Below are positions 1 to 64,000 of a stretch of DNA of 64,000 bases, in pieces. Origin of the DNA: Myxococcales bacterium (lineage in GTDB: Bacteria; Myxococcota; Polyangia; Polyangiales; Polyangiaceae). The notes beneath the pieces are model-generated. The model did no database searches and was not told where the DNA came from. It saw nothing but the letters and a program-made list of their open reading frames with translations. Location: contig PLXW01000060.1 in assembly GCA_003151595.1 (NCBI GenBank), positions 38,583 to 102,582 on the forward strand. The letters are read 5' to 3'. The translations under genes and the position numbers were made by a program. Numbering within the stretch: the first letter of the stretch is position 1; each line of letters begins with the position of its first letter.

Positions 1-301
1 TCGGCCGTGTGGGACCAGACCTTAGCAGAGCTTCGCCGCCCCGCCAGGTCACCGCTTCTCTCTTCGAGGACGCGACGGCGCCCTGAAGCGGTGTTGGTAG
101 CGACCGCGCCGGATCTGGCAGCCATCGCGAACAAAGCGTCGGGCGACCGATGGAGCCCCTCACGACCGATCCAATTTCACGTTCTTCGCCAGACTCGCCC
201 CCCTCGGGCCCAACACCTCCACGACGGACGATGAAGCGCAGCGCGGACCTCGCCAGTGAGGACCGCGCGGGGTCGCCGGTCGACGATCACGGAGCCAGCC
301 C
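1..301. other. Upstream region, no supported gene
   Basis: This stretch precedes the RCC1 lipoprotein gene. The short open frames here (for example 7-234 on the plus strand) are Arg/Pro-rich, resemble no family, and look like chance frames in high-GC DNA. It may hold the promoter of the downstream gene or the end of a gene outside the window. I could not identify a convincing promoter. Confidence 0.5.
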
Positions 302-1663
302 ATGAGCCTCTCGAGTCACAGCCTCTCTCTCTCCCTCGCCCTCGCGGCGTTCCTTCCGCTCGCCGCCTGCGGCAGCCCGGCGCCCGACGGCGAGACCTCC
401 GTCACGGCTGCGACCGACGAGGCGTTGACCAGCGTGTGCGCGAGCGGCGCGCGCCGCTGCGATCTTCTCCAGGACTCGGCGCTCACGTGCGTGAGCGGCC
501 AGTGGCAAGCGACCGCCTGCGCGATCGGATGCGAGGCTGCTCAATGCGCGGTATGCACCGACGGCGATCTTCTTTGCACCGCAAGCCACACGGTGAGGAA
601 CTGCAGCGGGGGCCAGTGGCAGACGACGACGACGCCTTGCTCGAGCGCGAAGGTCGCGGTCGGCGAGGGGACGAGCTACTTGCTCGGCAACGCCTCGCTC
701 ACGGCCTGGGGTCGCGGCGCGGAAGGTGAGCTGGGCAATGGGACGGCACCGAAGAGCGGGACGGCCACGCCGATGCCCGTTTCGCTCGCCGGGAAGGTCT
801 TCGACGTCGTAGCTGCCGGGCAGAACGCGTGCGCGCTCGTCACCGATGGAACGGTCTGGTGCTGGGGCGCACGCGATGGCGTGATCCCGGTCGACGGCAG
901 CGACAGCGGCGCGGCGCAGTCGACGCCCGTACAGATCCCCCTCCTCGGGAACGTCACTCAGATCGCGATCGGCGGCATGAACGGCGCCCCGGCGCACGCC
1001 TGCGCGATCTCCAACGGCGCCGTCTACTGTTGGGGAGACAACTCGGAGTGGGAAGTTGGCGTCGCCTCGACGGCCCCGCAAAAGCCGACGGCCGTGGGGC
1101 TCACGGGCGTCACCCAGATTTCCCTCGGCGACCCCTTCTCGTGCGCGCTCCTCACGAACGGGGGCGTTCGTTGCTGGGGAGGCGACGACGAAGGTGAGCT
1201 CGCGATCGCACCCGCAGCCGGTGAGTCGTACACGCCCGTGACCATTCCGTTGCTCCCCGCGACGGAGATCTTCGCGGGACGCAACTCGGAGTGCGCGCTC
1301 ACCAAGAGCGGCGTCTACGAGTGCTGGGGCGACAACGATCAGGGCGAGCTCGGTCTGGGCAACAAGGTGACGCCCATCACGACGCCGACGCAAGCCGCCA
1401 ATCTCGCGACCGCGACTGCGCTGTCGCTCGGAGTCAACCACTCGTGCGGCATCTTCGCGGGCGCCGCCAAGTGCTGGGGCGACAACGCCAACAGCACGCT
1501 CGGCAACGGGACCCTCCCATCGCTCGTCCCCGTTCAAGCGCTCGCGCTCACGACCGGAGTCACGAGCATCGCCGTGGCGACCGATCACGTCTGCGCGTTG
1601 GCGAGCGGCGTCGCATCGTGCTGGGGCCTGAACGATCAAGGACAGCTCGGGAGCACGAAGTAG
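302..1663 (+). CDS. RCC1-repeat lipoprotein
   Basis: A 453-residue secreted lipoprotein. The N-terminus is a hydrophobic signal peptide ending in a lipobox (LAAC) with the lipidated Cys at residue 23. Residues about 45-110 form a Cys-rich segment with a repeated SGQWQ element. The rest, about 115-453, is a series of RCC1-type blades marked by repeated CWG motifs (CWGARDG, CWGDNSE, CWGGDDE, CWGDNDQ, CWGDNAN, CWGLNDQ) with intervening GELG/GTLG turns, so a seven-bladed propeller is expected. In eukaryotes RCC1 propellers bind proteins. The bacterial lipoprotein versions are common in myxobacteria and their partners are unknown. A surface binding role is inference. The gene stands alone, with about 240 bp before the next gene. 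Confidence 0.85.
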   Translation: MSLSSHSLSLSLALAAFLPLAACGSPAPDGETSVTAATDEALTSVCASGARRCDLLQDSALTCVSGQWQATACAIGCEAAQCAVCTDGDLLCTASHTVRNCSGGQWQTTTTPCSSAKVAVGEGTSYLLGNASLTAWGRGAEGELGNGTAPKSGTATPMPVSLAGKVFDVVAAGQNACALVTDGTVWCWGARDGVIPVDGSDSGAAQSTPVQIPLLGNVTQIAIGGMNGAPAHACAISNGAVYCWGDNSEWEVGVASTAPQKPTAVGLTGVTQISLGDPFSCALLTNGGVRCWGGDDEGELAIAPAAGESYTPVTIPLLPATEIFAGRNSECALTKSGVYECWGDNDQGELGLGNKVTPITTPTQAANLATATALSLGVNHSCGIFAGAAKCWGDNANSTLGNGTLPSLVPVQALALTTGVTSIAVATDHVCALASGVASCWGLNDQGQLGSTK

Positions 1664-1903
1664 CCGCCCCACGACTCCGCCGTCACGCACTCAACAAACG
1701 AAAAACCGAAAAGGCATTCACGTGGGACCAGTCGACGCAGAGGGCGCGGCGGCCACGCTCGAGCTGGCTGCCGCGCCGATGCCACCGCGCCGATGTAGGT
1801 CACAGCGTTTCCGAGACGGAATGACTCGGTGACGATAGTCAGAAGGGCCGATCAATGGATCTCGTCGCCGCCGGAGGCTACGGTTTTCCATCGGAGGCTT
1901 CCT

Positions 1904-3475
1904 ATGACACGCTTTGCACTTGCTTCGTTGGCGACCTGCGCCGCCCTATCCAGCGCGTGGATGGCGTGCTCCAGCTCCGACGAAACGAGCGGCTCCAAGG
2001 ACGCCGGCCCTGCGACCGAGGGAGGCAATGGCGACGCCGCCCCGGCGGGCATCTTCACGCTGGCCATCCCCTGCACCGATTCGATCGCGTCGCTCTACGG
2101 CGACCCCGGCCCGCTCCCCGCGGGCAAGGGGGACATCATCAAGTGCGCGATCGATACCGACATCGCGAAGGCCGACATGCAGACGATCGCCAACAACGCG
2201 ATCACCACCGACGATCCGCCGGCGACGGAGATCACCTACCAAGGAAAGAAGTTCACGAGCGGCGCGCACGTCTACCGCATCCTCTATCGCACCGAGCGCG
2301 GCGATACGGCGAACACGCCCGGCTACTCCGTCGCGAAGGTTCTCATCCCCGACACGCCGCGGGCTGCGGGTCCGTTGCCGCTCGTCGTCGTCTCGCACCA
2401 GACCTCGGGCCAAGCAGGAGTCTGCGCGCCGTCCGAAGCGTCGAGCACCGTGAGCGCGCCATGGGCGATCAACGACATCGATACGTACCTATTCCCGCTC
2501 GTCGGCGGCGGGCTTCCGATCATCGAGCCCGACCTCGCGGGCTATTCGAACTTCGGCGCGGCGGGGAATCCGATGAGCGCCTATGCGCAGTATCAGGACG
2601 TCGGCAAGAGCACGCTCGACGGCGCGCGCGCGCTGGCGAAGATGTTCCCCAACGCGTTCAGCGGGAAGGTCGCGCTCGTCGGACACTCCCAGGGGGGACA
2701 CTCCTCGCTCTCGGCGCTCGCGATCCAGCCGACGTATGCGCCCGACGTGAAGATCGCCGCGGTCGCCACGCTCTCGCCGCTCTGGCTCTCCCAGCGCTCG
2801 TGGGGAGCGATTCTCTACGTACCGGGTGATTATCCGCTCGCGACGTCCCCCACGGCGGTCGCAGTCTCCATTTGGTATCACTACTCCCACGGCGAGCTGC
2901 TCGACGGGCCGGGGCACGGGCTGGATCCGTTCGCGGCGTCGAAGCAGGCGTTGATCAAGAGCTTCGTCAGCAACGACTGTGACTCTCAAGGGTGGGATGG
3001 TGCCACAGCGAGTGAGTACCCCGATCTCCAAGCGGCGGCGACGACCGCGGCCGATCTCTTCGACCCTGCGTTCATCAAATCGGTCAGCACCCGCGCAGCG
3101 CTGGGAGGCACTTGCCCTGCGGGCGACGCGGTCTGCGCGAAATGGATCCAGCGTTACGTCGAGGATCGCCCGCACCTCACGACCAAGGTCCCCGTGCTCG
3201 TCGAGTACGGGAGCGCAGACGAGACGATCCCGCCGGAGCGCATGGCGTGCGTGATCGAACGACTCAAGCAAGACAGCGTCGACTACACGTTCTGCCTGAA
3301 GCCGGGCGTTGGCCACGAAGGAATCCTGCGCGCGGCGGGGAGCGACGTCGCCGATTGGGTCGCCTACAAGACGATGGGCGAGGCGGCACCCCCGCCTTGT
3401 GCAGAGACCGACGTGAATCTCACCGACGACGCGGGCGTCGCGATTCAGTGCGCCGTGCCGCCTCCGAACGACTGA
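1904..3475 (+). CDS. Lipoprotein alpha/beta hydrolase, secretory-lipase-like
   Basis: A 523-residue secreted hydrolase. I chose the ATG at 1904 because it follows a GGAGG-type ribosome binding site and opens directly into a signal peptide with lipobox WMAC (Cys22). The open frame continues upstream to 1829 but gives a non-signal leader. A Ser/Gly/Asp-rich linker follows the Cys. The nucleophile elbow is GHSQGG with Ser262, and the likely partners are Asp439 (in GSADETIPP) and His471 (in GVGHEG), a complete catalytic triad in the usual order. The length and the lipase-like layout fit the secretory lipase (LIP) group of alpha/beta hydrolases. The substrate is not determinable; esters or lipids are likely. 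The gene ends 3 bp from the convergent kinase gene. Confidence 0.8.
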   Translation: MTRFALASLATCAALSSAWMACSSSDETSGSKDAGPATEGGNGDAAPAGIFTLAIPCTDSIASLYGDPGPLPAGKGDIIKCAIDTDIAKADMQTIANNAITTDDPPATEITYQGKKFTSGAHVYRILYRTERGDTANTPGYSVAKVLIPDTPRAAGPLPLVVVSHQTSGQAGVCAPSEASSTVSAPWAINDIDTYLFPLVGGGLPIIEPDLAGYSNFGAAGNPMSAYAQYQDVGKSTLDGARALAKMFPNAFSGKVALVGHSQGGHSSLSALAIQPTYAPDVKIAAVATLSPLWLSQRSWGAILYVPGDYPLATSPTAVAVSIWYHYSHGELLDGPGHGLDPFAASKQALIKSFVSNDCDSQGWDGATASEYPDLQAAATTAADLFDPAFIKSVSTRAALGGTCPAGDAVCAKWIQRYVEDRPHLTTKVPVLVEYGSADETIPPERMACVIERLKQDSVDYTFCLKPGVGHEGILRAAGSDVADWVAYKTMGEAAPPPCAETDVNLTDDAGVAIQCAVPPPND

Positions 3476-3478
3476 GCG

Positions 3479-5737
3479 TCAGCCTTTCACCGGGTGGAGC
3501 GTGCTCCGCATCCACTCGATGAGTCGTGGCATGTCGATCGGTTTGTCCAACCTGTGATTGGCTATCTGATCGAGGAAGGCCTTCGCGCGCGGCGTGAAGA
3601 TCCCTCCGCTCATGAACACGATCTTCTTCGCGAGGTCCGGCGCCGTCCGCGCGAGCTCCTCGTAGACATCGATCCCGCTGACTTCGGGCATCATGACGTC
3701 GCATAGAATGAGCTGGAACTCGGCCCCCGAGGCCAGCAACGTGAGCGCCTCGCGGCCCCCGGTGCAGACGGTGACGTCGAAGTGCTGGCGCGACAGGATC
3801 CTCTTCAGTGAGGTCCCGATCATCACCTCGTCGTCCACGACGAGCACGTGACCTTGCTTCACCGGAGCCGGAACCGGCTTGGGTGCGGGCGCGACGCTCG
3901 CAGGACGGGGAGCGGACGGGTTGAGGATCACGCTGAACGTCGTGCCCACCCCCACGCTGCTCGCAACTCTGATGTCGCCTCCGAGCTTGGTGATGATTCC
4001 GTGGCAGACCGAGAGCCCGAGGCCGGTGCCCATGCCGACGGGCTTGGTCGTGAAGAACGGATCGAAGATGCGCGGTAGCACGCCCGGAGGAATGCCCGCC
4101 CCTGTGTCTCGAATTTCGACGACGGCGCGACCGTCGCGATCCGTCGAGGTCACGATCCGGATCTCGTGCTTGTCGGCGCTCCCCTCCGGAATGGCGTGGG
4201 CTGCGTTCACGAGGAGATTCAGGAACACCTGGCCGAGCTGCCCGTCGTTGGCTTCGACCATCGGCACCGGTCCGTAGTCCTTCACCAGGCGCGCGCGATG
4301 GCGGATCTCGTTCCACGCCATGTTGACCGTGGAGTCGATCACCTTGCGGACGTCGACCGCGCCCGACGTCGTGTCGTCCGGCCGAGAGAACATCTTCAGA
4401 TCGCGAACGATGCGTCGTACGCGCTCGGCGCCGTCGCGAATGTCGGCCACCATCTCGATCAGCCCGGTGTGCGTCCCCTCGGCCGCGCCGGCGGCCAGCT
4501 CCGGGATCGACTCCTCGAGCAAGCTCGCGTTGGCGATCACGAACGAGAGCGGGTTGTTGATCTCGTGCGCGACCCCGGCGGCGAGCGTTCCCATGGACGC
4601 CATGCGGTCGGTGAGGAGGAGCCGCTGCTCCATCTCCTTCTGTTCCGTGATGTCGCGCACGAACCCGTGGAAGCCCGCGGCTTTCCCTTTGGCGCGGACG
4701 AGCAAGGCGCGGAGAAGGACGATCGATCCGTCCTTTCGAATCGCGCGCACTTCGAGCTCTTGTTTGCCCTCGGGGCCCATCTCCGCGCGCGCGGCGCCAA
4801 GGCGCGCGCGATCGTCGGGGTGGGTCAAGGAGCCCACGACGACCCCGAGGAGCTCGCTCGGGTCGTCATACCCGAGCATCTTGGCGAACACCGCGTTGAC
4901 GGACGTGTATCGCCCTTCCTCGTCGAGTCGCGCGATGCCTTCGACGGCGTGCTCGATGCCCATGCTCAGGTGCTCGTGCAGCTCACGCTCCGCGCGCACG
5001 CGTTCGGTGACGTCGCGGAAGCTCCAGACGCGCCCTTCGCTTGCGGTTCCGATTCGCCGCGGGCGCGAGTAGCGCTCGAAGACTCGCCCGTCGCGCAGCG
5101 CCTGGACTTCGTAACGCTCGGCCTCCTCTGCTTCGCCCAGCTCGCGCGTCATCGGGAGATGCTCGGCGTTCGGCAGCAGCAGCGGCTCGCAGAAGCGATC
5201 GATCTCCTCGGGCCCGGCGAAGACGACGGCGTCGTCGACCCCCCAGAGCTCCAGAAACCTTCGATTGAACGTGACGACGTGGCCGGTCTTGTCGGCGACG
5301 AGGAGCCCGTCGGCGGTCGATTCGAGCGTCGCTTCGACGAGCGAGAGGGACGCCTCCATCTCGTGCTCCACCCACTTGCGCTCGGTCGCGTCGCGGAGCA
5401 CGGCGGCGAACGATCGCTCGTCGTCGCGCGCGACGCACCACGCGATCCATCGGTACGTCTGGTCTTTGATGCGGCAGCGGCTCTCGAACCGGAGGGGGGG
5501 CGCGCCCGTGGAGAGCGCTGCGAGACGGGCCCGCGTGGCGGTGACTTCGTCGGGGTGCACGCGCTCGAACAGGTTCTCCCCGACCAGCTCGCCCGCCGAA
5601 TGACCGAGCACTGCGAGCGCTCCTTCGGCCGAACGAACGACGCCATCGAGATCGAACACGCAGAGAAGGTCGCCCGCGAGCTCGACGAGCCGCGCAAACC
5701 TCGACGCGTGATCGCGCGCCTCGGCGTGAGAGGGCAT
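3479..5737 (-). CDS. Hybrid sensor histidine kinase with three PAS domains and a C-terminal receiver
   Basis: A 752-residue, apparently soluble hybrid kinase. Three PAS segments lie at about residues 10-120, 130-250 and 260-370. They are followed by a HisKA H-box (GVAHEINNPL) with phospho-acceptor His391, and an ATPase domain with N-box (NLLVNAAHAI) and glycine boxes (DTGAGIP, GMGTGLGLS). A receiver domain has phospho-acceptor Asp680 in CDVMMPE. No transmembrane segment is visible, so the PAS domains probably sense a cytoplasmic signal or a partner. The upstream STAS-like gene stops at 5749. An alternative GTG start at 5752 would overlap that stop as GTGA, so the pair is an operon either way. 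The output partner is not adjacent. Confidence 0.9.
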   Translation of the reverse strand: MPSHAEARDHASRFARLVELAGDLLCVFDLDGVVRSAEGALAVLGHSAGELVGENLFERVHPDEVTATRARLAALSTGAPPLRFESRCRIKDQTYRWIAWCVARDDERSFAAVLRDATERKWVEHEMEASLSLVEATLESTADGLLVADKTGHVVTFNRRFLELWGVDDAVVFAGPEEIDRFCEPLLLPNAEHLPMTRELGEAEEAERYEVQALRDGRVFERYSRPRRIGTASEGRVWSFRDVTERVRAERELHEHLSMGIEHAVEGIARLDEEGRYTSVNAVFAKMLGYDDPSELLGVVVGSLTHPDDRARLGAARAEMGPEGKQELEVRAIRKDGSIVLLRALLVRAKGKAAGFHGFVRDITEQKEMEQRLLLTDRMASMGTLAAGVAHEINNPLSFVIANASLLEESIPELAAGAAEGTHTGLIEMVADIRDGAERVRRIVRDLKMFSRPDDTTSGAVDVRKVIDSTVNMAWNEIRHRARLVKDYGPVPMVEANDGQLGQVFLNLLVNAAHAIPEGSADKHEIRIVTSTDRDGRAVVEIRDTGAGIPPGVLPRIFDPFFTTKPVGMGTGLGLSVCHGIITKLGGDIRVASSVGVGTTFSVILNPSAPRPASVAPAPKPVPAPVKQGHVLVVDDEVMIGTSLKRILSRQHFDVTVCTGGREALTLLASGAEFQLILCDVMMPEVSGIDVYEELARTAPDLAKKIVFMSGGIFTPRAKAFLDQIANHRLDKPIDMPRLIEWMRSTLHPVKG

Positions 5738-5748
5738 CGCTTTCGCGA

Positions 5749-6186
5749 TCACTGTGAGCTCTTCGTGCTGCCGGCGAGGAAGTCGCGCAGCCGAGTCGAC
5801 TCGTCGGGCGCGAGGCTCTCGCTCAGCCACGCCTGGAGCTCGTTCGCGTCGGTGAAGATCCTTCGTCGCCCCGGGCTTCGCGCTTCGATGAGCAGCCGCT
5901 GAACTTGGAGCGTGAAGATCCCGCTCTCGTTGCCGAGGACGCCGTTGCGTTCGACGCGCGGGTTGTCCGACCGCATCAGATCGATGATTCGATTCGCGAC
6001 CTCGGGCGCGAAGAGCTGCGTCGCGCGGAGGTCGGTGCAGAGGACGACGCGCCGCGCGTGGAGCGTCCAGCGTTCGGTCACGAGCGCAGCGGTCTCCGCT
6101 TTGAAGCGCTCGACGTCATCGAGTGAGGGGGTCCCTTCGAACCGAAGCTCGATCAGCACACCGACGTGGCACTCGACCGTGATCAT
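5749..6186 (-). CDS. Small STAS/SpoIIAA-like protein
   Basis: A 145-residue cytoplasmic protein. I chose the ATG at 6186 because it begins a compact alternating strand/helix protein (MITVECHVGV...). The frame stays open to 6441, but the extra residues are Arg-rich and would consume the divergent promoter region. The pattern, with an N-terminal pair of strands, then a strand ending in CTDLRATQLF and an amphipathic helix, resembles STAS/SpoIIAA-like proteins often found beside sensor kinases. It is immediately upstream of the PAS kinase, with the stop touching the kinase start region, so it may modulate that kinase. The family call rests on pattern only. No phosphorylatable Ser motif can be asserted. 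Confidence 0.5.
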   Translation of the reverse strand: MITVECHVGVLIELRFEGTPSLDDVERFKAETAALVTERWTLHARRVVLCTDLRATQLFAPEVANRIIDLMRSDNPRVERNGVLGNESGIFTLQVQRLLIEARSPGRRRIFTDANELQAWLSESLAPDESTRLRDFLAGSTKSSQ

Positions 6187-6386
6187 GAGGCGCCGTGGGA
6201 CGAGGTTCGACGGTAGCACGGGCTCCGGATCGGGGCGGAGTCCGGACGCAGAGTGCACCAGTCGAAGAGCGCTCGAACGATTTCTCACTTTTCGCCTAAA
6301 GGGGTCGCGGGAGCGGTCGTTAAGCGGGGTCTCAAGGCCGATGTCCGACATGGGCCACGATTCTCGACCCCAACCCCGGTGACCCA
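6187..6386. promoter_or_regulatory. Divergent promoter region between the STAS-like gene and the polyketide synthase
   Basis: About 200 bp separate the leftward STAS-like gene from the rightward synthase and must hold promoters for both. The stretch near 6280-6300 (ATTTCTCACTTTTCGCC) is locally AT-rich compared with its surroundings. I found no clear -35/-10 pair or operator. The synthase frame has no ATG or GTG near its 5' end, and the first available start is TTG at 6387. Confidence 0.4.
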
Positions 6387-9300
6387 TTGATCTCCAGTCG
6401 CATCGTTCGCAATCGCATTCCCAGCGCGCCGCCCGTCGCAACGAAAGCCGCCCCCGCCAGCCTCACGACATGGGTTGATCTCGTTCAACGGCTCGCCGCC
6501 GAGAAACCTGAGGAGCTCGCGTACACTTTTCTTCCGCCGGGGGGGACGAACGCGGGCGGCAAGGCCGGCGAGGGAGGGAAGGGGACCTCGCTCACGTTCA
6601 AGGCGCTCGACGAGCGGGCGCGCGCGATCGCGGCGCGGTTGCAGCAGGAAGGAGTGAAGGCGGCACCGGGCGCGCGCGCGCTCCTTCTGTACCCGCCGGG
6701 CCTCGAGTACATCACCGGGTTCTTCGGCTGCCTCTACGCCGGTGTGGTCGCCGTCCCGGCTTACCCGCCGGACCGAACGCGGCTGGCGCGAACGCTCCCG
6801 CGCATCAAGGCGATCGCGGCCGACGCGAAGGCGACGCTCGTTCTCACGACGCGCGCGATCCTCGCCGGCGGCGATCTGGAGGCCGCGCGCCTCGATCTCG
6901 ACGGCCTCACCACCGTGACGACCGACGACGCGCGCTCGAGCGACGCAGGCGCGTGGCGCGATGTCGGAGTGACGGTCGATTCCGTCGCGCTCCTTCAGTA
7001 CACGTCGGGGTCCACGTCGACTCCGTCGGGCGTCATCCTCACGCACGGCAACATGCTGCACAACGCGGCGATCCAGCAGCGCGCCTGGAGCCTCACGCCC
7101 GATTCGATCGGCGTCTCGTGGCTGCCGCTCTACCACGACCTCGGCGTCATCTCGTGTCTGCTCCAGCCCGTGTTCACCGGGTTTCACACGGTGATGCTCT
7201 CGCCGGCCGACTTCATTCAGAAGCCGCTCCGCTGGTTGGAAGCGATCGCGCGCTTCGGCGGAACCTTCTGCGGCGGTCCCAACTTCGCCTTCGAGCTGTG
7301 CGTGCAGAAGACGACCGAAGCGGAACGCGCGAAGCTCGACTTGAGCACGTGGGAGACGGCGTTCAACGGCGCCGAGCCGATCCGCCCCGAGTCGCTCGAT
7401 CGCTTCGCCGAAGCGTTCGCGGTCGCGGGCTTCAAGAAGAGCGCGCTCTATCCTTGCTACGGGCTCGCCGAGACGAACTTCGTCTCCGGCATGCGCCCGG
7501 GCGCCGGCGCGACGATCGGCCGCTTCGAAGTCGCGGGGCTCGAGCGCGGTGACGTCGTCGTCGCGACCGGCGACGAAGACGCGAGCGTGAAGACGCGCGC
7601 GCTCGTGAGCTGCGGCGAGATCCCGACCGAGCAGACGCTGGCCATCGTCGATCCGGAGACGACCCTCGCGTGCGCCGCCGGCCGCGTCGGCGAAGTCTGG
7701 ATCTCGGGCGGGAGCGTGGGGCTCGGCTACTGGGGGCGCCCCGAAGTCTCCGACGCGATCTTCCGCGCGCGCTCGTCTTCGTTCGGCGCGACCGAGTTCC
7801 TGCGCACGGGGGACCTCGGCTTCGTCGAAGGGGGCCACCTCTATCTGACGGGTCGCCTGAAGGACCTCATCATCGTCCGCGGCGCGAACCACTACCCGCA
7901 GGACATCGAGCACGTCGTCGAGCGGTCGCACGCAGCGATGCGCGCGGGTTGCTCGGCGGCGTTCGCCATCGAGCACGAGGACGGCGAGCGGGTCGTCGTG
8001 GTGCAAGAGGTCGCGAGCGCGACGCGCATCGAGCTCGACGCGGCCATCGAAGCGGCGCGCGCGGCGGTCCTTCGCGAGCACGAGATCGCGCTTCACGCGA
8101 TCGTGCTGGTGAAGCCGGGGACGATCGCGAAGACGACGAGCGGCAAGATTCAGCGACGCGCGTGCAAGGCGTCGTTCCTCGAAGGGACGCTGGACGTCGT
8201 GGTCGAGTGGCATCGCGGCGTCCGGCCGTCGTCGGCGCCGCGCGCGTCGGTCGCTGCGCCCGCCGTCGCGCCCGCAGCAGTCGGAGGGAAGACGCGATCC
8301 GCGGTCGCGATCCAGGAGTGGCTGGTCGCCAACCTCTCCAGCCAGTTGAAGGTGGACCCGCGCCACGTCGACGTGCGCGAGCCGTTCGCCAGCTACGGCC
8401 TCGACTCGCTGGCCGCGACCGAGCTCTCCGGCGCGCTCGAAGCGTGGCTCGAACGCCGCGTCGAGCCGACCGCGGTCTACGAGCACCCGACGATCGAAGC
8501 GCTCGCCAAGCACCTCGCGACCGGCCTCACGCTCCCGTCGTGGACGCCGCCGAACCCGGGCCGCCCCGAGCGTCGTCCGGCCGAGGAGCCGATCGCGATC
8601 GTCGGGATCGGTTGCCGATTCCCCGGTGGCGATTCGCCCGCCGCCTTCTGGTCGATGCTTCGCGACGGCGTCGACGCCGTGACCGAGGTCCCCGCGTCGC
8701 GATGGAACGCCGCGCGGATCTTCGACGCCGATGCGTCGCAGGCCGGCAAGACGAACTCGCGCTGGGGAGGCTTCCTCGGCGAGGTCGATCGCTTCGACCC
8801 GCTCTTCTTCGGCATCTCGCCGCGTGAGGCGCGCCACATGGATCCGCAGCAACGACTGCTCCTCGAGGTGGCGTGGGAAGCGCTCGAGGACGCGGGGCAG
8901 ATCCCCGACGCGCTGCGCGGAAGCGCGACGGGCGTGTTCCTGGGAATGACGACCGAAGACTACGGCCACATGCAGTGGAACCGCCCCGAAGCGATCGACA
9001 TGTACTCGGCCACCGGCACGCTCAGCAGCGTCGCGGCCGGTCGCATCTCGTACGTGTTCGACCTCCGCGGACCGAGCTTGTCGATCGACACGGCGTGCTC
9101 GTCGTCGCTCGTCGCCATCCACTACGCCTGCCAGAGCCTGTGGAACGGCGAGGCCACGATGGCGCTCGCAGGCGGCGTGAACTTGATGCTCACGCCGGAG
9201 AACGGAATCAGCCAGACCAAGCTCGGCGCGCTCTCGGCCGACGGTCGATGCAAGGCCTTCGACGCCAGCGCCGACGGCTTCGTTCGCGGCGAAGGCGCGG

Positions 9301-12300
9301 GACTCGTCGTGCTCAAGCCCTTGTCGCAGGCGGTGGCCGACGGCGATCGCATCTACGCGGTCATCCGCGGATCGGCCGTCAACCAGGACGGCCGTTCGAA
9401 CGGCCTCACCGCGCCGAACCCGCAAGCGCAGCGCGCGGTGCTCCGCGACGCCTACCGGCACGCGGGCGTCTCGCCGGGCGCAGTCCAGTACATCGAAGCG
9501 CACGGCACCGGGACGCCGCTCGGCGATCCGATGGAGCTCCAGGCGCTCGGTCGCGTGCTCGCCACCGATCGCGCTACGGACGACGTGTGCGCCATCGGAT
9601 CGGTGAAGACGAACATCGGCCACCTCGAGTCGGCGGCGGGCATCGCCGGCATCCTCAAGACCGCGCTCGCCCTCCACCACGAGTCGATCCCGGCGAGCCT
9701 CCACTTCAAGCAAGCCAACCCGCTCATCGCCTTCGAGAAGCTCCACCTCCGCGTTCAAGATCAGACGGCCGATTGGTTCCGTGGCGACAAGCCGCGCATC
9801 GCGGGCGTCAGCGCCTTCGGAATCGGCGGCACCAACGCGCACGTCGTCCTCGCCGAAGCCCCGGTGAGTCTTCGCGCCAACGTCCGCGAGCCGTCGCGTT
9901 ACGCGCTCCCCATCTCGGCTCGCACGCGCGACGCGCTCGTCGCCTTGGCGCGCGCTTACGCCGCGTCGTTGAACGTCGGGGCGCTCCGCGAAGTGCCGCT
10001 CTCCTCCATTTGCTACACCGCCGGCGCGCGGCGCGGACACATGGAGCATCGCCTCTGCGTCGTGGCGCGCGATCGCGCCGAGCTCGTGGCCCGGCTCACG
10101 GCGTTCGCCGCGGGCGAGATCGTGTCGGGCGTCTACACGGGGCGCGACGCGGGGCTCACGGTGAGCGACGTGGCGCCGGCGATGACGCACGACTCGCTCG
10201 CCGCGCTCTACGTGAGCGGTCACGACGTCGACTTCGCGGCGCTTCACGGCGGTGTGCGCGACGTGGTCACGCTCCCGTCGTACGCCTGGCAGCGCGCGCG
10301 TCACTGGCTCGCCGATCTCGCCCCTGTCTCCGCTGCCTCTGCGCCGACGCGCGAGGCGAGCGGCACGCACCCGCTCCTGGCGCGGCACATCGAGACGACC
10401 TCGCGCGAGCTGCTCTGGGAGGTCGACGTGACCCCCGACTCGCACGGGTTCGTCCAGGACCACGTCCTCGGTGGCGCGCGTGTCTTCCCGGGGCTGGCGT
10501 ACGTCGCCATGGTGCTCGCAGGGGCGAGCGAAGCGCTCGGTGAAGGTCCCTTCGAAGCGAAGGACATCGAGCTGCTCGCGGCGATGTTCGTCGGCGACGA
10601 CGAGGCGCGCGTCGTGCAGCTCTCGCTCGCGCCCGACGCGAACTTCGCAGGGGCCGCGTTCAGCGTCTCCAGCCGTGCGCGCACGGCGAGTCGCGCGAGT
10701 GCGCGCGCCGCGGAGTGGACGCTCCACGCCAGGGGGCGCGTCGAGCGTGCGAGCGACGATCGTGGAGCGGACGTGCACCTCGATGAAACGGTCGGCGACC
10801 GCTGCGACCAGCGCGTCTCGAGCGAGGCGTTCTACGAGAGCCTTCGCGCGGCCGGCACCGAGTACGGCCCGCGATTCCGCGGCGTGACGTCGATCGTGCG
10901 CCGCGACGGGGAGGCGCTCGGCGAGATCGTCGTGCCGGCGAGCCTCGCGTCCGAGCTCGGACCCTACTCGTTCCACCCCGCGCTCCTCGACGCCTGCGCG
11001 CAGGTCCTCCTGGCCACGCAAGCGTCGATGCACCCGTTCATGCCCGTTCGCATCGCGCGAATCCGGATCCATGCGCGCCCCCGCCTCGCGCCGGGCGACA
11101 CGCTTCGGAGTCACGCGCGCATGACCGACGGCAACGCCGATGACGCGGGCGCGCTCCGCGGAGACGTGCGCGTGTACGACGGCGCGGAGCTCGTCGCCGA
11201 GATCGTCGGCGCGGACGTCCAGCGCCTCGATCGGATGCAGCGCGCGCGTACGTCGGACGTCACGTCGTACGACCTCGTGTGGAACGCGACCCCGCGCGCC
11301 AGCGTGACCCGCGGAGAGCCCGCGACCTGGCTGCTCCTCACCGATCGTCAGGGGGTCAGCGATTCGCTGGCGTCGCAGCTCGTCGCGCGCGGCGATGCGT
11401 GCGTCTTGATCGCTTCACGCGATCACGGCGCCGAAACGATTCGCGCCGCCCTGAAGCAGGCCACGGCCGCGGGCCGACCGCCGCTTCGCACCATCGTGCA
11501 TCTCGCGAGCCTCGACGCGACCTCGCTCGCGCCGACGCACGCCGAGCTCCTCGCCGCGCGTGACCAGGGATGCGCGATGCTCGCCGCGATCACGCGAGAG
11601 CTCGTTGCGCTCCCGAACCCGCCGCGCGTGTGGACGGTGACGCGCGGAGCGCAGAGCGTGGGTGACGCGCAGGGCGAGGTCGCCGCCGCGCAAGCGCCGA
11701 TCTGGGGCTTCGGACGCGCGCTCGGCATCGAGTGCCCGCAGGTCTGGGGAGGGCTCCTCGATCTCGATCGCACCGAGTCGTCCCCCGACGCGCATGCGCG
11801 CGCCATCGTCGAAGCGGTCGACGGCGGCGCCGGCGAAGATCAGCTCGCCGTTCGCGGGGATGCCCGCTACGTGGCGCGGATCGTTCCGCGCACCGAGGCG
11901 GCGGCGGGCGCTCCGTTCTCGTGTCGCGCCGACGGCGCGTACCTCGTCACCGGTGGCCTCGGTGGGCTCGGACTCAGCGTGGCCAAGCGCCTCGTCGATC
12001 GTGGCGCGCGCGAGCTCCTCTTGATGGGGCGAACGCCGCTCCCTCCGCGCGCGGAGTGGGACCAGCTCGAAGGAGAAGTCGCCACGCGCGTCGCCGCCGT
12101 TCGCGCGATGGAAGCGCTCGGCGCACGAGTGCACGTCGCGGCCTGCGACGTCGCCGACCAAGCCGACCTCGCGCGCGCTCTCGCCGCCTTCTCCAGGACG
12201 ACGAAGACCCCGATTCGCGGAGTCGTTCACGCCGCCGGCGCCGGCCGCCTCTCGCCCGTCGCCGATCTGACGGACGCGGACTTCGACGCCGACTTCCGAC

Positions 12301-13997
12301 CGAAGGTGCTCGGCGCTTCGAACCTCGACCGTCTCCTCGAAGGCCAGCCGCTCGACTTCTTCGTCCTCTACTCGTCGCTGTCCGCCGTCCTCCCGTCGCC
12401 GATGTTCGCGGGCTACGCGGCGTCGAACGCCTTCCTCGAGGCGCTCGCTCGCAATCGTCACGCGCACGGAAAGCCGGCGCTCTGCATCCACTGGGGGATG
12501 TGGGCCGAGACCGGCATGGCCGCGCGCGCGCATGCGAACGCGAAGCTCGATGGACGGGGACGCGACTGGAAGTCCGGGAGCCTCACCAACGACGAGGCGC
12601 TCGCTCTTCAAGAGAGCCTCCTCGCGCAGCACGCCACCGTCGCCATCGCGACGCGCACGCAGTGGAGCGAGCTCGCGCGCGATCCCGCGTTCGCGCGCCT
12701 GCCGCTCCTCTCATCGCTCCTTCGCCAGACGACGGCGCCTGCGCCCGCCGCTCCCACGGCGTCCACGCCGCCGAAGCTCGATCGCGTCGCCCTCACCTCG
12801 AGCCCGCCCGAAGCGCAGGTCGACCTGCTCACGGCGTATATGACCTCGATCGTCGAAGAGGTGCTGGCCCTCGACGCGCGCACGCTCGACGAAAAGGAAC
12901 CGCTCGATACGGTCGGCTACGACTCGCTCGCGGCGGTCGACGTCCAGATGCGCATCGCGAAGGATCTCGCGCTCGACGTGCCGCTCCTCGGCCTGCTCCA
13001 GCGCGGCACGGCGCGCGATCTCGCGACGCGGATCGCGAAGCAGCTGCGCCCTGCGGCATCCACGGCGCCCGCCGCGCCGAGCGAGCCCGTGCCCGCGAAC
13101 GTGGAGCCCATCAAGTCCGCGCTTCGCCCGATCGCAACGGCGAGCGATCGCTCGATCGCGCCGCGCGAGATCAACGCCTCGCTCTCCATGTACGCCGCGC
13201 GCACGCCGACGCTTCCGCCGGCGACGCACACCAACAGCTACGCCCTCGGTGGCCGCGACGTCGTCCTCGTCGAGCCTGCGACGCCGTTCGAGTCCGAGCA
13301 GCGCGCGTGGATCGAGTGGGTGCGCGGACTCGCCTCTTCGGGGCGTCGCCCCGTCGCGATCTTCGCCACGCACCACCACGACGATCACGTCGGCGGTCTC
13401 GACGTCCTCTCGCGTGAGCTCGATCTGCCGGTGTGGATGCACAAGGAGACGTGGGCTCGCATCGGCGGCGCCCAGCCCGGGCGCCTGCTCGAAGATGGCG
13501 ACGCGATCCACCTCGACGGGCCCACGCCCGAAACGTGGACCGTGCTCCACACGCCCGGACACACGCACGGACACCTCTGCCTCTGGAACGCCGACACCAA
13601 GACGATCGTCGCCGGCGACATGGTTGCGAGCGTCGGGACGATCCTCATCGCGCCCGGCGACGGCGACATGCAGACGTACCTCGCGCAGCTCGATCGGCTC
13701 GCCAAGCTCGGCGCCGCGTGGGCGCTCCCGGCGCACGGCCCGGCGATCGAAGCGCCGACCGCCCTATTCCGCGAGTACATCCAGGAGCGCGTGACCCGCG
13801 AGCGGGACGTGTTTCAAGCGGTCGTCGACGCCGGCGCGCGCGGCGGCAGCCCCGAGAAGCTCGTCGGAGTCGCGTACGCCGATGCGCCCCCCCACACGTG
13901 GCCCATCGGGATGCTCAGCCTGCGCTCGCACCTCGAGAAGCTTCGGCGTGAAGGACGCGTCGTCGAGAGCGACGGTCTCTATCGCGCCTGCGGGTGA
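6387..13997 (+). CDS. FAAL-ACP-KS-DH-KR-ACP-MBL polyketide synthase lacking an AT domain
   Basis: A 2536-residue modular synthase starting at TTG. Domains in order: fatty acyl-AMP ligase (about 25-605; YTSGSTSTPSGV, GRLKDLIIVRG); acyl carrier protein (634-714; YGLDSL); ketosynthase (733-1158; Cys904 in DTACSSS, then EAHGTGT and NIGHLE). A linker region (1168-1308) follows where an AT would normally sit. Next are a dehydratase (1326-1624; HxxxGxxxxP and DACAQ), a pseudo-KR plus ketoreductase (1630-2050; TGGLGGLG, YSSLS and GYAASN), a second carrier protein (2141-2218; GYDSL) and a metallo-beta-lactamase domain (2266-2536; residues 2329-2334 HHHDDH, HTPGHTHGH, GDM) with a winged-helix tail as in LACTB2. 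Inferred role: activate a fatty acid, extend it once, reduce and perhaps dehydrate it, then release it hydrolytically. A malonyl transferase must act in trans. Confidence 0.93.
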   Translation: MISSRIVRNRIPSAPPVATKAAPASLTTWVDLVQRLAAEKPEELAYTFLPPGGTNAGGKAGEGGKGTSLTFKALDERARAIAARLQQEGVKAAPGARALLLYPPGLEYITGFFGCLYAGVVAVPAYPPDRTRLARTLPRIKAIAADAKATLVLTTRAILAGGDLEAARLDLDGLTTVTTDDARSSDAGAWRDVGVTVDSVALLQYTSGSTSTPSGVILTHGNMLHNAAIQQRAWSLTPDSIGVSWLPLYHDLGVISCLLQPVFTGFHTVMLSPADFIQKPLRWLEAIARFGGTFCGGPNFAFELCVQKTTEAERAKLDLSTWETAFNGAEPIRPESLDRFAEAFAVAGFKKSALYPCYGLAETNFVSGMRPGAGATIGRFEVAGLERGDVVVATGDEDASVKTRALVSCGEIPTEQTLAIVDPETTLACAAGRVGEVWISGGSVGLGYWGRPEVSDAIFRARSSSFGATEFLRTGDLGFVEGGHLYLTGRLKDLIIVRGANHYPQDIEHVVERSHAAMRAGCSAAFAIEHEDGERVVVVQEVASATRIELDAAIEAARAAVLREHEIALHAIVLVKPGTIAKTTSGKIQRRACKASFLEGTLDVVVEWHRGVRPSSAPRASVAAPAVAPAAVGGKTRSAVAIQEWLVANLSSQLKVDPRHVDVREPFASYGLDSLAATELSGALEAWLERRVEPTAVYEHPTIEALAKHLATGLTLPSWTPPNPGRPERRPAEEPIAIVGIGCRFPGGDSPAAFWSMLRDGVDAVTEVPASRWNAARIFDADASQAGKTNSRWGGFLGEVDRFDPLFFGISPREARHMDPQQRLLLEVAWEALEDAGQIPDALRGSATGVFLGMTTEDYGHMQWNRPEAIDMYSATGTLSSVAAGRISYVFDLRGPSLSIDTACSSSLVAIHYACQSLWNGEATMALAGGVNLMLTPENGISQTKLGALSADGRCKAFDASADGFVRGEGAGLVVLKPLSQAVADGDRIYAVIRGSAVNQDGRSNGLTAPNPQAQRAVLRDAYRHAGVSPGAVQYIEAHGTGTPLGDPMELQALGRVLATDRATDDVCAIGSVKTNIGHLESAAGIAGILKTALALHHESIPASLHFKQANPLIAFEKLHLRVQDQTADWFRGDKPRIAGVSAFGIGGTNAHVVLAEAPVSLRANVREPSRYALPISARTRDALVALARAYAASLNVGALREVPLSSICYTAGARRGHMEHRLCVVARDRAELVARLTAFAAGEIVSGVYTGRDAGLTVSDVAPAMTHDSLAALYVSGHDVDFAALHGGVRDVVTLPSYAWQRARHWLADLAPVSAASAPTREASGTHPLLARHIETTSRELLWEVDVTPDSHGFVQDHVLGGARVFPGLAYVAMVLAGASEALGEGPFEAKDIELLAAMFVGDDEARVVQLSLAPDANFAGAAFSVSSRARTASRASARAAEWTLHARGRVERASDDRGADVHLDETVGDRCDQRVSSEAFYESLRAAGTEYGPRFRGVTSIVRRDGEALGEIVVPASLASELGPYSFHPALLDACAQVLLATQASMHPFMPVRIARIRIHARPRLAPGDTLRSHARMTDGNADDAGALRGDVRVYDGAELVAEIVGADVQRLDRMQRARTSDVTSYDLVWNATPRASVTRGEPATWLLLTDRQGVSDSLASQLVARGDACVLIASRDHGAETIRAALKQATAAGRPPLRTIVHLASLDATSLAPTHAELLAARDQGCAMLAAITRELVALPNPPRVWTVTRGAQSVGDAQGEVAAAQAPIWGFGRALGIECPQVWGGLLDLDRTESSPDAHARAIVEAVDGGAGEDQLAVRGDARYVARIVPRTEAAAGAPFSCRADGAYLVTGGLGGLGLSVAKRLVDRGARELLLMGRTPLPPRAEWDQLEGEVATRVAAVRAMEALGARVHVAACDVADQADLARALAAFSRTTKTPIRGVVHAAGAGRLSPVADLTDADFDADFRPKVLGASNLDRLLEGQPLDFFVLYSSLSAVLPSPMFAGYAASNAFLEALARNRHAHGKPALCIHWGMWAETGMAARAHANAKLDGRGRDWKSGSLTNDEALALQESLLAQHATVAIATRTQWSELARDPAFARLPLLSSLLRQTTAPAPAAPTASTPPKLDRVALTSSPPEAQVDLLTAYMTSIVEEVLALDARTLDEKEPLDTVGYDSLAAVDVQMRIAKDLALDVPLLGLLQRGTARDLATRIAKQLRPAASTAPAAPSEPVPANVEPIKSALRPIATASDRSIAPREINASLSMYAARTPTLPPATHTNSYALGGRDVVLVEPATPFESEQRAWIEWVRGLASSGRRPVAIFATHHHDDHVGGLDVLSRELDLPVWMHKETWARIGGAQPGRLLEDGDAIHLDGPTPETWTVLHTPGHTHGHLCLWNADTKTIVAGDMVASVGTILIAPGDGDMQTYLAQLDRLAKLGAAWALPAHGPAIEAPTALFREYIQERVTRERDVFQAVVDAGARGGSPEKLVGVAYADAPPHTWPIGMLSLRSHLEKLRREGRVVESDGLYRACG

Positions 13998-14089
13998 ACG
14001 CGGCGCTCTCGCACCTCGTCCTTCGCGGGAATTCTCCGGACGCGATCGCTGTTCCCACGCGGCACGCGATGTGGAATGGAGAACGAGAG

Positions 14090-14773
14090 ATGACCTCGCG
14101 CCGAAATCGTGGCTCACCGTGGCTCCCCGCGTGGCTCGCGCTTCTCGTCGCCCCCGCGGGGTGCGCGTTCACGGACATCACGGTGCATCCGCCGCAGGGC
14201 GCGAACATCGTGGCTCCGTCGAACGTCGGTCGCGGCCGCGAGATCGTCGTCGCGATGCCGTTCACCGACGCTCGCGAGAACCGCGACCGCTGCGGCATGA
14301 AGAAGAACGGCTACAACTCGGACACCGCCGACGTTCACTGCGCCGTCCCCCCGACCGAGTGGGTCGCGCGCGCGCTGGCTGACGGCCTGGCGTCCTCCGG
14401 TTTCCGCGTCCTCCTCGATCAGCCCGGCACGTCGCCGTCGACGCCGCGCATTAACGGCGACGTGATCCAGTTCTTCGTCGAGCCGAAGATCGACGCGCTC
14501 ACGTTCGTCCCCGAAGCGGACATCGCCGTCACGCTGCACGTCACGTCGCCCACCGGGCTCGTCGCCGATCGCGAGTTCTATTTCAAGGCGGGCGAAGACA
14601 CGTTCTTCGGCACCGACGACACGTTCCAGGACTCGGTCGACGCCGCGACGAAGAAGGCGGTCGCTGCGATGATCGGCGCGATCACCGAGCTGCTCGATCG
14701 GTATCCGCAGCTCGGAGCGCTCGCTCCGCCCGTCGCGGTCTCCATGAGCGGCGAGAACGAGAGGCGACCATGA
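14090..14773 (+). CDS. Hypothetical lipoprotein, YajG-like
   Basis: A 227-residue lipoprotein. I chose the ATG at 14090, preceded by a GGAGAACGAGAG binding site; the frame is open from 13994 but lacks a signal peptide there. The signal ends in a lipobox-like APAGC. The mature part resembles YajG-type lipoproteins: an early strand MPFTDAR, a middle helix for a subunit-like fold, and a C-terminal segment (FQDSVDAATKKAV) typical of that group. Function is unknown; such proteins sit in the outer membrane or on the periplasmic face. It overlaps the next small lipoprotein gene by 4 bp (ATGA), so the two are co-translated. The distance from the synthase is about 90 bp, so joint transcription is possible but unproven. 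Confidence 0.6.
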   Translation: MTSRRNRGSPWLPAWLALLVAPAGCAFTDITVHPPQGANIVAPSNVGRGREIVVAMPFTDARENRDRCGMKKNGYNSDTADVHCAVPPTEWVARALADGLASSGFRVLLDQPGTSPSTPRINGDVIQFFVEPKIDALTFVPEADIAVTLHVTSPTGLVADREFYFKAGEDTFFGTDDTFQDSVDAATKKAVAAMIGAITELLDRYPQLGALAPPVAVSMSGENERRP

Positions 14774-14958
14774 GCGCGCGTCTTCTCTTCGTCGGCCTCG
14801 TCGCGATGGTCCTCGCGGGGTGTGCGCGCTACGTGGTCATCGATCCGGACCTCGTCGCCTCGCGCAACGCACGCGACTGGACGATCCGCCGCGAGCCCGC
14901 GGGGGCAACGGCGAACGCCGCGACTCCGCCCGCTCCGCCTCCTGCCATCGCTCGCTGA
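14770..14958 (+). CDS. Small lipoprotein
   Basis: A 62-residue lipoprotein with a clear signal peptide and lipobox (VLAGC). The mature peptide is about 45 residues, ending in a Pro/Ala-rich tail. Its start codon overlaps the stop of the preceding lipoprotein gene (ATGA), the main reason to accept so short a frame. No family is recognised. It may be an accessory of the upstream lipoprotein. The stop codon directly abuts the stop of the convergent kinase gene. Confidence 0.65.
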   Translation: MSARLLFVGLVAMVLAGCARYVVIDPDLVASRNARDWTIRREPAGATANAATPPAPPPAIAR

Positions 14959-16404
14959 CTAGGGCGCCTCGTACGGATCGTCGTCCGCGCTCGCCGGCGC
15001 AGGGTCGGCGACGGGCGAACTCGCGACCGGCGCGTTCGCCGCCGGTGCGCTTGCGACGGGCGTACGACGCTCGTGGTGACGCTTGACCGGCGGAGGAGGC
15101 GTCGGCGTGGGAGGCGACGGAGAGCTCGCTGCGGGACTCACCGGGACGCTGGACGCCGGGACCACCGCGCTGGCGATCGGCGCCGTAGGCGTCGGAAGAA
15201 CGGGGAGCATCGCTGCCGTCAGAGGTTCGGGCGCCGGCGCGGCGGCGGCGATCGGCCACTCGAGATGAAGCGGACCGGCGCGATGGACCACGGTCCCCGT
15301 CGCTACTCCGATCGCCGCCAGCGCGAGGATCGATCCTACGAGGTAGCCGGACATTCGCGGGCGCCGCGCCGGAACATCCGCGAGGATCGCCGCGGCCGTC
15401 GGCTTCATCGTGCCGACCCCGCTCCCGCTCCACGACGGCGATCGCGACTTCGGCACTCCATCGATCACCCGCGCGATCGACTCGGCCGACGCACGCGCGC
15501 TCGCCGATCCGAACGGCGCCAGCGCGCGCGCGAGCTCGGCGACGTTCGCGAAGCGCTTGGCGCTCTCCTTCTCCAGGCAGCGCGCGATGACGACCGCGAT
15601 CTCGCCCGGCGCATCCGCGCGCAGCTCGACGAGCGGGACGGGCGCCCCTTGAAGCACGCGCGCGCACACCTCGGTCGTCGACGAGCCGTCGAACGCGATC
15701 CGCCCAGTGAGCAGCTCATAGAGGAGCGTGCCCAGCGACCAGATGTCCGATCGCTGATCGGCGGTGGCCGACGACGTCATCTGCTCCGGCGACATGTACT
15801 GCGGCGACCCCATCACGAGCGACGGCAGCGTCGGGTGCGATCCCGGCTTGCTGGCACCCGACATCCCGCGCGGCATCTTCGAGATCCCGAAATCGAGAAC
15901 CTTCACGCACGGCGACCCGTCGGCGCGGTGGGTGAGGAAGAGGTTCGCCGGCTTGAGATCGCGATGGATGATCCCGAGGGCGTGCGCCTCGCCGATCGCC
16001 TCACACGCCTGGAGGAGCATGTCGACCGCAGCGGGGACGGGGAGGGGGCCGATCTCGCGAAGGAGCGCGTCGAGATCCTTCCCGGCGAGGTACTCCATCA
16101 CGAGATACGCGCGACCGGACACGACGCCCACGTCGAGCATCCGCACGACGTGCTCGCTGCGAATCTTGATCGCGGTCTTTCCTTCTTGAACGAAGCGCTC
16201 GACGACCGCGGGATCGTCGCAGCAATCCGGAAGAAGGATCTTGATGGCCACCATCTCGTCGAAACCCAGGTGCTTCGCGCCGACGACTGCGGCCATGCCG
16301 CCGACTCCGAGCACCGATCCGATGCGGTACTTGCCGTCGAAGAGCTCACCCTCGCGCGGGAGGTCGCGCATCAGGTTGGTGCTGGCCGGCGTCTCGTAAG
16401 TCAT
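14959..16404 (-). CDS. Membrane-anchored Ser/Thr protein kinase (PknB type)
   Basis: A 481-residue Hanks-type kinase. The ATG at 16404 was chosen because the kinase fold starts soon after it; the upstream extension to 16602 is Cys/Arg-rich and unlikely. The kinase domain (about 25-290) has the Gly loop GVGGMAAVV, the VAIKIL lysine, the catalytic HRDLKPAN with Asp149, and the DFG motif (LDFGISK) followed by SPQYMSPEQ. A single transmembrane helix lies at about 350-372. The segment beyond it, outside the cytoplasm, is Pro/Ala/Ser-rich and ends in DDDPYEAP, with no PASTA repeats. It probably signals through phosphorylation in response to an extracytoplasmic cue; substrates are unknown. It ends against the two convergent lipoprotein genes. 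Confidence 0.93.
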   Translation of the reverse strand: MTYETPASTNLMRDLPREGELFDGKYRIGSVLGVGGMAAVVGAKHLGFDEMVAIKILLPDCCDDPAVVERFVQEGKTAIKIRSEHVVRMLDVGVVSGRAYLVMEYLAGKDLDALLREIGPLPVPAAVDMLLQACEAIGEAHALGIIHRDLKPANLFLTHRADGSPCVKVLDFGISKMPRGMSGASKPGSHPTLPSLVMGSPQYMSPEQMTSSATADQRSDIWSLGTLLYELLTGRIAFDGSSTTEVCARVLQGAPVPLVELRADAPGEIAVVIARCLEKESAKRFANVAELARALAPFGSASARASAESIARVIDGVPKSRSPSWSGSGVGTMKPTAAAILADVPARRPRMSGYLVGSILALAAIGVATGTVVHRAGPLHLEWPIAAAAPAPEPLTAAMLPVLPTPTAPIASAVVPASSVPVSPAASSPSPPTPTPPPPVKRHHERRTPVASAPAANAPVASSPVADPAPASADDDPYEAP

Positions 16405-16649
16405 CCCACGTATCAAAGCGAATTCCGCGCCATGGTGCGTCACCTTCGGGGCCGCCGAGTCGAAGCGCTCGCGACCGCGCGAAACCGCGCGCTTTCGCCA
16501 CACGGGGCGTGCATGCGCCACGAAAAGTCGCGTGCACGCGATCGCGGGTCGTGTGCACGCGACCTCGCATCGCCAGGCGTCGAGGCGATCCCCCACCAGC
16601 ATGAACTAAGCGCCGACGCGCGCCCCGTTCGCCCCGTGCGTCCGGCGAT

Positions 16650-17204
16650 CTAGTGCGGCTGCCACTTCCCGTGCGCCAGCGTGTACTGGCCGCGTTGCCC
16701 GTCACTCGCCGGATCGTGCTCGACGACGCGATTCGCCTGACCGAGGCGCAGGTCCCAACGTTCGTCCCACTTCCCATCCCGATCGAGGTCGATCATCACG
16801 AGCCCGTAGCGCCGCTCCACGACGCTGCCGACGAGGCGAACCTTGTAGGGCTTGTCGGGGAAAAGGTCGGTCAGGAGCTTGTAGTCGAGGTTCGGGTTCT
16901 GCATCTGCGCGAAAATGTCGCGATCCATGTCGCGCATCGGGACGCCCGCTTTCCACTTCGGATCTTCGACGGTGTCGAAGATCTGCGGTCCAGGGTCCAC
17001 GACGGCGTGAGGCTGCATCCCCGACGGGACGGCTCCCACCGGAGCTGACGGAGACGACGCGACGGGAGCGGGGGTGGCGGCCGGAACGGCGGGCTCGGAC
17101 GACCCGCGCGACCAGCGCCCGATGAAAATCCCAATTGCGGCAACCGCGACGACCGCCACGATCACGGTCCCCTTCGATCCCAGACCAAGCTTCGTCTTCG
17201 CCAT
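16650..17204 (-). CDS. Single-pass membrane protein of unknown function
   Basis: A 184-residue protein. The ATG at 17204 starts a short basic head followed by one hydrophobic helix (residues about 10-30, VIVAVVAVAAIGIFIG), a Ser/Pro/Ala linker, and a folded periplasmic domain. That domain carries a conserved-looking segment (FPDKPYKVRLVG) and an EF-hand-like loop, DLDRDGKWDERWD, that may bind calcium. The family is not recognised. It is a signal-anchor protein facing the periplasm. The gene is 246 bp upstream of the Ser/Thr kinase in the same direction, so a functional link is possible but not shown. Confidence 0.6.
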   Translation of the reverse strand: MAKTKLGLGSKGTVIVAVVAVAAIGIFIGRWSRGSSEPAVPAATPAPVASSPSAPVGAVPSGMQPHAVVDPGPQIFDTVEDPKWKAGVPMRDMDRDIFAQMQNPNLDYKLLTDLFPDKPYKVRLVGSVVERRYGLVMIDLDRDGKWDERWDLRLGQANRVVEHDPASDGQRGQYTLAHGKWQPH

Positions 17205-17603
17205 CGCGTCACTCACCGGGCTCACCGCTCCCTCTTCTCGTTGCTTCTCTCGTTGCTTCCGCTTGCCCGCTTCCGCGAGCCGAATCCGCGCGCACATTCG
17301 CGCGCTTCCGCGGGTCTCTACCACGAGATCCGCCCCCGGCCAGCGACGCAAATCGGAGGTTCGATCGCGGAAGGGACCTCCCGGCGCCCTCCTCTATTTG
17401 ATCGGCCGCACCCCTTCGTTTGAGCCGGCGCAATTCATTCCACACAAGCGCCGTTCGGGATTGATCTGGCGCACACGTGAGTCGTTTCCGCAACGCAGGG
17501 AGGCGGTTCACCTGTAAGTACCCACGCGCCGGTGGTGACGACGCTGCCGCCGGCGTCAGTGCGTGCTTTGGCGTCCGGTCGAGTCGACTCGGAAGGAGTC
17601 CTT
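17205..17603. other. Long intergenic region upstream of the secreted two-gene operon
   Basis: About 400 bp between divergent genes, so it must hold promoters for both directions. Two copies of CTCGTTGCTTC lie 12 bp apart at 17237-17247 and 17249-17259. A good ribosome binding site (GGAAGGAG) sits at 17591-17598 just before the downstream start. I see no confident -35/-10 or sigma54 element and no RNA gene. Confidence 0.4.
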
Positions 17604-20600
17604 ATGCGGAAGTTGTGCCTGCCCCTCACTCTCATTGCGATCGCCTCAGCGGCCATCGCCATTGGCTGCGAAGACGGACCTGACCAGACGTTCCAGCCAG
17701 CCCCCTCGGGCGCGGCAGGAAACTGGAACAACGGCAACGTCGACGCTGCCGTTCTCACCGGCGTTACGGCCTCGTTCGACGCGGGTTTTCCCACGCAGAA
17801 CGCCGTCACGCTCTGCAGCACCGACCTGAAACGACAGCGCTGGGCATGGATGCTCGCGCAGCCGATCCAGCCGCCGCGCAAGTACGCCGGCATCGACCTC
17901 GCGAAGGACAACCTTTGGGACGGTCTGACGATCGACGAGGCGGAGTCGCCCCCGAGCGATCCGAACTCGCCCGAAGGCGGTCTCTGCCAGTCGACGCCGC
18001 TCGGCTTCGAAGGCACGTGCCCGTCCGGCATCGGCGGCTGCAACGGCAACTACTGGGGTAACAACCAGGAAGTCGGCTTCAGCTGGAACGTCGCGACGCA
18101 CGTCCTCGACCAGATGACGCTGAACCTCGGGTACACGGGGTCGCTTCAGACGAACAAGTACCCCGACAACAACGGGGAATCGCACGACTACACGCTCACG
18201 ATCGGCGACATCTATCGTCGCGACGGAGCGCCGTTCGAGATCAACTGGAACTCGAAGACGGATCGCAACACGAAGATCACGAACATCTTCAACGCGATCA
18301 TGTCGACGTACTCGCAGGCGGCCGGTGTCCCGTTCAACACCGCGAGCTGCACGAACGACGCGGCCTGCGTCGCTCCCGGTACGGTCTCCAACTGCCAGTG
18401 CCTTCACGCCACGACCGGCGACCTCACGCAGTGCAAGGCCGGCACCAAGGGCCAGTGCGGCACGACGAACTGCGCGACGGACGGCAACTGCCTCGTCAGC
18501 CCGAACAATGGTGGCGGCACCTACTTCGGCATCCGCCCGATGGTCGTTTACATCGTCGGCACCGCCGGCGTCCCGCAGCCGGCGCTCAGCACGCCCACGC
18601 TCATCTACAACTTCTTCACGAAGTGGGAGCCGTACTCGAACCTGAACCAGCTCGTGACGCTCGACGCCAACGGTCCGACCGCCTCCGGTATCCCGGTCGG
18701 TCAGCCGAAGTCGATCACGACGACCTGCATCCAGCAGATCGGTCAGAAGTTCTCGGACCTCCAGGCCAACTGCGTCCAGGTCACGGGCGACAAGGCGAAT
18801 CCGGACGGAGTTGACGCGGTCAACCTCAACAAGATTCTCCACGGTCTCAGCCACGACCAGGAGCACTGGACCGCGAACGTCCTCGGCGTGAACCAGAACT
18901 TCACGTCGGCGAAGGTCGCCGGGAACCCCGAGCTCGTCGTGCTCGACACCGACATCCCGCAGGGGGGTGACATCACCCAGGACTACGAGTTCGACCTCCG
19001 CGCCCGTGGCAACCTCGCGAACGACTTCACCGCCAACGGTGAGGACAACCGCGGTTCGTCGCTCATGATGATCGAGTGGTCGCGTCTCCTCCTCGAGGAC
19101 ATCGCGGTGCAGCTCTCGACCCCCGGCGTGTGGAACCCGACGGGCGCGCCGGTCAAGCCGAAGAAGCTCGGCGACCCGGGTTGCATCGGTTTCAACGGCA
19201 GCCACATCCCGAACTACGTCGCGACGAACAAGGCCCCGGCGACGTTCGGCTGCTCCGGCGTCGAGGGGCTCATCATCCCGGTGAGCTACGACGCGGACGG
19301 CGCGAGCGAGTTCGCGAACGATCCCGAGATCGCGACGATCGATCCGCTCGCGGATCTCAACCCGGCCAACAACTTCGACGCGATTGGTTTCTACAACAGC
19401 GTGCTGAAGCCGGGCGACCTCGCCGGCGCGCTCTGCATCGACGGCAACGCGTCGTCGGACTGCATCACATCGCTCGCCCTCTGGACGAACACGCTCAACC
19501 AGGTGGTTCGCGTCCTCGGCAACGGCGACATCAACAACCTCCCGTCCGAGCTCCAGGACCGTCGCTACTACTTCAAGTTCTTCGGACAGGCGTTCGTGAA
19601 GTACCTGAAGGCGTACGGCAACTACAAGACGCTGTACCCGACCACGGTCAACAACTTCCCCGACGGAACGGTCGGCGGCGGTCTCGGCCCCTCGGACGTC
19701 GTCAAGACGCAGATCGACATGGAGTCGCTGTTCTTCGACTACCAGGTCTCTCCGGGCACCGGCGGCGCTCAGTCGTACGACAAGTTCGAGTACGTGGACC
19801 GCACCACGATCGGCCAAGGGGCCGGCGGTACGGAGAACTACATTCCCTGGGACTTTGAGTACGGCTGCGACCTCCTCGGCGGCAACCAGCGCTACGACAA
19901 CTGGTTCCGTCGCATGGACCGCGAGGAAATCGGCCTCTACTCGGCGATGCTCGAGGACAAGGCGAAGACCCCGGGCGCGGAGAACAACGTCAACATCACC
20001 AACCTGTTCGGCAGCACGCTGCTCAACGGTAACCCGGCCGCGGGCGTCCCCGGCGCGTTCCCGAGCTTTGCGTGCGCAAGTGGCCAGGGGGGTGACCCGA
20101 CGGCGAACTGCGGCGGGAACGCTCCCCTCGATCCCAACCAGACCGGGATGCTGCCCTGCCTCGCTGGCGGGACGTGCGCGACCGCGGGCAACATCTGCGT
20201 CACCGCCAAGAGCCTCGAGAACGGTCTCGTTCAGGCGTGCGGCACTCCGTGCGACTTCACGACGTACCCGGCCTCGGGTTGCCAGAGCAACTGGCAGGTG
20301 TGCGCGGACGACCTGCAGGGCGGCGGCGAAGGCTGCGTGGCTGCCATGATGGACAAGAACGGTCACCAGGCCAACGCGCTCCCCTACCTCGCCCACTACC
20401 CGGGTGCGTGGTCGCGGACGCCGTTCTCGGCGGGCCACAGCCCGATCACCATCGCGGACGCGGACAAGCACCCGGAAATCGGCGTCGCTCACGTCAACGT
20501 CCCGAACTTCAAGGGCGGCCCGTACACCAACAGCCCGACGGTTCAGTCGCAGGGCGCGGACGGCGGAATGTCTTGCGCGACCGGATGGACCTTCGGCGCC

Positions 20601-21257
20601 GACTTGCTCTGCCACGCTCCCCTCAACTCGGGGAAGGGCACGCTCGCGGCGACGTTCAACCCGCTCACGCCGTGGCTCGAAGTTCAGCCCGGTGTCGGCT
20701 TCCCGATCGCGGTCGACGGTCAGCGTGACCAGTGGGTCTCGGCCGGACAGTTCGACTTCACGGGCGTCCTCGAGGCGTACCTGATCGACTACAAACCGTG
20801 GGTCGACACCCTCAAGCCCGGCTGCGTCGAGAGCGACCCGGACGCGGCGACGGCGTGCAGCCCCGGCTTCACGTGCAACCCGGTCTCCAAGGCTTGCGAA
20901 GCTTCGGACGACAGCGTCCAGGTTCTCGCGATCGAAGGCGAAGACTTCCTCGGTCAGGCCTTCCTCTGCCAGGACCCGACGACGGGCGACATCCTCCACG
21001 TGGGTATGTACGACTCGGCTATCACGCTCGTGAACTGGCTGGCTGCCCACCCCGGAAACACGAACCCCAACGCCTCGACGGGTTCGAGCGCGCAGTTCGC
21101 CTGCCAGATCATCCTGCGACGGTCGCCTTACAACAACTACATCGATCAGATCACCGCGAAGGTCTACGGCGCAACCGTGAACATCAGCGGTGGGCAAGGC
21201 CTCGGCCGAGTCACCGACCTTGTGTTGTTCGATCCCAGCCTCATCCAGGCCCTCTGA
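17604..21257 (+). CDS. Very large lipoprotein of unknown function, partner of the downstream metalloprotease
   Basis: A 1217-residue lipoprotein. The ATG at 17604 follows GGAAGGAG and opens a signal peptide with lipobox AIGC (Cys22). The mature protein is Asn/Asp/Gly/Thr-rich, with scattered Cys-rich patches (CTNDAACVAPG at about 250-270, a second patch at about 860-920, and CSPGFTCNPVSKAC near 1090) that resemble short disulfide knots. No catalytic motif or known family is recognised. The stop codon overlaps a possible start of the next gene (TGATG), so the two are one operon. Both products carry lipoboxes and are of similar size, suggesting a surface or periplasmic complex. Confidence in the gene is high; its function is unknown. 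Confidence 0.9.
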   Translation: MRKLCLPLTLIAIASAAIAIGCEDGPDQTFQPAPSGAAGNWNNGNVDAAVLTGVTASFDAGFPTQNAVTLCSTDLKRQRWAWMLAQPIQPPRKYAGIDLAKDNLWDGLTIDEAESPPSDPNSPEGGLCQSTPLGFEGTCPSGIGGCNGNYWGNNQEVGFSWNVATHVLDQMTLNLGYTGSLQTNKYPDNNGESHDYTLTIGDIYRRDGAPFEINWNSKTDRNTKITNIFNAIMSTYSQAAGVPFNTASCTNDAACVAPGTVSNCQCLHATTGDLTQCKAGTKGQCGTTNCATDGNCLVSPNNGGGTYFGIRPMVVYIVGTAGVPQPALSTPTLIYNFFTKWEPYSNLNQLVTLDANGPTASGIPVGQPKSITTTCIQQIGQKFSDLQANCVQVTGDKANPDGVDAVNLNKILHGLSHDQEHWTANVLGVNQNFTSAKVAGNPELVVLDTDIPQGGDITQDYEFDLRARGNLANDFTANGEDNRGSSLMMIEWSRLLLEDIAVQLSTPGVWNPTGAPVKPKKLGDPGCIGFNGSHIPNYVATNKAPATFGCSGVEGLIIPVSYDADGASEFANDPEIATIDPLADLNPANNFDAIGFYNSVLKPGDLAGALCIDGNASSDCITSLALWTNTLNQVVRVLGNGDINNLPSELQDRRYYFKFFGQAFVKYLKAYGNYKTLYPTTVNNFPDGTVGGGLGPSDVVKTQIDMESLFFDYQVSPGTGGAQSYDKFEYVDRTTIGQGAGGTENYIPWDFEYGCDLLGGNQRYDNWFRRMDREEIGLYSAMLEDKAKTPGAENNVNITNLFGSTLLNGNPAAGVPGAFPSFACASGQGGDPTANCGGNAPLDPNQTGMLPCLAGGTCATAGNICVTAKSLENGLVQACGTPCDFTTYPASGCQSNWQVCADDLQGGGEGCVAAMMDKNGHQANALPYLAHYPGAWSRTPFSAGHSPITIADADKHPEIGVAHVNVPNFKGGPYTNSPTVQSQGADGGMSCATGWTFGADLLCHAPLNSGKGTLAATFNPLTPWLEVQPGVGFPIAVDGQRDQWVSAGQFDFTGVLEAYLIDYKPWVDTLKPGCVESDPDAATACSPGFTCNPVSKACEASDDSVQVLAIEGEDFLGQAFLCQDPTTGDILHVGMYDSAITLVNWLAAHPGNTNPNASTGSSAQFACQIILRRSPYNNYIDQITAKVYGATVNISGGQGLGRVTDLVLFDPSLIQAL

Positions 21258-21283
21258 TGGAAGCGCACGTGGAGAAGAAACAG

Positions 21284-24200
21284 ATGCTTGCTAGAAACTA
21301 TCGTGCAGCTACTGCCATCACGGCACTCGCAGTCACTTGCGGACTCTGGGGTTGCGTTGCAGACCGCCCGTCTCGTAACGGCGTCTTCAACGAGAACCAG
21401 TACCTCCGAAAGGACTTCCTCATCGCCCCGGGTGACAACTCGGTTCCCGATCGAGGCTGGTACGTCAAGTCGACCATCACCCAGACGACGACGCCGAACC
21501 CGCTCGGGAGCGCCTTCGGCGCCGGTCTCTATGCCGGCGCAGAAGGGGGAGGGGCCGCAAACCTCGTCCGCTTCGCGGTGACGCAAGACAAACTCCAGAT
21601 GCTCAACATGCGCGAGCTCAGCAATGATCCGACGATCCTTGCCCAGAATCAGCGCACGCCGGAAGTCGTCAACGCCTGGCCGGTCACGAACGTCGATCTG
21701 AAGTACCAGATCAACCTCGACGGCGAGAAAACGAACTTCTACCAGGAGAACCAGGAGCTCGACTGGCAGGTTCGTCAGTGGGTGAAGATCAACTTCGCCA
21801 AGAACGACATCAGCGATCTGTATGCGTTCGCGGCGAACACGAACGAGGTCATCCAGCACTGCACCGCCCTCGCGGATGCGTCGGTCACGCTGGTCGACGG
21901 CTCGTTCAAGGTCAACGAGGCGGACGAGCAGTTCCAGTTCGCCCTCAACATGACGATCCCGATCGCCTACGACTCGACGGTCACCACGGCGGCCGACGGT
22001 ACGACGAGCAGCGACGCGGCGACCTGCGAAGCCGCGTTCGGTGGTTCCGCCCGGACGTTCGCGCTGATGGGGCGTCAGAACGTGACCCTCACGCTCCTCA
22101 CGTCGTTCGTTCGACCTGAGAAGATCGTGAGCCCGACCTACGTTCCGATGCCGATCAGCGAGAAGGACCCGATTCAGCACAAGTACGGGGCGTTTCAGAC
22201 CGTGCCGCTGGTTCGTGACGCCAACACGGGTCTTCTCAATGCGCAGCAGCTCGTGGGGCGTTTCGATCCCAACAAGCCGATCAAGTACTACTTCTCGCCC
22301 GGCATGCCGGCCATCTACCAGTCGTTCTTCCTCGGAACGGATCTCACTGGCAACACCAGCGGTCTCCAGTTCCAGACGAACCAGATCCTGACGAAGGCTG
22401 GCGCAACGGGGAAGCTCACGTTCCTCAACTACAACGACGCGGCGACCTTCAAGGACGCGGCGGGCCCGGTGCGTGAGGTTGGCGATCCTCGCTACAGCTT
22501 CATCAACTGGCACTCGGATCTCGATTCGGACTCCGGTCTCCTCGGCGTCGCGCAGTTCTTCACGAACCCGCTCACCGGTGAAACGCTGTCAGCGACGGTG
22601 AATCTCTGGGAAGGCAACTTCAAAGACACCGTTCAGCAGCGACTCGAGCTGTTCCTCCAGACGGTTGGCGCCGAATACCTCCTGCCTGACGGGAGCGACT
22701 TCGACGACAAGGCGTACGGCGGCTCGACGTGCACGACCGGCCAGCAGATGCCGCTCGTCCCGGCCGACATCGCGGCGAAGTTGAACGCCCAGTCGACGGT
22801 CTACAACAAGATGCAGGCGCAGCTGCAAAAGCCGTTCGCACAGTACGGCTACCTCGGCCCCGCCGACTTCGTTCCGGACCACCTGGACACCAAGGGGCAG
22901 CCCGATCAGGAGTTCTGGGCGCCGTACTACTCGGTCATCCCGTACATGACGTACGCGGACCCGGCGGCGAACATCTTCGTCAATCCTGAAGGGACGATCT
23001 TCATGTCCCAGCAGGCGCAGGAATGGCAGGCGCTTCAGAAGGTCGCCTCCTTCCAGCAGCTCGCCGGGCAGATCGACCAGGGCCTGACGCCCTTCGACAC
23101 CGAAGGCGCGTCGAACGTCCAGGACGCCGTTGCGTTCGGGAACCGCTGGACCTCGCTCGGCGAGGCGGTCACCGATCACGAGTACACGAGCCGATATCTG
23201 CCGGGCCGCGCGGCCGCCGACGACATCGGTCTCTTCTCGTACTTCGACATCTACCAGAAGAACGGACGCCACTGCGTCAACGGCAAGTGGGAGAGTCTCG
23301 CGGACTACACCACGAGCCTGATCAGCAGCCTCAACATGGCCGTCGTGGCGCACGAGTTCGGGCACACGATGGGCCTCCGCCACAACTTCATGGGCTCGGT
23401 CGATCAGCGCAACTACCCGACGCAGGCGGACCCCGCCAACCCGGCGAAGAAGAACGTGACGCTCTATTCCTCGAGCATCATGGATTACAACCAGCCGATC
23501 GTTGAGGCCTTCTTCGAGTCGGCCGGCAACGCGCAAATCTGGGGCACATACGACGCGGCGGCGATCGCCTGGATCTACGGCAACGACCTGGACGCGACGA
23601 AGGTCGTGCCCCCGCACGGTCCGGCGACGCTCGACACCGGCGCCTCTGGCCAGCTGAGCCCCACGACTCCGTGGAACGATCCGCTCGGCTTCTCGACGGA
23701 TGGCAAGGTGGAGACTCAGTTCCTCTACTGCAGCGACGAGCACATGAAGTTCACGCCGCTCTGCCGGCAGTACGACGTGGGCGCGACGCCGGCGGAAATC
23801 ACGGCGAACGACATTCAGCGCCGCGAGTGGAACTACCTCTTCACGAACTTCCGCCTCTACCACAAGTTCTTCAGCGTCGCGAACTACCCCACGAGCGTCG
23901 TGAACGACTTCAACGAGATGCGTCGCTTCGCTTCTCTCTGGGCGTTCGACTGGTCGTCGGGTGAGCTGCAGAACACGCTCCGCCTCGTCGGTATCAACAT
24001 CCCGATCACCGCGACGGCGAATGAGTACTACGACGAGATTACGAACAAGTTCAACACGGACATCTCCGCTGCAAACCAGCTCTCGCTGTCGTACCAGCGC
24101 GCGATTCTCGACCAGTCCTCTGGTGAGCGTCCGTACATCACCCAGTTCGACGGCTTCTACGGCGACGTCACGCAGCAGGGCATCCAGCTCGACAAGCTGC

Positions 24201-24892
24201 AGGTGACGGCGTCGGCGATGGAGAACTGGCCGGCCATCTCGAACTACGACCCGACGCAGGCGAACGGCGCCTACCTCACCAGCATCGCGGGTGGCATCGG
24301 AGACAACGCGTACAACGCGGTCGCTCAGGCGGCCATGTCCGACTATCTCGGAGCGGCGTTCGCGACGTTCTCGTACTCCCAGGTCGGCCCGATCGCGGAG
24401 TTCGCGGCCAACTCGCACAGCCAGAAGTTCGGCGGCAACCTGACGTACCGTGACTGGGTTGGCGGGTATGCGTTCTCTCGTGAACGCGACTTCCTCGACT
24501 ACGTCCACGGCATCGCAGTCGCCCACGACTTCCCGAACTGCGACGAGAACGGCGACAACTGCGATCCCTGCACGTCGCTCGATCACTGCACCTGGGACCC
24601 CCGCACGCTCGCGGCGAACCCCATCGTCATCACCCAGTCGGACACGTACAACCGCTTCCAGGCGCCCGATGGACGTACGTACATCTGGGGCTACATCAGC
24701 AGCCGCAATCAGTGGGTGCTCGTCGATCGCGATCGCAACGTCGCGGCCTACGTGCAGTTCCTGAACTGGACCACGGACGTCGTGAACGGCCAGGACGACG
24801 GGTACAACGGCGCGAGCCCGCTCGAGAAGAACGTCCGCTTCGTCGTGGACGCCTTCACCTACTACAACGACCAGACGCTCTCGGCGCCCTGA
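21284..24892 (+). CDS. Large zinc metalloprotease lipoprotein (HExxHxxGxxH)
   Basis: A 1202-residue lipoprotein. The ATG at 21284 follows GGAGAAG at the proper distance and starts a signal peptide with lipobox LWGC (Cys24). An in-frame ATG at 21257 overlapping the previous stop is an alternative. The active site is HEFGHTMGLRH with zinc ligands His690, His694 and His700 and general base Glu691, followed by a Met-turn (SIMDY, Met733). This gluzincin/metzincin layout, with GLRHNF after the motif, matches the DUF4953/DUF5117 group of bacterial zinc-dependent metalloproteases. It is probably a cell-surface endopeptidase. A C-terminal Cys-rich stretch (CDENGDNCDPC, about 1086-1096) may form disulfides. 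The operon ends just downstream at a strong hairpin. Confidence 0.88.
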   Translation: MLARNYRAATAITALAVTCGLWGCVADRPSRNGVFNENQYLRKDFLIAPGDNSVPDRGWYVKSTITQTTTPNPLGSAFGAGLYAGAEGGGAANLVRFAVTQDKLQMLNMRELSNDPTILAQNQRTPEVVNAWPVTNVDLKYQINLDGEKTNFYQENQELDWQVRQWVKINFAKNDISDLYAFAANTNEVIQHCTALADASVTLVDGSFKVNEADEQFQFALNMTIPIAYDSTVTTAADGTTSSDAATCEAAFGGSARTFALMGRQNVTLTLLTSFVRPEKIVSPTYVPMPISEKDPIQHKYGAFQTVPLVRDANTGLLNAQQLVGRFDPNKPIKYYFSPGMPAIYQSFFLGTDLTGNTSGLQFQTNQILTKAGATGKLTFLNYNDAATFKDAAGPVREVGDPRYSFINWHSDLDSDSGLLGVAQFFTNPLTGETLSATVNLWEGNFKDTVQQRLELFLQTVGAEYLLPDGSDFDDKAYGGSTCTTGQQMPLVPADIAAKLNAQSTVYNKMQAQLQKPFAQYGYLGPADFVPDHLDTKGQPDQEFWAPYYSVIPYMTYADPAANIFVNPEGTIFMSQQAQEWQALQKVASFQQLAGQIDQGLTPFDTEGASNVQDAVAFGNRWTSLGEAVTDHEYTSRYLPGRAAADDIGLFSYFDIYQKNGRHCVNGKWESLADYTTSLISSLNMAVVAHEFGHTMGLRHNFMGSVDQRNYPTQADPANPAKKNVTLYSSSIMDYNQPIVEAFFESAGNAQIWGTYDAAAIAWIYGNDLDATKVVPPHGPATLDTGASGQLSPTTPWNDPLGFSTDGKVETQFLYCSDEHMKFTPLCRQYDVGATPAEITANDIQRREWNYLFTNFRLYHKFFSVANYPTSVVNDFNEMRRFASLWAFDWSSGELQNTLRLVGINIPITATANEYYDEITNKFNTDISAANQLSLSYQRAILDQSSGERPYITQFDGFYGDVTQQGIQLDKLQVTASAMENWPAISNYDPTQANGAYLTSIAGGIGDNAYNAVAQAAMSDYLGAAFATFSYSQVGPIAEFAANSHSQKFGGNLTYRDWVGGYAFSRERDFLDYVHGIAVAHDFPNCDENGDNCDPCTSLDHCTWDPRTLAANPIVITQSDTYNRFQAPDGRTYIWGYISSRNQWVLVDRDRNVAAYVQFLNWTTDVVNGQDDGYNGASPLEKNVRFVVDAFTYYNDQTLSAP

Positions 24893-24919
24893 CCTGAGTC
24901 AGCGACACTGAGACCGCGG

Positions 24920-24961
24920 ACGCGCGGCCTGTCCTCACGGACGGCCGCGCGTTCGTGTTTT
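24920..24961 (+). terminator. Strong intrinsic terminator after the metalloprotease gene
   Basis: ACGCGCGGCC (24920-24929) pairs with GGCCGCGCGT (24943-24952). Inside it, GTCC pairs with GGAC around a TCAC loop, giving 14 base pairs with one bulged T. A T-rich tail (TCGTGTTTT) follows at 24953-24961. It lies between convergent genes. The tail sits on the plus-strand side, so it mainly serves the metalloprotease operon. Confidence 0.85.
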
Positions 24962-24996
24962 GTGCGCGCTGCGACGACGCCGCTACGGTGAGGCGA

Positions 24997-25986
24997 CTAC
25001 TTCGGCGGCCAGCCGGTCGCGTCGAGGCAGTGCACGAACTTCACGCCCGAGAGCTTGCAGCTTCCGTCGGGGGCGAGCGTGCCGCAGATGCGGTTGAACG
25101 ACGCGGTGTCGAGATCGAAGTGGGGGTGGTTGTTCGAGGCGCACCAGTCGCACTGTGGGTTCAGCGCGGTGGCGCAGCCGACTCCGCAGCAGCTCGTGTA
25201 CGCGGGAGGAGCCGCTCCCACGCACGGGCAGCCGGGCTTCATGTCCGTGGCGTTCACGCACGGGCCGCACTCTTCGGTGCCGGAGCCCTTGCACGTGCAG
25301 TAGCCCCCGCAGCGATCGGTGAGCGCCACGAGAACGCTGCCGCCGGGGCCGGTGAGCTCGTAGCAGAGGCCCGAGGCTTCGGTGAGGCCCAGGCCCCAGT
25401 CGGTCACGGCCTTCTGCGAGAGCGAGTCGATCGCTTCCTGACTGTTGCCGACGATCATCGGAGGCGAGGCGGCGATGCCGACGCACTCGCTCGCGCCGCC
25501 GTCGAGGCCGTCGCAGACGGGGAGACTCATGGCGGTTGCGATCTTCTGCGCCGTGGCCTCGGGGAACTCGATCTGGGTGACACCGTGGCAGCCGCCCGCG
25601 GAGAGCTCGCAGTAGTAGGTCACCCAGGCTTCGGGCAGCGTGGCGACGCCCTGGTAGCCCGCGCCGAAGACGCAGGCGTCGTTGACGCACGAGCCAAGGC
25701 TCGGGGGGCACGTCTCGGCGGTGCATGCGACGTGGGGCATGCAGAGGTCGAGGTCGGTGGCGACGTGAAGCGTCGTGCCGGAGTCCAGGTACCCGCAGCC
25801 GGCGCCGGGGACTGGGGAAGGGGAGGCGTCTGCGGTGGCGGGGGATCCGTCAGTCGTCGATGGGCTCCCGTCGTCGCCCGCGGGCGGCGCTGCATCGACC
25901 GTGGCGTCGGGGCCGCCCACGCTCTCCGCCGAGGACGTTCCACAGGCGGAGAGCGCAGCGAGAGACGCGATGACGAGCACCCGCAT
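24997..25986 (-). CDS. Lipoprotein with expansin/GH45-like double-psi beta-barrel domain
   Basis: A 329-residue lipoprotein with signal peptide and lipobox LSAC (Cys15), then an Asp/Ser/Pro/Gly-rich linker to about residue 60. The rest is Cys-rich. The segment ALTDRCGGYC, followed later by HFDLDTASFNRIC and a final GVKFVHC, matches the layout of expansin and GH45-type double-psi beta-barrels, where HFD is a hallmark. It may bind or loosen polysaccharide at the cell surface. Whether it has a catalytic aspartate pair cannot be settled by eye. It is monocistronic, and its end faces the terminator described above. Confidence 0.6.
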   Translation of the reverse strand: MRVLVIASLAALSACGTSSAESVGGPDATVDAAPPAGDDGSPSTTDGSPATADASPSPVPGAGCGYLDSGTTLHVATDLDLCMPHVACTAETCPPSLGSCVNDACVFGAGYQGVATLPEAWVTYYCELSAGGCHGVTQIEFPEATAQKIATAMSLPVCDGLDGGASECVGIAASPPMIVGNSQEAIDSLSQKAVTDWGLGLTEASGLCYELTGPGGSVLVALTDRCGGYCTCKGSGTEECGPCVNATDMKPGCPCVGAAPPAYTSCCGVGCATALNPQCDWCASNNHPHFDLDTASFNRICGTLAPDGSCKLSGVKFVHCLDATGWPPK

Positions 25987-26014
25987 GGGTCGACCCCCTC
26001 GTCCGAGTCTACCT

Positions 26015-27538
26015 TCAGGCGGCGGCGTCGAGGGGGACCTCCGCTGGAGCCGCTTGCGTCTCGTACGGCTTCCGCCAGGCGCCGTGCGACCAGCGCCGCG
26101 CGAAGAGGATCGACGAGAGGATCGTCTCCGCGAGGAAGCCGCACCACCCGCCGAGGGCGCCCCATCCTGCGACCCGCCCCAGGAAGTAGGCCGCCGTCGG
26201 CACGCAGGTCCACGTGATCGCGATGCCGAGCACTGCGGTCATGCGGACGTCCGCCGCGCCGCGGAGCGAGCCTCGCAGCACGACGTTGAAGGCGTCGAGG
26301 ACCTGGAAGAGCGCGGCGACGATGAGGAGTCGCGTCGCGATGCGGACGACGTCCGAATCGCTGGTGAAGACGCGGGCGATCGCCGCCCCAAAGAAGCCGA
26401 AGACGATCCCGCACGCGGCCATGAACGTCGCCGCGGTGGCGAGCGCTGCGCGGTTCGCCCGATCGGCGCGATCGATTCGCCTCGCTCCGAGCGCGCGCCC
26501 CACCAGAATGCACGACGCTTCACCGACCGCCACGCCGGGGAGGAACGACGTACGAATCGTCGCCATGGCGATCTGGTGCGCAGCCATCTCGGCGCCGCCG
26601 ATGCTGCCGAGGACCGCGGTGAAGGCGGTGAACGCGAGGCACTCGCCGCCGAAATGGAGGCCGCTCGGGATCCCCACGGACAAGACTTCGCGGACTGCGG
26701 CCCTGTACCGGAGGAGCGGCGCGTGCGCTCGTGCCCTTCGCAAGTCGCGCGCGAGGAACCCCGAGAGCGCGACGAGCTGGAACCACTGCACGCTCGCCGT
26801 GCCGAATCCCGCGCCGGCGACCCCCAGTCGAGGCAAGCCGAAGTGGCCGTAGATGAGGCCGAACGACAGGACGGCGTTGATGGCGTTCGCGATCATCCCG
26901 ACCGCCATCGGCGTTCGCGTATCGCCCAGCGCCTGCCGGTGATTCACCAGCGCCGCGAGCGCACAGGTCGCCGGCGCGCCATACGTCACTGCGGCGAGGT
27001 AATCGCGCGCGTACGGCACGATCTGCGGATCGATCTGCAGGAGCCCGAGCAGCCCGCTCACATCGCGCGCGAGCGCCCATACGGCGACGCCGAACACCGC
27101 GCCCATGACGGCGCCGGACGCCGCGTATCGCACGCCGTCCGCCGGTCGGCCTTCGCCGACGGCAAAGGACGTCCGCACCTTCACGGCGCGCATCACGCCG
27201 AAGATCGTCGAATAGTTCAGGTACATGAGCATCGCCGCGACGCCCACGCCGCCGAGCGCGCTCGCGCCCAGGCTGCCAACCAGCTTCGTGTCGACGAGCC
27301 CGAGCAGCGTCTCGCTGAGCATGGCGGCCGCGATCGGCCACGCCAGCACGACGAGCTCGCGCAGCGTGCTGGTCGCGCCGCCCGTCTCGGTTCGCAATTC
27401 ACGCAGTTCGCTCTTCGCCGGTCGCCCGACCGCGTGCCCGATGGCCCGCTGCGCATGCAGCACGCCTCGTCTCGCGTGAGCGACCCACCGCCTCAGTCTC
27501 ACCCTTCTCACGCTCGCCACGCTCGCCACGACGTCCAC
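26015..27538 (-). CDS. MATE-family efflux transporter
   Basis: A 507-residue, about twelve-helix membrane protein. Two homologous halves can be seen, each starting with an AWPIAAAMLSE / LSVGIPSGLHFGGE type helix, as in MatE domains. Conserved features include GLVDTKLVGSLG after the first helix, and the second-half equivalent around GSIGGAEMAAHQIAM. Such proteins export cationic drugs or metabolites using sodium or proton gradients. The annotated start is a GTG at 27538 and the first 60 residues are basic and non-conserved, so the true start may lie further in. No regulator is adjacent. Confidence 0.9.
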   Translation of the reverse strand: MDVVASVASVRRVRLRRWVAHARRGVLHAQRAIGHAVGRPAKSELRELRTETGGATSTLRELVVLAWPIAAAMLSETLLGLVDTKLVGSLGASALGGVGVAAMLMYLNYSTIFGVMRAVKVRTSFAVGEGRPADGVRYAASGAVMGAVFGVAVWALARDVSGLLGLLQIDPQIVPYARDYLAAVTYGAPATCALAALVNHRQALGDTRTPMAVGMIANAINAVLSFGLIYGHFGLPRLGVAGAGFGTASVQWFQLVALSGFLARDLRRARAHAPLLRYRAAVREVLSVGIPSGLHFGGECLAFTAFTAVLGSIGGAEMAAHQIAMATIRTSFLPGVAVGEASCILVGRALGARRIDRADRANRAALATAATFMAACGIVFGFFGAAIARVFTSDSDVVRIATRLLIVAALFQVLDAFNVVLRGSLRGAADVRMTAVLGIAITWTCVPTAAYFLGRVAGWGALGGWCGFLAETILSSILFARRWSHGAWRKPYETQAAPAEVPLDAAA

Positions 27539-27808
27539 CTCTCGAGAGCCCTACTCACCGCCTGCATTCGCCAGGCGTCTCGGGGCTCGAGAAAGACGTC
27601 AGTGGCGATTCACGAAGAGGCCTCCGCGACGAGACCGCACGGGCGCTTGGCAGCTTGGCCAGCGCACGACATCGTCGGGAAGTTTCGGATCACCATCGTG
27701 TTTGAAACTTGGCAGGCGGAAGGCGCGTCGTCAAATCGATCCGCGCCGAGTGCGTGAGACCACAACGGGTGACGTCGTGAGGGGTGCGACGTCTCGACGG
27801 CAACGCGC
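27539..27808. other. Intergenic region upstream of the MATE gene
   Basis: About 270 bp between the HD-domain gene and the MATE gene, both leftward. On the minus strand a TTGACG hexamer near 27733-27738 could be a -35 element for the MATE gene, but no good -10 follows at 17 bp. Open frames here are short and unconvincing. I see no RNA gene. Confidence 0.3.
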
Positions 27809-28375
27809 TCAGGATTTCTCGAGCGCGGTCACGACGTCTTCGAGCTCGCGCGCCAGCGGGTGATCGCCGAGTCGCGCGCGCACGAGGTTCGCTACGGCGC
27901 GATGGATCCAGTGCTGATCGCTCTTCGGCGCGTTGAAACGCCCCCAAGCCGCGTCGCCGTGCTCTCTCACGTCGCGCAGCGTGCTCATCCCGTTGTGGAG
28001 CGCGTCGGCGGCCTTCAACGCCACCACGTCGAGCGGCGCCTTCGCCAGCGTCGCCAGCTGCTCTTCTTTCCGCACGCGCCACGGCCTGTGCCTGCCGGCG
28101 TCGGTCTTGGTCTCGCTCACCGCGCCCACGAGCTCCGCTACGCGCTCTCCGAACTCCGCGCGCACGTCGTCGAGCGTGACGCTCGTGTCTTCGACGACGT
28201 CGTGGAGCACGCCGGCGATGACCACCGCTTCGTCGAGCCCGTGCTTCAAGAGCAGGATGGCGACGTGCACCGGATGCTGCACGTACGGCACGTCGCCTCC
28301 TTTGCGCACCTGATCGCGATGCGCGCGCGCTGCCACGATGAGCGCGCGATCGAGCGCCTCGGAGTACGCGATCAC
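27809..28375 (-). CDS. HD-domain hydrolase, SpoT/MESH1-like
   Basis: A 188-residue HD phosphohydrolase starting at GTG 28375. It carries the family's landmarks: AHRDQVRKGG, then PYVQHPVHVA, the HD pair in GVLHDVVEDT, an ETK element, and LKAADALHN with the distal metal-binding Asp. This order matches RelA/SpoT hydrolase domains and the single-domain (p)ppGpp hydrolase MESH1, without a synthetase or TGS domain. The likely reaction is removal of pyrophosphate from a nucleotide such as ppGpp, dependent on manganese. The gene is 13 bp downstream of a dienelactone hydrolase gene and probably co-transcribed. Specificity needs experimental proof. Confidence 0.75.
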   Translation of the reverse strand: MIAYSEALDRALIVAARAHRDQVRKGGDVPYVQHPVHVAILLLKHGLDEAVVIAGVLHDVVEDTSVTLDDVRAEFGERVAELVGAVSETKTDAGRHRPWRVRKEEQLATLAKAPLDVVALKAADALHNGMSTLRDVREHGDAAWGRFNAPKSDQHWIHRAVANLVRARLGDHPLARELEDVVTALEKS

Positions 28376-28388
28376 GGCAGTCGCCGCG

Positions 28389-29066
28389 TCACGACAGGTG
28401 CTGCTTCAAGAACGCGAGCGTCCGCTCCCACGCCTTGGTCGCCGCAGCCTCGTGGTACTTCGCGGGATCGGTCGCGCGCATGAAGGCGTGGCCGGCCCCT
28501 TCGTAGACGTAGAGGTCCATCGTCTTTCCCTTCGCCTGCAGGTCCTTCTGAATCTGCCGCGCCTTGTCGGGGCTCGCCCAGTCGTCCTTCTCGGCGAAGT
28601 GCGCCTGGATCGGCGCCGTCACCTTGGAGAGGTCGAGCTTCGAGAGATCCGGCACGCCGTAGAACGGCACGACCGCCGCGAGGCCCGGGACGTTCGCCGC
28701 CGTCGCGAAGGAGAGCGCGCCGCCCAGGCAGAAGCCGAGGACCGCGACCTTGCCGTTCGATCGCGGCTGCTCCTTCAGCCACTGCGCCGCCGCGCCGATC
28801 TCGCCGACCGCGCGACCGAAGTCCAAAGCGTTCATCAGCTTGCCGGCCTCGTCGTCGTTCGTCGCGACCTTGCCGTGATAGAGGTCCGGCGCGAGCGCCA
28901 GGTACCCTTCGCTCGCGAAGCGCTCCACCTTCGCGCGCATCTCGGCGTTGATGCCGTGCCACTCCTGGATGATGACGACGCTGCCGACCTTGCCGCTGCC
29001 GCTCGGCTCGGCGAGCTCTCCCTCGCAGGTCCCCGTCTTCGAGTTGAACTGGATGCGCTTGGTCAT
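28389..29066 (-). CDS. Dienelactone hydrolase family protein
   Basis: A 225-residue alpha/beta hydrolase. The nucleophile elbow is GFCLGG with Cys113, and the acid (Asp in EKDDW) and His (in GAGHAFM) complete the Cys-Asp-His triad of the dienelactone hydrolase family. The usual size is about 230 residues, so the protein is full length. Members hydrolyse dienelactone in aromatic degradation, but many have other ester substrates. No aromatic degradation genes are nearby. It heads a two-gene leftward unit with the HD hydrolase, and its start faces the cupredoxin gene across 70 bp. Confidence 0.88.
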   Translation of the reverse strand: MTKRIQFNSKTGTCEGELAEPSGSGKVGSVVIIQEWHGINAEMRAKVERFASEGYLALAPDLYHGKVATNDDEAGKLMNALDFGRAVGEIGAAAQWLKEQPRSNGKVAVLGFCLGGALSFATAANVPGLAAVVPFYGVPDLSKLDLSKVTAPIQAHFAEKDDWASPDKARQIQKDLQAKGKTMDLYVYEGAGHAFMRATDPAKYHEAAATKAWERTLAFLKQHLS

Positions 29067-29136
29067 CGATCGCTCCTCCGTTTGGTAGACGCGCGCAGGA
29101 TACTCACCGCGCGTCGGAGTGCGCTACCGTCAGAGC

Positions 29137-29541
29137 ATGAACCGACGGAAGCTCCTCGCCGCGGCCTCTCTCCTCGGCCTCATCTGCGCTTGTGCTGTCG
29201 CGTGCAGCAAGAGCGACGCGAACGCCTCGTCGTCGACGACGAGCGGTACGACCACGTCGCCCGAGGTGGCGTCGAAGCCCGGCATCATCAACGTCATCGC
29301 CAACGACAAGGGGTTCATCCCCGGCTCGGTCGACGTGAAGAAGGGGGCCGCCACGCAGCTCGTCTTCATGCGAACGACCGACGACACGTGCGCCAAGCAG
29401 GTGGTGTTCCCGGAGCTGAAGATCACGAAGGACCTCCCGCTGAACGAGAAGGTCGTCTTCGACGTGCCCGTCGCCGACGCGCGGACGCTGACGTTTCAGT
29501 GCGGGATGGGAATGTTCAAGGGGAAGGTCGTCATCCAGTGA
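29137..29541 (+). CDS. Cupredoxin-like lipoprotein
   Basis: A 134-residue lipoprotein. I preferred the ATG at 29137 over 29119 because it starts directly with the MNRRKLL signal peptide; a lipobox-like VACS follows. The mature domain is a small beta barrel of the EfeO-type cupredoxin group (PNDKGF-like opening, then LVFMRTTDDTCAKQV, and a final FQCGMGMFKG with the Cys and Met ligands). It probably binds copper in the periplasm. The first ligand position is not a clear histidine, so metal binding is likely but unproven. It converges on bioA with a 4 bp gap. Confidence 0.75.
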   Translation: MNRRKLLAAASLLGLICACAVACSKSDANASSSTTSGTTTSPEVASKPGIINVIANDKGFIPGSVDVKKGAATQLVFMRTTDDTCAKQVVFPELKITKDLPLNEKVVFDVPVADARTLTFQCGMGMFKGKVVIQ

Positions 29542-29545
29542 GTGG

Positions 29546-30853
29546 TCATCCGGCCGTGGGGCGAACCGCGCGGATGCTCTCTTCGACGATCGCCAAGAGC
29601 GCTTCGAGATCCGCGTCTTCGGTCGTGAGCGGCGGGCAGACGTAGACCGTGTCGCCTAGCGGCCGAAGGTAAGCGCCGCGCGCGCGCGCTTCGTCGTACA
29701 CGCGCCAGCCGGCGCCGCCGAGGTAGCTGCCGCCCGTCTCCAGGTCGGCCGCGCCGATCATGCCGATCGATCGCACGCGCGCGACGCCGGGGATCGTCGC
29801 GATGCGATCGAACGCGCGACGGATGGCGAGTGACTTCCTCGCGACCTGGCCGAGGACGTCTTCGTCGCGGTAGATGGCGAGGACTTCGCGCGCGAGCGCG
29901 GCGCCGAGCGGGTGACCGCAGAACGTGTGGCCGTAGTAGAGCGCGCGATCCTTCGAGCCGCGGAATGCGTCGAAGATCCGCTCGGTGGCGAGCGTCGCGG
30001 CCATGGGGAGGATCGAGGCGAAAACCTTCCCCACGCACATCAGGTCGGGCGCGATGCCGGCGTGCTCGCAGGCCCACATCGGTCCGGTGCGCCCGTAGCC
30101 GGTGAACACTTCGTCGACGATGAGGAGCACGTCGTGGCGATCGCACAGGCCGCGCAGCTCGCGGAGGTAGGTCGGGTCGTAGATGCGCATGCCCGAGGCG
30201 CCCTGCACGATCGGCTCGACGACGACGCCCGCGATCTCGTTCGCCCCTTCGCGCACCATCCGCGCGATGGCGTCGAACGCGCGCGCGTAGCCGTCGCGTT
30301 CGGGGAACGGAGCGTGGGCGCACTCGAAGAGCACGCCCGCGAACGGGCGACGAAAGACCTCGATCCCGCCGAGGCTCGCGGCGCCGATGGTGTCTCCGTG
30401 GAACGCGCCGTCGAGCGCGACGAAGCGCGTCTTCTTCGGCGCGCCCAGCTGGCGCCACGCCTGCACCGCCATCTTCACCGCGACCTCGATCGACCCCGAG
30501 CCGTTGTCCGTGAAGAACACGCGCGACAAGCCAGCGGGCGCGATCGCGCACAGCTCCTCGGCCAGGCGGGCGGCCGGCTCGTGCGCGATCCCGGCGAGCG
30601 CGCAATGCGCCAGCGCCTGCGCCTGCTCGGCGAGCACGCGAAGAAGGCGCGGGTGACCATGACCCAGAGCCGCGACCCACCACGAGCTCGTTCCGTCGAT
30701 GTACCTACGCCCGTCGATGTCCTCGAGCCACGAGCCGCGCGCCTTGGCCACGACGATCGGATCGCCGCCGTCGATCCACTCGTCCATCGGCGTGTACGGG
30801 TGCCAGACGTGACGCTTGTCGAGCCGGACGATCTCGTCGCGCTTCTCGGTCAT
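29546..30853 (-). CDS. bioA: Adenosylmethionine-8-amino-7-oxononanoate aminotransferase
   Basis: A 435-residue class III PLP aminotransferase. It converts 8-amino-7-oxononanoate to 7,8-diaminononanoate with S-adenosylmethionine as amino donor in biotin synthesis. The N-terminal HVWHPYTPM and the SSWWVAALGHGHP segment are diagnostic for BioA, and the PLP-binding Lys276 lies in CVGKVFAS, close to its E. coli position. IVDEVFTGYGRTG is also conserved. Length is typical. The start is 4 bp after the stop of a membrane histidine kinase gene, so they are co-transcribed. Other bio genes are not in the window. Confidence 0.95.
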   Translation of the reverse strand: MTEKRDEIVRLDKRHVWHPYTPMDEWIDGGDPIVVAKARGSWLEDIDGRRYIDGTSSWWVAALGHGHPRLLRVLAEQAQALAHCALAGIAHEPAARLAEELCAIAPAGLSRVFFTDNGSGSIEVAVKMAVQAWRQLGAPKKTRFVALDGAFHGDTIGAASLGGIEVFRRPFAGVLFECAHAPFPERDGYARAFDAIARMVREGANEIAGVVVEPIVQGASGMRIYDPTYLRELRGLCDRHDVLLIVDEVFTGYGRTGPMWACEHAGIAPDLMCVGKVFASILPMAATLATERIFDAFRGSKDRALYYGHTFCGHPLGAALAREVLAIYRDEDVLGQVARKSLAIRRAFDRIATIPGVARVRSIGMIGAADLETGGSYLGGAGWRVYDEARARGAYLRPLGDTVYVCPPLTTEDADLEALLAIVEESIRAVRPTAG

Positions 30854-30857
30854 CGCT

Positions 30858-32408
30858 TCACGTGTCGCCCGACGCCTTGGCGTCTTCTTCCGCGGCCGGC
30901 GGCGGCGGCCTCACGCTCGGCGTCGAGCCGCGCTGTCGCGTGCCCGGCACGCGCGATCGCGGGGGAGGCTCGCTCTGGGAGCCGAACGGCAAGAACACGG
31001 TCGCCGTCGTCCCTTCGCCCGCGCGACTCTCGATCAGCAGGTGGCCGCCGTGCGCATCGACGATGCGATCGACGATCGCCAGGCCGAGCCCGGTGCCGCT
31101 CGGTCGCGTGGTGAAGAACGGATCGCGCGCGCGCGATCGCACGATGGTGTCCATCCCCTCGCCGGTGTCGATGATGTCGACGCCGAGCCCCTCGGTCCCT
31201 TCGTGTTGCATCGGGCGCACGCGCAAGGTGAGCAAGCCACCGTAGTGCATCGCCTGGCAGGCGTTGTCGATCAGGTTCTCGAACACCTGACGAAGGAGGT
31301 TCGCGTCGCCCCACAGCCGGAGATCGGGCGCGTCGACCTTGAAATCGACCTGGAGCGACTTCCGGTTCTCGACGATCTTGAGGCCGCGCTCGATCAAGTC
31401 GCGCAGCGAGATGCTCTGGCGCTGCACGTTCACCGGCCGCGCGTAGCGGAGCAGATCGGAGACGAGACGATTCAAGCGAGTCGTCTCTTCTTCCAGGATG
31501 GTGAGGAGGGTCACCTGATCGTCGCGCGTAAGCGTCGGCTTGCGGAGGCCGGCGACGGCGTTGGCGATGATCGCCAGCGGATTGCGGACCTCGTGTGCGA
31601 TGACGGCGGCCAGCTCGCCGACGACCGCCAGCTGCTCTTTGCGCCCCAGCTCTTCTTGCGCCGCGGCGAGCTCGGCCATCGACTTTCGGAGCTCGCGCGT
31701 TCGTGCGCGCAGCTCCGCGCCGCGCTTGGTCGACTCGCGCGCGGCGGTCACGTACCGCGACAGGAGCGTGCTCGCCGATCCGGCCACGATCCCCAGGAAG
31801 CCGACCGCGGAGAGATACGTCGTCGCGAACAGCCCGGCGGCGAAGCCCGCGTCGTTGAGGAGCGTCGCGATCAAGATCGTGTCCCCCACGACGAGCGCCA
31901 GGGCTTCGCGGCGCCCGCCGAGGTACGCCCGCGCGAACAGCGTCAACGCCACGCCGGCCGCGCCCAGCCCCACGCCGTAGAGCGACAGGCCGAGCACGCC
32001 GAGCGGCGCGAACTTCGGCGGTACGCTGGTCGCGGCCATCGCCGCCACGTCGTGCAGAAGCCCGCGCGCGTTCAGCAGCTCGTAGACGACGGCGACGCCG
32101 TACGTCGCCACGAGCCACGTCTTCTTCGCCGGAACCGCCGCGTATTCCACCGCGAAGTGGCAGAGCAGCGCGAACGCCGCGATGAGCGCGACGTACGCCA
32201 GCCGCGACATCGCCAGCACCTCGGAGACGCTCGCGCCGTGCGTCTCGGCCACCCGCGAGGCCGCGAGGAACGCGACCGCGCCGCAGGCCGCGGCGAGCAC
32301 ACCGAACTCCGGCTCTTGCGGGCGGCGCAATCGCGCCGCGAGAAAGAGGACCGCGAATGCCGCATGAATGGCGATCGCGGCCCTGACGACGCCGGTGACG
32401 AGATCCAC
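30858..32408 (-). CDS. Membrane histidine kinase with seven-helix-type sensor
   Basis: A 516-residue sensor kinase. Residues 1-215 contain six to seven hydrophobic helices with short loops. A coiled coil (about 220-258, with RARTRELRKS) links them to a HisKA domain with His272 in VIAHEVRNPLA. The ATPase domain carries an N-box (ENLIDNACQA), DTGEGMD, FFTTRPSGTGLGL and a terminal strand. The C-terminal 50 residues are Pro/Arg-rich. No receiver domain or cognate regulator is adjacent; instead bioA follows after 4 bp. The integral sensor suggests it detects a membrane-associated or lipophilic signal. Confidence 0.9.
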   Translation of the reverse strand: MDLVTGVVRAAIAIHAAFAVLFLAARLRRPQEPEFGVLAAACGAVAFLAASRVAETHGASVSEVLAMSRLAYVALIAAFALLCHFAVEYAAVPAKKTWLVATYGVAVVYELLNARGLLHDVAAMAATSVPPKFAPLGVLGLSLYGVGLGAAGVALTLFARAYLGGRREALALVVGDTILIATLLNDAGFAAGLFATTYLSAVGFLGIVAGSASTLLSRYVTAARESTKRGAELRARTRELRKSMAELAAAQEELGRKEQLAVVGELAAVIAHEVRNPLAIIANAVAGLRKPTLTRDDQVTLLTILEEETTRLNRLVSDLLRYARPVNVQRQSISLRDLIERGLKIVENRKSLQVDFKVDAPDLRLWGDANLLRQVFENLIDNACQAMHYGGLLTLRVRPMQHEGTEGLGVDIIDTGEGMDTIVRSRARDPFFTTRPSGTGLGLAIVDRIVDAHGGHLLIESRAGEGTTATVFLPFGSQSEPPPRSRVPGTRQRGSTPSVRPPPPAAEEDAKASGDT

Positions 32409-32483
32409 GGCTCCTATTGAAATACCACGTCGAGGCTCTCGTGGCTCAAGGCGTCGCCCTCGCGGCTAGACGTGAACTTCGGC

Positions 32484-33482
32484 TTACTTCGACGGGGCGG
32501 CGGAGGGGGCAGGCGCGGCTGACGAGGCGGCAGGGGGCGAGGCGGCGGGGGGCGTTCCCATGTTCATCCCCGGCATCGCATCGGCCTGCGCCTCGTGGTT
32601 GATCTTGATCTTCCGCGTCGTCGAGTTCCACGCGCCGCCGACGGCGTTGCCGTCCTTGTCGAGCAGATCGAGCTTCACGGTGTACTCGCCGTCCTGCAGG
32701 TTATCGAGGTAGTACGGCGTCCCGAACTTCGTCGCGTTCGCCGTGAGCTTGTCGGCGATGCCGGGGCCGGTGACCGCGATGGCGACGTGGTCTTTCCCGT
32801 CGGCGAGCGTGTCGTTCACCAGCTGGAAGTCGATGAGGACGTGGTTCGCCATGTCGCCGTTGTAGTCACCCTTCGGGCGGCTGTAGACAAGCATCGGCTT
32901 TTTGAGGTCGACCGTCGCGGTCCCCTTCTTGGCGCCGACCCAGAACTCGGAGACGACGAGCGACCCCTTGGTCTTCACCGACTCGTGGTTCGCGCGGCTC
33001 GGGAAGCTGACGAGCACGTGCTGCCCTTCGTCGAGCGTGCCGCCGCCGAGGAGCTCGGAGAGCTTCAGCGGTGCCTTCGGATCGAAGATCGCCTTGTACG
33101 GTTTGTTGTCGAGGATCAGGTGGACATGCGAGCTCCCCTTCGCCGTCTGCCACCCCTTCACGTCGATCTTCACCGCAGTGTCGGCGACCTTGTCGCTCTT
33201 GATGACGGCGTCCTTCGCCGGCGAAACGATCTTCACCGTCGGCGTCGGCGCGGCGGGATCGGGGCTCGGTGTTCCTTCCTGCAGCGTGACCGCAGGGGCC
33301 GGCGCGGCGGGCGCGGCGGCATCGACGTCGGTCGTCGTCGTGGCGACGGGGGCGGGGAGCGACGACGGAGCCGGAGGCGGCGGCGGAGGCGGCGGCGGAA
33401 GGTTGTTGGTCTCGCCACCGCAGGCCGCGAGCAAGACGAGGAGCGCCGAGGGGGCGAGCAAGAGGGAGGAAGTGCGTTTCAT
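32484..33482 (-). CDS. Lipoprotein with poly-proline linker, unknown function
   Basis: A 332-residue lipoprotein: signal peptide with lipobox LAAC (Cys21), a run of nine prolines followed by an Ala/Pro/Thr linker to about residue 80, then a beta-rich domain. The segment SSHVHLILDNKPYKAIFD recalls short periplasmic domains with an HVH strand (DUF4399-like), but this is a resemblance only. The C-terminus ends with PGMNMG and a Pro/Ala/Ser tail, where Met clusters could bind copper. The gene stands alone. The region to the divergent ferredoxin gene is about 140 bp and must contain both promoters. Confidence 0.65.
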   Translation of the reverse strand: MKRTSSLLLAPSALLVLLAACGGETNNLPPPPPPPPPAPSSLPAPVATTTTDVDAAAPAAPAPAVTLQEGTPSPDPAAPTPTVKIVSPAKDAVIKSDKVADTAVKIDVKGWQTAKGSSHVHLILDNKPYKAIFDPKAPLKLSELLGGGTLDEGQHVLVSFPSRANHESVKTKGSLVVSEFWVGAKKGTATVDLKKPMLVYSRPKGDYNGDMANHVLIDFQLVNDTLADGKDHVAIAVTGPGIADKLTANATKFGTPYYLDNLQDGEYTVKLDLLDKDGNAVGGAWNSTTRKIKINHEAQADAMPGMNMGTPPAASPPAASSAAPAPSAAPSK

Positions 33483-33621
33483 GGCGCGCGAGAATGGGGC
33501 TCGAAAGGCGCGCGGGCAAGCGCGTTCGTACGGATTTGCGGCTCTGCCGCGCGCGCGTCAGGCGTCCGGGGGCGCCCGGACATTGACTTGGAGCCTCTTC
33601 CGTCGGATTCGGTAGATCGAG

Positions 33622-33969
33622 ATGCCTCATCGAAAGCGCTACCTCTTCGTTTGCACCAACCGCCGCGACGACGACAACCCGAAGGGCTCGTGCGCGCAGA
33701 AGGGTTCCGAGGAGGTCGCCAAGCGGCTCAAGGAGGCGATCAAGACGAAGGGGCTCGCGCTCGAGATCCGCGCGTGCACTACCAGCTGCCTCGACCTGTG
33801 CGAGAGCGGCATCGCCGTCGTCCAGGAGCCGAACCACGTGGCCTATGGCGGCGTTACACTCGACGACGTCGACGCCATCGCCGAGGCGTGCGGGCGCGGA
33901 GCGGTGGTCGAAAGACTCGTGGTGCATGGCGGCCAGGCGAACGGGAACGGGAACGGGAAGGAGACCTGA
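33622..33969 (+). CDS. Thioredoxin-fold [2Fe-2S] ferredoxin
   Basis: A 115-residue protein of the thioredoxin-like ferredoxin group. The cluster ligands are visible as Cys11-x12-Cys24 and Cys56-x3-Cys60 (CTN... GSC; TSCLDLCESG), the classic spacing. It transfers single electrons; partners are not indicated. The 3' end carries three perfect copies of GAACGG (33939-33956), encoding an Asn-Gly repeat. The downstream gene's ribosome binding site (GGAAGGAG) overlaps the end of this gene, and the next start is 3 bp away, so the three genes 33622-35021 form one operon. Confidence 0.88.
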   Translation: MPHRKRYLFVCTNRRDDDNPKGSCAQKGSEEVAKRLKEAIKTKGLALEIRACTTSCLDLCESGIAVVQEPNHVAYGGVTLDDVDAIAEACGRGAVVERLVVHGGQANGNGNGKET

Positions 33970-33972
33970 AGC

Positions 33973-34464
33973 ATGGGCGCGCTCGATGCGATAATCTCAC
34001 CGACGAAGATGAACCTCGGCTTCAGCTTCGAAGAGACGATGAGCGGGACGTACCACCTGCTCGCGTCGCCGCTCGTCGAGCGCACCATCGCGTTCTCGAT
34101 CGGCGCGCGCGTGAAGGGCATTCGCCAGTTCTTGAAGGACAAGAACGCGCGCATCGAAGGGGACGTCGACATCGAAGGGTTCGCCGACAAGCGACCGCTC
34201 ACCGGCACGCTCGGCCTGAAGCTCCTCGACGAGCGTCGCCTCGTCTACGACTTCATGTTCCGCGCGAACGACGGCCACGACTACCGCTTCCACGGCCAGA
34301 AGGACGTCACCGTGGTCGGCCTCCACGACACGATGACGACGCTCCCGGCGAGCCTCTACGACACCACCGGGCGCGAGATCGGTCGCGCCGTCCTGCGCTT
34401 CGACATGCAGAGGCATCTGCGTTCGTTCCTGCGCTCGTGGCGCCTTCGGTACGGCACCGACTGA
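33973..34464 (+). CDS. Small conserved hypothetical protein
   Basis: A 163-residue soluble protein. It begins with a segment (FSFEETMSGTYH) like the one found at the ends of some bacterial GMC/cholesterol-oxidase-type proteins, followed by an antiparallel beta sandwich (IEGDVDIEGFADKRPLTG, LVYDFMFRANDGHDYRFHG). No catalytic motif is visible. A lipid or cofactor binding role is a guess. Operon context is a [2Fe-2S] ferredoxin upstream and an isochorismatase-type hydrolase downstream, with start/stop overlap (TGATG) to the latter. Confidence 0.6.
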   Translation: MGALDAIISPTKMNLGFSFEETMSGTYHLLASPLVERTIAFSIGARVKGIRQFLKDKNARIEGDVDIEGFADKRPLTGTLGLKLLDERRLVYDFMFRANDGHDYRFHGQKDVTVVGLHDTMTTLPASLYDTTGREIGRAVLRFDMQRHLRSFLRSWRLRYGTD

Positions 34465-35021
34465 TGGATCGATTGACCAGCGCGCACACGGCGCTCCTCG
34501 TCGTCGACGTGCAAGAGAAGCTCGCCGCGGCGATGCAACCGGCGCGCATGGATACGCTCACGCGCAACGCGGGGATCCTGATCGACGCGGCGGCGATCTT
34601 GGGCGTGCGCGTCTTCGCGACCGAGCAGTACCCGAAGGGGCTCGGGCAGACGGTGGCGCCGCTCGCGGACAAGCTTCGCGCGGCCGGCGTCACGGCGATG
34701 CCGAAGATGACGTTCGACGCCTGCGGCGATCCCGCGGTCGCGCGCGCGCTGGCGGCGATGGCTCCGCGCGCGATCGTGATCGTCGGGATGGAGACGCACG
34801 TGTGCGTGTTTCAGACGGCGCGCGAGCTGTTTCGCCGCGGTGTCGAGGTGCACGTCGTGGCCGACGCAGTGGCGTCACGCCTGGAAGAGAGCCGCGCGAC
34901 GGGGCTCTCGTTGTGCGAGCGCGCGGGAGCGTTCGTCACGACGACGGAGAGCGTGGTGTTCGATTGGCTCGAGCGCGCGGGGACCGACGCCTTCAAGGCG
35001 GTATCGAAGCTGGTGAAGTGA
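34464..35021 (+). CDS. Isochorismatase-family cysteine hydrolase
   Basis: A 185-residue hydrolase whose ATG overlaps the preceding stop codon (TGATG). Catalytic residues are visible: Asp15 (VVDVQEK), Lys81 (MPKMTFDAC) and nucleophile Cys114 (GMETHVCVFQTA). This is the YcaC/nicotinamidase-like triad. The length fits the short YcaC-type branch, which differs from true isochorismatases and from nicotinamidases with their metal site. The substrate is unknown. The 3' end overlaps the convergent gene by 29 bp. Confidence 0.85.
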   Translation: MDRLTSAHTALLVVDVQEKLAAAMQPARMDTLTRNAGILIDAAAILGVRVFATEQYPKGLGQTVAPLADKLRAAGVTAMPKMTFDACGDPAVARALAAMAPRAIVIVGMETHVCVFQTARELFRRGVEVHVVADAVASRLEESRATGLSLCERAGAFVTTTESVVFDWLERAGTDAFKAVSKLVK

Positions 35022-35586
35022 CCCGCAGGCGCACTTCGAACCGCGCACCGCCGGGCCGTCGCTCGAACGTCACGCGCGAGTGGTTCTTCTTCGCGACCTT
35101 CAAGACCGCGTCCAACCCCGACGCGATCGCGTCGAGCTCGAAGTCAGGGACGTCGGGCCAGTCGGTGAGCACCACCTCGACGACGTCGCTCCCCACGAGC
35201 GCCGCGCGCATCGAGCCGCGGTCGAAGCTCTTGCCGTAGATCGCCGTCGCCCGCTTCACGATCGCCTCGATCGACGTGAGGCGCAGGAAGAACCTCCACA
35301 CCGTGGTGAGCGTGCGCTCGATGCCGACGCGGACGATCGTGCGATGCCACGCCTTCACGTCCTGACCGATCTCGTCGGCGATGACCTGGTGGATGGCGAA
35401 CGCCGTCGTGAGCTTGCACCACGCCATCGGGAGGAGCTCGTCGAGCTCGGCGCGATGCTCGGGGGCGAGGTGAGTCAAGGCGCGCGCGACCACGTCGGTG
35501 CCGACGATCTCTTTCGCGAGCTCGACCTGATCGAGGACGATCACGCCGGACACGTGGCCCGGTCCTGTCCCTGATTCGATCGCCAT
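34993..35586 (-). CDS. Conserved hypothetical protein
   Basis: A 197-residue cytoplasmic protein starting at the ATG at 35586 (the frame opens at 35607). The first half is helical (VELAKEIVG, LDELLPMAW, KAWHRTIVRVGIERTL) and the second is strand-rich with a terminal RVTFERRPGGARFEV. It superficially resembles the approximately 200-residue myxobacterial proteins of the DUF2378/TIGR02265 type (VVARAL..HL near the start, RLTSIEAIVKRATAIYGKSFDRGSM in the middle). Role unknown. It is convergent with and slightly overlaps the hydrolase gene, and divergent from the sigma54 regulator gene, 70 bp away. Confidence 0.55.
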   Translation of the reverse strand: MAIESGTGPGHVSGVIVLDQVELAKEIVGTDVVARALTHLAPEHRAELDELLPMAWCKLTTAFAIHQVIADEIGQDVKAWHRTIVRVGIERTLTTVWRFFLRLTSIEAIVKRATAIYGKSFDRGSMRAALVGSDVVEVVLTDWPDVPDFELDAIASGLDAVLKVAKKNHSRVTFERRPGGARFEVRLRVTSPASIPP

Positions 35587-35656
35587 CGCCGGCGATCGTA
35601 CGCGCACCAGCGGGCGTTCGTCGTCGCGCGCGGGAATACAGGTCGATCCTGCGCGT

Positions 35657-37141
<1,485 letters not shown>

Positions 37142-37153
37142 CACTTTGTCGCA

Positions 37154-37173
37154 CGCGCCCGAGCCTGGGCGCG
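37154..37173. repeat. Inverted repeat downstream of the sigma54 regulator
   Basis: CGCGCCC at 37154-37160 pairs with GGGCGCG at 37167-37173 across a 6-base spacer. It lies 12 bp after the regulator's stop and about 75 bp upstream of the sigma54-like element. It could be a weak terminator (no T tract follows) or an enhancer site for the regulator. Confidence 0.35.
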
Positions 37174-37245
37174 GGCGTCGCCAAGCTGTCGAAGCGGCTC
37201 GCGTCCGGATCGCGTGAAACAAGCTGAAAAACGCGCGAATCCGCG

Positions 37246-37261
37246 TGGCATGCGGCTCGCT
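37246..37261 (+). promoter_or_regulatory. Sigma54-like -24/-12 promoter before gspC
   Basis: TGGCATG-CGGC-TCGCT matches the consensus TGGCACG-N4-TTGCW at 10 of 12 defined positions, with the invariant GG-N10-GC spacing (GG 37247-37248, GC 37259-37260). It lies 48 bp before the gspC start, directly after a gene for a sigma54-dependent activator. The deviations are T for C in the -24 box and C for T in the -12 box. Confidence 0.55.
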
Positions 37262-37308
37262 AATCGAGACGATCGGCCCCGCGTTCGTGCGTGGCCCGAG
37301 GTCATGAG

Positions 37309-38277
37309 ATGGCGTTCGATCAGGTCCTCAAGAAAAACTTCTGGGCGGTGCTGCTGGTTCTGATCGCGATCGTCGCGTTCTTGAACGCGCGCGGCATCAC
37401 CCAGCTCGTCGGCGCCGCCCTCGCGGCCGACGACAAGCAACTGTCGACTCCGCCTCCGTCGGTCCGCAGCGCGCCGGTCGCGCCCCAGGCGCCGTTCCAC
37501 ACGTCGAGCGCCAAGGCGATCATCGATCGCAACCCGTTCGACTCGGTGACCGGTCCGCTCAACGCCAAGCCGATCGACCTCACCGACGAAGCGGTCGGCG
37601 GAGCTGCTCCGCTCGACATGTCCGACCCGATGAACGCGCCGCAGTGCGAAGGGGTGAAGATCCTCATCATCACCGCGTCATCCGATCCCGAGTGGTCGTT
37701 CGTGGCGCTCACCGCCGGCAACGACAACAAGACGATGCTTCGCCGTCGCGGCGGAGACGTCGGCGCGAAGAAGGTCGAGTTCGTGGGGTGGGATCGCGTG
37801 TGGCTTTCGGGCGGCAACCAGCTCTGTCAGGCCGACATGTTTGCGCCGCCTCCCGCTGCGGGTGCGGTGCCCGTCGCGGCTCCGGCCGCAGCGCCTGCCC
37901 CGGGTGGCGCGCCGGGGCTCGACCCGGCGATCGCGAAGGGGATTCAGAAGGTCAGTGCGACCGAGTTCAACGTCGATCGCGGCGTGGTCGACAAGATCCT
38001 CGAGAACCAGGCGGAGCTGATGCGCCAGGCGCGCATCGTCCCCGAGCAAGAGAACGGGAAGATGGTCGGCATCCGGCTCTTCGGCGTTCGACCGGAGACG
38101 CTGCTCGGCGTGCTCGGCATGGAGAACGGCGATCGCCTCCAGACGATCAACGGCTTCGACATGACGAGCCCCGAGAAGGCGCTCGAGGCGTATGCGCGCC
38201 TGCGAACCGCCGACCACCTGACCGTATCCGTCAACCGGCGCGGGCAGGCGACCAACCTCGACTACAACATCAAGTGA
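37309..38277 (+). CDS. gspC: Type II secretion inner-membrane protein GspC
   Basis: A 322-residue protein from the ATG at 37309 (37291 is an alternative GTG). A short cytoplasmic head and one transmembrane helix (about 10-30, AVLLVLIAIVAFL) lead to a Pro-rich linker. A homology region follows (about 65-180, with IIDRNPFDS and the strand LTAGNDNKTMLRR), then a Pro/Ala hinge. The C-terminal domain (about 225-322) has GVRPETLLGVLGMENGDRL, the peptide-binding loop of a PDZ domain. GspC links the inner-membrane platform to the GspD secretin. First gene of the type II secretion operon. Confidence 0.85.
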   Translation: MAFDQVLKKNFWAVLLVLIAIVAFLNARGITQLVGAALAADDKQLSTPPPSVRSAPVAPQAPFHTSSAKAIIDRNPFDSVTGPLNAKPIDLTDEAVGGAAPLDMSDPMNAPQCEGVKILIITASSDPEWSFVALTAGNDNKTMLRRRGGDVGAKKVEFVGWDRVWLSGGNQLCQADMFAPPPAAGAVPVAAPAAAPAPGGAPGLDPAIAKGIQKVSATEFNVDRGVVDKILENQAELMRQARIVPEQENGKMVGIRLFGVRPETLLGVLGMENGDRLQTINGFDMTSPEKALEAYARLRTADHLTVSVNRRGQATNLDYNIK

Positions 38278-38284
38278 GCAGCAC

Positions 38285-38524
38285 ATGCCCGACACCACAC
38301 TCGATAACCGAACCTTGATCAGGCGCGCGCTCGTCTTCGCGGGCGTCATGGTGAGCGCGGGCGCCGTCGTCGTCGGGACCCTGACGCTCGTCGCGTCCGC
38401 CGTGACCGACCGGATCGTCGCGCCCCCTGGCGAGGCCGCCGACGACGCCGGCAGCCCCGTATCCATCCATCACCCAGTACCCGGTGCGAGGCCCTCGCCC
38501 GGGCCTGGTCAGACGGCCAAGTAG
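38285..38524 (+). CDS. Small membrane protein inside the type II secretion operon
   Basis: A 79-residue protein with one hydrophobic helix (about 15-42) and a Pro/Gly-rich periplasmic tail. It begins 7 bp after gspC and ends 24 bp before gspD, so it is in the operon. No known family. Its position suggests a platform or pilotin-like accessory between GspC and GspD, but it has no lipobox, so it is not a standard GspS pilotin. The frame is short; its acceptance rests on operon position and the clear transmembrane helix. Confidence 0.6.
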   Translation: MPDTTLDNRTLIRRALVFAGVMVSAGAVVVGTLTLVASAVTDRIVAPPGEAADDAGSPVSIHHPVPGARPSPGPGQTAK

Positions 38525-38548
38525 CAAGACAACGCGCCCCGAGACCCG

Positions 38549-41047
38549 ATGAGAGCGAACGTCCTTTCGACCCTGCTGCTGTGCAACGCCTTCCTCGCCG
38601 CCGCGGCCACCGGGGCGAGCGCGGAGCCCCCGCGTCGCGTCGTCGGTCCAGCCGCCGTCGCGGCCGGTACGCCGGTGCCCGTCCCCGGGGGGGGAATGGT
38701 CACGGTCCCCGGCGCTGCGGCGGCCGCGACCCCGGGCGCGAAGCCCGACGCTGCCGCCGCGGGCGGCAAGGTCTCCGCCGACACGCAGGGCCTGCAGCAG
38801 TTCGAGCCGGGCGTCGAGTACCAGCCGCGACCCGCCGGGGACAAGGTCTCCTTCTCGCTCGAGGACGCGGACCTCTCGGAGCTCGTGCGCGTCATCGGCC
38901 AGCTGACGGGCAAGCGGTTCATCTTCGGCGGCAAGATCCGCAGCATCAAGGCGACGGTCTTCTCCCCCCAGAAGGTGACGGTGGCCGAGGCTTACCAGGC
39001 CTTCCTGTCGATCCTCGAAGCCAACGGCCTGACCGTCGTTCCGCACGGTCGCTTCTACAAGATCGTCGACTCGCCCGACGCCAAGATGGGCGCGCCGGTC
39101 TATCTCGCCGGCCAGGCGAGCACCGGCGAGGAGCGGTACGTCACGCGCCTGCACCGCCTGCGCAACCAGAGCGCCGACGACATCGCCAACCTCCTCGGTC
39201 ACTTCAAGTCGAAGGACGGGGACATCACGGTCTACGGCCCCGGCAACCTGCTCATCATCACGGACACGGGTACGAACATCCAGCGCATGATGCGCATCCT
39301 GGAGGACATCGACGTCGGCGGCGTCGGCGACCAGATCTGGATCGAGCCGGTTCACTACGGCGTCGCCAGCGACATCACCTCGCGCCTCAACGAGGTGTTC
39401 GACATCAAGGGCGGCAAGCCGGCCGACAAGCCCGGCGCACCCGGCGCCGGCGCCGGCGCCGGCGACGTGCACGTCACGAAGATCCTCGCCGACGAGCGCA
39501 GCAACTCGATCGTGATCATCGGGACGGAGCGCGCGTACCTGCGCATCCTCGAGTTCATCAAGCGCCTCGACGTGCCTCACAGCGGGGAGGGCGAGATCCA
39601 CGTCTTGCCGCTGCAGCACGCGGACTCCGTGGAGCTGGCGAAGACGCTGACCGACATCGTGTCGGGCGCGGCGTCGACCGGCGCGGCGCCGAAGGCGGGG
39701 GCGCCTCCGCTCACGATCTTCGAGTCCGGCGTCAAGGTCAGCGCCGACAAGTCGACGAACTCGATCGTCGTGACGTCGAGCCTGCGCGACTACGCGAACC
39801 TGCGGACCGTCATCGATCAGCTCGACCACCCGCGGCGCCAGGTCTTCATCGAAGCAGTCATCATGGACTTGACGATCATGCGTCAGAACGAACTCGGGAT
39901 TGCCTTTCATGCGGGCGACATCGAGAACGGCCCGACGGCGGGAGGCCAGACGCTCCTCTACGGCGGCCTCAACCCGTTCAAGTCGATCTTCCTGCCGAGC
40001 CCGACCGACTCGACGCTGAACGCCTTCGCGCTCGGCATTCGCGGGCCGGGCCTGCCTGGCAGCGAGAACCTGCTGGGTACGGGCGTCTCGATCCCGGCAT
40101 TCGGCGCAGTCATCAACGCGCTCGCTTCGACCAACGACGCGGACATCCTGTCGACGCCCCACATCCTGGCCACCGACAACGTACCGGCCGAGATCAGCGT
40201 CGGGCAGAACATCCCTCTGCAGACCAACTCGGGAGGGATCGGCCTCCCCGCGGGCTTGCCGGGGGCGGCGGGCGGGGCCAATCCGCTGGCGGCGCTGGGC
40301 GGCTTCGGCGGGTTCGGCGGCTTCACCGCGCCGCGCCAGGACATCGGTACGAAGATCAAGATCGTCCCGCACCTGAACGACTCGGACGAGGTGCGTCTCG
40401 AGGTCAATGAAGAGATCAGCGACATCAACGGTCAGACGCCCCAGGGGTCGCTGGGTGCGGTGCCGTTCTCGAAGCGAACCGCGCAGACCCAGCTGGTCGT
40501 CAAGGACCAGCAGACGGTGGTCATCGGGGGTCTCGTCCGCAACTTCGTGTCGCGCACCGACACCAAGATCCCCTTGCTCGGCGATATCCCCGTGCTGGGG
40601 GCGCTCTTCCGGTCTCGCTCGACTCAGATGCAGAAAGCGAACCTGATCCTCGTGCTGACTCCTTACATCGTGCGCGAGCAGGCCGATCTGCGGACGATCT
40701 TCGAGCGCAAGATGCAGGAGCGGCAGGAGTTTCTCGACCACTACTTCGTCTTCAGCGACCAGACCGAGTACGAAGCGCCCAAGGACTACTCGCGCACCAA
40801 CGGCCTCCTCGAGGACGTCCGCCAGTCGTTCCTCGAGGTCGACGATCAGCGACATCTGGAGGTGCTGACCCGCCCGCGCGACGTCAAGACGCACGAGCCC
40901 GGGCTGCCGCTCGAGCTACCCGCTCCGATCGGGGGCTCCGCCGCGCCCGGCGCCGCTCCCGCTCCGAACCCGGCGCCGCCCGGCACGCCTCCTCCGAACC
41001 TCAACCTTGCGCCGCCCCCGCGCAGCGTCGAGAAGATCGAGAGGTGA
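38549..41047 (+). CDS. gspD: Type II secretion outer-membrane secretin GspD
   Basis: An 832-residue secretin. The signal peptide is about 24 residues (cleavage near SAEPP). A low-complexity linker runs to about 85. The N0 domain follows (VSFSLEDADLSELVRVI at about 92 on), then N1-N3 repeats (for example DDIANLLGHFKS and HADSVELAKTL) and the secretin core from about 445, with the strand VGQNIPLQTNSGG and the secretin signature near VVIGGLVRN. It forms the outer-membrane channel for folded proteins. An insertion in N2 encodes an Ala/Gly repeat from four copies of CCGGCG (39441-39464). The C-terminus is a long Pro/Ala-rich tail. Confidence 0.95.
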   Translation: MRANVLSTLLLCNAFLAAAATGASAEPPRRVVGPAAVAAGTPVPVPGGGMVTVPGAAAAATPGAKPDAAAAGGKVSADTQGLQQFEPGVEYQPRPAGDKVSFSLEDADLSELVRVIGQLTGKRFIFGGKIRSIKATVFSPQKVTVAEAYQAFLSILEANGLTVVPHGRFYKIVDSPDAKMGAPVYLAGQASTGEERYVTRLHRLRNQSADDIANLLGHFKSKDGDITVYGPGNLLIITDTGTNIQRMMRILEDIDVGGVGDQIWIEPVHYGVASDITSRLNEVFDIKGGKPADKPGAPGAGAGAGDVHVTKILADERSNSIVIIGTERAYLRILEFIKRLDVPHSGEGEIHVLPLQHADSVELAKTLTDIVSGAASTGAAPKAGAPPLTIFESGVKVSADKSTNSIVVTSSLRDYANLRTVIDQLDHPRRQVFIEAVIMDLTIMRQNELGIAFHAGDIENGPTAGGQTLLYGGLNPFKSIFLPSPTDSTLNAFALGIRGPGLPGSENLLGTGVSIPAFGAVINALASTNDADILSTPHILATDNVPAEISVGQNIPLQTNSGGIGLPAGLPGAAGGANPLAALGGFGGFGGFTAPRQDIGTKIKIVPHLNDSDEVRLEVNEEISDINGQTPQGSLGAVPFSKRTAQTQLVVKDQQTVVIGGLVRNFVSRTDTKIPLLGDIPVLGALFRSRSTQMQKANLILVLTPYIVREQADLRTIFERKMQERQEFLDHYFVFSDQTEYEAPKDYSRTNGLLEDVRQSFLEVDDQRHLEVLTRPRDVKTHEPGLPLELPAPIGGSAAPGAAPAPNPAPPGTPPPNLNLAPPPRSVEKIER
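39441..39464 (+). repeat. Hexanucleotide tandem repeat in gspD
   Basis: Four perfect copies of CCGGCG lie in a row inside the coding sequence and encode an Ala/Gly run. The repeat length is a multiple of three, so copy-number changes would keep the reading frame. Confidence 0.9.
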
Positions 41048-41050
41048 CCG

Positions 41051-42895
41051 ATGGCCGCCGAGCAGCGTTTCCTCGGGGAGCTCCTGGCCAGGCGGGGCCT
41101 GGTGCCCGCCGACAAGCTCGAGTCGCTGTGGAGCGTCCAGCGCGAGCGCGGCACCGATCTGCTCGACCTGATCATCAACTCGAACCTCGCCGGTGAGATC
41201 GACCTCGCGCGCGTACTCGCCGACGAGGCGCAGGTTCCGCTGGTGGAGAAGCTCGATCCGGCGGAGATCGTGACGGCGCTCGCTGCGCGGGTCCCCATCC
41301 CGTTCGCCAAGGCCCACAGATTGCTGGTGGTGCGCGAGGACGAGCAATTCGTGCACGTGGTCTGCGGCGATCCGTTCGACACGCAGGCGTTCGACGACCT
41401 GCGCCTGATCTTCGGCAAGCCCGTGGAGGTCTCCGTCGGGGGGCGGGACCAGATCGAGAACGCGATCAACCGCGTCTACGAGAGGCAGGTGGGCGAGGAG
41501 CAGCAGCTCGAGACCGACGAGGACAACGTCGACGAGGAGGCCGCCGGCGACATCCTCGACTCGGACGAGGAGGCGCCCATCATCCGCTGGGTCAACTCGC
41601 TCTTCCTGGCAGCGATGAAGGAGCGCGCGAGCGACATCCACATCGAGCCGGAGGAGAAGGAGGTCATCGTCCGGTACCGGATCGACGGCGAGCTCTACGT
41701 GGCGCGCCGCGCGCCGCGCGCGTTCCTCAACAGCATCATCAGCCGCATCAAGATCGAGAGCTCGCTGAACATCGCCGAGAAGCGGCTGCCGCAGGACGGG
41801 CGCATCACGAAGAAGATCGCGGGGAAGGGCTTCGACATCCGCGTCAGCACCATCCCGACGAGCCGGGGCTACGAGCGGATCGTGATGCGTCTGCTGAACA
41901 AGTCCAGCGTCCTGCTCGACCTCCCGGACCTCGGCTTCAGTCCGCGCGAATACGCGCTGATGGACGGCCTCATCCGACGCCCGGACGGCATCATCCTGGT
42001 GACGGGTCCGACCGGCAGCGGAAAGACGACGACGCTGTACGCGTGCATCAACCGCATCAACCGCCCCAACCTCAACATCCTGACGGCCGAGGACCCGGTC
42101 GAGTACGAGATCGCGGGCATCCACCAGGTTCATGTCCAGCCGAAGATCGGACTGACCTTCGCCAGCGCGCTGCGCGCCTTTCTCCGGCAGGACCCGGACA
42201 TCGTCATGGTCGGCGAGATCCGCGACCAGGAGACCCTGGAGATCGCGATCAACGCGTCTCTGACCGGGCACCTCGTGATGTCGACCATCCACACGAACGA
42301 CGCGGCCGGCGCGATCACCCGGACGGTCGACATGGGCGCCGAGCCGTTCCTCCTGCGCTCCACGGTGATCGGTATCCTCGCGCAGCGCCTGGTGCGCGTC
42401 CTCTGTCCGGGGTGCAAGTACGCCTATCCCGCCGAGGATTTCGAGCTCGAGGAGCTCGGCCTCACCGAGGAGCGCATCCGGGCGCGCGTGGCGCGCCGCC
42501 AGAACCCGAACACCCGCTACTTCCCGCGCACGGTGGCCCCCGACTCCGACCCGATGGAGACCTTCGACCCGCGCGTCCGCCCGAGCTTCTACAAGGCGAC
42601 GGGGTGCGACAAGTGCACGAACACGGGCTTCAGCGGGCGGCGCGGCATCTACGAGCTGCTTCTCATCGACGACGCGGTGGGCCCGCTCATCCTCAGGAAG
42701 TCCGACGCGCAGAGCATCAAGCGCGTCGCCTGGGAGCAGGGGATGGACACCTTGCGCGACGACGGCGCGCGCAAAGTCCTCGCCGGGATGACGAGCGTGG
42801 AGGAGGTCCTGGCCGCGACCCAGGAGGACGTGGACGCCGAGCCCGTGGCGCCGCCGTCGATGTCCAGTCAGTCGATGCGCGCGGGGGCGGTCTGA
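41051..42895 (+). CDS. gspE: Type II secretion ATPase GspE
   Basis: A 614-residue cytoplasmic ATPase that powers pseudopilus assembly. An N-terminal GspL-binding domain (about 1-140) is followed by the ATPase core. Walker A is GPTGSGKTTT with Lys325. The Asp box (ERASDIHIEP), Walker B (DPDIVMVGEIRD) and His box (LTGHLVMSTIHTND) are all present. The zinc-binding insert has CPGCKY (about 453-456) and CDKC (about 519-522), typical of GspE. It starts 3 bp after gspD, with a good ribosome binding site. Confidence 0.97.
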   Translation: MAAEQRFLGELLARRGLVPADKLESLWSVQRERGTDLLDLIINSNLAGEIDLARVLADEAQVPLVEKLDPAEIVTALAARVPIPFAKAHRLLVVREDEQFVHVVCGDPFDTQAFDDLRLIFGKPVEVSVGGRDQIENAINRVYERQVGEEQQLETDEDNVDEEAAGDILDSDEEAPIIRWVNSLFLAAMKERASDIHIEPEEKEVIVRYRIDGELYVARRAPRAFLNSIISRIKIESSLNIAEKRLPQDGRITKKIAGKGFDIRVSTIPTSRGYERIVMRLLNKSSVLLDLPDLGFSPREYALMDGLIRRPDGIILVTGPTGSGKTTTLYACINRINRPNLNILTAEDPVEYEIAGIHQVHVQPKIGLTFASALRAFLRQDPDIVMVGEIRDQETLEIAINASLTGHLVMSTIHTNDAAGAITRTVDMGAEPFLLRSTVIGILAQRLVRVLCPGCKYAYPAEDFELEELGLTEERIRARVARRQNPNTRYFPRTVAPDSDPMETFDPRVRPSFYKATGCDKCTNTGFSGRRGIYELLLIDDAVGPLILRKSDAQSIKRVAWEQGMDTLRDDGARKVLAGMTSVEEVLAATQEDVDAEPVAPPSMSSQSMRAGAV

Positions 42896-42912
42896 CCCGC
42901 GCCGGATGAGCC

Positions 42913-44322
42913 ATGGCTGTCTTCGAATACCGCGGAATTCTCGCTGCCTCCGGCAAGCAGGTGCGCGGCGTCCGCGACGCGGACAACGCCAAGGCCCTGC
43001 GCTCGACGCTGAAGCGCGAGGGCATCATGCTCACCGCCGCGCACGAAGAGCAGAAGGCGCGCGGCGGGGGCACCCGGAAGTCGCTCCGCGAGGTGTCTCT
43101 ATTCAGGCGCGTCGGCGTGGCCGACGTCGCGATGATGACCCGCCAGCTCGCGACGCTGGTGACCGCCGGAATCCCCCTGGTCGAGGCGGTCAACGCCCTC
43201 ACCGAGCAGGTCGAGAAGATCGAGCTGAAGCGCGTGCTCACGCAGATCGTCGACCGGCTCAACGAGGGAGGCTCGCTCGCGAAGGCGCTGGAGGCGCACC
43301 CTCACGTCTTCTCGAACCTGTACGTGAGCATGGTGGCCGCGGGCGAGGCCTCGGGCACCGTCGAGGGGGTGCTCGAGCGGCTCGCGGACTTCATGGAGTC
43401 GCAGTCGAAGCTGCGCGGCAAGGTGGGAGCGGCGCTCGCCTATCCGGCGGTGATGGTGGTCATCGGGTCCATCCTCATCTCGATCATGCTCGTCGTGGTC
43501 GTCCCGAAGGTGACGTCCATCTTCGAGAGCCTCGATCGCGCGCTGCCCTGGTACACGCAGGCGCTCATCGGCGTGTCTCACTTCGTGTCGTCCAACCAGC
43601 TGCTCGGGTTCGCCCTCGCCATGGTGGCGTTCACCTTCACGCGCTCCGCCCTGCGTGACTACAAGGAGAGCGAGAAGGCGAAGCATTTGCTGTTCGTCCT
43701 GCTGGCGGCGGGGGCGGGCGGCCTGCTCGTGCTGTGCGGGTTCCTGGTCGAGTCTCTCGGGGCCTATGCGATCGGCGTCGTCGTGGGCGCCGTGGCGGGC
43801 CTCGGCGTCGCCTGGCTGATGGCGTGGGTGACCACCCCCGAGGGGCGCATCGCGAAGGACAGCTTCATCCTCCGGTTGCCCATCTTCGGGACCCTGGTGC
43901 GGATGCTCGCGGTGTCCCGCTTCTCCCGCACCCTGGCCACGCTGCTGCGCGCCGGGGTGCCGCTCCTCAAGGCCATGGAGATCGTCAAGAGCGTGCTCGA
44001 CAACGCCAAGCTCGAGAAGGTCATCGAGACGGCGGCGGGCAGCATCCGCGAAGGAGAGTCGATCGCGGGCCCGCTCAAGCGCAGCGGCGACTTCCCGCCC
44101 ATCGTCACGCACATGATCGCCGTCGGCGAGCGCAGCGGCCAGCTGGAGCAGATGCTCGAGAACGTGTCCCGCGCCTACGACACTCAGGTCGAGACGCGCG
44201 TGCAGGCGCTCACCAGTCTTCTGGAGCCCCTGATGATCGTCGTGATGGGTGGCGGCGTGGCGTTCATCGCCTTCGCCATCCTCATGCCGCTCATCCAGAT
44301 GAACGATTTCGTCCAGCAATGA
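42913..44322 (+). CDS. gspF: Type II secretion inner-membrane platform protein GspF, with extra membrane insert
   Basis: A 469-residue polytopic protein; usual GspF is about 405. Two T2SSF domains are visible, one at about 70-195 (MMTRQLATLVTAGIPLVEA) and the other at about 340-462 (FSRTLATLLRAGVPLLKAME). Between them, after the first transmembrane helix (residues about 182-204), is an insertion at about 250-320. It contains two more hydrophobic stretches (LLFVLLAAGAGGLLVLC and AIGVVVGAVAGLGVAWLMA) not expected in the standard three-helix topology. The two domains themselves look intact. The stop overlaps the next gene. Confidence 0.93.
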   Translation: MAVFEYRGILAASGKQVRGVRDADNAKALRSTLKREGIMLTAAHEEQKARGGGTRKSLREVSLFRRVGVADVAMMTRQLATLVTAGIPLVEAVNALTEQVEKIELKRVLTQIVDRLNEGGSLAKALEAHPHVFSNLYVSMVAAGEASGTVEGVLERLADFMESQSKLRGKVGAALAYPAVMVVIGSILISIMLVVVVPKVTSIFESLDRALPWYTQALIGVSHFVSSNQLLGFALAMVAFTFTRSALRDYKESEKAKHLLFVLLAAGAGGLLVLCGFLVESLGAYAIGVVVGAVAGLGVAWLMAWVTTPEGRIAKDSFILRLPIFGTLVRMLAVSRFSRTLATLLRAGVPLLKAMEIVKSVLDNAKLEKVIETAAGSIREGESIAGPLKRSGDFPPIVTHMIAVGERSGQLEQMLENVSRAYDTQVETRVQALTSLLEPLMIVVMGGGVAFIAFAILMPLIQMNDFVQQ

Positions 44323-44744
44323 GGAGCATGGCGACGATGGCGAGCAAGAGGGAACCGATGGTCTTCTTCCCGTGGGAGCGGCATCGCGGCGTGCGATCGC
44401 TCTTCATCCGGGCGAGGGCGCGTCAGGTGCTGCTCGTGGTGTGTGCTCTGACCGCGTTCGCCTGGCTCCGGGCGCGCCAGCGGCACGTGTCGCAGGTGCG
44501 GGCCACGCGGGCCACGATCACCCGGACGATCTACGCCATCGGGGCCTGGCGCGCCGATCACGATCGCGGTTGCCCGGGGTCGCTCGCCGACCTCGTCTCG
44601 GGCGGATACCTGTCCGAGCTTCCGCGCGACGCCTGGGCGCGACCGCTGCGCATGGTGTGTCCGGGACGCAAGGACCCGCAAGGGTTCGACCTCTCGAGCG
44701 ATGGCCCCGACGGCGAGCCGGGGGGCCTCGATCGGGTGGAGTAA
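44319..44744 (+). CDS. GspG-like protein lacking a prepilin signal
   Basis: A 141-residue protein between gspF and gspG. Its start overlaps the gspF stop (ATGA), with alternative ATGs at 44328 to 44358. The C-terminal half (TITRTIYAIGAWRADH, CPGSLADLVSGGYL, DAWARPLRMVCPGRKDPQGFDL, SSDGPDGEPGG) closely follows the calcium-loop end of GspG pseudopilins. However, the N-terminus has only a hydrophobic helix (VLLVVCALTAFAWL) after a basic stretch, with no G/FTLLE prepilin peptidase site or Glu5. It could be a membrane-tethered assembly factor or a degenerate duplicate of GspG. Role inferred from position only. Confidence 0.7.
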   Translation: MRSMATMASKREPMVFFPWERHRGVRSLFIRARARQVLLVVCALTAFAWLRARQRHVSQVRATRATITRTIYAIGAWRADHDRGCPGSLADLVSGGYLSELPRDAWARPLRMVCPGRKDPQGFDLSSDGPDGEPGGLDRVE

Positions 44745-44782
44745 CAGAGCGACGACTCTTGGCCTCATCGAAGGAGAAGCAG

Positions 44783-45190
44783 ATGGAAGCGAATCAACAC
44801 CTCAGAGCCATCCGGCGCGCGAGCACGCGCGGCCTGACGCTCGTCGAGATCATCATCACGATCACCATCATCGGCATGGTGACCGCGGCCATCGCCGTCG
44901 GCGTCCTCAAGGCGAAGGGGCACGCCGACGTGGGCGTGGCCAAGGCCGCCTGCAACACCATCCGGTCCACGACGACGCAGTGGAAGGCGGTCCACCCGGG
45001 CGAGGATTGCCCGACGATGGACCAACTCAAAACCGAGGAGCTCGACAGGGGCTTCAGCGTCAAGGACCCGTGGGGCGTGCCCTACAGGCTCTCGTGCGAG
45101 TCCGGTGACGTCACCTGCACGAGCAACGGCCCCGACAAGAAAGAGGGGACCGACGACGACATCATCGTCCCCGCGCCGGAGGGCAAGTAG
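44783..45190 (+). CDS. gspG: Type II secretion major pseudopilin GspG
   Basis: A 135-residue pseudopilin. It has a prepilin peptidase site after Gly17 (STRG/LTLVE), Glu22 as mature residue 5, and a hydrophobic N-terminal helix. The C-terminal part (DPWGVPYRLSCESGD, NGPDKKEGTDDD) carries the GspG-type calcium-binding loop. Its ribosome binding site, AAGGAGAAG, is strong. The major pseudopilin forms the pseudopilus shaft. The spacing from the GspG-like gene is 38 bp. Confidence 0.93.
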   Translation: MEANQHLRAIRRASTRGLTLVEIIITITIIGMVTAAIAVGVLKAKGHADVGVAKAACNTIRSTTTQWKAVHPGEDCPTMDQLKTEELDRGFSVKDPWGVPYRLSCESGDVTCTSNGPDKKEGTDDDIIVPAPEGK

Positions 45191-45199
45191 CCGCCAGCC

Positions 45200-45943
45200 A
45201 TGGGCTCCGCGACGAGGACTCGACTGAAGGTCGCGCGCCGCCTTTCGCGGCGCGGCCTGACCCTCATCGAGATTCTCGTGGTGCTGGCGATCATCGCCGT
45301 GGTCAGCGGGGTCGCGATGAGCGGGTCGATGCAGCTGCCGTCGGCCCGGCTCCGGCGCTCGGCGACCATGATCGCCAGCGCGATCAAGGTGTCGTTCACG
45401 AGGGCGACGGCGACGTCCCGCAGCCTGCGCCTGGTGATGGATTTCGGTCAGCCCCGGATCTGGCTCGAAGAGAGCGACGTCCCGATGCTCGTTCAGTCGA
45501 GGGACACCGCCGGCACGGGCGGAGCGAGCGCCATCACCGAGGCGGAGAAGGCCGCGCTCCAGGAGGGCGAGAAGATCGTCAAGGGACCGGCCGTCTCCAA
45601 GCCGCAGTTCCATCCGATCGACGCGCTCGGCTTCGGCGACGCCGACACGTCGAGCAAGGGAGGCCGGCCGCTCCAGCGCGGCATCCAGTTCCGCGCCGTG
45701 CAGACCGGGCACGACGAGGTCCCGCGGACGTCGGGTCGGGCGTACCTCTACTTCTGGCCGGGCGGGATGACCGAGCGCGCGTCGATCCAGCTCCGGATCG
45801 GCGACTCCGCGGAGGACTACCAGACGCTGACCCTGCTGGTCTCGCCCCTCACCGGGAAGGTCTCCATGAAGGGCGGCCCTGTCGAGCTCGAGATACCGAC
45901 GGACGACGAGCACGCGTCGGACCGGGAAGACACGGGGCTCTGA
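45200..45943 (+). CDS. gspH: Minor pseudopilin GspH
   Basis: A 247-residue minor pseudopilin. The processing site is after Gly19 (SRRG/LTLIE), followed by a hydrophobic helix (LVVLAIIAVVSG). The remainder is long and strand-rich, with SATMIASAIKVSFTRATATSRSLRLVMD and LYFWPGGMTERASIQL, consistent with GspH. It is longer than the usual 150-170 residues. The gene begins 9 bp after gspG. It probably sits near the tip of the pseudopilus. Confidence 0.85.
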   Translation: MGSATRTRLKVARRLSRRGLTLIEILVVLAIIAVVSGVAMSGSMQLPSARLRRSATMIASAIKVSFTRATATSRSLRLVMDFGQPRIWLEESDVPMLVQSRDTAGTGGASAITEAEKAALQEGEKIVKGPAVSKPQFHPIDALGFGDADTSSKGGRPLQRGIQFRAVQTGHDEVPRTSGRAYLYFWPGGMTERASIQLRIGDSAEDYQTLTLLVSPLTGKVSMKGGPVELEIPTDDEHASDREDTGL

Positions 45944-45946
45944 GCC

Positions 45947-46744
45947 ATGTCCGTGAACCGCCGCGGCTTCTCGCTGCTCGAAGTCCTCTTCGCCGTCGCG
46001 CTCTTCGGCGCCGTGGTCACGGTCGTGCTCTCGGCCGAAGCGGGAGCCGTCTCGAGCAACAGGAGCGCGGCCAACATGAGCCAGGCGATCGAGCTGGCGC
46101 GCTGTCGTATGACCGAGGTGGAAGAGAAGCAGCTGAGGCTCGGCTTCCCGGAGATCGAGGAGAAGGACAGCAGCGAGGCCTGCTGCAACGACAACGAGAC
46201 CCCCGGATACTCGTGCGAGTGGCGCGTCGAGCGCGTCAAGCTGCCGGAGGCAACGGCGCTGGGCGGGGACGCCGGCATCGGGGGTGCCGGCCTTTCCTCG
46301 CTGATGAGCCTCGGGCTCGACGGCGGGGTCGGCGGCTTGCTCGGCGGCGGGGGCGCTCTACCGGGGATGGTGAACCCCGCGGGCGGAGCGACGCTCGACC
46401 TGGACGCCGGGCTGCAGAACATCGGGCAGACGTTGCAGCAGAACCTCGGCGGCGGAGCCAGCGCGCAGGGGCTGCTGTCGATGGCGTTCAGCTTCGTCTA
46501 TCCCACGCTCAAGCCGGTGCTCGAGTCGGCCATCCGTCGCCTCACCGTGGTCGTACGGTGGCACGAGGGTGCCGCCGACCGGGAGTTCACCCTGACCCAG
46601 TACGTCACGAACCCGTCGCGGGCCGGCCTGATAGCCGCGATGGCCGACGCCGGGCTCGGAGGCGACGGGGGGCTCTCGGGCATGGGGGCCATCCCCGGTC
46701 TGGGCGGCCTCGGCCTCCCACCGGGGCCTGGGGGGGCCAAATGA
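45947..46744 (+). CDS. gspI: Minor pseudopilin GspI with a glycine-rich insertion
   Basis: A 265-residue minor pseudopilin. The prepilin site is after Gly7 (RRG/FSLLE), followed by a hydrophobic helix. An early Cys pair (EACCND) and a typical GspI core (CRMTEVEEKQ, CEWRVERVKLP) are present. GspI is normally about 125 residues. Here there is a Gly/Leu/Ala-rich stretch (about 105-180, with GVGGLLGGGGALPG) inside and another at the C-terminus. The core continues with RLTVVVRWHEGAADREFTL. The stop overlaps the gspJ start. Confidence 0.85.
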   Translation: MSVNRRGFSLLEVLFAVALFGAVVTVVLSAEAGAVSSNRSAANMSQAIELARCRMTEVEEKQLRLGFPEIEEKDSSEACCNDNETPGYSCEWRVERVKLPEATALGGDAGIGGAGLSSLMSLGLDGGVGGLLGGGGALPGMVNPAGGATLDLDAGLQNIGQTLQQNLGGGASAQGLLSMAFSFVYPTLKPVLESAIRRLTVVVRWHEGAADREFTLTQYVTNPSRAGLIAAMADAGLGGDGGLSGMGAIPGLGGLGLPPGPGGAK

Positions 46745-47439
46745 GGTCGCGCGGCGTCCGCCGGGCGCGCGGCATGACGATGCTGGAGGTCATCGTCGCG
46801 ATAGCCATTCTCTCGATCGTGGCCGTGCTGATCCACGGAGTCATCGACTCGCTCGCTCGCGCCAAGAAGGGGGAGGGGATGCGCACCGACCGCGCCCACC
46901 AGGGCCGGGAGGCGATGCAGCGCATCGTGCGGGACCTCTCGTCGGCCTACCTGTCCTTGCACGTGCCGGCGAACCGCGCGCTGGTCACGGGCCTCACCGC
47001 GTTCGTCGGGCGCGACTCGAGCACGCTCGACCGCGTCGATTTCACCGCGTTCGCTCACAGGCGCACCGACCGCGACTCGCACGAGTCGGATCAGGCCGAG
47101 GTCGGCTACTTCAGCGTCAAGGACCCCGACGTGAGCGACAAGACGGACCTCGTGAGGCGCGAGCAGTCTCCGATCGACGTCTTTCCCGGCAAGGGCGGCG
47201 TCGTCAACGTCGTCGCCGAGGACATCGACGTCTTCGACCTCCAGTACCTCGACCCGTCGACCGGCCGGTGGACCGACTCCTGGGACTCGACGCAGGTGGC
47301 GGGGCAGCCCAATCGACTGCCCCTCGCCGTCAGCATCCACCTCGTCCTGCGGGGAGTCGGGGCCGGGCCGCCGTACGACTACACCACGAAGGTGTTTCTC
47401 CCCATCCAGCAACCTCTCGCCTTCGGGATCTCGCAGTGA
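46741..47439 (+). CDS. gspJ: Minor pseudopilin GspJ
   Basis: A 232-residue minor pseudopilin. Its ATG overlaps the gspI stop codon. The prepilin site is after Gly11 (RARG/MTMLE) with Glu16, followed by a hydrophobic helix. A GspJ-like core is present (MQRIVRDLSSAYLS, FTAFAHRRTDRDSHESDQAEVGY with LVRREQSP later). With GspI and GspK it forms the pseudopilus tip. Its stop overlaps the gspK GTG start. Confidence 0.9.
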   Translation: MRSRGVRRARGMTMLEVIVAIAILSIVAVLIHGVIDSLARAKKGEGMRTDRAHQGREAMQRIVRDLSSAYLSLHVPANRALVTGLTAFVGRDSSTLDRVDFTAFAHRRTDRDSHESDQAEVGYFSVKDPDVSDKTDLVRREQSPIDVFPGKGGVVNVVAEDIDVFDLQYLDPSTGRWTDSWDSTQVAGQPNRLPLAVSIHLVLRGVGAGPPYDYTTKVFLPIQQPLAFGISQ

Positions 47440-48848
47440 GCCGCGCCGGCTCCCCCTCGAGGGCGGCCCGCAGGGCGCGCCTCCGGAAGAGAGAGGGCGG
47501 CGTCGCCCTCATCATGGTCCTCGGAGCCATCGCGATCATGATCGTGATGCTCGCCGAGCTGCAGGACGACGCCGGAGCGGAGCTGGCGGCGGCCACCTCC
47601 GTGCGCGACGGCGTCAAGGCCGAGTACTTCGCCCGCAGCGCCGTCAACCTCTCGCGCCTGCTCATCGCGGCGGAGCCGACGATGCGCTCGGCGATCGCCC
47701 CGCTCTTCATGTTCATGAAGCGCGCTCCGCCGCAGCTGCCGGTGTGGGAGTACGCGGACCGCATCCTCGGCGCGTTCAACGATCAGGAGGCGTCGCAGGA
47801 CTTCGCCGGCTTCGCGGGCCTGGACCTCTCGCTGGGCAAGAACCTGGGCCTCAGCGGCGGGCGCTTCGACGTGGTGATCGTCGACGAGGACTCGAAGCTC
47901 AACGTCAACATGGGAGCGTCCAACTCGATCGCGCACCTTCGCCTCGCCAAGCTGCTCATGGGGCGGATGGCGCCGCTGCAGTACGGCCCCCTCTTCGAGC
48001 AGCGCGACCCGGGCGGCAACTTCAACGACCGGTTCGCCACGTGCTCGGCGATCATCGACTGGGCGGACCAGGACGAGCAGCTGTACTCGTGCGACGTGAC
48101 GGCCGCGTCCTCGGCGAACGCCGCCGAGGACGCGTACTACCAGCTGCTCCCCAAGCCGTACCGCCGGAAGAACGCCCCGTACGACTCGCTCGAGGAGCTG
48201 CACATGGTGCGGGGCGTCACCGACGACTTCTGGGCCACCTTCGTCGACCCCGACCCGACCAACCCCAAGAAGCGCGAGGTGACGGTCTGGGGTCAGGGGC
48301 AGGTCAACGTGAACAGCGCCAACGCGATGACGCTGTTCTCCCTCGTCTGCGCCGGTGCACCCCAGGCCGAGGTGTGCACCGATCCGACGCAGCTGCAGCT
48401 CTTCATCACGGCGATCACCATGGCCCAGGGGATCTCGATGGGCGCGCCCCTTTACGGCTCGGCGAACGACTTCATCGCCACGATGAAGGGCGGAGGAATG
48501 CTCGGGCCGCTGTTCACGACGCTCGGGATCAAGCCGATCAAGTTCCAGTCCGACGCCGACATGGCCAGCAGCATCACGACGGAGAGCAAGGTCTTCTCGG
48601 TGTACTCGGTCGGCGTGGTGAAGGGATTCAAGCGCGAGACGCGCGTGAAGATCCACGCAGTCGTCGACTTCCGCGCCGCCGCGACCCTGTCGGGTCTCTC
48701 GTCGATGATCGGCTCCGCCGCGCCGGCCGGCTCCCAGGCGACGCCGCAGAGCAGCCAGGTCAATGCGGCGGGGCAGACCCAGAACGGCATCGCCGCCGCG
48801 CTGCAGCCGAGCGTCGGCGGACAGGTTCTCTATTACAACATCGAGTGA
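47436..48848 (+). CDS. gspK: Minor pseudopilin GspK
   Basis: A 470-residue pseudopilin from a GTG at 47436 that overlaps the gspJ stop (GTGA). The prepilin site is after Gly22 (EGG/VALIM). Mature position 5 is Met rather than Glu, as is normal for GspK, which caps the tip. The large globular domain (SAVNLSRLL, DEDSKLNVN, INWAD-like IIDWADQDEQ, YDSLEELHMVRGV and NVNSANAMTL) matches T2SSK. Its length of 470 is above the usual 320, with a long C-terminal Ala/Gln/Ser-rich region. Confidence 0.92.
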   Translation: MSRAGSPSRAARRARLRKREGGVALIMVLGAIAIMIVMLAELQDDAGAELAAATSVRDGVKAEYFARSAVNLSRLLIAAEPTMRSAIAPLFMFMKRAPPQLPVWEYADRILGAFNDQEASQDFAGFAGLDLSLGKNLGLSGGRFDVVIVDEDSKLNVNMGASNSIAHLRLAKLLMGRMAPLQYGPLFEQRDPGGNFNDRFATCSAIIDWADQDEQLYSCDVTAASSANAAEDAYYQLLPKPYRRKNAPYDSLEELHMVRGVTDDFWATFVDPDPTNPKKREVTVWGQGQVNVNSANAMTLFSLVCAGAPQAEVCTDPTQLQLFITAITMAQGISMGAPLYGSANDFIATMKGGGMLGPLFTTLGIKPIKFQSDADMASSITTESKVFSVYSVGVVKGFKRETRVKIHAVVDFRAAATLSGLSSMIGSAAPAGSQATPQSSQVNAAGQTQNGIAAALQPSVGGQVLYYNIE

Positions 48849-48867
48849 AGCGAGGAGAGATAGCGGC

Positions 48868-50355
48868 ATGCCCACGTGGGTAGGCATCGACATAGGGAGC
48901 TCGAGCGTCAAGGCGGCGGTCGTGCGCTCGACGTACCGCAAGGTCGCGCTCGTGCGTCTGGCCGCCGCGGACGTCGCGGCGAGCGGGAGCGTGGTCGAGG
49001 CCGTGCGCGCCGCGACGCGCGAGGCGCTCGAGGGCGAGGCGCAGGGCGCCGACGCGGTCGCCGTGGCGATCGACGGCTCCCGCGCCGCGATCCACCGGCT
49101 GCTCCTCCCGGCCGCCGCGCAGAAGCAGCTCGCCGACGTCCTCACTTACGAGCTCGAGGCGCAGGTGCCGTTCGACCTCGCAGGCGCCGTGTTCGACTGG
49201 CGGCTCCTCGAGCACGGCGGCGAAGGGGGGCAGCTGCTTCTCGTCGCCGCGGTCGCGCGGGTCGAGGACGTGCGTGCGCGCATCGATCTCGTGAAGGAGG
49301 CGACTGGGCTCGAGCCAGAGCGTGTCGGCGTCGGCGCGCTCTCGCTCGGCGCCCTCGTGCCGTTCATCCCGGCCCTGTCGGAGGCCGAGAGCGTCGCCAT
49401 CGTCGATCTGGGCGCGAAGGCGAGCGAAGTTCTCGTGCTCGAGCGGGGTGAGGCGGTCTTCGCGCGCACGCTGTCGCTCGGCACCGACGGGCTGCCGGCG
49501 ACCGCGCCGAGGCTCGCGCGGGACATCCGGGTCAGCTTCGGGGCTCACCGGGCGCAGGGCGGTGCTGCGCCCACCCGCGTCTTCCTGTGCGGGGGCGGTG
49601 CGTTCGCGTCGGGCGCGGAGGGGTTCCTCTCCGGCGAGCTCGAGGTCCCGGTGCAGCTGTTGCCCGACCCTGCGCTGGGCGCGGAGGGCTTGCGCGAGGT
49701 CCCGCGATACGCCAAGGCGGTCGCCCTGGCGCTCTCGCTCGCAGGTCGCGGTGCGGGCATGAACCTGCGGCGCGGCGAGCTGGCCTTCGAGGGCGGCTAC
49801 GCCTGGGTCCGCGAGCGCGTCCCGGTGCTCGCCGGGCTGGCTGCGGTCATCCTCGTCAGCTTCGCGTTCAGCGCTCTGGCGCGCTTGCACGCCGTGCACA
49901 AGGAGCGAGACGCACTCGAGGGCGCCCTCGGCGCCGTGACCCAGGAAGTCCTGGGGACCGAGGCGACGACCGCGCAGGATGCCCAGGACCTGCTCTCCAA
50001 AGAGGTCGCGCTTACCGACGAGGACCCGATGCCGCACGCCGACGCGTTCGACGTCATGGTGCGCCTGTCCGAGGCGGTGCCCACGACGATGACGCACGAC
50101 GTCGAGGAGCTCGACGTCCAGAAGGGACACGTGGTCGTGCGCGGGATCGTGGGGTCGATCCCCGACGCGCAGTCGATCGCGTCCTCGCTGGCCGAGGACA
50201 AGTGCATGAAGGACGTCAAGATCAAGAACACCACGCAGGCCGTCGGGAGCGAGCGGCAGAAGTACTTGCTCGAGATGGACCTGAAGTGCGCGGCGGACGT
50301 GCACGTGGCCCCCAAGAAGAAGGGCGACGCTCAGAGCGGCGCGGGAGGGAAGTGA
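48868..50355 (+). CDS. gspL: Type II secretion assembly protein GspL
   Basis: A 495-residue protein with an actin-like cytoplasmic domain (PilM/GspL type; GIDIGSSSVKAAVV at the N-terminus, IVDLGAKASEVLVL mid-domain). A transmembrane helix follows at about 320-345 (VLAGLAAVILVSFAFS), then a coiled coil and a ferredoxin-like periplasmic domain. It couples the GspE ATPase to GspM. The start follows GAGGAGA, and the gene begins 19 bp after gspK. Confidence 0.9.
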   Translation: MPTWVGIDIGSSSVKAAVVRSTYRKVALVRLAAADVAASGSVVEAVRAATREALEGEAQGADAVAVAIDGSRAAIHRLLLPAAAQKQLADVLTYELEAQVPFDLAGAVFDWRLLEHGGEGGQLLLVAAVARVEDVRARIDLVKEATGLEPERVGVGALSLGALVPFIPALSEAESVAIVDLGAKASEVLVLERGEAVFARTLSLGTDGLPATAPRLARDIRVSFGAHRAQGGAAPTRVFLCGGGAFASGAEGFLSGELEVPVQLLPDPALGAEGLREVPRYAKAVALALSLAGRGAGMNLRRGELAFEGGYAWVRERVPVLAGLAAVILVSFAFSALARLHAVHKERDALEGALGAVTQEVLGTEATTAQDAQDLLSKEVALTDEDPMPHADAFDVMVRLSEAVPTTMTHDVEELDVQKGHVVVRGIVGSIPDAQSIASSLAEDKCMKDVKIKNTTQAVGSERQKYLLEMDLKCAADVHVAPKKKGDAQSGAGGK

Positions 50356-50356
50356 C

Positions 50357-50923
50357 GTGGCCGGCCCCATCTTGACGATGAACCCTCGCGAGCGCAGGCT
50401 CCTCTCCGTGCTGGGCGCGGTGGGTGCGCTGGTCACGGTGCTCGCCGTACCCTTCGGGGTCGAGGCCATGGTCCACTCGAGCCGCTCGGACAACGACGAG
50501 CTGCGCCAGGCACTCGCCGACGTCCAGGACGCCCGCAGTCGCGTGAAGGAGCGGCAGGCCAAGAAGGAGGCGATCGCGGTCCGGTACGGCCGCAGGGCGC
50601 CCCCGCTCGCCGGCTACCTGGAGCAGGCCGCGCGCCAGCAGAAGCTCGAGGTGACCGAGGCCACTCCGCTGCCGGACGTGCCGCACGGCAAGCGCTACAC
50701 GGAGCACGCCACCAACGTCCACCTGAAGAAAACGGGAATGCTGCCGCTCGCGCGCTTCCTCGAGGCCCTCGAGAAGAGCGGGTACCCGGTGGCCGTCACC
50801 CGGCTGGACCTCCGCAAGCGCAGCGGCGAGAGCGACTCCTACGACGTCGAGGTCGGGGTGTCTTCGTACGACAGGGCGGACGTGGCGGACGTCGCGCCGC
50901 CCGCGGGGAGCTCGCAGCCATGA
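50357..50923 (+). CDS. gspM: Type II secretion protein GspM
   Basis: A 188-residue protein starting at GTG 50357, 1 bp after gspL. A short cytoplasmic head (MNPRERRLL) precedes one transmembrane helix (about 17-38), a coiled coil (about 40-75) and a ferredoxin-like periplasmic domain with PLARFLEALEKSGYPVAVTRLDLRKR, typical of GspM. GspM stabilises GspL. The stop overlaps the gspN start (ATGA). Confidence 0.88.
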   Translation: MAGPILTMNPRERRLLSVLGAVGALVTVLAVPFGVEAMVHSSRSDNDELRQALADVQDARSRVKERQAKKEAIAVRYGRRAPPLAGYLEQAARQQKLEVTEATPLPDVPHGKRYTEHATNVHLKKTGMLPLARFLEALEKSGYPVAVTRLDLRKRSGESDSYDVEVGVSSYDRADVADVAPPAGSSQP

Positions 50924-51978
50924 AGGAACGCCTGCTCAAGTACTCCGGCTACGTCGGCTACGTCGGGTACCCGCTCTTTTACCTCTTCTGCCTCGGCCTG
51001 TTCGCGAGGCTGTGCTTCCCGTACGAGAGGGCCAAGGAGCGCGTCGTCGCTTCGTTCAACGACGGCCAGCGGGCCGCCGGAGGACGGATGGAGCTCCAGA
51101 TCGACGAGATGAGCGGCCACTGGCTGACCGGCCTCGACCTGACGGGGATTCACCTCTTGCTCGCGCCGACCGAAGCGGGCAAGCCCATCGCCAAGCTCGA
51201 GGTCGACGAGGCCACGGTGCACGTCGGCGTGGGCGGCGTGAGCTTCGACGCCAGCGGATTCGGCGGGGAGGCGAGCGGCAGCCTCGAGCATTCGGACAAG
51301 GACGAGTCGATCGACCTGACGTTCGACTCGATCGAGCTCGGCAAGGTCGAGCCGATCGCGCGCGGCTTCGCGAATACGATCCGCGAGGCCCTGCGCCCGC
51401 TGCGCTCCGTCGAAGCCGGGGCCGAGCCGCCGCCGGTGCCGATCAAGGCCAAGCTGAGCGGCACGGTGCGGCTCGCCCTGCCGGGCGGCAAGGCGTCCAA
51501 GGCGACCGGGAGCATCGCCCTCGAGATCAAAGAGGCTGCGATCGGGGACGGCAATCCGAAGTCCACCGGGGGGCTAGCGCTCCCACGGCTCGACGTCGGC
51601 ACGCTCACGTTCGCGGGCGAGGCGAAGGATGGGCTGCTCAAGATCACCAAGCTGACGGCGGGCGGAAAGGACCTCGACGTTCAGGGGGACGGCCGCATCA
51701 CGCTTCGCGACAACTTGAGCGACTCACTCGCCGATCTGGTCGTCCGCTTCCGGCTCAGCGACGCCTACCGCGGGAAGAGCGACGTCACCAAGAGCCTCTT
51801 CGGCGCTCCCGGCTCCTCGGCGCCGGGTCTCCTGGAGCTGGCCGACGCGAGGGTCAAGCAGTCGAAGCGAGCCGACGGATTCCTCGTCTGGGCCGTGCGC
51901 GGGGTGTTCGACCACCTGGACTTCGTTCCCGCGGGCAATGGCGCGGGAGGAGGCGCCTTGCCCAGATTCGGGCCGTGA
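50920..51978 (+). CDS. gspN: Type II secretion protein GspN
   Basis: A 352-residue protein with one N-terminal hydrophobic helix (about 12-33, VGYPLFYLFCLGLFA), followed by a long repetitive beta-sheet region (for example GLDLTGIHLLLAPTE, DVQGDGRITLRDNLSDS) as in GspN/AsmA-like periplasmic proteins. GspN is found in a subset of type II systems and often lies last, as here. Its role is poorly known. It ends 10 bp from a convergent PilZ-like gene. Confidence 0.8.
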   Translation: MKERLLKYSGYVGYVGYPLFYLFCLGLFARLCFPYERAKERVVASFNDGQRAAGGRMELQIDEMSGHWLTGLDLTGIHLLLAPTEAGKPIAKLEVDEATVHVGVGGVSFDASGFGGEASGSLEHSDKDESIDLTFDSIELGKVEPIARGFANTIREALRPLRSVEAGAEPPPVPIKAKLSGTVRLALPGGKASKATGSIALEIKEAAIGDGNPKSTGGLALPRLDVGTLTFAGEAKDGLLKITKLTAGGKDLDVQGDGRITLRDNLSDSLADLVVRFRLSDAYRGKSDVTKSLFGAPGSSAPGLLELADARVKQSKRADGFLVWAVRGVFDHLDFVPAGNGAGGGALPRFGP

Positions 51979-51988
51979 TCGCGGGGAA

Positions 51989-52522
51989 TCAGGCCTGGCG
52001 GCGGCGCTCGAGTATCCGTCTCACGGCGTCGGGGTCCAGCACCTTGGCGCGCGCGCGCAGCCGGTCGAGAAGGTCCTCGCGCTCGCCGGTCGGAGCGGCG
52101 GCGGGAGGGGACACCGGCTGCGACACGGCCGGGGCGGCGGGCACTGGAACTGGAAGGGGACGCGGCTGTAGAGCGGCTCCGGGCGGCGACGACGAGCGAC
52201 GTTTCTCGCGAAGGCCGGCCGCCTTGTCGATGAGCGTCTTGGAGCGCGCGTCCAGCCGCGTGAAGCGGAGGGTGACCCCGCCCACGCCGTGATGTGCCTC
52301 CTGCTTGTAGCCCACGACGCGCCCCTCGCCGCGGACCAGGACGACTCCGGAGGGCAGGACGAGCTCGAAACGGAGCATCGCCCCCTCTGGCCGCGGCTGC
52401 GCGCCGACCAGCGTGATGCTCGTCCGCGTGATGGTGCCGAGCTCCTGATCGAGATACTCGTCCTCCGTCGTATATGGGCGGGTGATGCGAATGGCCGGAG
52501 GGGGGGACGCACCGTCGAGCAC
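51989..52522 (-). CDS. PilZ-like protein of the myxobacterial type
   Basis: A 177-residue protein starting at GTG 52522. A PilZ-like beta barrel (about 12-95) has a strand pattern like the myxobacterial TIGR02266 group (RFELVLPSGVVLVRGEGRVV and GGVTLRFTRLD). The RxxxR and D/NxSxxG di-guanylate-binding motifs are not visible, so ligand binding is doubtful. The C-terminal part is Pro/Ala-rich and ends in a helical DLLDRLRARAKVLDPD segment. It is convergent with gspN and divergent from purD. Confidence 0.65.
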   Translation of the reverse strand: MLDGASPPPAIRITRPYTTEDEYLDQELGTITRTSITLVGAQPRPEGAMLRFELVLPSGVVLVRGEGRVVGYKQEAHHGVGGVTLRFTRLDARSKTLIDKAAGLREKRRSSSPPGAALQPRPLPVPVPAAPAVSQPVSPPAAAPTGEREDLLDRLRARAKVLDPDAVRRILERRRQA

Positions 52523-52614
52523 GGATCCGAGGATACGCTCTCGACCAGGTGCTTGGCGAGCGGCATGCCTCTGGCGCGCCGCCCGCTGCCGTGTTACCCG
52601 CTCGCGTCTTCGGG

Positions 52615-53895
52615 ATGAGCAGCCGAGCGCGCGTCGTCATCGTCGGGGCCGGGGCGCGCGAGCACGCGCTGGGGACGGCGATCGCCGCCTCGGGCCACGA
52701 CGTGCTCTTCGCCCCCGGCAACGCAGGAACGGCGGCGGTCGGCCGCAACGCTCCGGTCCGGGTCGACGACGTGCCGGGCCTCGTCGAGCTGGCCGTGAGC
52801 GAGAAGGCGGATCTGGTGGTCGTCGGGCCCGAGCTGCCGCTGACCCTGGGCCTGGTCGACGCCCTCGTCGCCCGGGGCGTACGCGCATTCGGACCGACCA
52901 GGGCCGCTGCCCGGCTCGAGGGGTCGAAGGCGTTCATGAAGAGGTTCTGCGAGCGCCACGCCGTTCCCACGGCCGGATTCGCCGTGTTCGAGGACGCCGA
53001 CGCCGCGGAGCGCCACGTGCGCGCAGCGGCCCGCCCGCCCGTCGTGAAGGCCGACGGGCTCGCGGCCGGCAAGGGTGTCGTCGTCTCCGAGACCGTCGAC
53101 GAGGCGTGCGACGCCATCGACCGGCTCATGCGCAAGCGCGAGTTCGGCGATGCCGGACGCGTCGTCGTCCTCGAGGAACGCCTGGCGGGCGAGGAGGCGA
53201 GCTTCCACGTCGTGTGCGACGGCATCGGCGCGGTGGCCCTCGCGCCGGCCCAGGACCACAAGCGCGTGGGCGACGGAGACCAGGGGCCGAATACCGGCGG
53301 GATGGGCGCCTATGCGCCCGCGCCGGTCGTCGATTCCGCGGTCCTCGAGAGCGTCACGCGTGAGATCGTCCGGCCGACGCTCGACGGGATGGCCGCCGAG
53401 GGGGCCCCTTTCCGCGGGGTGCTCTTCGTCGGTCTCATGATCGACCGCGGCCGGCCGCAGGTCCTCGAGTACAACGTGCGGTTCGGAGATCCGGAGACCG
53501 CCGTCCTCGTCCCGACGTACGCCGGCGACTGGTTCGAGCTGCTCCACGGTGCGGCCGGCGGCAAGGTCCCGCACGCGCCCGCGCAGGCCGCTCCGATCGC
53601 GGCCCTGTCGGTCGTCATGGCGGCGGCGGGGTATCCCGGCAAGCCGCGCGCCGGCGACCGGATCGAGGGCCTCGATCGGCCGCTTCCGCCGCGCGCATTC
53701 GTCCTGCATGCCGGCACCGCGCTCTCTGCGGACGGCGCCGTCGTGACGTCCGGAGGGCGCGTCCTCACGGTGGGCGCCTCCGGCGCCACGCTCGAGGACG
53801 CGGCGCGAGTCGCGTACGAGGTCGTCGATGGTATTCACTGGCCGGGGGAACACCACCGGCGAGACATCGGACGCCGTGCCCGGGGGGGCCGATAA
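52615..53895 (+). CDS. purD: Phosphoribosylamine-glycine ligase
   Basis: A 426-residue ATP-grasp enzyme joining phosphoribosylamine and glycine in purine synthesis. I chose the ATG at 52615, which starts the N-terminal VVIVGAGAREHAL motif. The ATP-grasp region shows VKADGLAAGKGVVV, EEASFHVVCDG, AQDHKRVGDGDQGPNTGGMGAY and YNVRFGDPE, all diagnostic for GARS. Length is normal. The start is 92 bp from the divergent PilZ-like gene, and a DUF1015 gene follows after 14 bp. Confidence 0.96.
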   Translation: MSSRARVVIVGAGAREHALGTAIAASGHDVLFAPGNAGTAAVGRNAPVRVDDVPGLVELAVSEKADLVVVGPELPLTLGLVDALVARGVRAFGPTRAAARLEGSKAFMKRFCERHAVPTAGFAVFEDADAAERHVRAAARPPVVKADGLAAGKGVVVSETVDEACDAIDRLMRKREFGDAGRVVVLEERLAGEEASFHVVCDGIGAVALAPAQDHKRVGDGDQGPNTGGMGAYAPAPVVDSAVLESVTREIVRPTLDGMAAEGAPFRGVLFVGLMIDRGRPQVLEYNVRFGDPETAVLVPTYAGDWFELLHGAAGGKVPHAPAQAAPIAALSVVMAAAGYPGKPRAGDRIEGLDRPLPPRAFVLHAGTALSADGAVVTSGGRVLTVGASGATLEDAARVAYEVVDGIHWPGEHHRRDIGRRARGGR

Positions 53896-53909
53896 CCTAC
53901 CAACCTGGG

Positions 53910-55250
53910 ATGCCCATGGCCGAAATCGCCCCGCTAACCCCTCTACGCTACGACCTCGCTCGCTTGCCGGGCGGACTCGGGAGCGTCGTGGCACCCCCGT
54001 ACGACGTCATCTCGCCCGAAGAGCGGGCCGCGCTCGCCGCGCGCGAGCCACACAACGTGGTGCGCTTGATCCTCCCGGAGGGCGAGGGGGACGCGAAGTA
54101 CGCGAACGCGGCCGAGCTGTTCGAGCGCTGGAAGGGCGAAGGGACGCTCGCGCGCGATCCGGAGCCGGCGTTCTACCGTTACGACCAGACGTTTCTCCCC
54201 CCTGGAGGCGGCCCCGGCGCCCGCCCGTTGACGAGGAGGGGGTTCCTCGCGCTCGTCCGGCTCGTCCCGTTCTCCGAGCGCATCGTGCTTCCCCACGAGC
54301 GCACGCTGTCCGGTCCGAAAGAGGATCGGCTCAAGCTCTTCCGGGCGACGCAGGCGAACCTGAGCCCCGGGTTCATGCTCTATCGCGACCCGCGAGGTGA
54401 GCTGAACGCGCCTCTCGCCAGGGCGGACTCGCTCGCCGAGTTCACCACGCCCGACGGGGTCCGCCACGCCCTCGCCAAGGTGCGCGACCGCGACGCCGTG
54501 AGGGCCATCGTCGAGGGCGTCGCCCGCTCGACCTTGCTCATCGCCGACGGACACCACCGCTACGAGACGGCCGTGCGCTACGCCGAGGAGACGGGGGCCG
54601 CCCACCCCGGTGCGCACGAGCGAGCAGAGCACATGTACTTCATGACGTTCGTCGCGAACGGCGACGACCCGAACCTCGTGGTGTTCCCCACACACCGCCA
54701 CGTGCACTCTCTGCCGACCTTCTCCTTCGATGATCTCGTGAAGCGAGCCGTTCCGTTCTTCTCCGCGCGGGAGCTCGAGCGCGGAGCGACCGCGGAGACC
54801 GTCCTCGACGCGCTGCGCCAGGCGGCGAGCATCGGGCCCAGCGTCGCCGCAGCCGGGGTCGACGGGCGGGTGGCCCTGCTCACGGTTCGCGCAGACGCGG
54901 ACCTGAGCGCGCATCCGACCCTGGCGTCGAAGCACCCCGCGCTCCGCAAGACCGACGTCGCCGTACTGCATTCCGGCATCCTCGAGCACATCCTGGGCAT
55001 CACCCCGGAGGCCCAGGCGGCGAAGACCAACCTCTGGTACCCGCAGGACGCTCCGGCGGCCCTCGCGCAGCTTCGCGGCGGCCGGGGTCAGGCGCTGTTC
55101 CTGATGAACGCGCCTCCCGTCGCCCAGGTGCGGGAAGTGGCTGAAGCCGGGGAGGTGATGCCCCAGAAGAGCACCTTCTTCCATCCCAAGATCGCCACCG
55201 GCCTCGCGATCCACACCCTCGATCCCGCTCGCACCGTCGCCGCCCCCTAA
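53910..55250 (+). CDS. DUF1015 family protein
   Basis: A 446-residue cytoplasmic protein of the DUF1015 family. It shows the family's conserved elements: an N-terminal PLRYDLARLPGGLGSVVAPPYDVISPEER, a central ADGHHRYETAVRYAEE, and a C-terminal NLWYPQDAPAAL with LMNAPPVAQV. The family is widespread and often called a possible kinase-like or serine-metabolism protein; no reaction can be asserted. An alternative ATG lies 6 bp downstream. The gene follows purD in the same direction. Confidence 0.85.
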   Translation: MPMAEIAPLTPLRYDLARLPGGLGSVVAPPYDVISPEERAALAAREPHNVVRLILPEGEGDAKYANAAELFERWKGEGTLARDPEPAFYRYDQTFLPPGGGPGARPLTRRGFLALVRLVPFSERIVLPHERTLSGPKEDRLKLFRATQANLSPGFMLYRDPRGELNAPLARADSLAEFTTPDGVRHALAKVRDRDAVRAIVEGVARSTLLIADGHHRYETAVRYAEETGAAHPGAHERAEHMYFMTFVANGDDPNLVVFPTHRHVHSLPTFSFDDLVKRAVPFFSARELERGATAETVLDALRQAASIGPSVAAAGVDGRVALLTVRADADLSAHPTLASKHPALRKTDVAVLHSGILEHILGITPEAQAAKTNLWYPQDAPAALAQLRGGRGQALFLMNAPPVAQVREVAEAGEVMPQKSTFFHPKIATGLAIHTLDPARTVAAP

Positions 55251-55342
55251 TATCCGCGGTGGCGTGCCGGCAGAGGCGTGCTTAGGATGCGAAATGCGGG
55301 AGCAGAGCCCGCGAGGTCGCCCCCACCGAGAGGTAGCGAGAC

Positions 55343-57757
55343 ATGTCGGACAAGAAACAGACCCCCGGACGGCCCGACGAGGAAGCGATTCAGTTCGGCG
55401 AAGAGCTGCCCGTCCTGCCGATCCGCAACGCCGTGCTGTTTCCGGGTGCGGTGGCTCCGTTCGACGTCGGTCGCGAGAAGTCCGTCGCCCTCGTGGAGGA
55501 CGTCGACAACCTGTCGGCCCCCGTCATAGCGATCTTCGCGCAGCGCGATCCCTCGACCGACGACCCCGGCAAGGACGACCTTCATCACGTCGGCTGCGCG
55601 GCGCGTGTCCTCAAGGCGCTCAAGCACAGCTCCGGCAACTACTCCCTCATCTTGCAGGGCCTCGAGCGAATCCGGCTCGAAGACGTCACCCAGTCGGCGC
55701 CGTATCTCAAGGCGAAGATCGGGCGCCTGAACGAGACCCACACGGGTGATGACGAGGCCGAGGCGCTGAGCATGAGCCTGCGCGACATCGCGAAGCAAGT
55801 GATCCAGCTCATGCCGGAGCTGCCTCGAGAGGCCGGCTCGCTCATCGACTCCATCCAGGCGCCGGGCGCTCTCGCCGACCTCGTGGCCGCCAACCTGGAC
55901 GCGCCCGTCGACGAGAAGGCGGGGCTCCTCGAGACGGTGGACGTGAAGGAGCGGATCCGCAAGGTCCTCAAGCTCCTGACGCGTCAGCTCGAGATCCTCA
56001 AGATGCGCGAGCGCATCAACTCCCAGATCAAGGAGGAGATGGGGAAAAACCAGCGCGAGTATGTCCTGCGCCAGCAGCTGAAGGCCATCAAGGAGGAGCT
56101 CGGCGAGGACGACGGAGATCAGGGAGACCTCGACGGCCTCGAGGAGCGCATCGCGAAGGCGAACCTCCCCCAGGAGGCCGAGCAGGTTGCCAAGAAGCAG
56201 CTGAAGCGCCTGCGCAACATGCAGGTGGGCAGCGCGGAGTACACCGTCGTCCGTACGTACCTGGACTGGATCCTGGACCTGCCGTGGCACGTGCAGACGC
56301 CGGACAACATGGATATCAGCGCCGTTCGAAAGGTGCTGGACGAGGACCACTACGGGCTCGAAAAGGTCAAGAAGCGCATCCTCGAGTACCTGGCGGTCCG
56401 CAAGCTCAAGAAGGACAAGAAGGGGCCGATCCTCTGCCTCATCGGTCCGCCCGGCGTGGGCAAGACGTCTCTGGGCCGCAGCATCGCGCGCTCGCTGGGG
56501 CGCAAGTTCGTCCGCATCTCGCTCGGTGGAGTGCACGACGAAGCCGCGATCCGCGGCCACCGGCGCACGTACGTCGGCGCGCTCCCCGGCCAGATCGTGC
56601 AGGGGATGAAGAAGGGCGGGACGATCAACCCCGTCTTCATGATGGACGAGGTGGACAAGATCGGGCACGACTTCCGTGGCGATCCGGCCGCGGCGCTCCT
56701 CGAGGTGCTGGATCCGGAGCAGAACAACACGTTCGCGGATCATTACCTCGAGATCCCCTACGATCTGTCGAACGTCATGTTCGTGGCGACGGCGAACATC
56801 GCGGATCCCATCCCCGCTCCGCTCCGCGACCGCATGGAGATCCTCGAGATCCCCGGGTACACCAGGCGCGAGAAGCTCGCGATCGCCCGCCGGCACCTCA
56901 TCCCGAAGCAGCTCGAGGAGCACGGGATCACCAAAGAGCAGCTCGACATCACCGACGCCGCGGTCGACATCGCGATCGACCAGTACACCCGCGAGGCCGG
57001 CGTGCGCACGCTCGAGCGCCAGATCGCGAGCATCATCCGCGGGGTCGCCGTGAAGATCGCCGAGGGCGACACGACGCCGCGCAAGATCGACGGCGAGGAG
57101 CAGGTCCGCGAGTTCCTCGGCGCGCAGAAGTTCACCAGCGAGGTCGCCGAGCGCACCGAAGAGGCGGGCGTCGCGACGGGCCTGGCCTGGACGAGCGTCG
57201 GCGGCGAGATCCTCTTCATCGAGGCGACGCGCATGTTCGGGACCGGCAAGCTCCAGCTGACCGGACAGCTCGGCGACGTGATGAAGGAGTCCGCGCAGGC
57301 TGCGCTCTCGTACGTCCGGACGAACGCCGAGAAGTACGGCATCGCGAAGGACTTCCTCGAGAAGAGCGATATTCACATCCACATTCCGGCCGGCGGGATG
57401 CCGAAGGACGGGCCGAGCGCCGGGGTGACGATGTTCACCGCGCTCGTGTCGATGCTGACCGGCATCCGGGTCAGGCACGACGTCGCCATGACCGGAGAGA
57501 TCACTCTCCGGGGGCGCGTCCTGCCCATCGGCGGGCTGAAGGAGAAGGTGCTCGCCGCCCACCGGGCCGGCATCAAGCGCGTGCTGGTCCCCGAGCGGAA
57601 CAAGGCGGACCTCGACGAGGTGCCGGCCGAAGTGAAGAGCGACCTCGAGTTCGTCTTCGTCAGCAAGATGGACCAGGTGCTCGAGGCGGCGCTCGAGGAG
57701 ATGCCGAAGCCCAAGGCCGAGGAGAAGCCGGCGCAGCCCACGCCGGCCACCAACTGA
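55343..57757 (+). CDS. lon: ATP-dependent protease Lon
   Basis: An 804-residue Lon protease. The N-terminal substrate domain is about residues 20-210, followed by a coiled coil. The AAA+ core has Walker A GPPGVGKT (about 368), and the protease domain has the Ser692-Lys735 dyad (DGPSAGV and GGLKEKV). Length and domains are complete. It degrades misfolded and regulatory proteins. A GAGGTAGCGAGAC binding site precedes the ATG. It lies 92 bp after the DUF1015 gene. Myxobacteria can have more than one Lon; which one this is cannot be judged here. Confidence 0.97.
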   Translation: MSDKKQTPGRPDEEAIQFGEELPVLPIRNAVLFPGAVAPFDVGREKSVALVEDVDNLSAPVIAIFAQRDPSTDDPGKDDLHHVGCAARVLKALKHSSGNYSLILQGLERIRLEDVTQSAPYLKAKIGRLNETHTGDDEAEALSMSLRDIAKQVIQLMPELPREAGSLIDSIQAPGALADLVAANLDAPVDEKAGLLETVDVKERIRKVLKLLTRQLEILKMRERINSQIKEEMGKNQREYVLRQQLKAIKEELGEDDGDQGDLDGLEERIAKANLPQEAEQVAKKQLKRLRNMQVGSAEYTVVRTYLDWILDLPWHVQTPDNMDISAVRKVLDEDHYGLEKVKKRILEYLAVRKLKKDKKGPILCLIGPPGVGKTSLGRSIARSLGRKFVRISLGGVHDEAAIRGHRRTYVGALPGQIVQGMKKGGTINPVFMMDEVDKIGHDFRGDPAAALLEVLDPEQNNTFADHYLEIPYDLSNVMFVATANIADPIPAPLRDRMEILEIPGYTRREKLAIARRHLIPKQLEEHGITKEQLDITDAAVDIAIDQYTREAGVRTLERQIASIIRGVAVKIAEGDTTPRKIDGEEQVREFLGAQKFTSEVAERTEEAGVATGLAWTSVGGEILFIEATRMFGTGKLQLTGQLGDVMKESAQAALSYVRTNAEKYGIAKDFLEKSDIHIHIPAGGMPKDGPSAGVTMFTALVSMLTGIRVRHDVAMTGEITLRGRVLPIGGLKEKVLAAHRAGIKRVLVPERNKADLDEVPAEVKSDLEFVFVSKMDQVLEAALEEMPKPKAEEKPAQPTPATN

Positions 57758-57797
57758 CGAGCGAAGCGGGAGCGCTCTTGCTGGTAGAGTGCGTCGG

Positions 57798-59093
57798 ATG
57801 AAACCGATCCGTCTCGGCCTGCTGGGCTGCGGCACCGTCGGGGGAGGGGTCCTCCACCTGCTCCGGGCCAACGCGGCGTACCTGGCGCAGAGCGTCGGTG
57901 CGCCGCTCGAGGTCGCGCGCGTTCTCGTCCGCGACAAGGGCAAGAGCCGCGTTCCGGAGCTCGATCGCTCGCGGCTCACCACGGACGCCGAGGCGCTCCT
58001 CGGCGACGCGTCGATCGACGTGTACGTCGAGGTGATGGGCGGGGTGGCTCCGGCGCGCTCGTACGTCGAGCGCGTGATCGACTCCAAGCGCAGCGTCGTC
58101 ACCGCCAACAAGATGCTCCTCGCGATGCATGGGCCGGCCCTCATCGACCGCGCCATTGCGAACGGCGTCGACCTGGGGTTCGAGGGGTCCGTCGGAGGCG
58201 GAATCCCGGTCGTTCGCGTCCTTCGCGACGCGCTCGCCGGCGACGGGGTCGTGCGCCTCGAAGGGATCGTCAACGGCACCTGCAACTACATGCTGACCCG
58301 CATGCGCACCGCCGGCCTCGATTTCGCCGCCGCCCTGCGCGAAGCGCAGGCGAAGGGTTACGCCGAAGCCGATCCGAGCCTCGACGTGGACGGGCACGAC
58401 GCGGCCCACAAGCTGGTGGTCCTCGCGATGCTCGCGTTCGGGGCGAGAGTCGAAGCCGATCGCGTCGCGACCGAGGGCATCCGTGGCATCGATCCGGTCG
58501 ACCACCGGTTCGCCGAGCGGTTCGGTTTCGTCGTCAAGCATCTGGCGATCGGGCGCGATCGCGACGAGGGCGTGGAGCTGCGCGTCCACCCCGCGCTCGT
58601 GCGACGGGACACTCCCCTGGCGAACGTCAACGGCGTCCTGAACGCGATCGCGCTCGAGGGCCGGGCGCTCGGGCCGTGCCTGCTCTCGGGACGCGGCGCC
58701 GGAGACATGCCGACCGCGGTGAGCGTCATAGCCGACGTGGCGGACGTCGCACGGGCGCGCCTGAGCGGTGTGGCGGGCCTCGCGACGCGGGGCATCCAGC
58801 CGAAGGTGCGGCCGCTGACGGCTCTCGACGACGTCCGGGGGCGCTACTACCTGCGCTTTCAGGTGCACGACCGGTCGGGGGTCCTCGCTCGCCTGGCGGG
58901 AGCCCTCGGCGAGGCGAGCGTCTCGATCGAACAGATGGTTCAGGACGGCGGCGGAGGGTCGAGCGGCGTTCCGGTCGACATCGTCATGCTGACCCACGAG
59001 GCCGTCGAGCGAGACGTGCGGCGCGCCCTGGACGCCATCGCGCGGAGCGGCGTGGCGGCAACGCCCCCGAAGTTGCTGCGCATCCAGGAGTGA
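57798..59093 (+). CDS. hom: Homoserine dehydrogenase
   Basis: A 431-residue enzyme reducing aspartate semialdehyde to homoserine, in threonine and methionine synthesis. The NAD(P)-binding N-terminus is RLGLLGCGTVGGGV. The catalytic domain has GFEGSVGGGIPVVR, NGTCNYMLTRM and EADPSLDVDGHDAAHKL. A C-terminal ACT domain (about 345-430, YYLRFQVHDRSGVLARLAG) allows allosteric control. A GTG 9 bp upstream (57789) is an alternative start. It converges with murI. Confidence 0.96.
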   Translation: MKPIRLGLLGCGTVGGGVLHLLRANAAYLAQSVGAPLEVARVLVRDKGKSRVPELDRSRLTTDAEALLGDASIDVYVEVMGGVAPARSYVERVIDSKRSVVTANKMLLAMHGPALIDRAIANGVDLGFEGSVGGGIPVVRVLRDALAGDGVVRLEGIVNGTCNYMLTRMRTAGLDFAAALREAQAKGYAEADPSLDVDGHDAAHKLVVLAMLAFGARVEADRVATEGIRGIDPVDHRFAERFGFVVKHLAIGRDRDEGVELRVHPALVRRDTPLANVNGVLNAIALEGRALGPCLLSGRGAGDMPTAVSVIADVADVARARLSGVAGLATRGIQPKVRPLTALDDVRGRYYLRFQVHDRSGVLARLAGALGEASVSIEQMVQDGGGGSSGVPVDIVMLTHEAVERDVRRALDAIARSGVAATPPKLLRIQE

Positions 59094-59094
59094 T

Positions 59095-59115
59095 GCCCCC
59101 CGGCGCGGCGGGGGC
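59095..59115. terminator. Candidate bidirectional hairpin between hom and murI
   Basis: GCCCCC at 59095-59100 pairs with GGGGGC at 59110-59115 over a 9-base loop, between two convergent stop codons (59093 and 59119). There is no T tract, so it is only a weak terminator candidate. Confidence 0.4.
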
Positions 59116-59118
59116 GCC

Positions 59119-59943
59119 TCAGAGGTTCACCTGCTCGACTTCGCCCACGTCGCTTCCCAGGAACCTCGACGCCACCTCGCGGAACGAGCTCGGCACGTCC
59201 GTCACGAGCAGCTGCACGGGGCTCGCGGGCGCTGGCGCCTGGCGGGCCAGGCCTCGGGCGCTCAGGAACGCCAGCACATCGGACGCCGTGGCGCGGGCGC
59301 TGTCGACCACGGCCACCTCGGGCCCGATCTGGGTGCGCACGGCATCCTCGATGATACCCCGTAGCAGCGGGTAGTGTGTGCAGCCGAGCACGACCACGTC
59401 GACCCCCGCGTGAGCGAGGGGCGCCACGTAGCGGCGTACCACCAGCCGGGGCACCTCGCCGTCGAGCCAGCCCTCCTCGGCGAGCGGCACCAGCAGCGGG
59501 GCGGCCTGCCCGACCACCTCGGCGCGTGTCGACAGCTGCGCCACGGCGCGCACGTACGCCCCGGACGCGATCGTTCCGGCCGTCGCCAGCACGCCGATGC
59601 GTCCGATGCGCGTCGCGGCCACCGCTGCCCGCGCGCCCGGCTCCACGACGCCCAGCACCGGCACGTCCAGCTCCACGCGAAGCCGCTCGGGCGCGACAGC
59701 GCTCACGGTGTTGCACGCGACGACCAGGGCCTTCACGTCGCGAGCGACGAGGTGGCGCGCGCACGCGAGCGCGTACTTGACGACCGTCGCCGCCCCCTTG
59801 GTGCCATAAGGGACGCGCGCGGTATCGCCGAGGTACACGATCCGTTCCAGAGGCATCAGCTCGCGCAGAGCGCGGACCACAGTCAGGCCCCCGAGGCCCG
59901 AGTCGAACACGCCGAGCGGCGCGTCGCTGTTTCCCTTCGTCAT
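59119..59943 (-). CDS. murI: Glutamate racemase
   Basis: A 274-residue racemase supplying D-glutamate for peptidoglycan. It has the N-terminal [10 protein letters not shown] with Asp14, catalytic Cys77 in ACNT and Cys188 in GCTHYP, and the GDTARVPYG element. Length is normal. The ATG overlaps the pyrB stop (ATGA), so pyrB and murI are translationally coupled. Confidence 0.96.
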
Positions 59944-60884
59944 TGCCTCGCCCGCTGAGCGTCGCTCGCGGCGACCAGTCGCTCGAGGACGGCCATGCGC
60001 ACCGCGACCCCGGCCTCCACCTGGTCGAGAATCACGCTCCGGTCGCCATCCGCGATCCGCGAGTCGATCTCGACGCCGCGGTTGATGGGACCCGGGTGCA
60101 TGACGATGGCGTCCGGCCTGGCGCGCGCCAGCACGGCAGCGGTCAGCCCGAAGGTCCTCGCGTACTCGCGGGTCGTCGGGATCATGGCGCCGGAGAGGCG
60201 CTCGTTCTGGATGCGGAGCATCATCACGACGTCGGCGCCGTCGACCGCAGCTTCGACGCGGTCGAAGAGCCGCACGGTCGGCCCCAGCGTCCCGGCCTCG
60301 CGGGGCATCAAGGTCCGCGGGCCGCAGAGGCGGACCTCGGCCCCCATCGCCCCGAGCAGCAGGGCGTTCGACCTGGCCACCCGCGAATGCAGGATGTCGC
60401 CGCAGATCGCCACGACCAGTCCCTCGATCTTCGTCTTCTTGCGGCGAATGGTGAATCCGTCGAGGAGAGCCTGGGTAGGGTGCTCGTGAGAGCCGTCGCC
60501 GGCGTTCACGATCGAGGTGTGCGTGTGCGACGCGACGAAATCGGGGGCGCCCGACGACGCGTGCCTCAGGACGATCGCGTCGGCGCGCAATGCTTCGAGG
60601 TTTCGCACGGTGTCGAGGAGCGTCTCTCCCTTCGTGACGCTCGAAGTCTGCGGCGAGACGTTGATCACGTCGGCGCCGAGGCGCTTGCCTGCGACCTCGA
60701 ACGACGTGCGCGTGCGCGTCGACGACTCGAAGAACAGGTTGATGATCGTCCGGCCGTGGAGCACCCTCGCGCCCTTCGCCTCTTCTCGCGGCATCGTGAA
60801 GAACCGCTCGGCGTCGTCGAGGAGGCGAACCATGTCTTCTCGCGCGAGCTGCGCGATGCCGAGCAGGTGGCGGTGGGTCCACAT
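59940..60884 (-). CDS. pyrB: Aspartate carbamoyltransferase catalytic chain
   Basis: A 314-residue enzyme of pyrimidine synthesis. Conserved motifs are [13 protein letters not shown] (carbamoyl phosphate binding), [13 protein letters not shown], and [12 protein letters not shown] near the C-terminus. The protein is full length and of the class without a fused regulatory domain. It starts 2 bp after the rhomboid-like gene's stop. pyrI and pyrC are not in the window. Confidence 0.97.
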
Positions 60885-60886
60885 GG

Positions 60887-61720
60887 CTAGTTGAGGTACC
60901 GCTTGTCCTTGGGTGGCGTCCGCTTCTTCAGGACCTCCTCGAGGCCCCCGGGGACGACGCGAAGCGGAGGCGCGCCCGCCCGCTTGCGCGGCGGCTTTCG
61001 CGCCAGAACGTCATGAACGCTCACGGTCGTGGCCCGCCGCCGCAGAAGGGCCAGCCGGACGTGCAGCCAAGCGGTGCGAGCGATCGACGGAGAGCCCCCG
61101 AGGAGCAGGCCGGCGAGCACGCCGCCGAAAGGCGCGGCGACCCCCTCGGGCATTCCGGCCGGATACACCAGATCGAGCACGCAGAACCCGATCGTGATCC
61201 AGAGGAGAACCTTGCCGCGCACGGGGAGGAAGAACAGCAAGTTGACCGTCGACTGGGCGTACTCGCGGGACCAGGCGACGGCGACCGCTGCGATTGCGGC
61301 GGCTGGCCCGAACATCTCCTGAGGGTGGAAACGACCGAGCTTGTCGGCCGGGCCCAGCCTGTCGACGGCGATGGTCGTCAGATTGCCGAGCACGACGGCG
61401 ACCGCCAGAAACCGCACGAGCCGCCACCCTCCCCAGCGGCGCTCGAGCGGCGCGCCCAGGAAGTAGAGGCCCATCAGGGAGAAGAGCAGGTGACTCCACT
61501 GAGCCGGGCTGGTGAGCAGGCCCGAGGTCAGGAGCCGCCAGGGCTCGAGGAACGCGGTGGACGGTCGGCACGCGAGCCCGCCGAAGATGGCGTCGCCCCC
61601 CGAGAAGAACGCCGTGAGAAACGCGATCGTGACGCCCAGCACCGCCATCGCGACCAGGACGGTCGAAAGCGCACGCCCGGGCCGCGGGAAGGCCAGGGAG
61701 ACCGTCTGCGGTCGGTCCAT
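60887..61720 (-). CDS. Rhomboid-like membrane protein without catalytic serine
   Basis: A 277-residue protein with about six transmembrane helices. The rhomboid core is recognisable in [22 protein letters not shown], including the conserved His-rich start and the LERRWG element. In active rhomboids a GASG motif then provides the nucleophile serine. Here the corresponding helix reads [13 protein letters not shown], with no Ser, so the protein looks like a pseudoprotease. The C-terminus is a basic cytoplasmic tail. It is upstream of pyrB with a 2 bp gap and is probably co-transcribed. Role unknown. Confidence 0.75.
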
Positions 61721-61781
61721 CGCTCTTCACTTTAGTGGCGCGGGCCGGTAGCCGCCAGCGCTAGCGTTCGGTGGGGGCGGC

Positions 61782-62462
61782 TCAGCCCCCGCCGTCGGGC
61801 TCGTCGGGGGCCGCATCGGTGACATCCGCGCTGCTCGTGGCGTCCCACGCGTCCGCGACATCCGCCGCGTCCGAGCCGTCCACCTCCCCGCCGCCGGCCG
61901 TGCTCCCGCTCCCGAGCGGGCCGCACACGGCGAGGACGGGGATGCCCTGCTGCTGCGTCGCGGTGCACGTCGTCGTCCATCGGGCCTCCGGGGCGGCCGC
62001 CAGCACCGGGCACAGGCTCTGGACCGGGCACGCTCCTCCGTCCACGCACTGCAGGCTGGCGGGTAGCCCGCTGCCGTCGTAGCCGGACTTGGTGAAGGCG
62101 TAGACCTTCACGTCGAAGGATTGAACGCCGGTGTCCGACTGGGGCAGATTCTCGAACACGCCGTCCGTGAAGCAGTCGAAGACGTCGACCCAGTACGGAT
62201 TGCCAGACGCGGTCCCGGCCGAGCACACGCCCCCGTCCGCTCCTCCGTCCGCGCTCGCATACGAAACGACGGCCGCGTACCGATAGACCTGGTCATCCGC
62301 CGTGCCGCATCCGTAGCCGGCGACCAGCGCGGACGAGCGAATGACGATGCCCGTGATCGGCGTGTACCCGGTCGCGACCGTCGTCGTCGGGCAGGCGGTG
62401 AGGGCGCACGCGATCGCGACGAGGCAGGCACCGCCAGCGAGCGGACGTGTGGCGTTCTTCAC
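61782..62462 (-). CDS. Hypothetical lipoprotein
   Basis: A 226-residue lipoprotein from the GTG at 62462 (the frame extends upstream but only as a shadow of accC). The signal peptide ends in a lipobox LTAC. The mature part is Cys-containing and Gly/Asp/Ser-rich, with repeats of DGG near the middle and an acidic C-terminal tail (about 195-226, SDAADVADAWDAT). No family is recognised. It lies 41 bp downstream of accC on the same strand, but a functional link is unlikely. Confidence 0.65.
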   Translation of the reverse strand: MKNATRPLAGGACLVAIACALTACPTTTVATGYTPITGIVIRSSALVAGYGCGTADDQVYRYAAVVSYASADGGADGGVCSAGTASGNPYWVDVFDCFTDGVFENLPQSDTGVQSFDVKVYAFTKSGYDGSGLPASLQCVDGGACPVQSLCPVLAAAPEARWTTTCTATQQQGIPVLAVCGPLGSGSTAGGGEVDGSDAADVADAWDATSSADVTDAAPDEPDGGG

Positions 62463-62503
62463 GGCGCCATCTCTACGCGAAAACCGGTCGCCGAGGTAGT
62501 CCG

Positions 62504-63853
<1,350 letters not shown>

Positions 63854-63883
63854 CGCGGCGGGGGACCGGGCGCGCCCCGGGGC

Positions 63884-64000
63884 TCAGGCCTTCTTGATCC
63901 GGAACAGGCGCTGCCCGTACTCGACGCTCTTGCCGTTCTGGGCGAAGACCTCGAGGACGGTTCCGGAGCACTCGGCCTCGATCTCGTTCATCAGCTTCAT
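63884..64000 (-). CDS. accB: Biotin carboxyl carrier protein, C-terminal fragment
   Basis: The window end cuts this gene. The visible 38 codons read [10 protein letters not shown] then [20 protein letters not shown] and end RLFRIKKA, the biotinyl domain of AccB. The biotinylated Lys is residue 2 of the visible fragment (MKLM). It precedes accC by 30 bp. The start lies outside the window. Confidence 0.93.

Follow-up and report, generated by a model that had tools for sequence, protein, structure and literature searches.

How does a bacterial polyketide synthase (PKS) that ends in a metallo-beta-lactamase (MBL) domain let go of its product? In type I PKSs of bacteria, the enzyme credited with this step is mostly a serine hydrolase or a reductase. 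The question is raised here by one gene in the window, that is, the whole 64,000-nucleotide stretch of contig PLXW01000060.1 that we analysed. It is a single uninterrupted frame (Table 1) whose product, protein entry P0001, contains no thioesterase (TE, PF00975), no reductase and no other release domain in a Pfam scan. We consider it likely, and the best explanation of the observations below, that the MBL is a zinc-dependent cis-thioesterase which releases a two-carbon-extended fatty acid from a single-module FAAL synthase lacking an acyltransferase (AT).

Table 1. Features of the synthase gene, its flanking genes and related standalone MBL loci (nucleotide positions in the window unless a locus is named)
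Feature	Position	Strand	Residues	Basis or remark
Secretory-lipase-like gene	1961-3475			flank of synthase
PAS histidine kinase	3479-5752			flank of synthase
Whole synthase gene, FAAL-ACP-KS-DH-KR-ACP-MBL-WH	6387..13997	+	2536 aa	TTG start
Fatty acyl-AMP ligase (FAAL), predicted starter loading	6495..8198	+	37-604	PF00501 E 1.3e-59, PF23024
ACP1, GLDSL 671-675	8316..8516	+	644-710	PF00550, motif
Ketosynthase (KS); DTACSSS, EAHGTGT, KTNIGHLE intact	8586..9707	+	734-1107	PF00109/PF02801, motifs
Junction without AT	10116..10256	+	46 residues	sibling alignment; no PF00698
Dehydratase (DH); HVLGGARVFP 1359-1368, DACAQ 1535-1539	10368..11243	+	1328-1619	PF21089, PF14765, motifs
Ketoreductase (KR); GGLGGLG 1856-1862, YAASN 2010-2014	11934..12509	+	1850-2041	PF08659 E 4.4e-57, motifs
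ACP2; GYDSL 2177-2181, Ser2180 for phosphopantetheine	12819..13052	+	~2145-2222	PF00550 (two stretches), motif, model helices
ACP2-MBL linker, poorly conserved, low model confidence	13053..13181	+	2223-2265	identity, model
MBL domain	13224..13736	+	2280-2450	PF00753 E 9e-23; AlphaFold2 model
HxHxDH metal-binding motif	13371..13388	+	H2329/H2331/D2333/H2334	invariant in relatives
BLACT_WH winged helix, near C-terminal end	13848..13973	+	2488-2529	PF17778 E 1.2e-8
Probable lipoprotein	14091-14773			~90 bp behind synthase; Lipoprotein_16 match below cut-off
Ser/Thr kinase	14959-16602			flank of synthase
Standalone MBL loci with thiolase context	L118-L146, L166-L187

The order of domains in P0001, as given by Pfam and motif scans, is FAAL-ACP-KS-[no AT]-DH-KR-ACP-MBL-winged helix. 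The original prediction was right about the KR-ACP-MBL end and about the FAAL, both of which Pfam and motifs bear out, and it overlooked the missing AT. With a FAAL-ACP pair upstream of the KS and intact motifs, P0001 is a FAAL-primed type I PKS, and the active-site motifs are in place in the KS (Cys/His/His), DH (His/Asp), KR (Tyr/Asn) and both ACPs (serines). NCBIfam FAAL models hit residues 27-604, at scores below their curated cut-offs; the KS linker runs from residue 1111 to ~1310, the PDB relatives of the dehydratase are the CurF, CurJ and CurK DHs, and Pfam and motif scans found no ER domain. The TTG start is that of the ORF list and is uncertain in its exact position, with conservation by eye from about residue 26. 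A search with residues 2180-2536 returned, among 7986 scored candidates, P0001 and four further long fused proteins (P0003-P0006); these candidates were preselected by shared words and length, a step through which distant fusions could escape. A fifth further fused protein, P0007, is a 391-residue ACP-MBL piece, and P0004, without FAAL and ACP1, is likewise a piece. By eye, the DH motif HxxxGxxxxP is intact in P0001 and P0003 and ends in Ala rather than Pro in P0004, P0005 and P0006 (P0004 also lacks its Gly), so that dehydration may be altered in the latter three.

The five long fused proteins all lack the AT cleanly. Counted in the alignment between common flanking positions of KS and DH, the interval is 46 residues long in P0001, 48 in P0003 and 31 in each of P0005 and P0006, against 343-350 in the AT-bearing siblings P0237, P0185, P0191, P0170 and P0168; P0004 stands outside this alignment, and its Pfam list is likewise without an AT. 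P0001 is thus not a cis-AT PKS: the Pfam scan finds no PF00698 anywhere in it, nor is there an AT between KS and DH, while the post-AT motif is retained as LPSYAWQRxRHWL. Loss of the AT presumably predates the split of the five proteins. By eye, an AT domain stands in the entries of most of the 120 relatives listed for residues 1-2240, and a change from cis to trans AT in the fused clade is possible. Since no AT is present in cis, malonyl units would have to come in trans.

The synthase stands alone in the window, with no AT, PPTase, KS or other PKS family found by Pfam among the 43 other called genes. The probable lipoprotein gene behind it could be read as 13994-14773, overlapping the synthase stop; by our own reading, the ATG at 14091, behind a purine-rich stretch, is the likelier start. 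Its homologues occur in 4 of the 108 genomes of the family of genome G450, and because the flanks fetched around them contain no synthase or MBL match, we did not count it as part of the system. A scan for promoters and terminators gave nothing above chance. Elsewhere in the window lie two consecutive long proteins with lipoprotein-like starts (17604-24892), of which that of 1217 residues has no Pfam match and that of 1211 residues matches the Met-zincin DUF4953, and a type II secretion run (38549-50923) with matches to secretin, T2SSE, T2SSF, T2SSG-like, J, K, PilM_2 and T2SSM.

The position of the MBL bears on its function. Two single-module siblings, P0237 and P0185, scan as FAAL-ACP-KS-AT-DH-KR-ACP-TE, with PF00975 after the last ACP. 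In these and in P0191, also TE-bearing, 309-310 residues follow ACP2; in the fused P0001, P0003, P0005 and P0006, linker and MBL together make up 309-328. The MBL occupies the seat of the TE in the TE-bearing single-module siblings, and P0001 answers to the description of a PKS with no TE of its own in which an MBL, in the TE position, is the candidate for release. Among the five siblings compared, those without a release domain, P0168 (50.5% identity to P0001; it ends after the KR, with no second ACP) and P0170 (47.3%; 51 residues after ACP2), are nearer to P0001 than the three TE siblings (42.9-46.5%); many listed relatives of the synthase part are longer, multi-module proteins. As the nearest compared siblings are TE-less, replacement of a TE is not required, and the MBL may instead have joined a synthase that had no TE to begin with. 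These two siblings could also be taken to favour a different role, in which the MBL is a cis-fused editing hydrolase of type II-like function, clearing stalled or misprimed chains from ACP2 or ACP1, with release left to some other enzyme. An AT-less module that is loaded in trans could depend on the removal of wrong groups from its ACPs, and a premature off-loading role is proposed for NftF1 in the relevant section of PMC10265476. P0001, however, has no other release domain, and its MBL is terminal and of TE-like length; we regard an editing role as rather unlikely.

All seven metal ligands of the MBL (H2329, H2331, D2333, H2334, H2392, D2411 and H2450) are present, as the original prediction had it for the HxHxDH site at 2329-2334, and none of them varies among the 6 fused and 119 standalone sequences compared. 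A profile search, the kind of check suggested with that prediction, gave both the PF00753 and the PF17778 match of Table 1, and P0001 has the MBL fold with a BLACT_WH tail. The AlphaFold2 model of the domain has a mean pLDDT of 87; that of ACP2 and MBL together (mean 80) shows the helices of the ACP and, beyond a linker of low confidence, the MBL elements of the first model. Between P0001 and its four long relatives, identity is 84-94% for the KS, 78-92% for ACP1, 83-90% for the MBL core, 71-87% for the FAAL, 67-83% for the winged helix, 65-82% for ACP2, 60-72% for the KR part, 58-78% for the DH and 24-72% for the ACP-MBL linker (P0004 is left out of the FAAL and ACP1 ranges, as it lacks these domains). 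The MBL core, outranked only by the KS in three of the four comparisons and third, behind ACP1, in P0003, is among the most conserved domains of the synthase.

Conservation of this kind goes together with change at a few positions. F2301, M2351, A2409 and G2508 are fixed in the six fused MBLs, and at each of them at least 108 of the 119 standalone relatives share another residue. The domain therefore changed after fusion, and the four positions may be read as a sign of a changed role. Such a change could have led to another kind of release than plain hydrolysis, namely cyclisation, decarboxylative release or transfer, and ActIV is described as a cyclase as well as a thioesterase in the portion of PMC10265476 that deals with it. 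By our reasoning, however, the product of a single KR-DH module offers no second carbonyl for cyclisation unless the module iterates, and we find release of these other kinds quite improbable.

LACTB2 (human, 4AD9) is the nearest solved relative of the P0001 MBL by sequence and fold, and the best match of the model. The two have in common the fold, the winged-helix tail, HxHxDH and the further ligands. The name LACTB2-like, given to the domain in the original prediction, is justified to that extent, with two reservations: the Asp of motif I is a Glu in P0001 (Glu2296), as it is in all 119 standalone relatives compared, and the activity reported for LACTB2 is that of an RNase (PMC4770246, in the section consulted). 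The same section names N116, E118, H216/R217 and R220 as needed for RNase activity. In our alignment, where by our own reading the numbering of the paper is shifted by one, N116 falls in a gap, E118 becomes Ala and H216 becomes Glu2467, while R217 and R220 are kept. We rejected the P0001 MBL as an orthologue of the human RNase on the strength of the motif I Glu and of the failure to keep N116, E118 and H216. A role on RNA or another phosphodiester, with the fusion regulatory or incidental, could still be argued from the nearness to LACTB2, from the two kept arginines, from the standalone family, which has His at the H216 position in 118 of 119 members, and from some sources, which name standalone relatives LACTB2 or ribonuclease. 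In the six fused MBLs that position is Glu (five) or Asp (one); these changed residues, together with the position in a synthase, make a nuclease role very unlikely.

The relatives of the domain may be tied to acyl metabolism. The nearest non-fused relatives of the MBL are free-standing proteins, mostly of about 280 residues (59-67% identity in the best 120), whose database names include Polyangiaceae and Labilithrix. A tree was made of 149 MBL sequences: 6 fused, two standalone sets of 60 and 53, and 30 from the phylum of Archangium. In it, the fused domains group in a single clade (support 1.0, stem 0.36), and a branch with support 0.997 separates the Archangium-phylum set. Rooted on that set, the fused clade is nested in a clade of 15 tips (0.938), with support of 0.083 for its placement inside it. 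The fused MBL arose once from the standalone family. In 41 of 52 fetched loci, which are the best matches from a sample of the phylum of G001 and from the family of G450, the standalone gene follows within 150 nt, and on one strand with it, an acetyl-CoA acetyltransferase (thiolase) gene, a partner checked by Pfam and NCBIfam in three loci. In the remaining 11, the thiolase is further off in one, a flank of at least 1 kb has none in nine, and the flank is too short in one; for one of the nine (L117), the longer locus L147 shows a thiolase 1.7 kb away. Acyl-CoA hydrolysis is possibly the function of the standalone family, and a thiolase neighbour does not prove the substrate of the MBL. The phylum of Archangium is different: none of the 30 fetched loci (the best of 119, one of them the source of the query) has a thiolase, and all 30 (L087-L116) match a NUDIX-like segment. 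In L164 (7982-9511) and L165 (7690-9147), this segment and the MBL belong to one protein, of which the segment forms the N-terminal part; its Pfam NUDIX match is weak, and it matches the NUDIX hydrolase 3QSJ at E 6e-13. An HD-domain gene precedes the NUDIX-MBL gene on the same strand in both loci.

We also considered fusion of an MBL gene that already adjoined a PKS, and rejected it because no PKS matched beside the standalone genes in 19 larger loci: the part from FAAL to ACP2 had no match in these (5-17 kb). Neither had KS, FAAL or ACP2 in a set of 116 fetched loci, save for one weak FAAL match in L013. Together with the thiolase context, the lack of PKS matches nearby favours capture from an acyl-CoA setting over the fusion of adjacent genes. 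The more specific proposal, that a Polyangiaceae-like clade of AT-less, fatty-acid-primed synthases captured by fusion an MBL of acyl-CoA metabolism as a zinc cis release domain and, in the same lineage, lost its cis AT, we judge to have about an even chance of being correct.

The fused arrangement is real, rare and conserved. The four further long proteins are 67-82% identical to P0001, and the MBL domains of the other fused proteins are 77-88% identical to its own. Of the 120 matches listed for residues 1-2240, as counted by eye, P0001 and P0003-P0006 alone have PF00753 in their entries, and nine other proteins have PF00975. MBL matches were found in 76 of 108 genomes of the family of G450 (E up to 1e-70), 39 of 377 sampled genomes of the phylum of G001 and 119 of 195 of the phylum to which the Archangium genome G005 belongs (E up to 1e-50), in sets that overlap and whose genomes may be incomplete. 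The best identity listed in these searches is 64%, against 77-88% among fused MBLs, so no fused copy is seen in the searched genomes; at E up to 1e-112, that 64% match is the only one in 183 genomes of the order of G450. A query of KS and linker matched 34 of the 108 family genomes (E up to 1e-100), and with a best identity of 59% no orthologous synthase is seen among them. The host itself belongs in or near that family, since the Lon protein of the window is 95% identical to that of G624, 92% to G552 and 90% to G450. A plasmid search gave matches below 60% identity only, and a short-pattern scan of contigs gave distant MBLs only (best 41%). Among the matches listed from the open-licence PMC literature, a scope outside which most subscription papers fall, none showed a bacterial PKS with a fused MBL. 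The many synthases of the same build that would speak against the original view of the fusion as unusual were not seen; we found five further proteins, and nothing above 64% in genomes. We give next to no credence to an artefact of assembly or annotation: two of the fused proteins, P0007 and P0004, are pieces and the window comes from a single contig, but the frame is uninterrupted, and the junction common to all four further long proteins rules out an assembly chimera.

We favour a cis-thioesterase, then, because of the TE position of the MBL, the lack of any other release domain, the invariant metal site and the thiolase-linked relatives. The FAAL would activate a fatty acid as acyl-AMP and load it onto ACP1, and the KS would condense this chain with a malonyl unit on ACP2, which FabD or a trans-AT would have to supply, as no acyltransferase is encoded in cis. 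After what we take to be a single round of extension, KR and DH would yield a 3-hydroxy- or 2-enoyl-ACP, there being no ER found. The MBL, probably taken over a single time from a family of standalone LACTB2-like hydrolases found in the host's own bacterial family, would use zinc to activate water and hydrolyse the ACP2 thioester, giving a free fatty acid longer by two carbons and so doing the job of the alpha/beta-hydrolase TE in the TE-bearing siblings. Our searches returned no activity data for the MBL family of P0001. If the proposal is correct, the release domain was gained by fusion with a gene of ordinary acyl-CoA metabolism. What a synthase makes is set by how its chain is released. 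A metal-dependent domain acting in cis would give the engineering of fatty acids and polyketides a new off-loading module that is portable and presumably insensitive to inhibitors of serine hydrolases. It would also open to testing the function of the standalone MBL family, which is widespread and uncharacterised.

We know of no cis-fused metallo-thioesterase of a PKS described before, and one of the P0001 type would be the first; PqsE is a stand-alone protein of another subfamily. The closest systems in build are the single-module TE synthases P0237, P0185 and P0191, which share with P0001 the order of domains up to ACP2, at 43-47% identity over it, and a C-terminal domain of similar length, and which differ in having a cis AT and an alpha/beta-hydrolase TE (PF00975) where P0001 has no AT and an MBL. 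By analogy with characterised enzymes, the MBL is best read as working like an MbL-type thioesterase. Fungal MbL-TEs are physically discrete and separately encoded in the sections of PMC5591372 and PMC4591646 that describe them, in agreement with what had been said of them in the original prediction. In the group V non-reducing PKSs of fungi (AptB, MdpF, GedB), as there described, an MBL-fold enzyme likewise releases the chain from the ACP of a PKS without a TE; compared by description, their MBL is discrete, whereas that of P0001 is fused in cis to a bacterial, reducing, fatty-acid-primed synthase. Nearer in taxonomy is HliE of Haliangium ochraceum, proposed in the pertinent part of PMC4768178 as an MbL-type thioesterase for haliangicin. 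Like the MBL of P0001, it is myxobacterial and would release the chain of a type I PKS; compared by description, it differs in being a separate protein of 303 residues. The NFAT-133 paper (PMC10265476), in the passage on this subject, cites ActIV and MrqD as MBL-fold thioesterases, offers NftF1 as a trans-acting TE or esterase, a less certain precedent, and states that no MBL-fold TE is documented from type I PKSs. Outside PKSs, human MBLAC2 is an MBL-fold acyl-CoA thioesterase according to the relevant part of PMC7949124. The word "lactamase" is nowhere in the main text of a 2025 review of FAALs (PMC11837247). The cyanobacterial olefin synthase (FAAL, ACP, KS, AT, KR, ACP, ST, TE), as treated in that review, resembles P0001 in being FAAL-primed, in extending a fatty acid once and in ending with a hydrolase, and differs from it in having an AT, a sulfotransferase and a TE.
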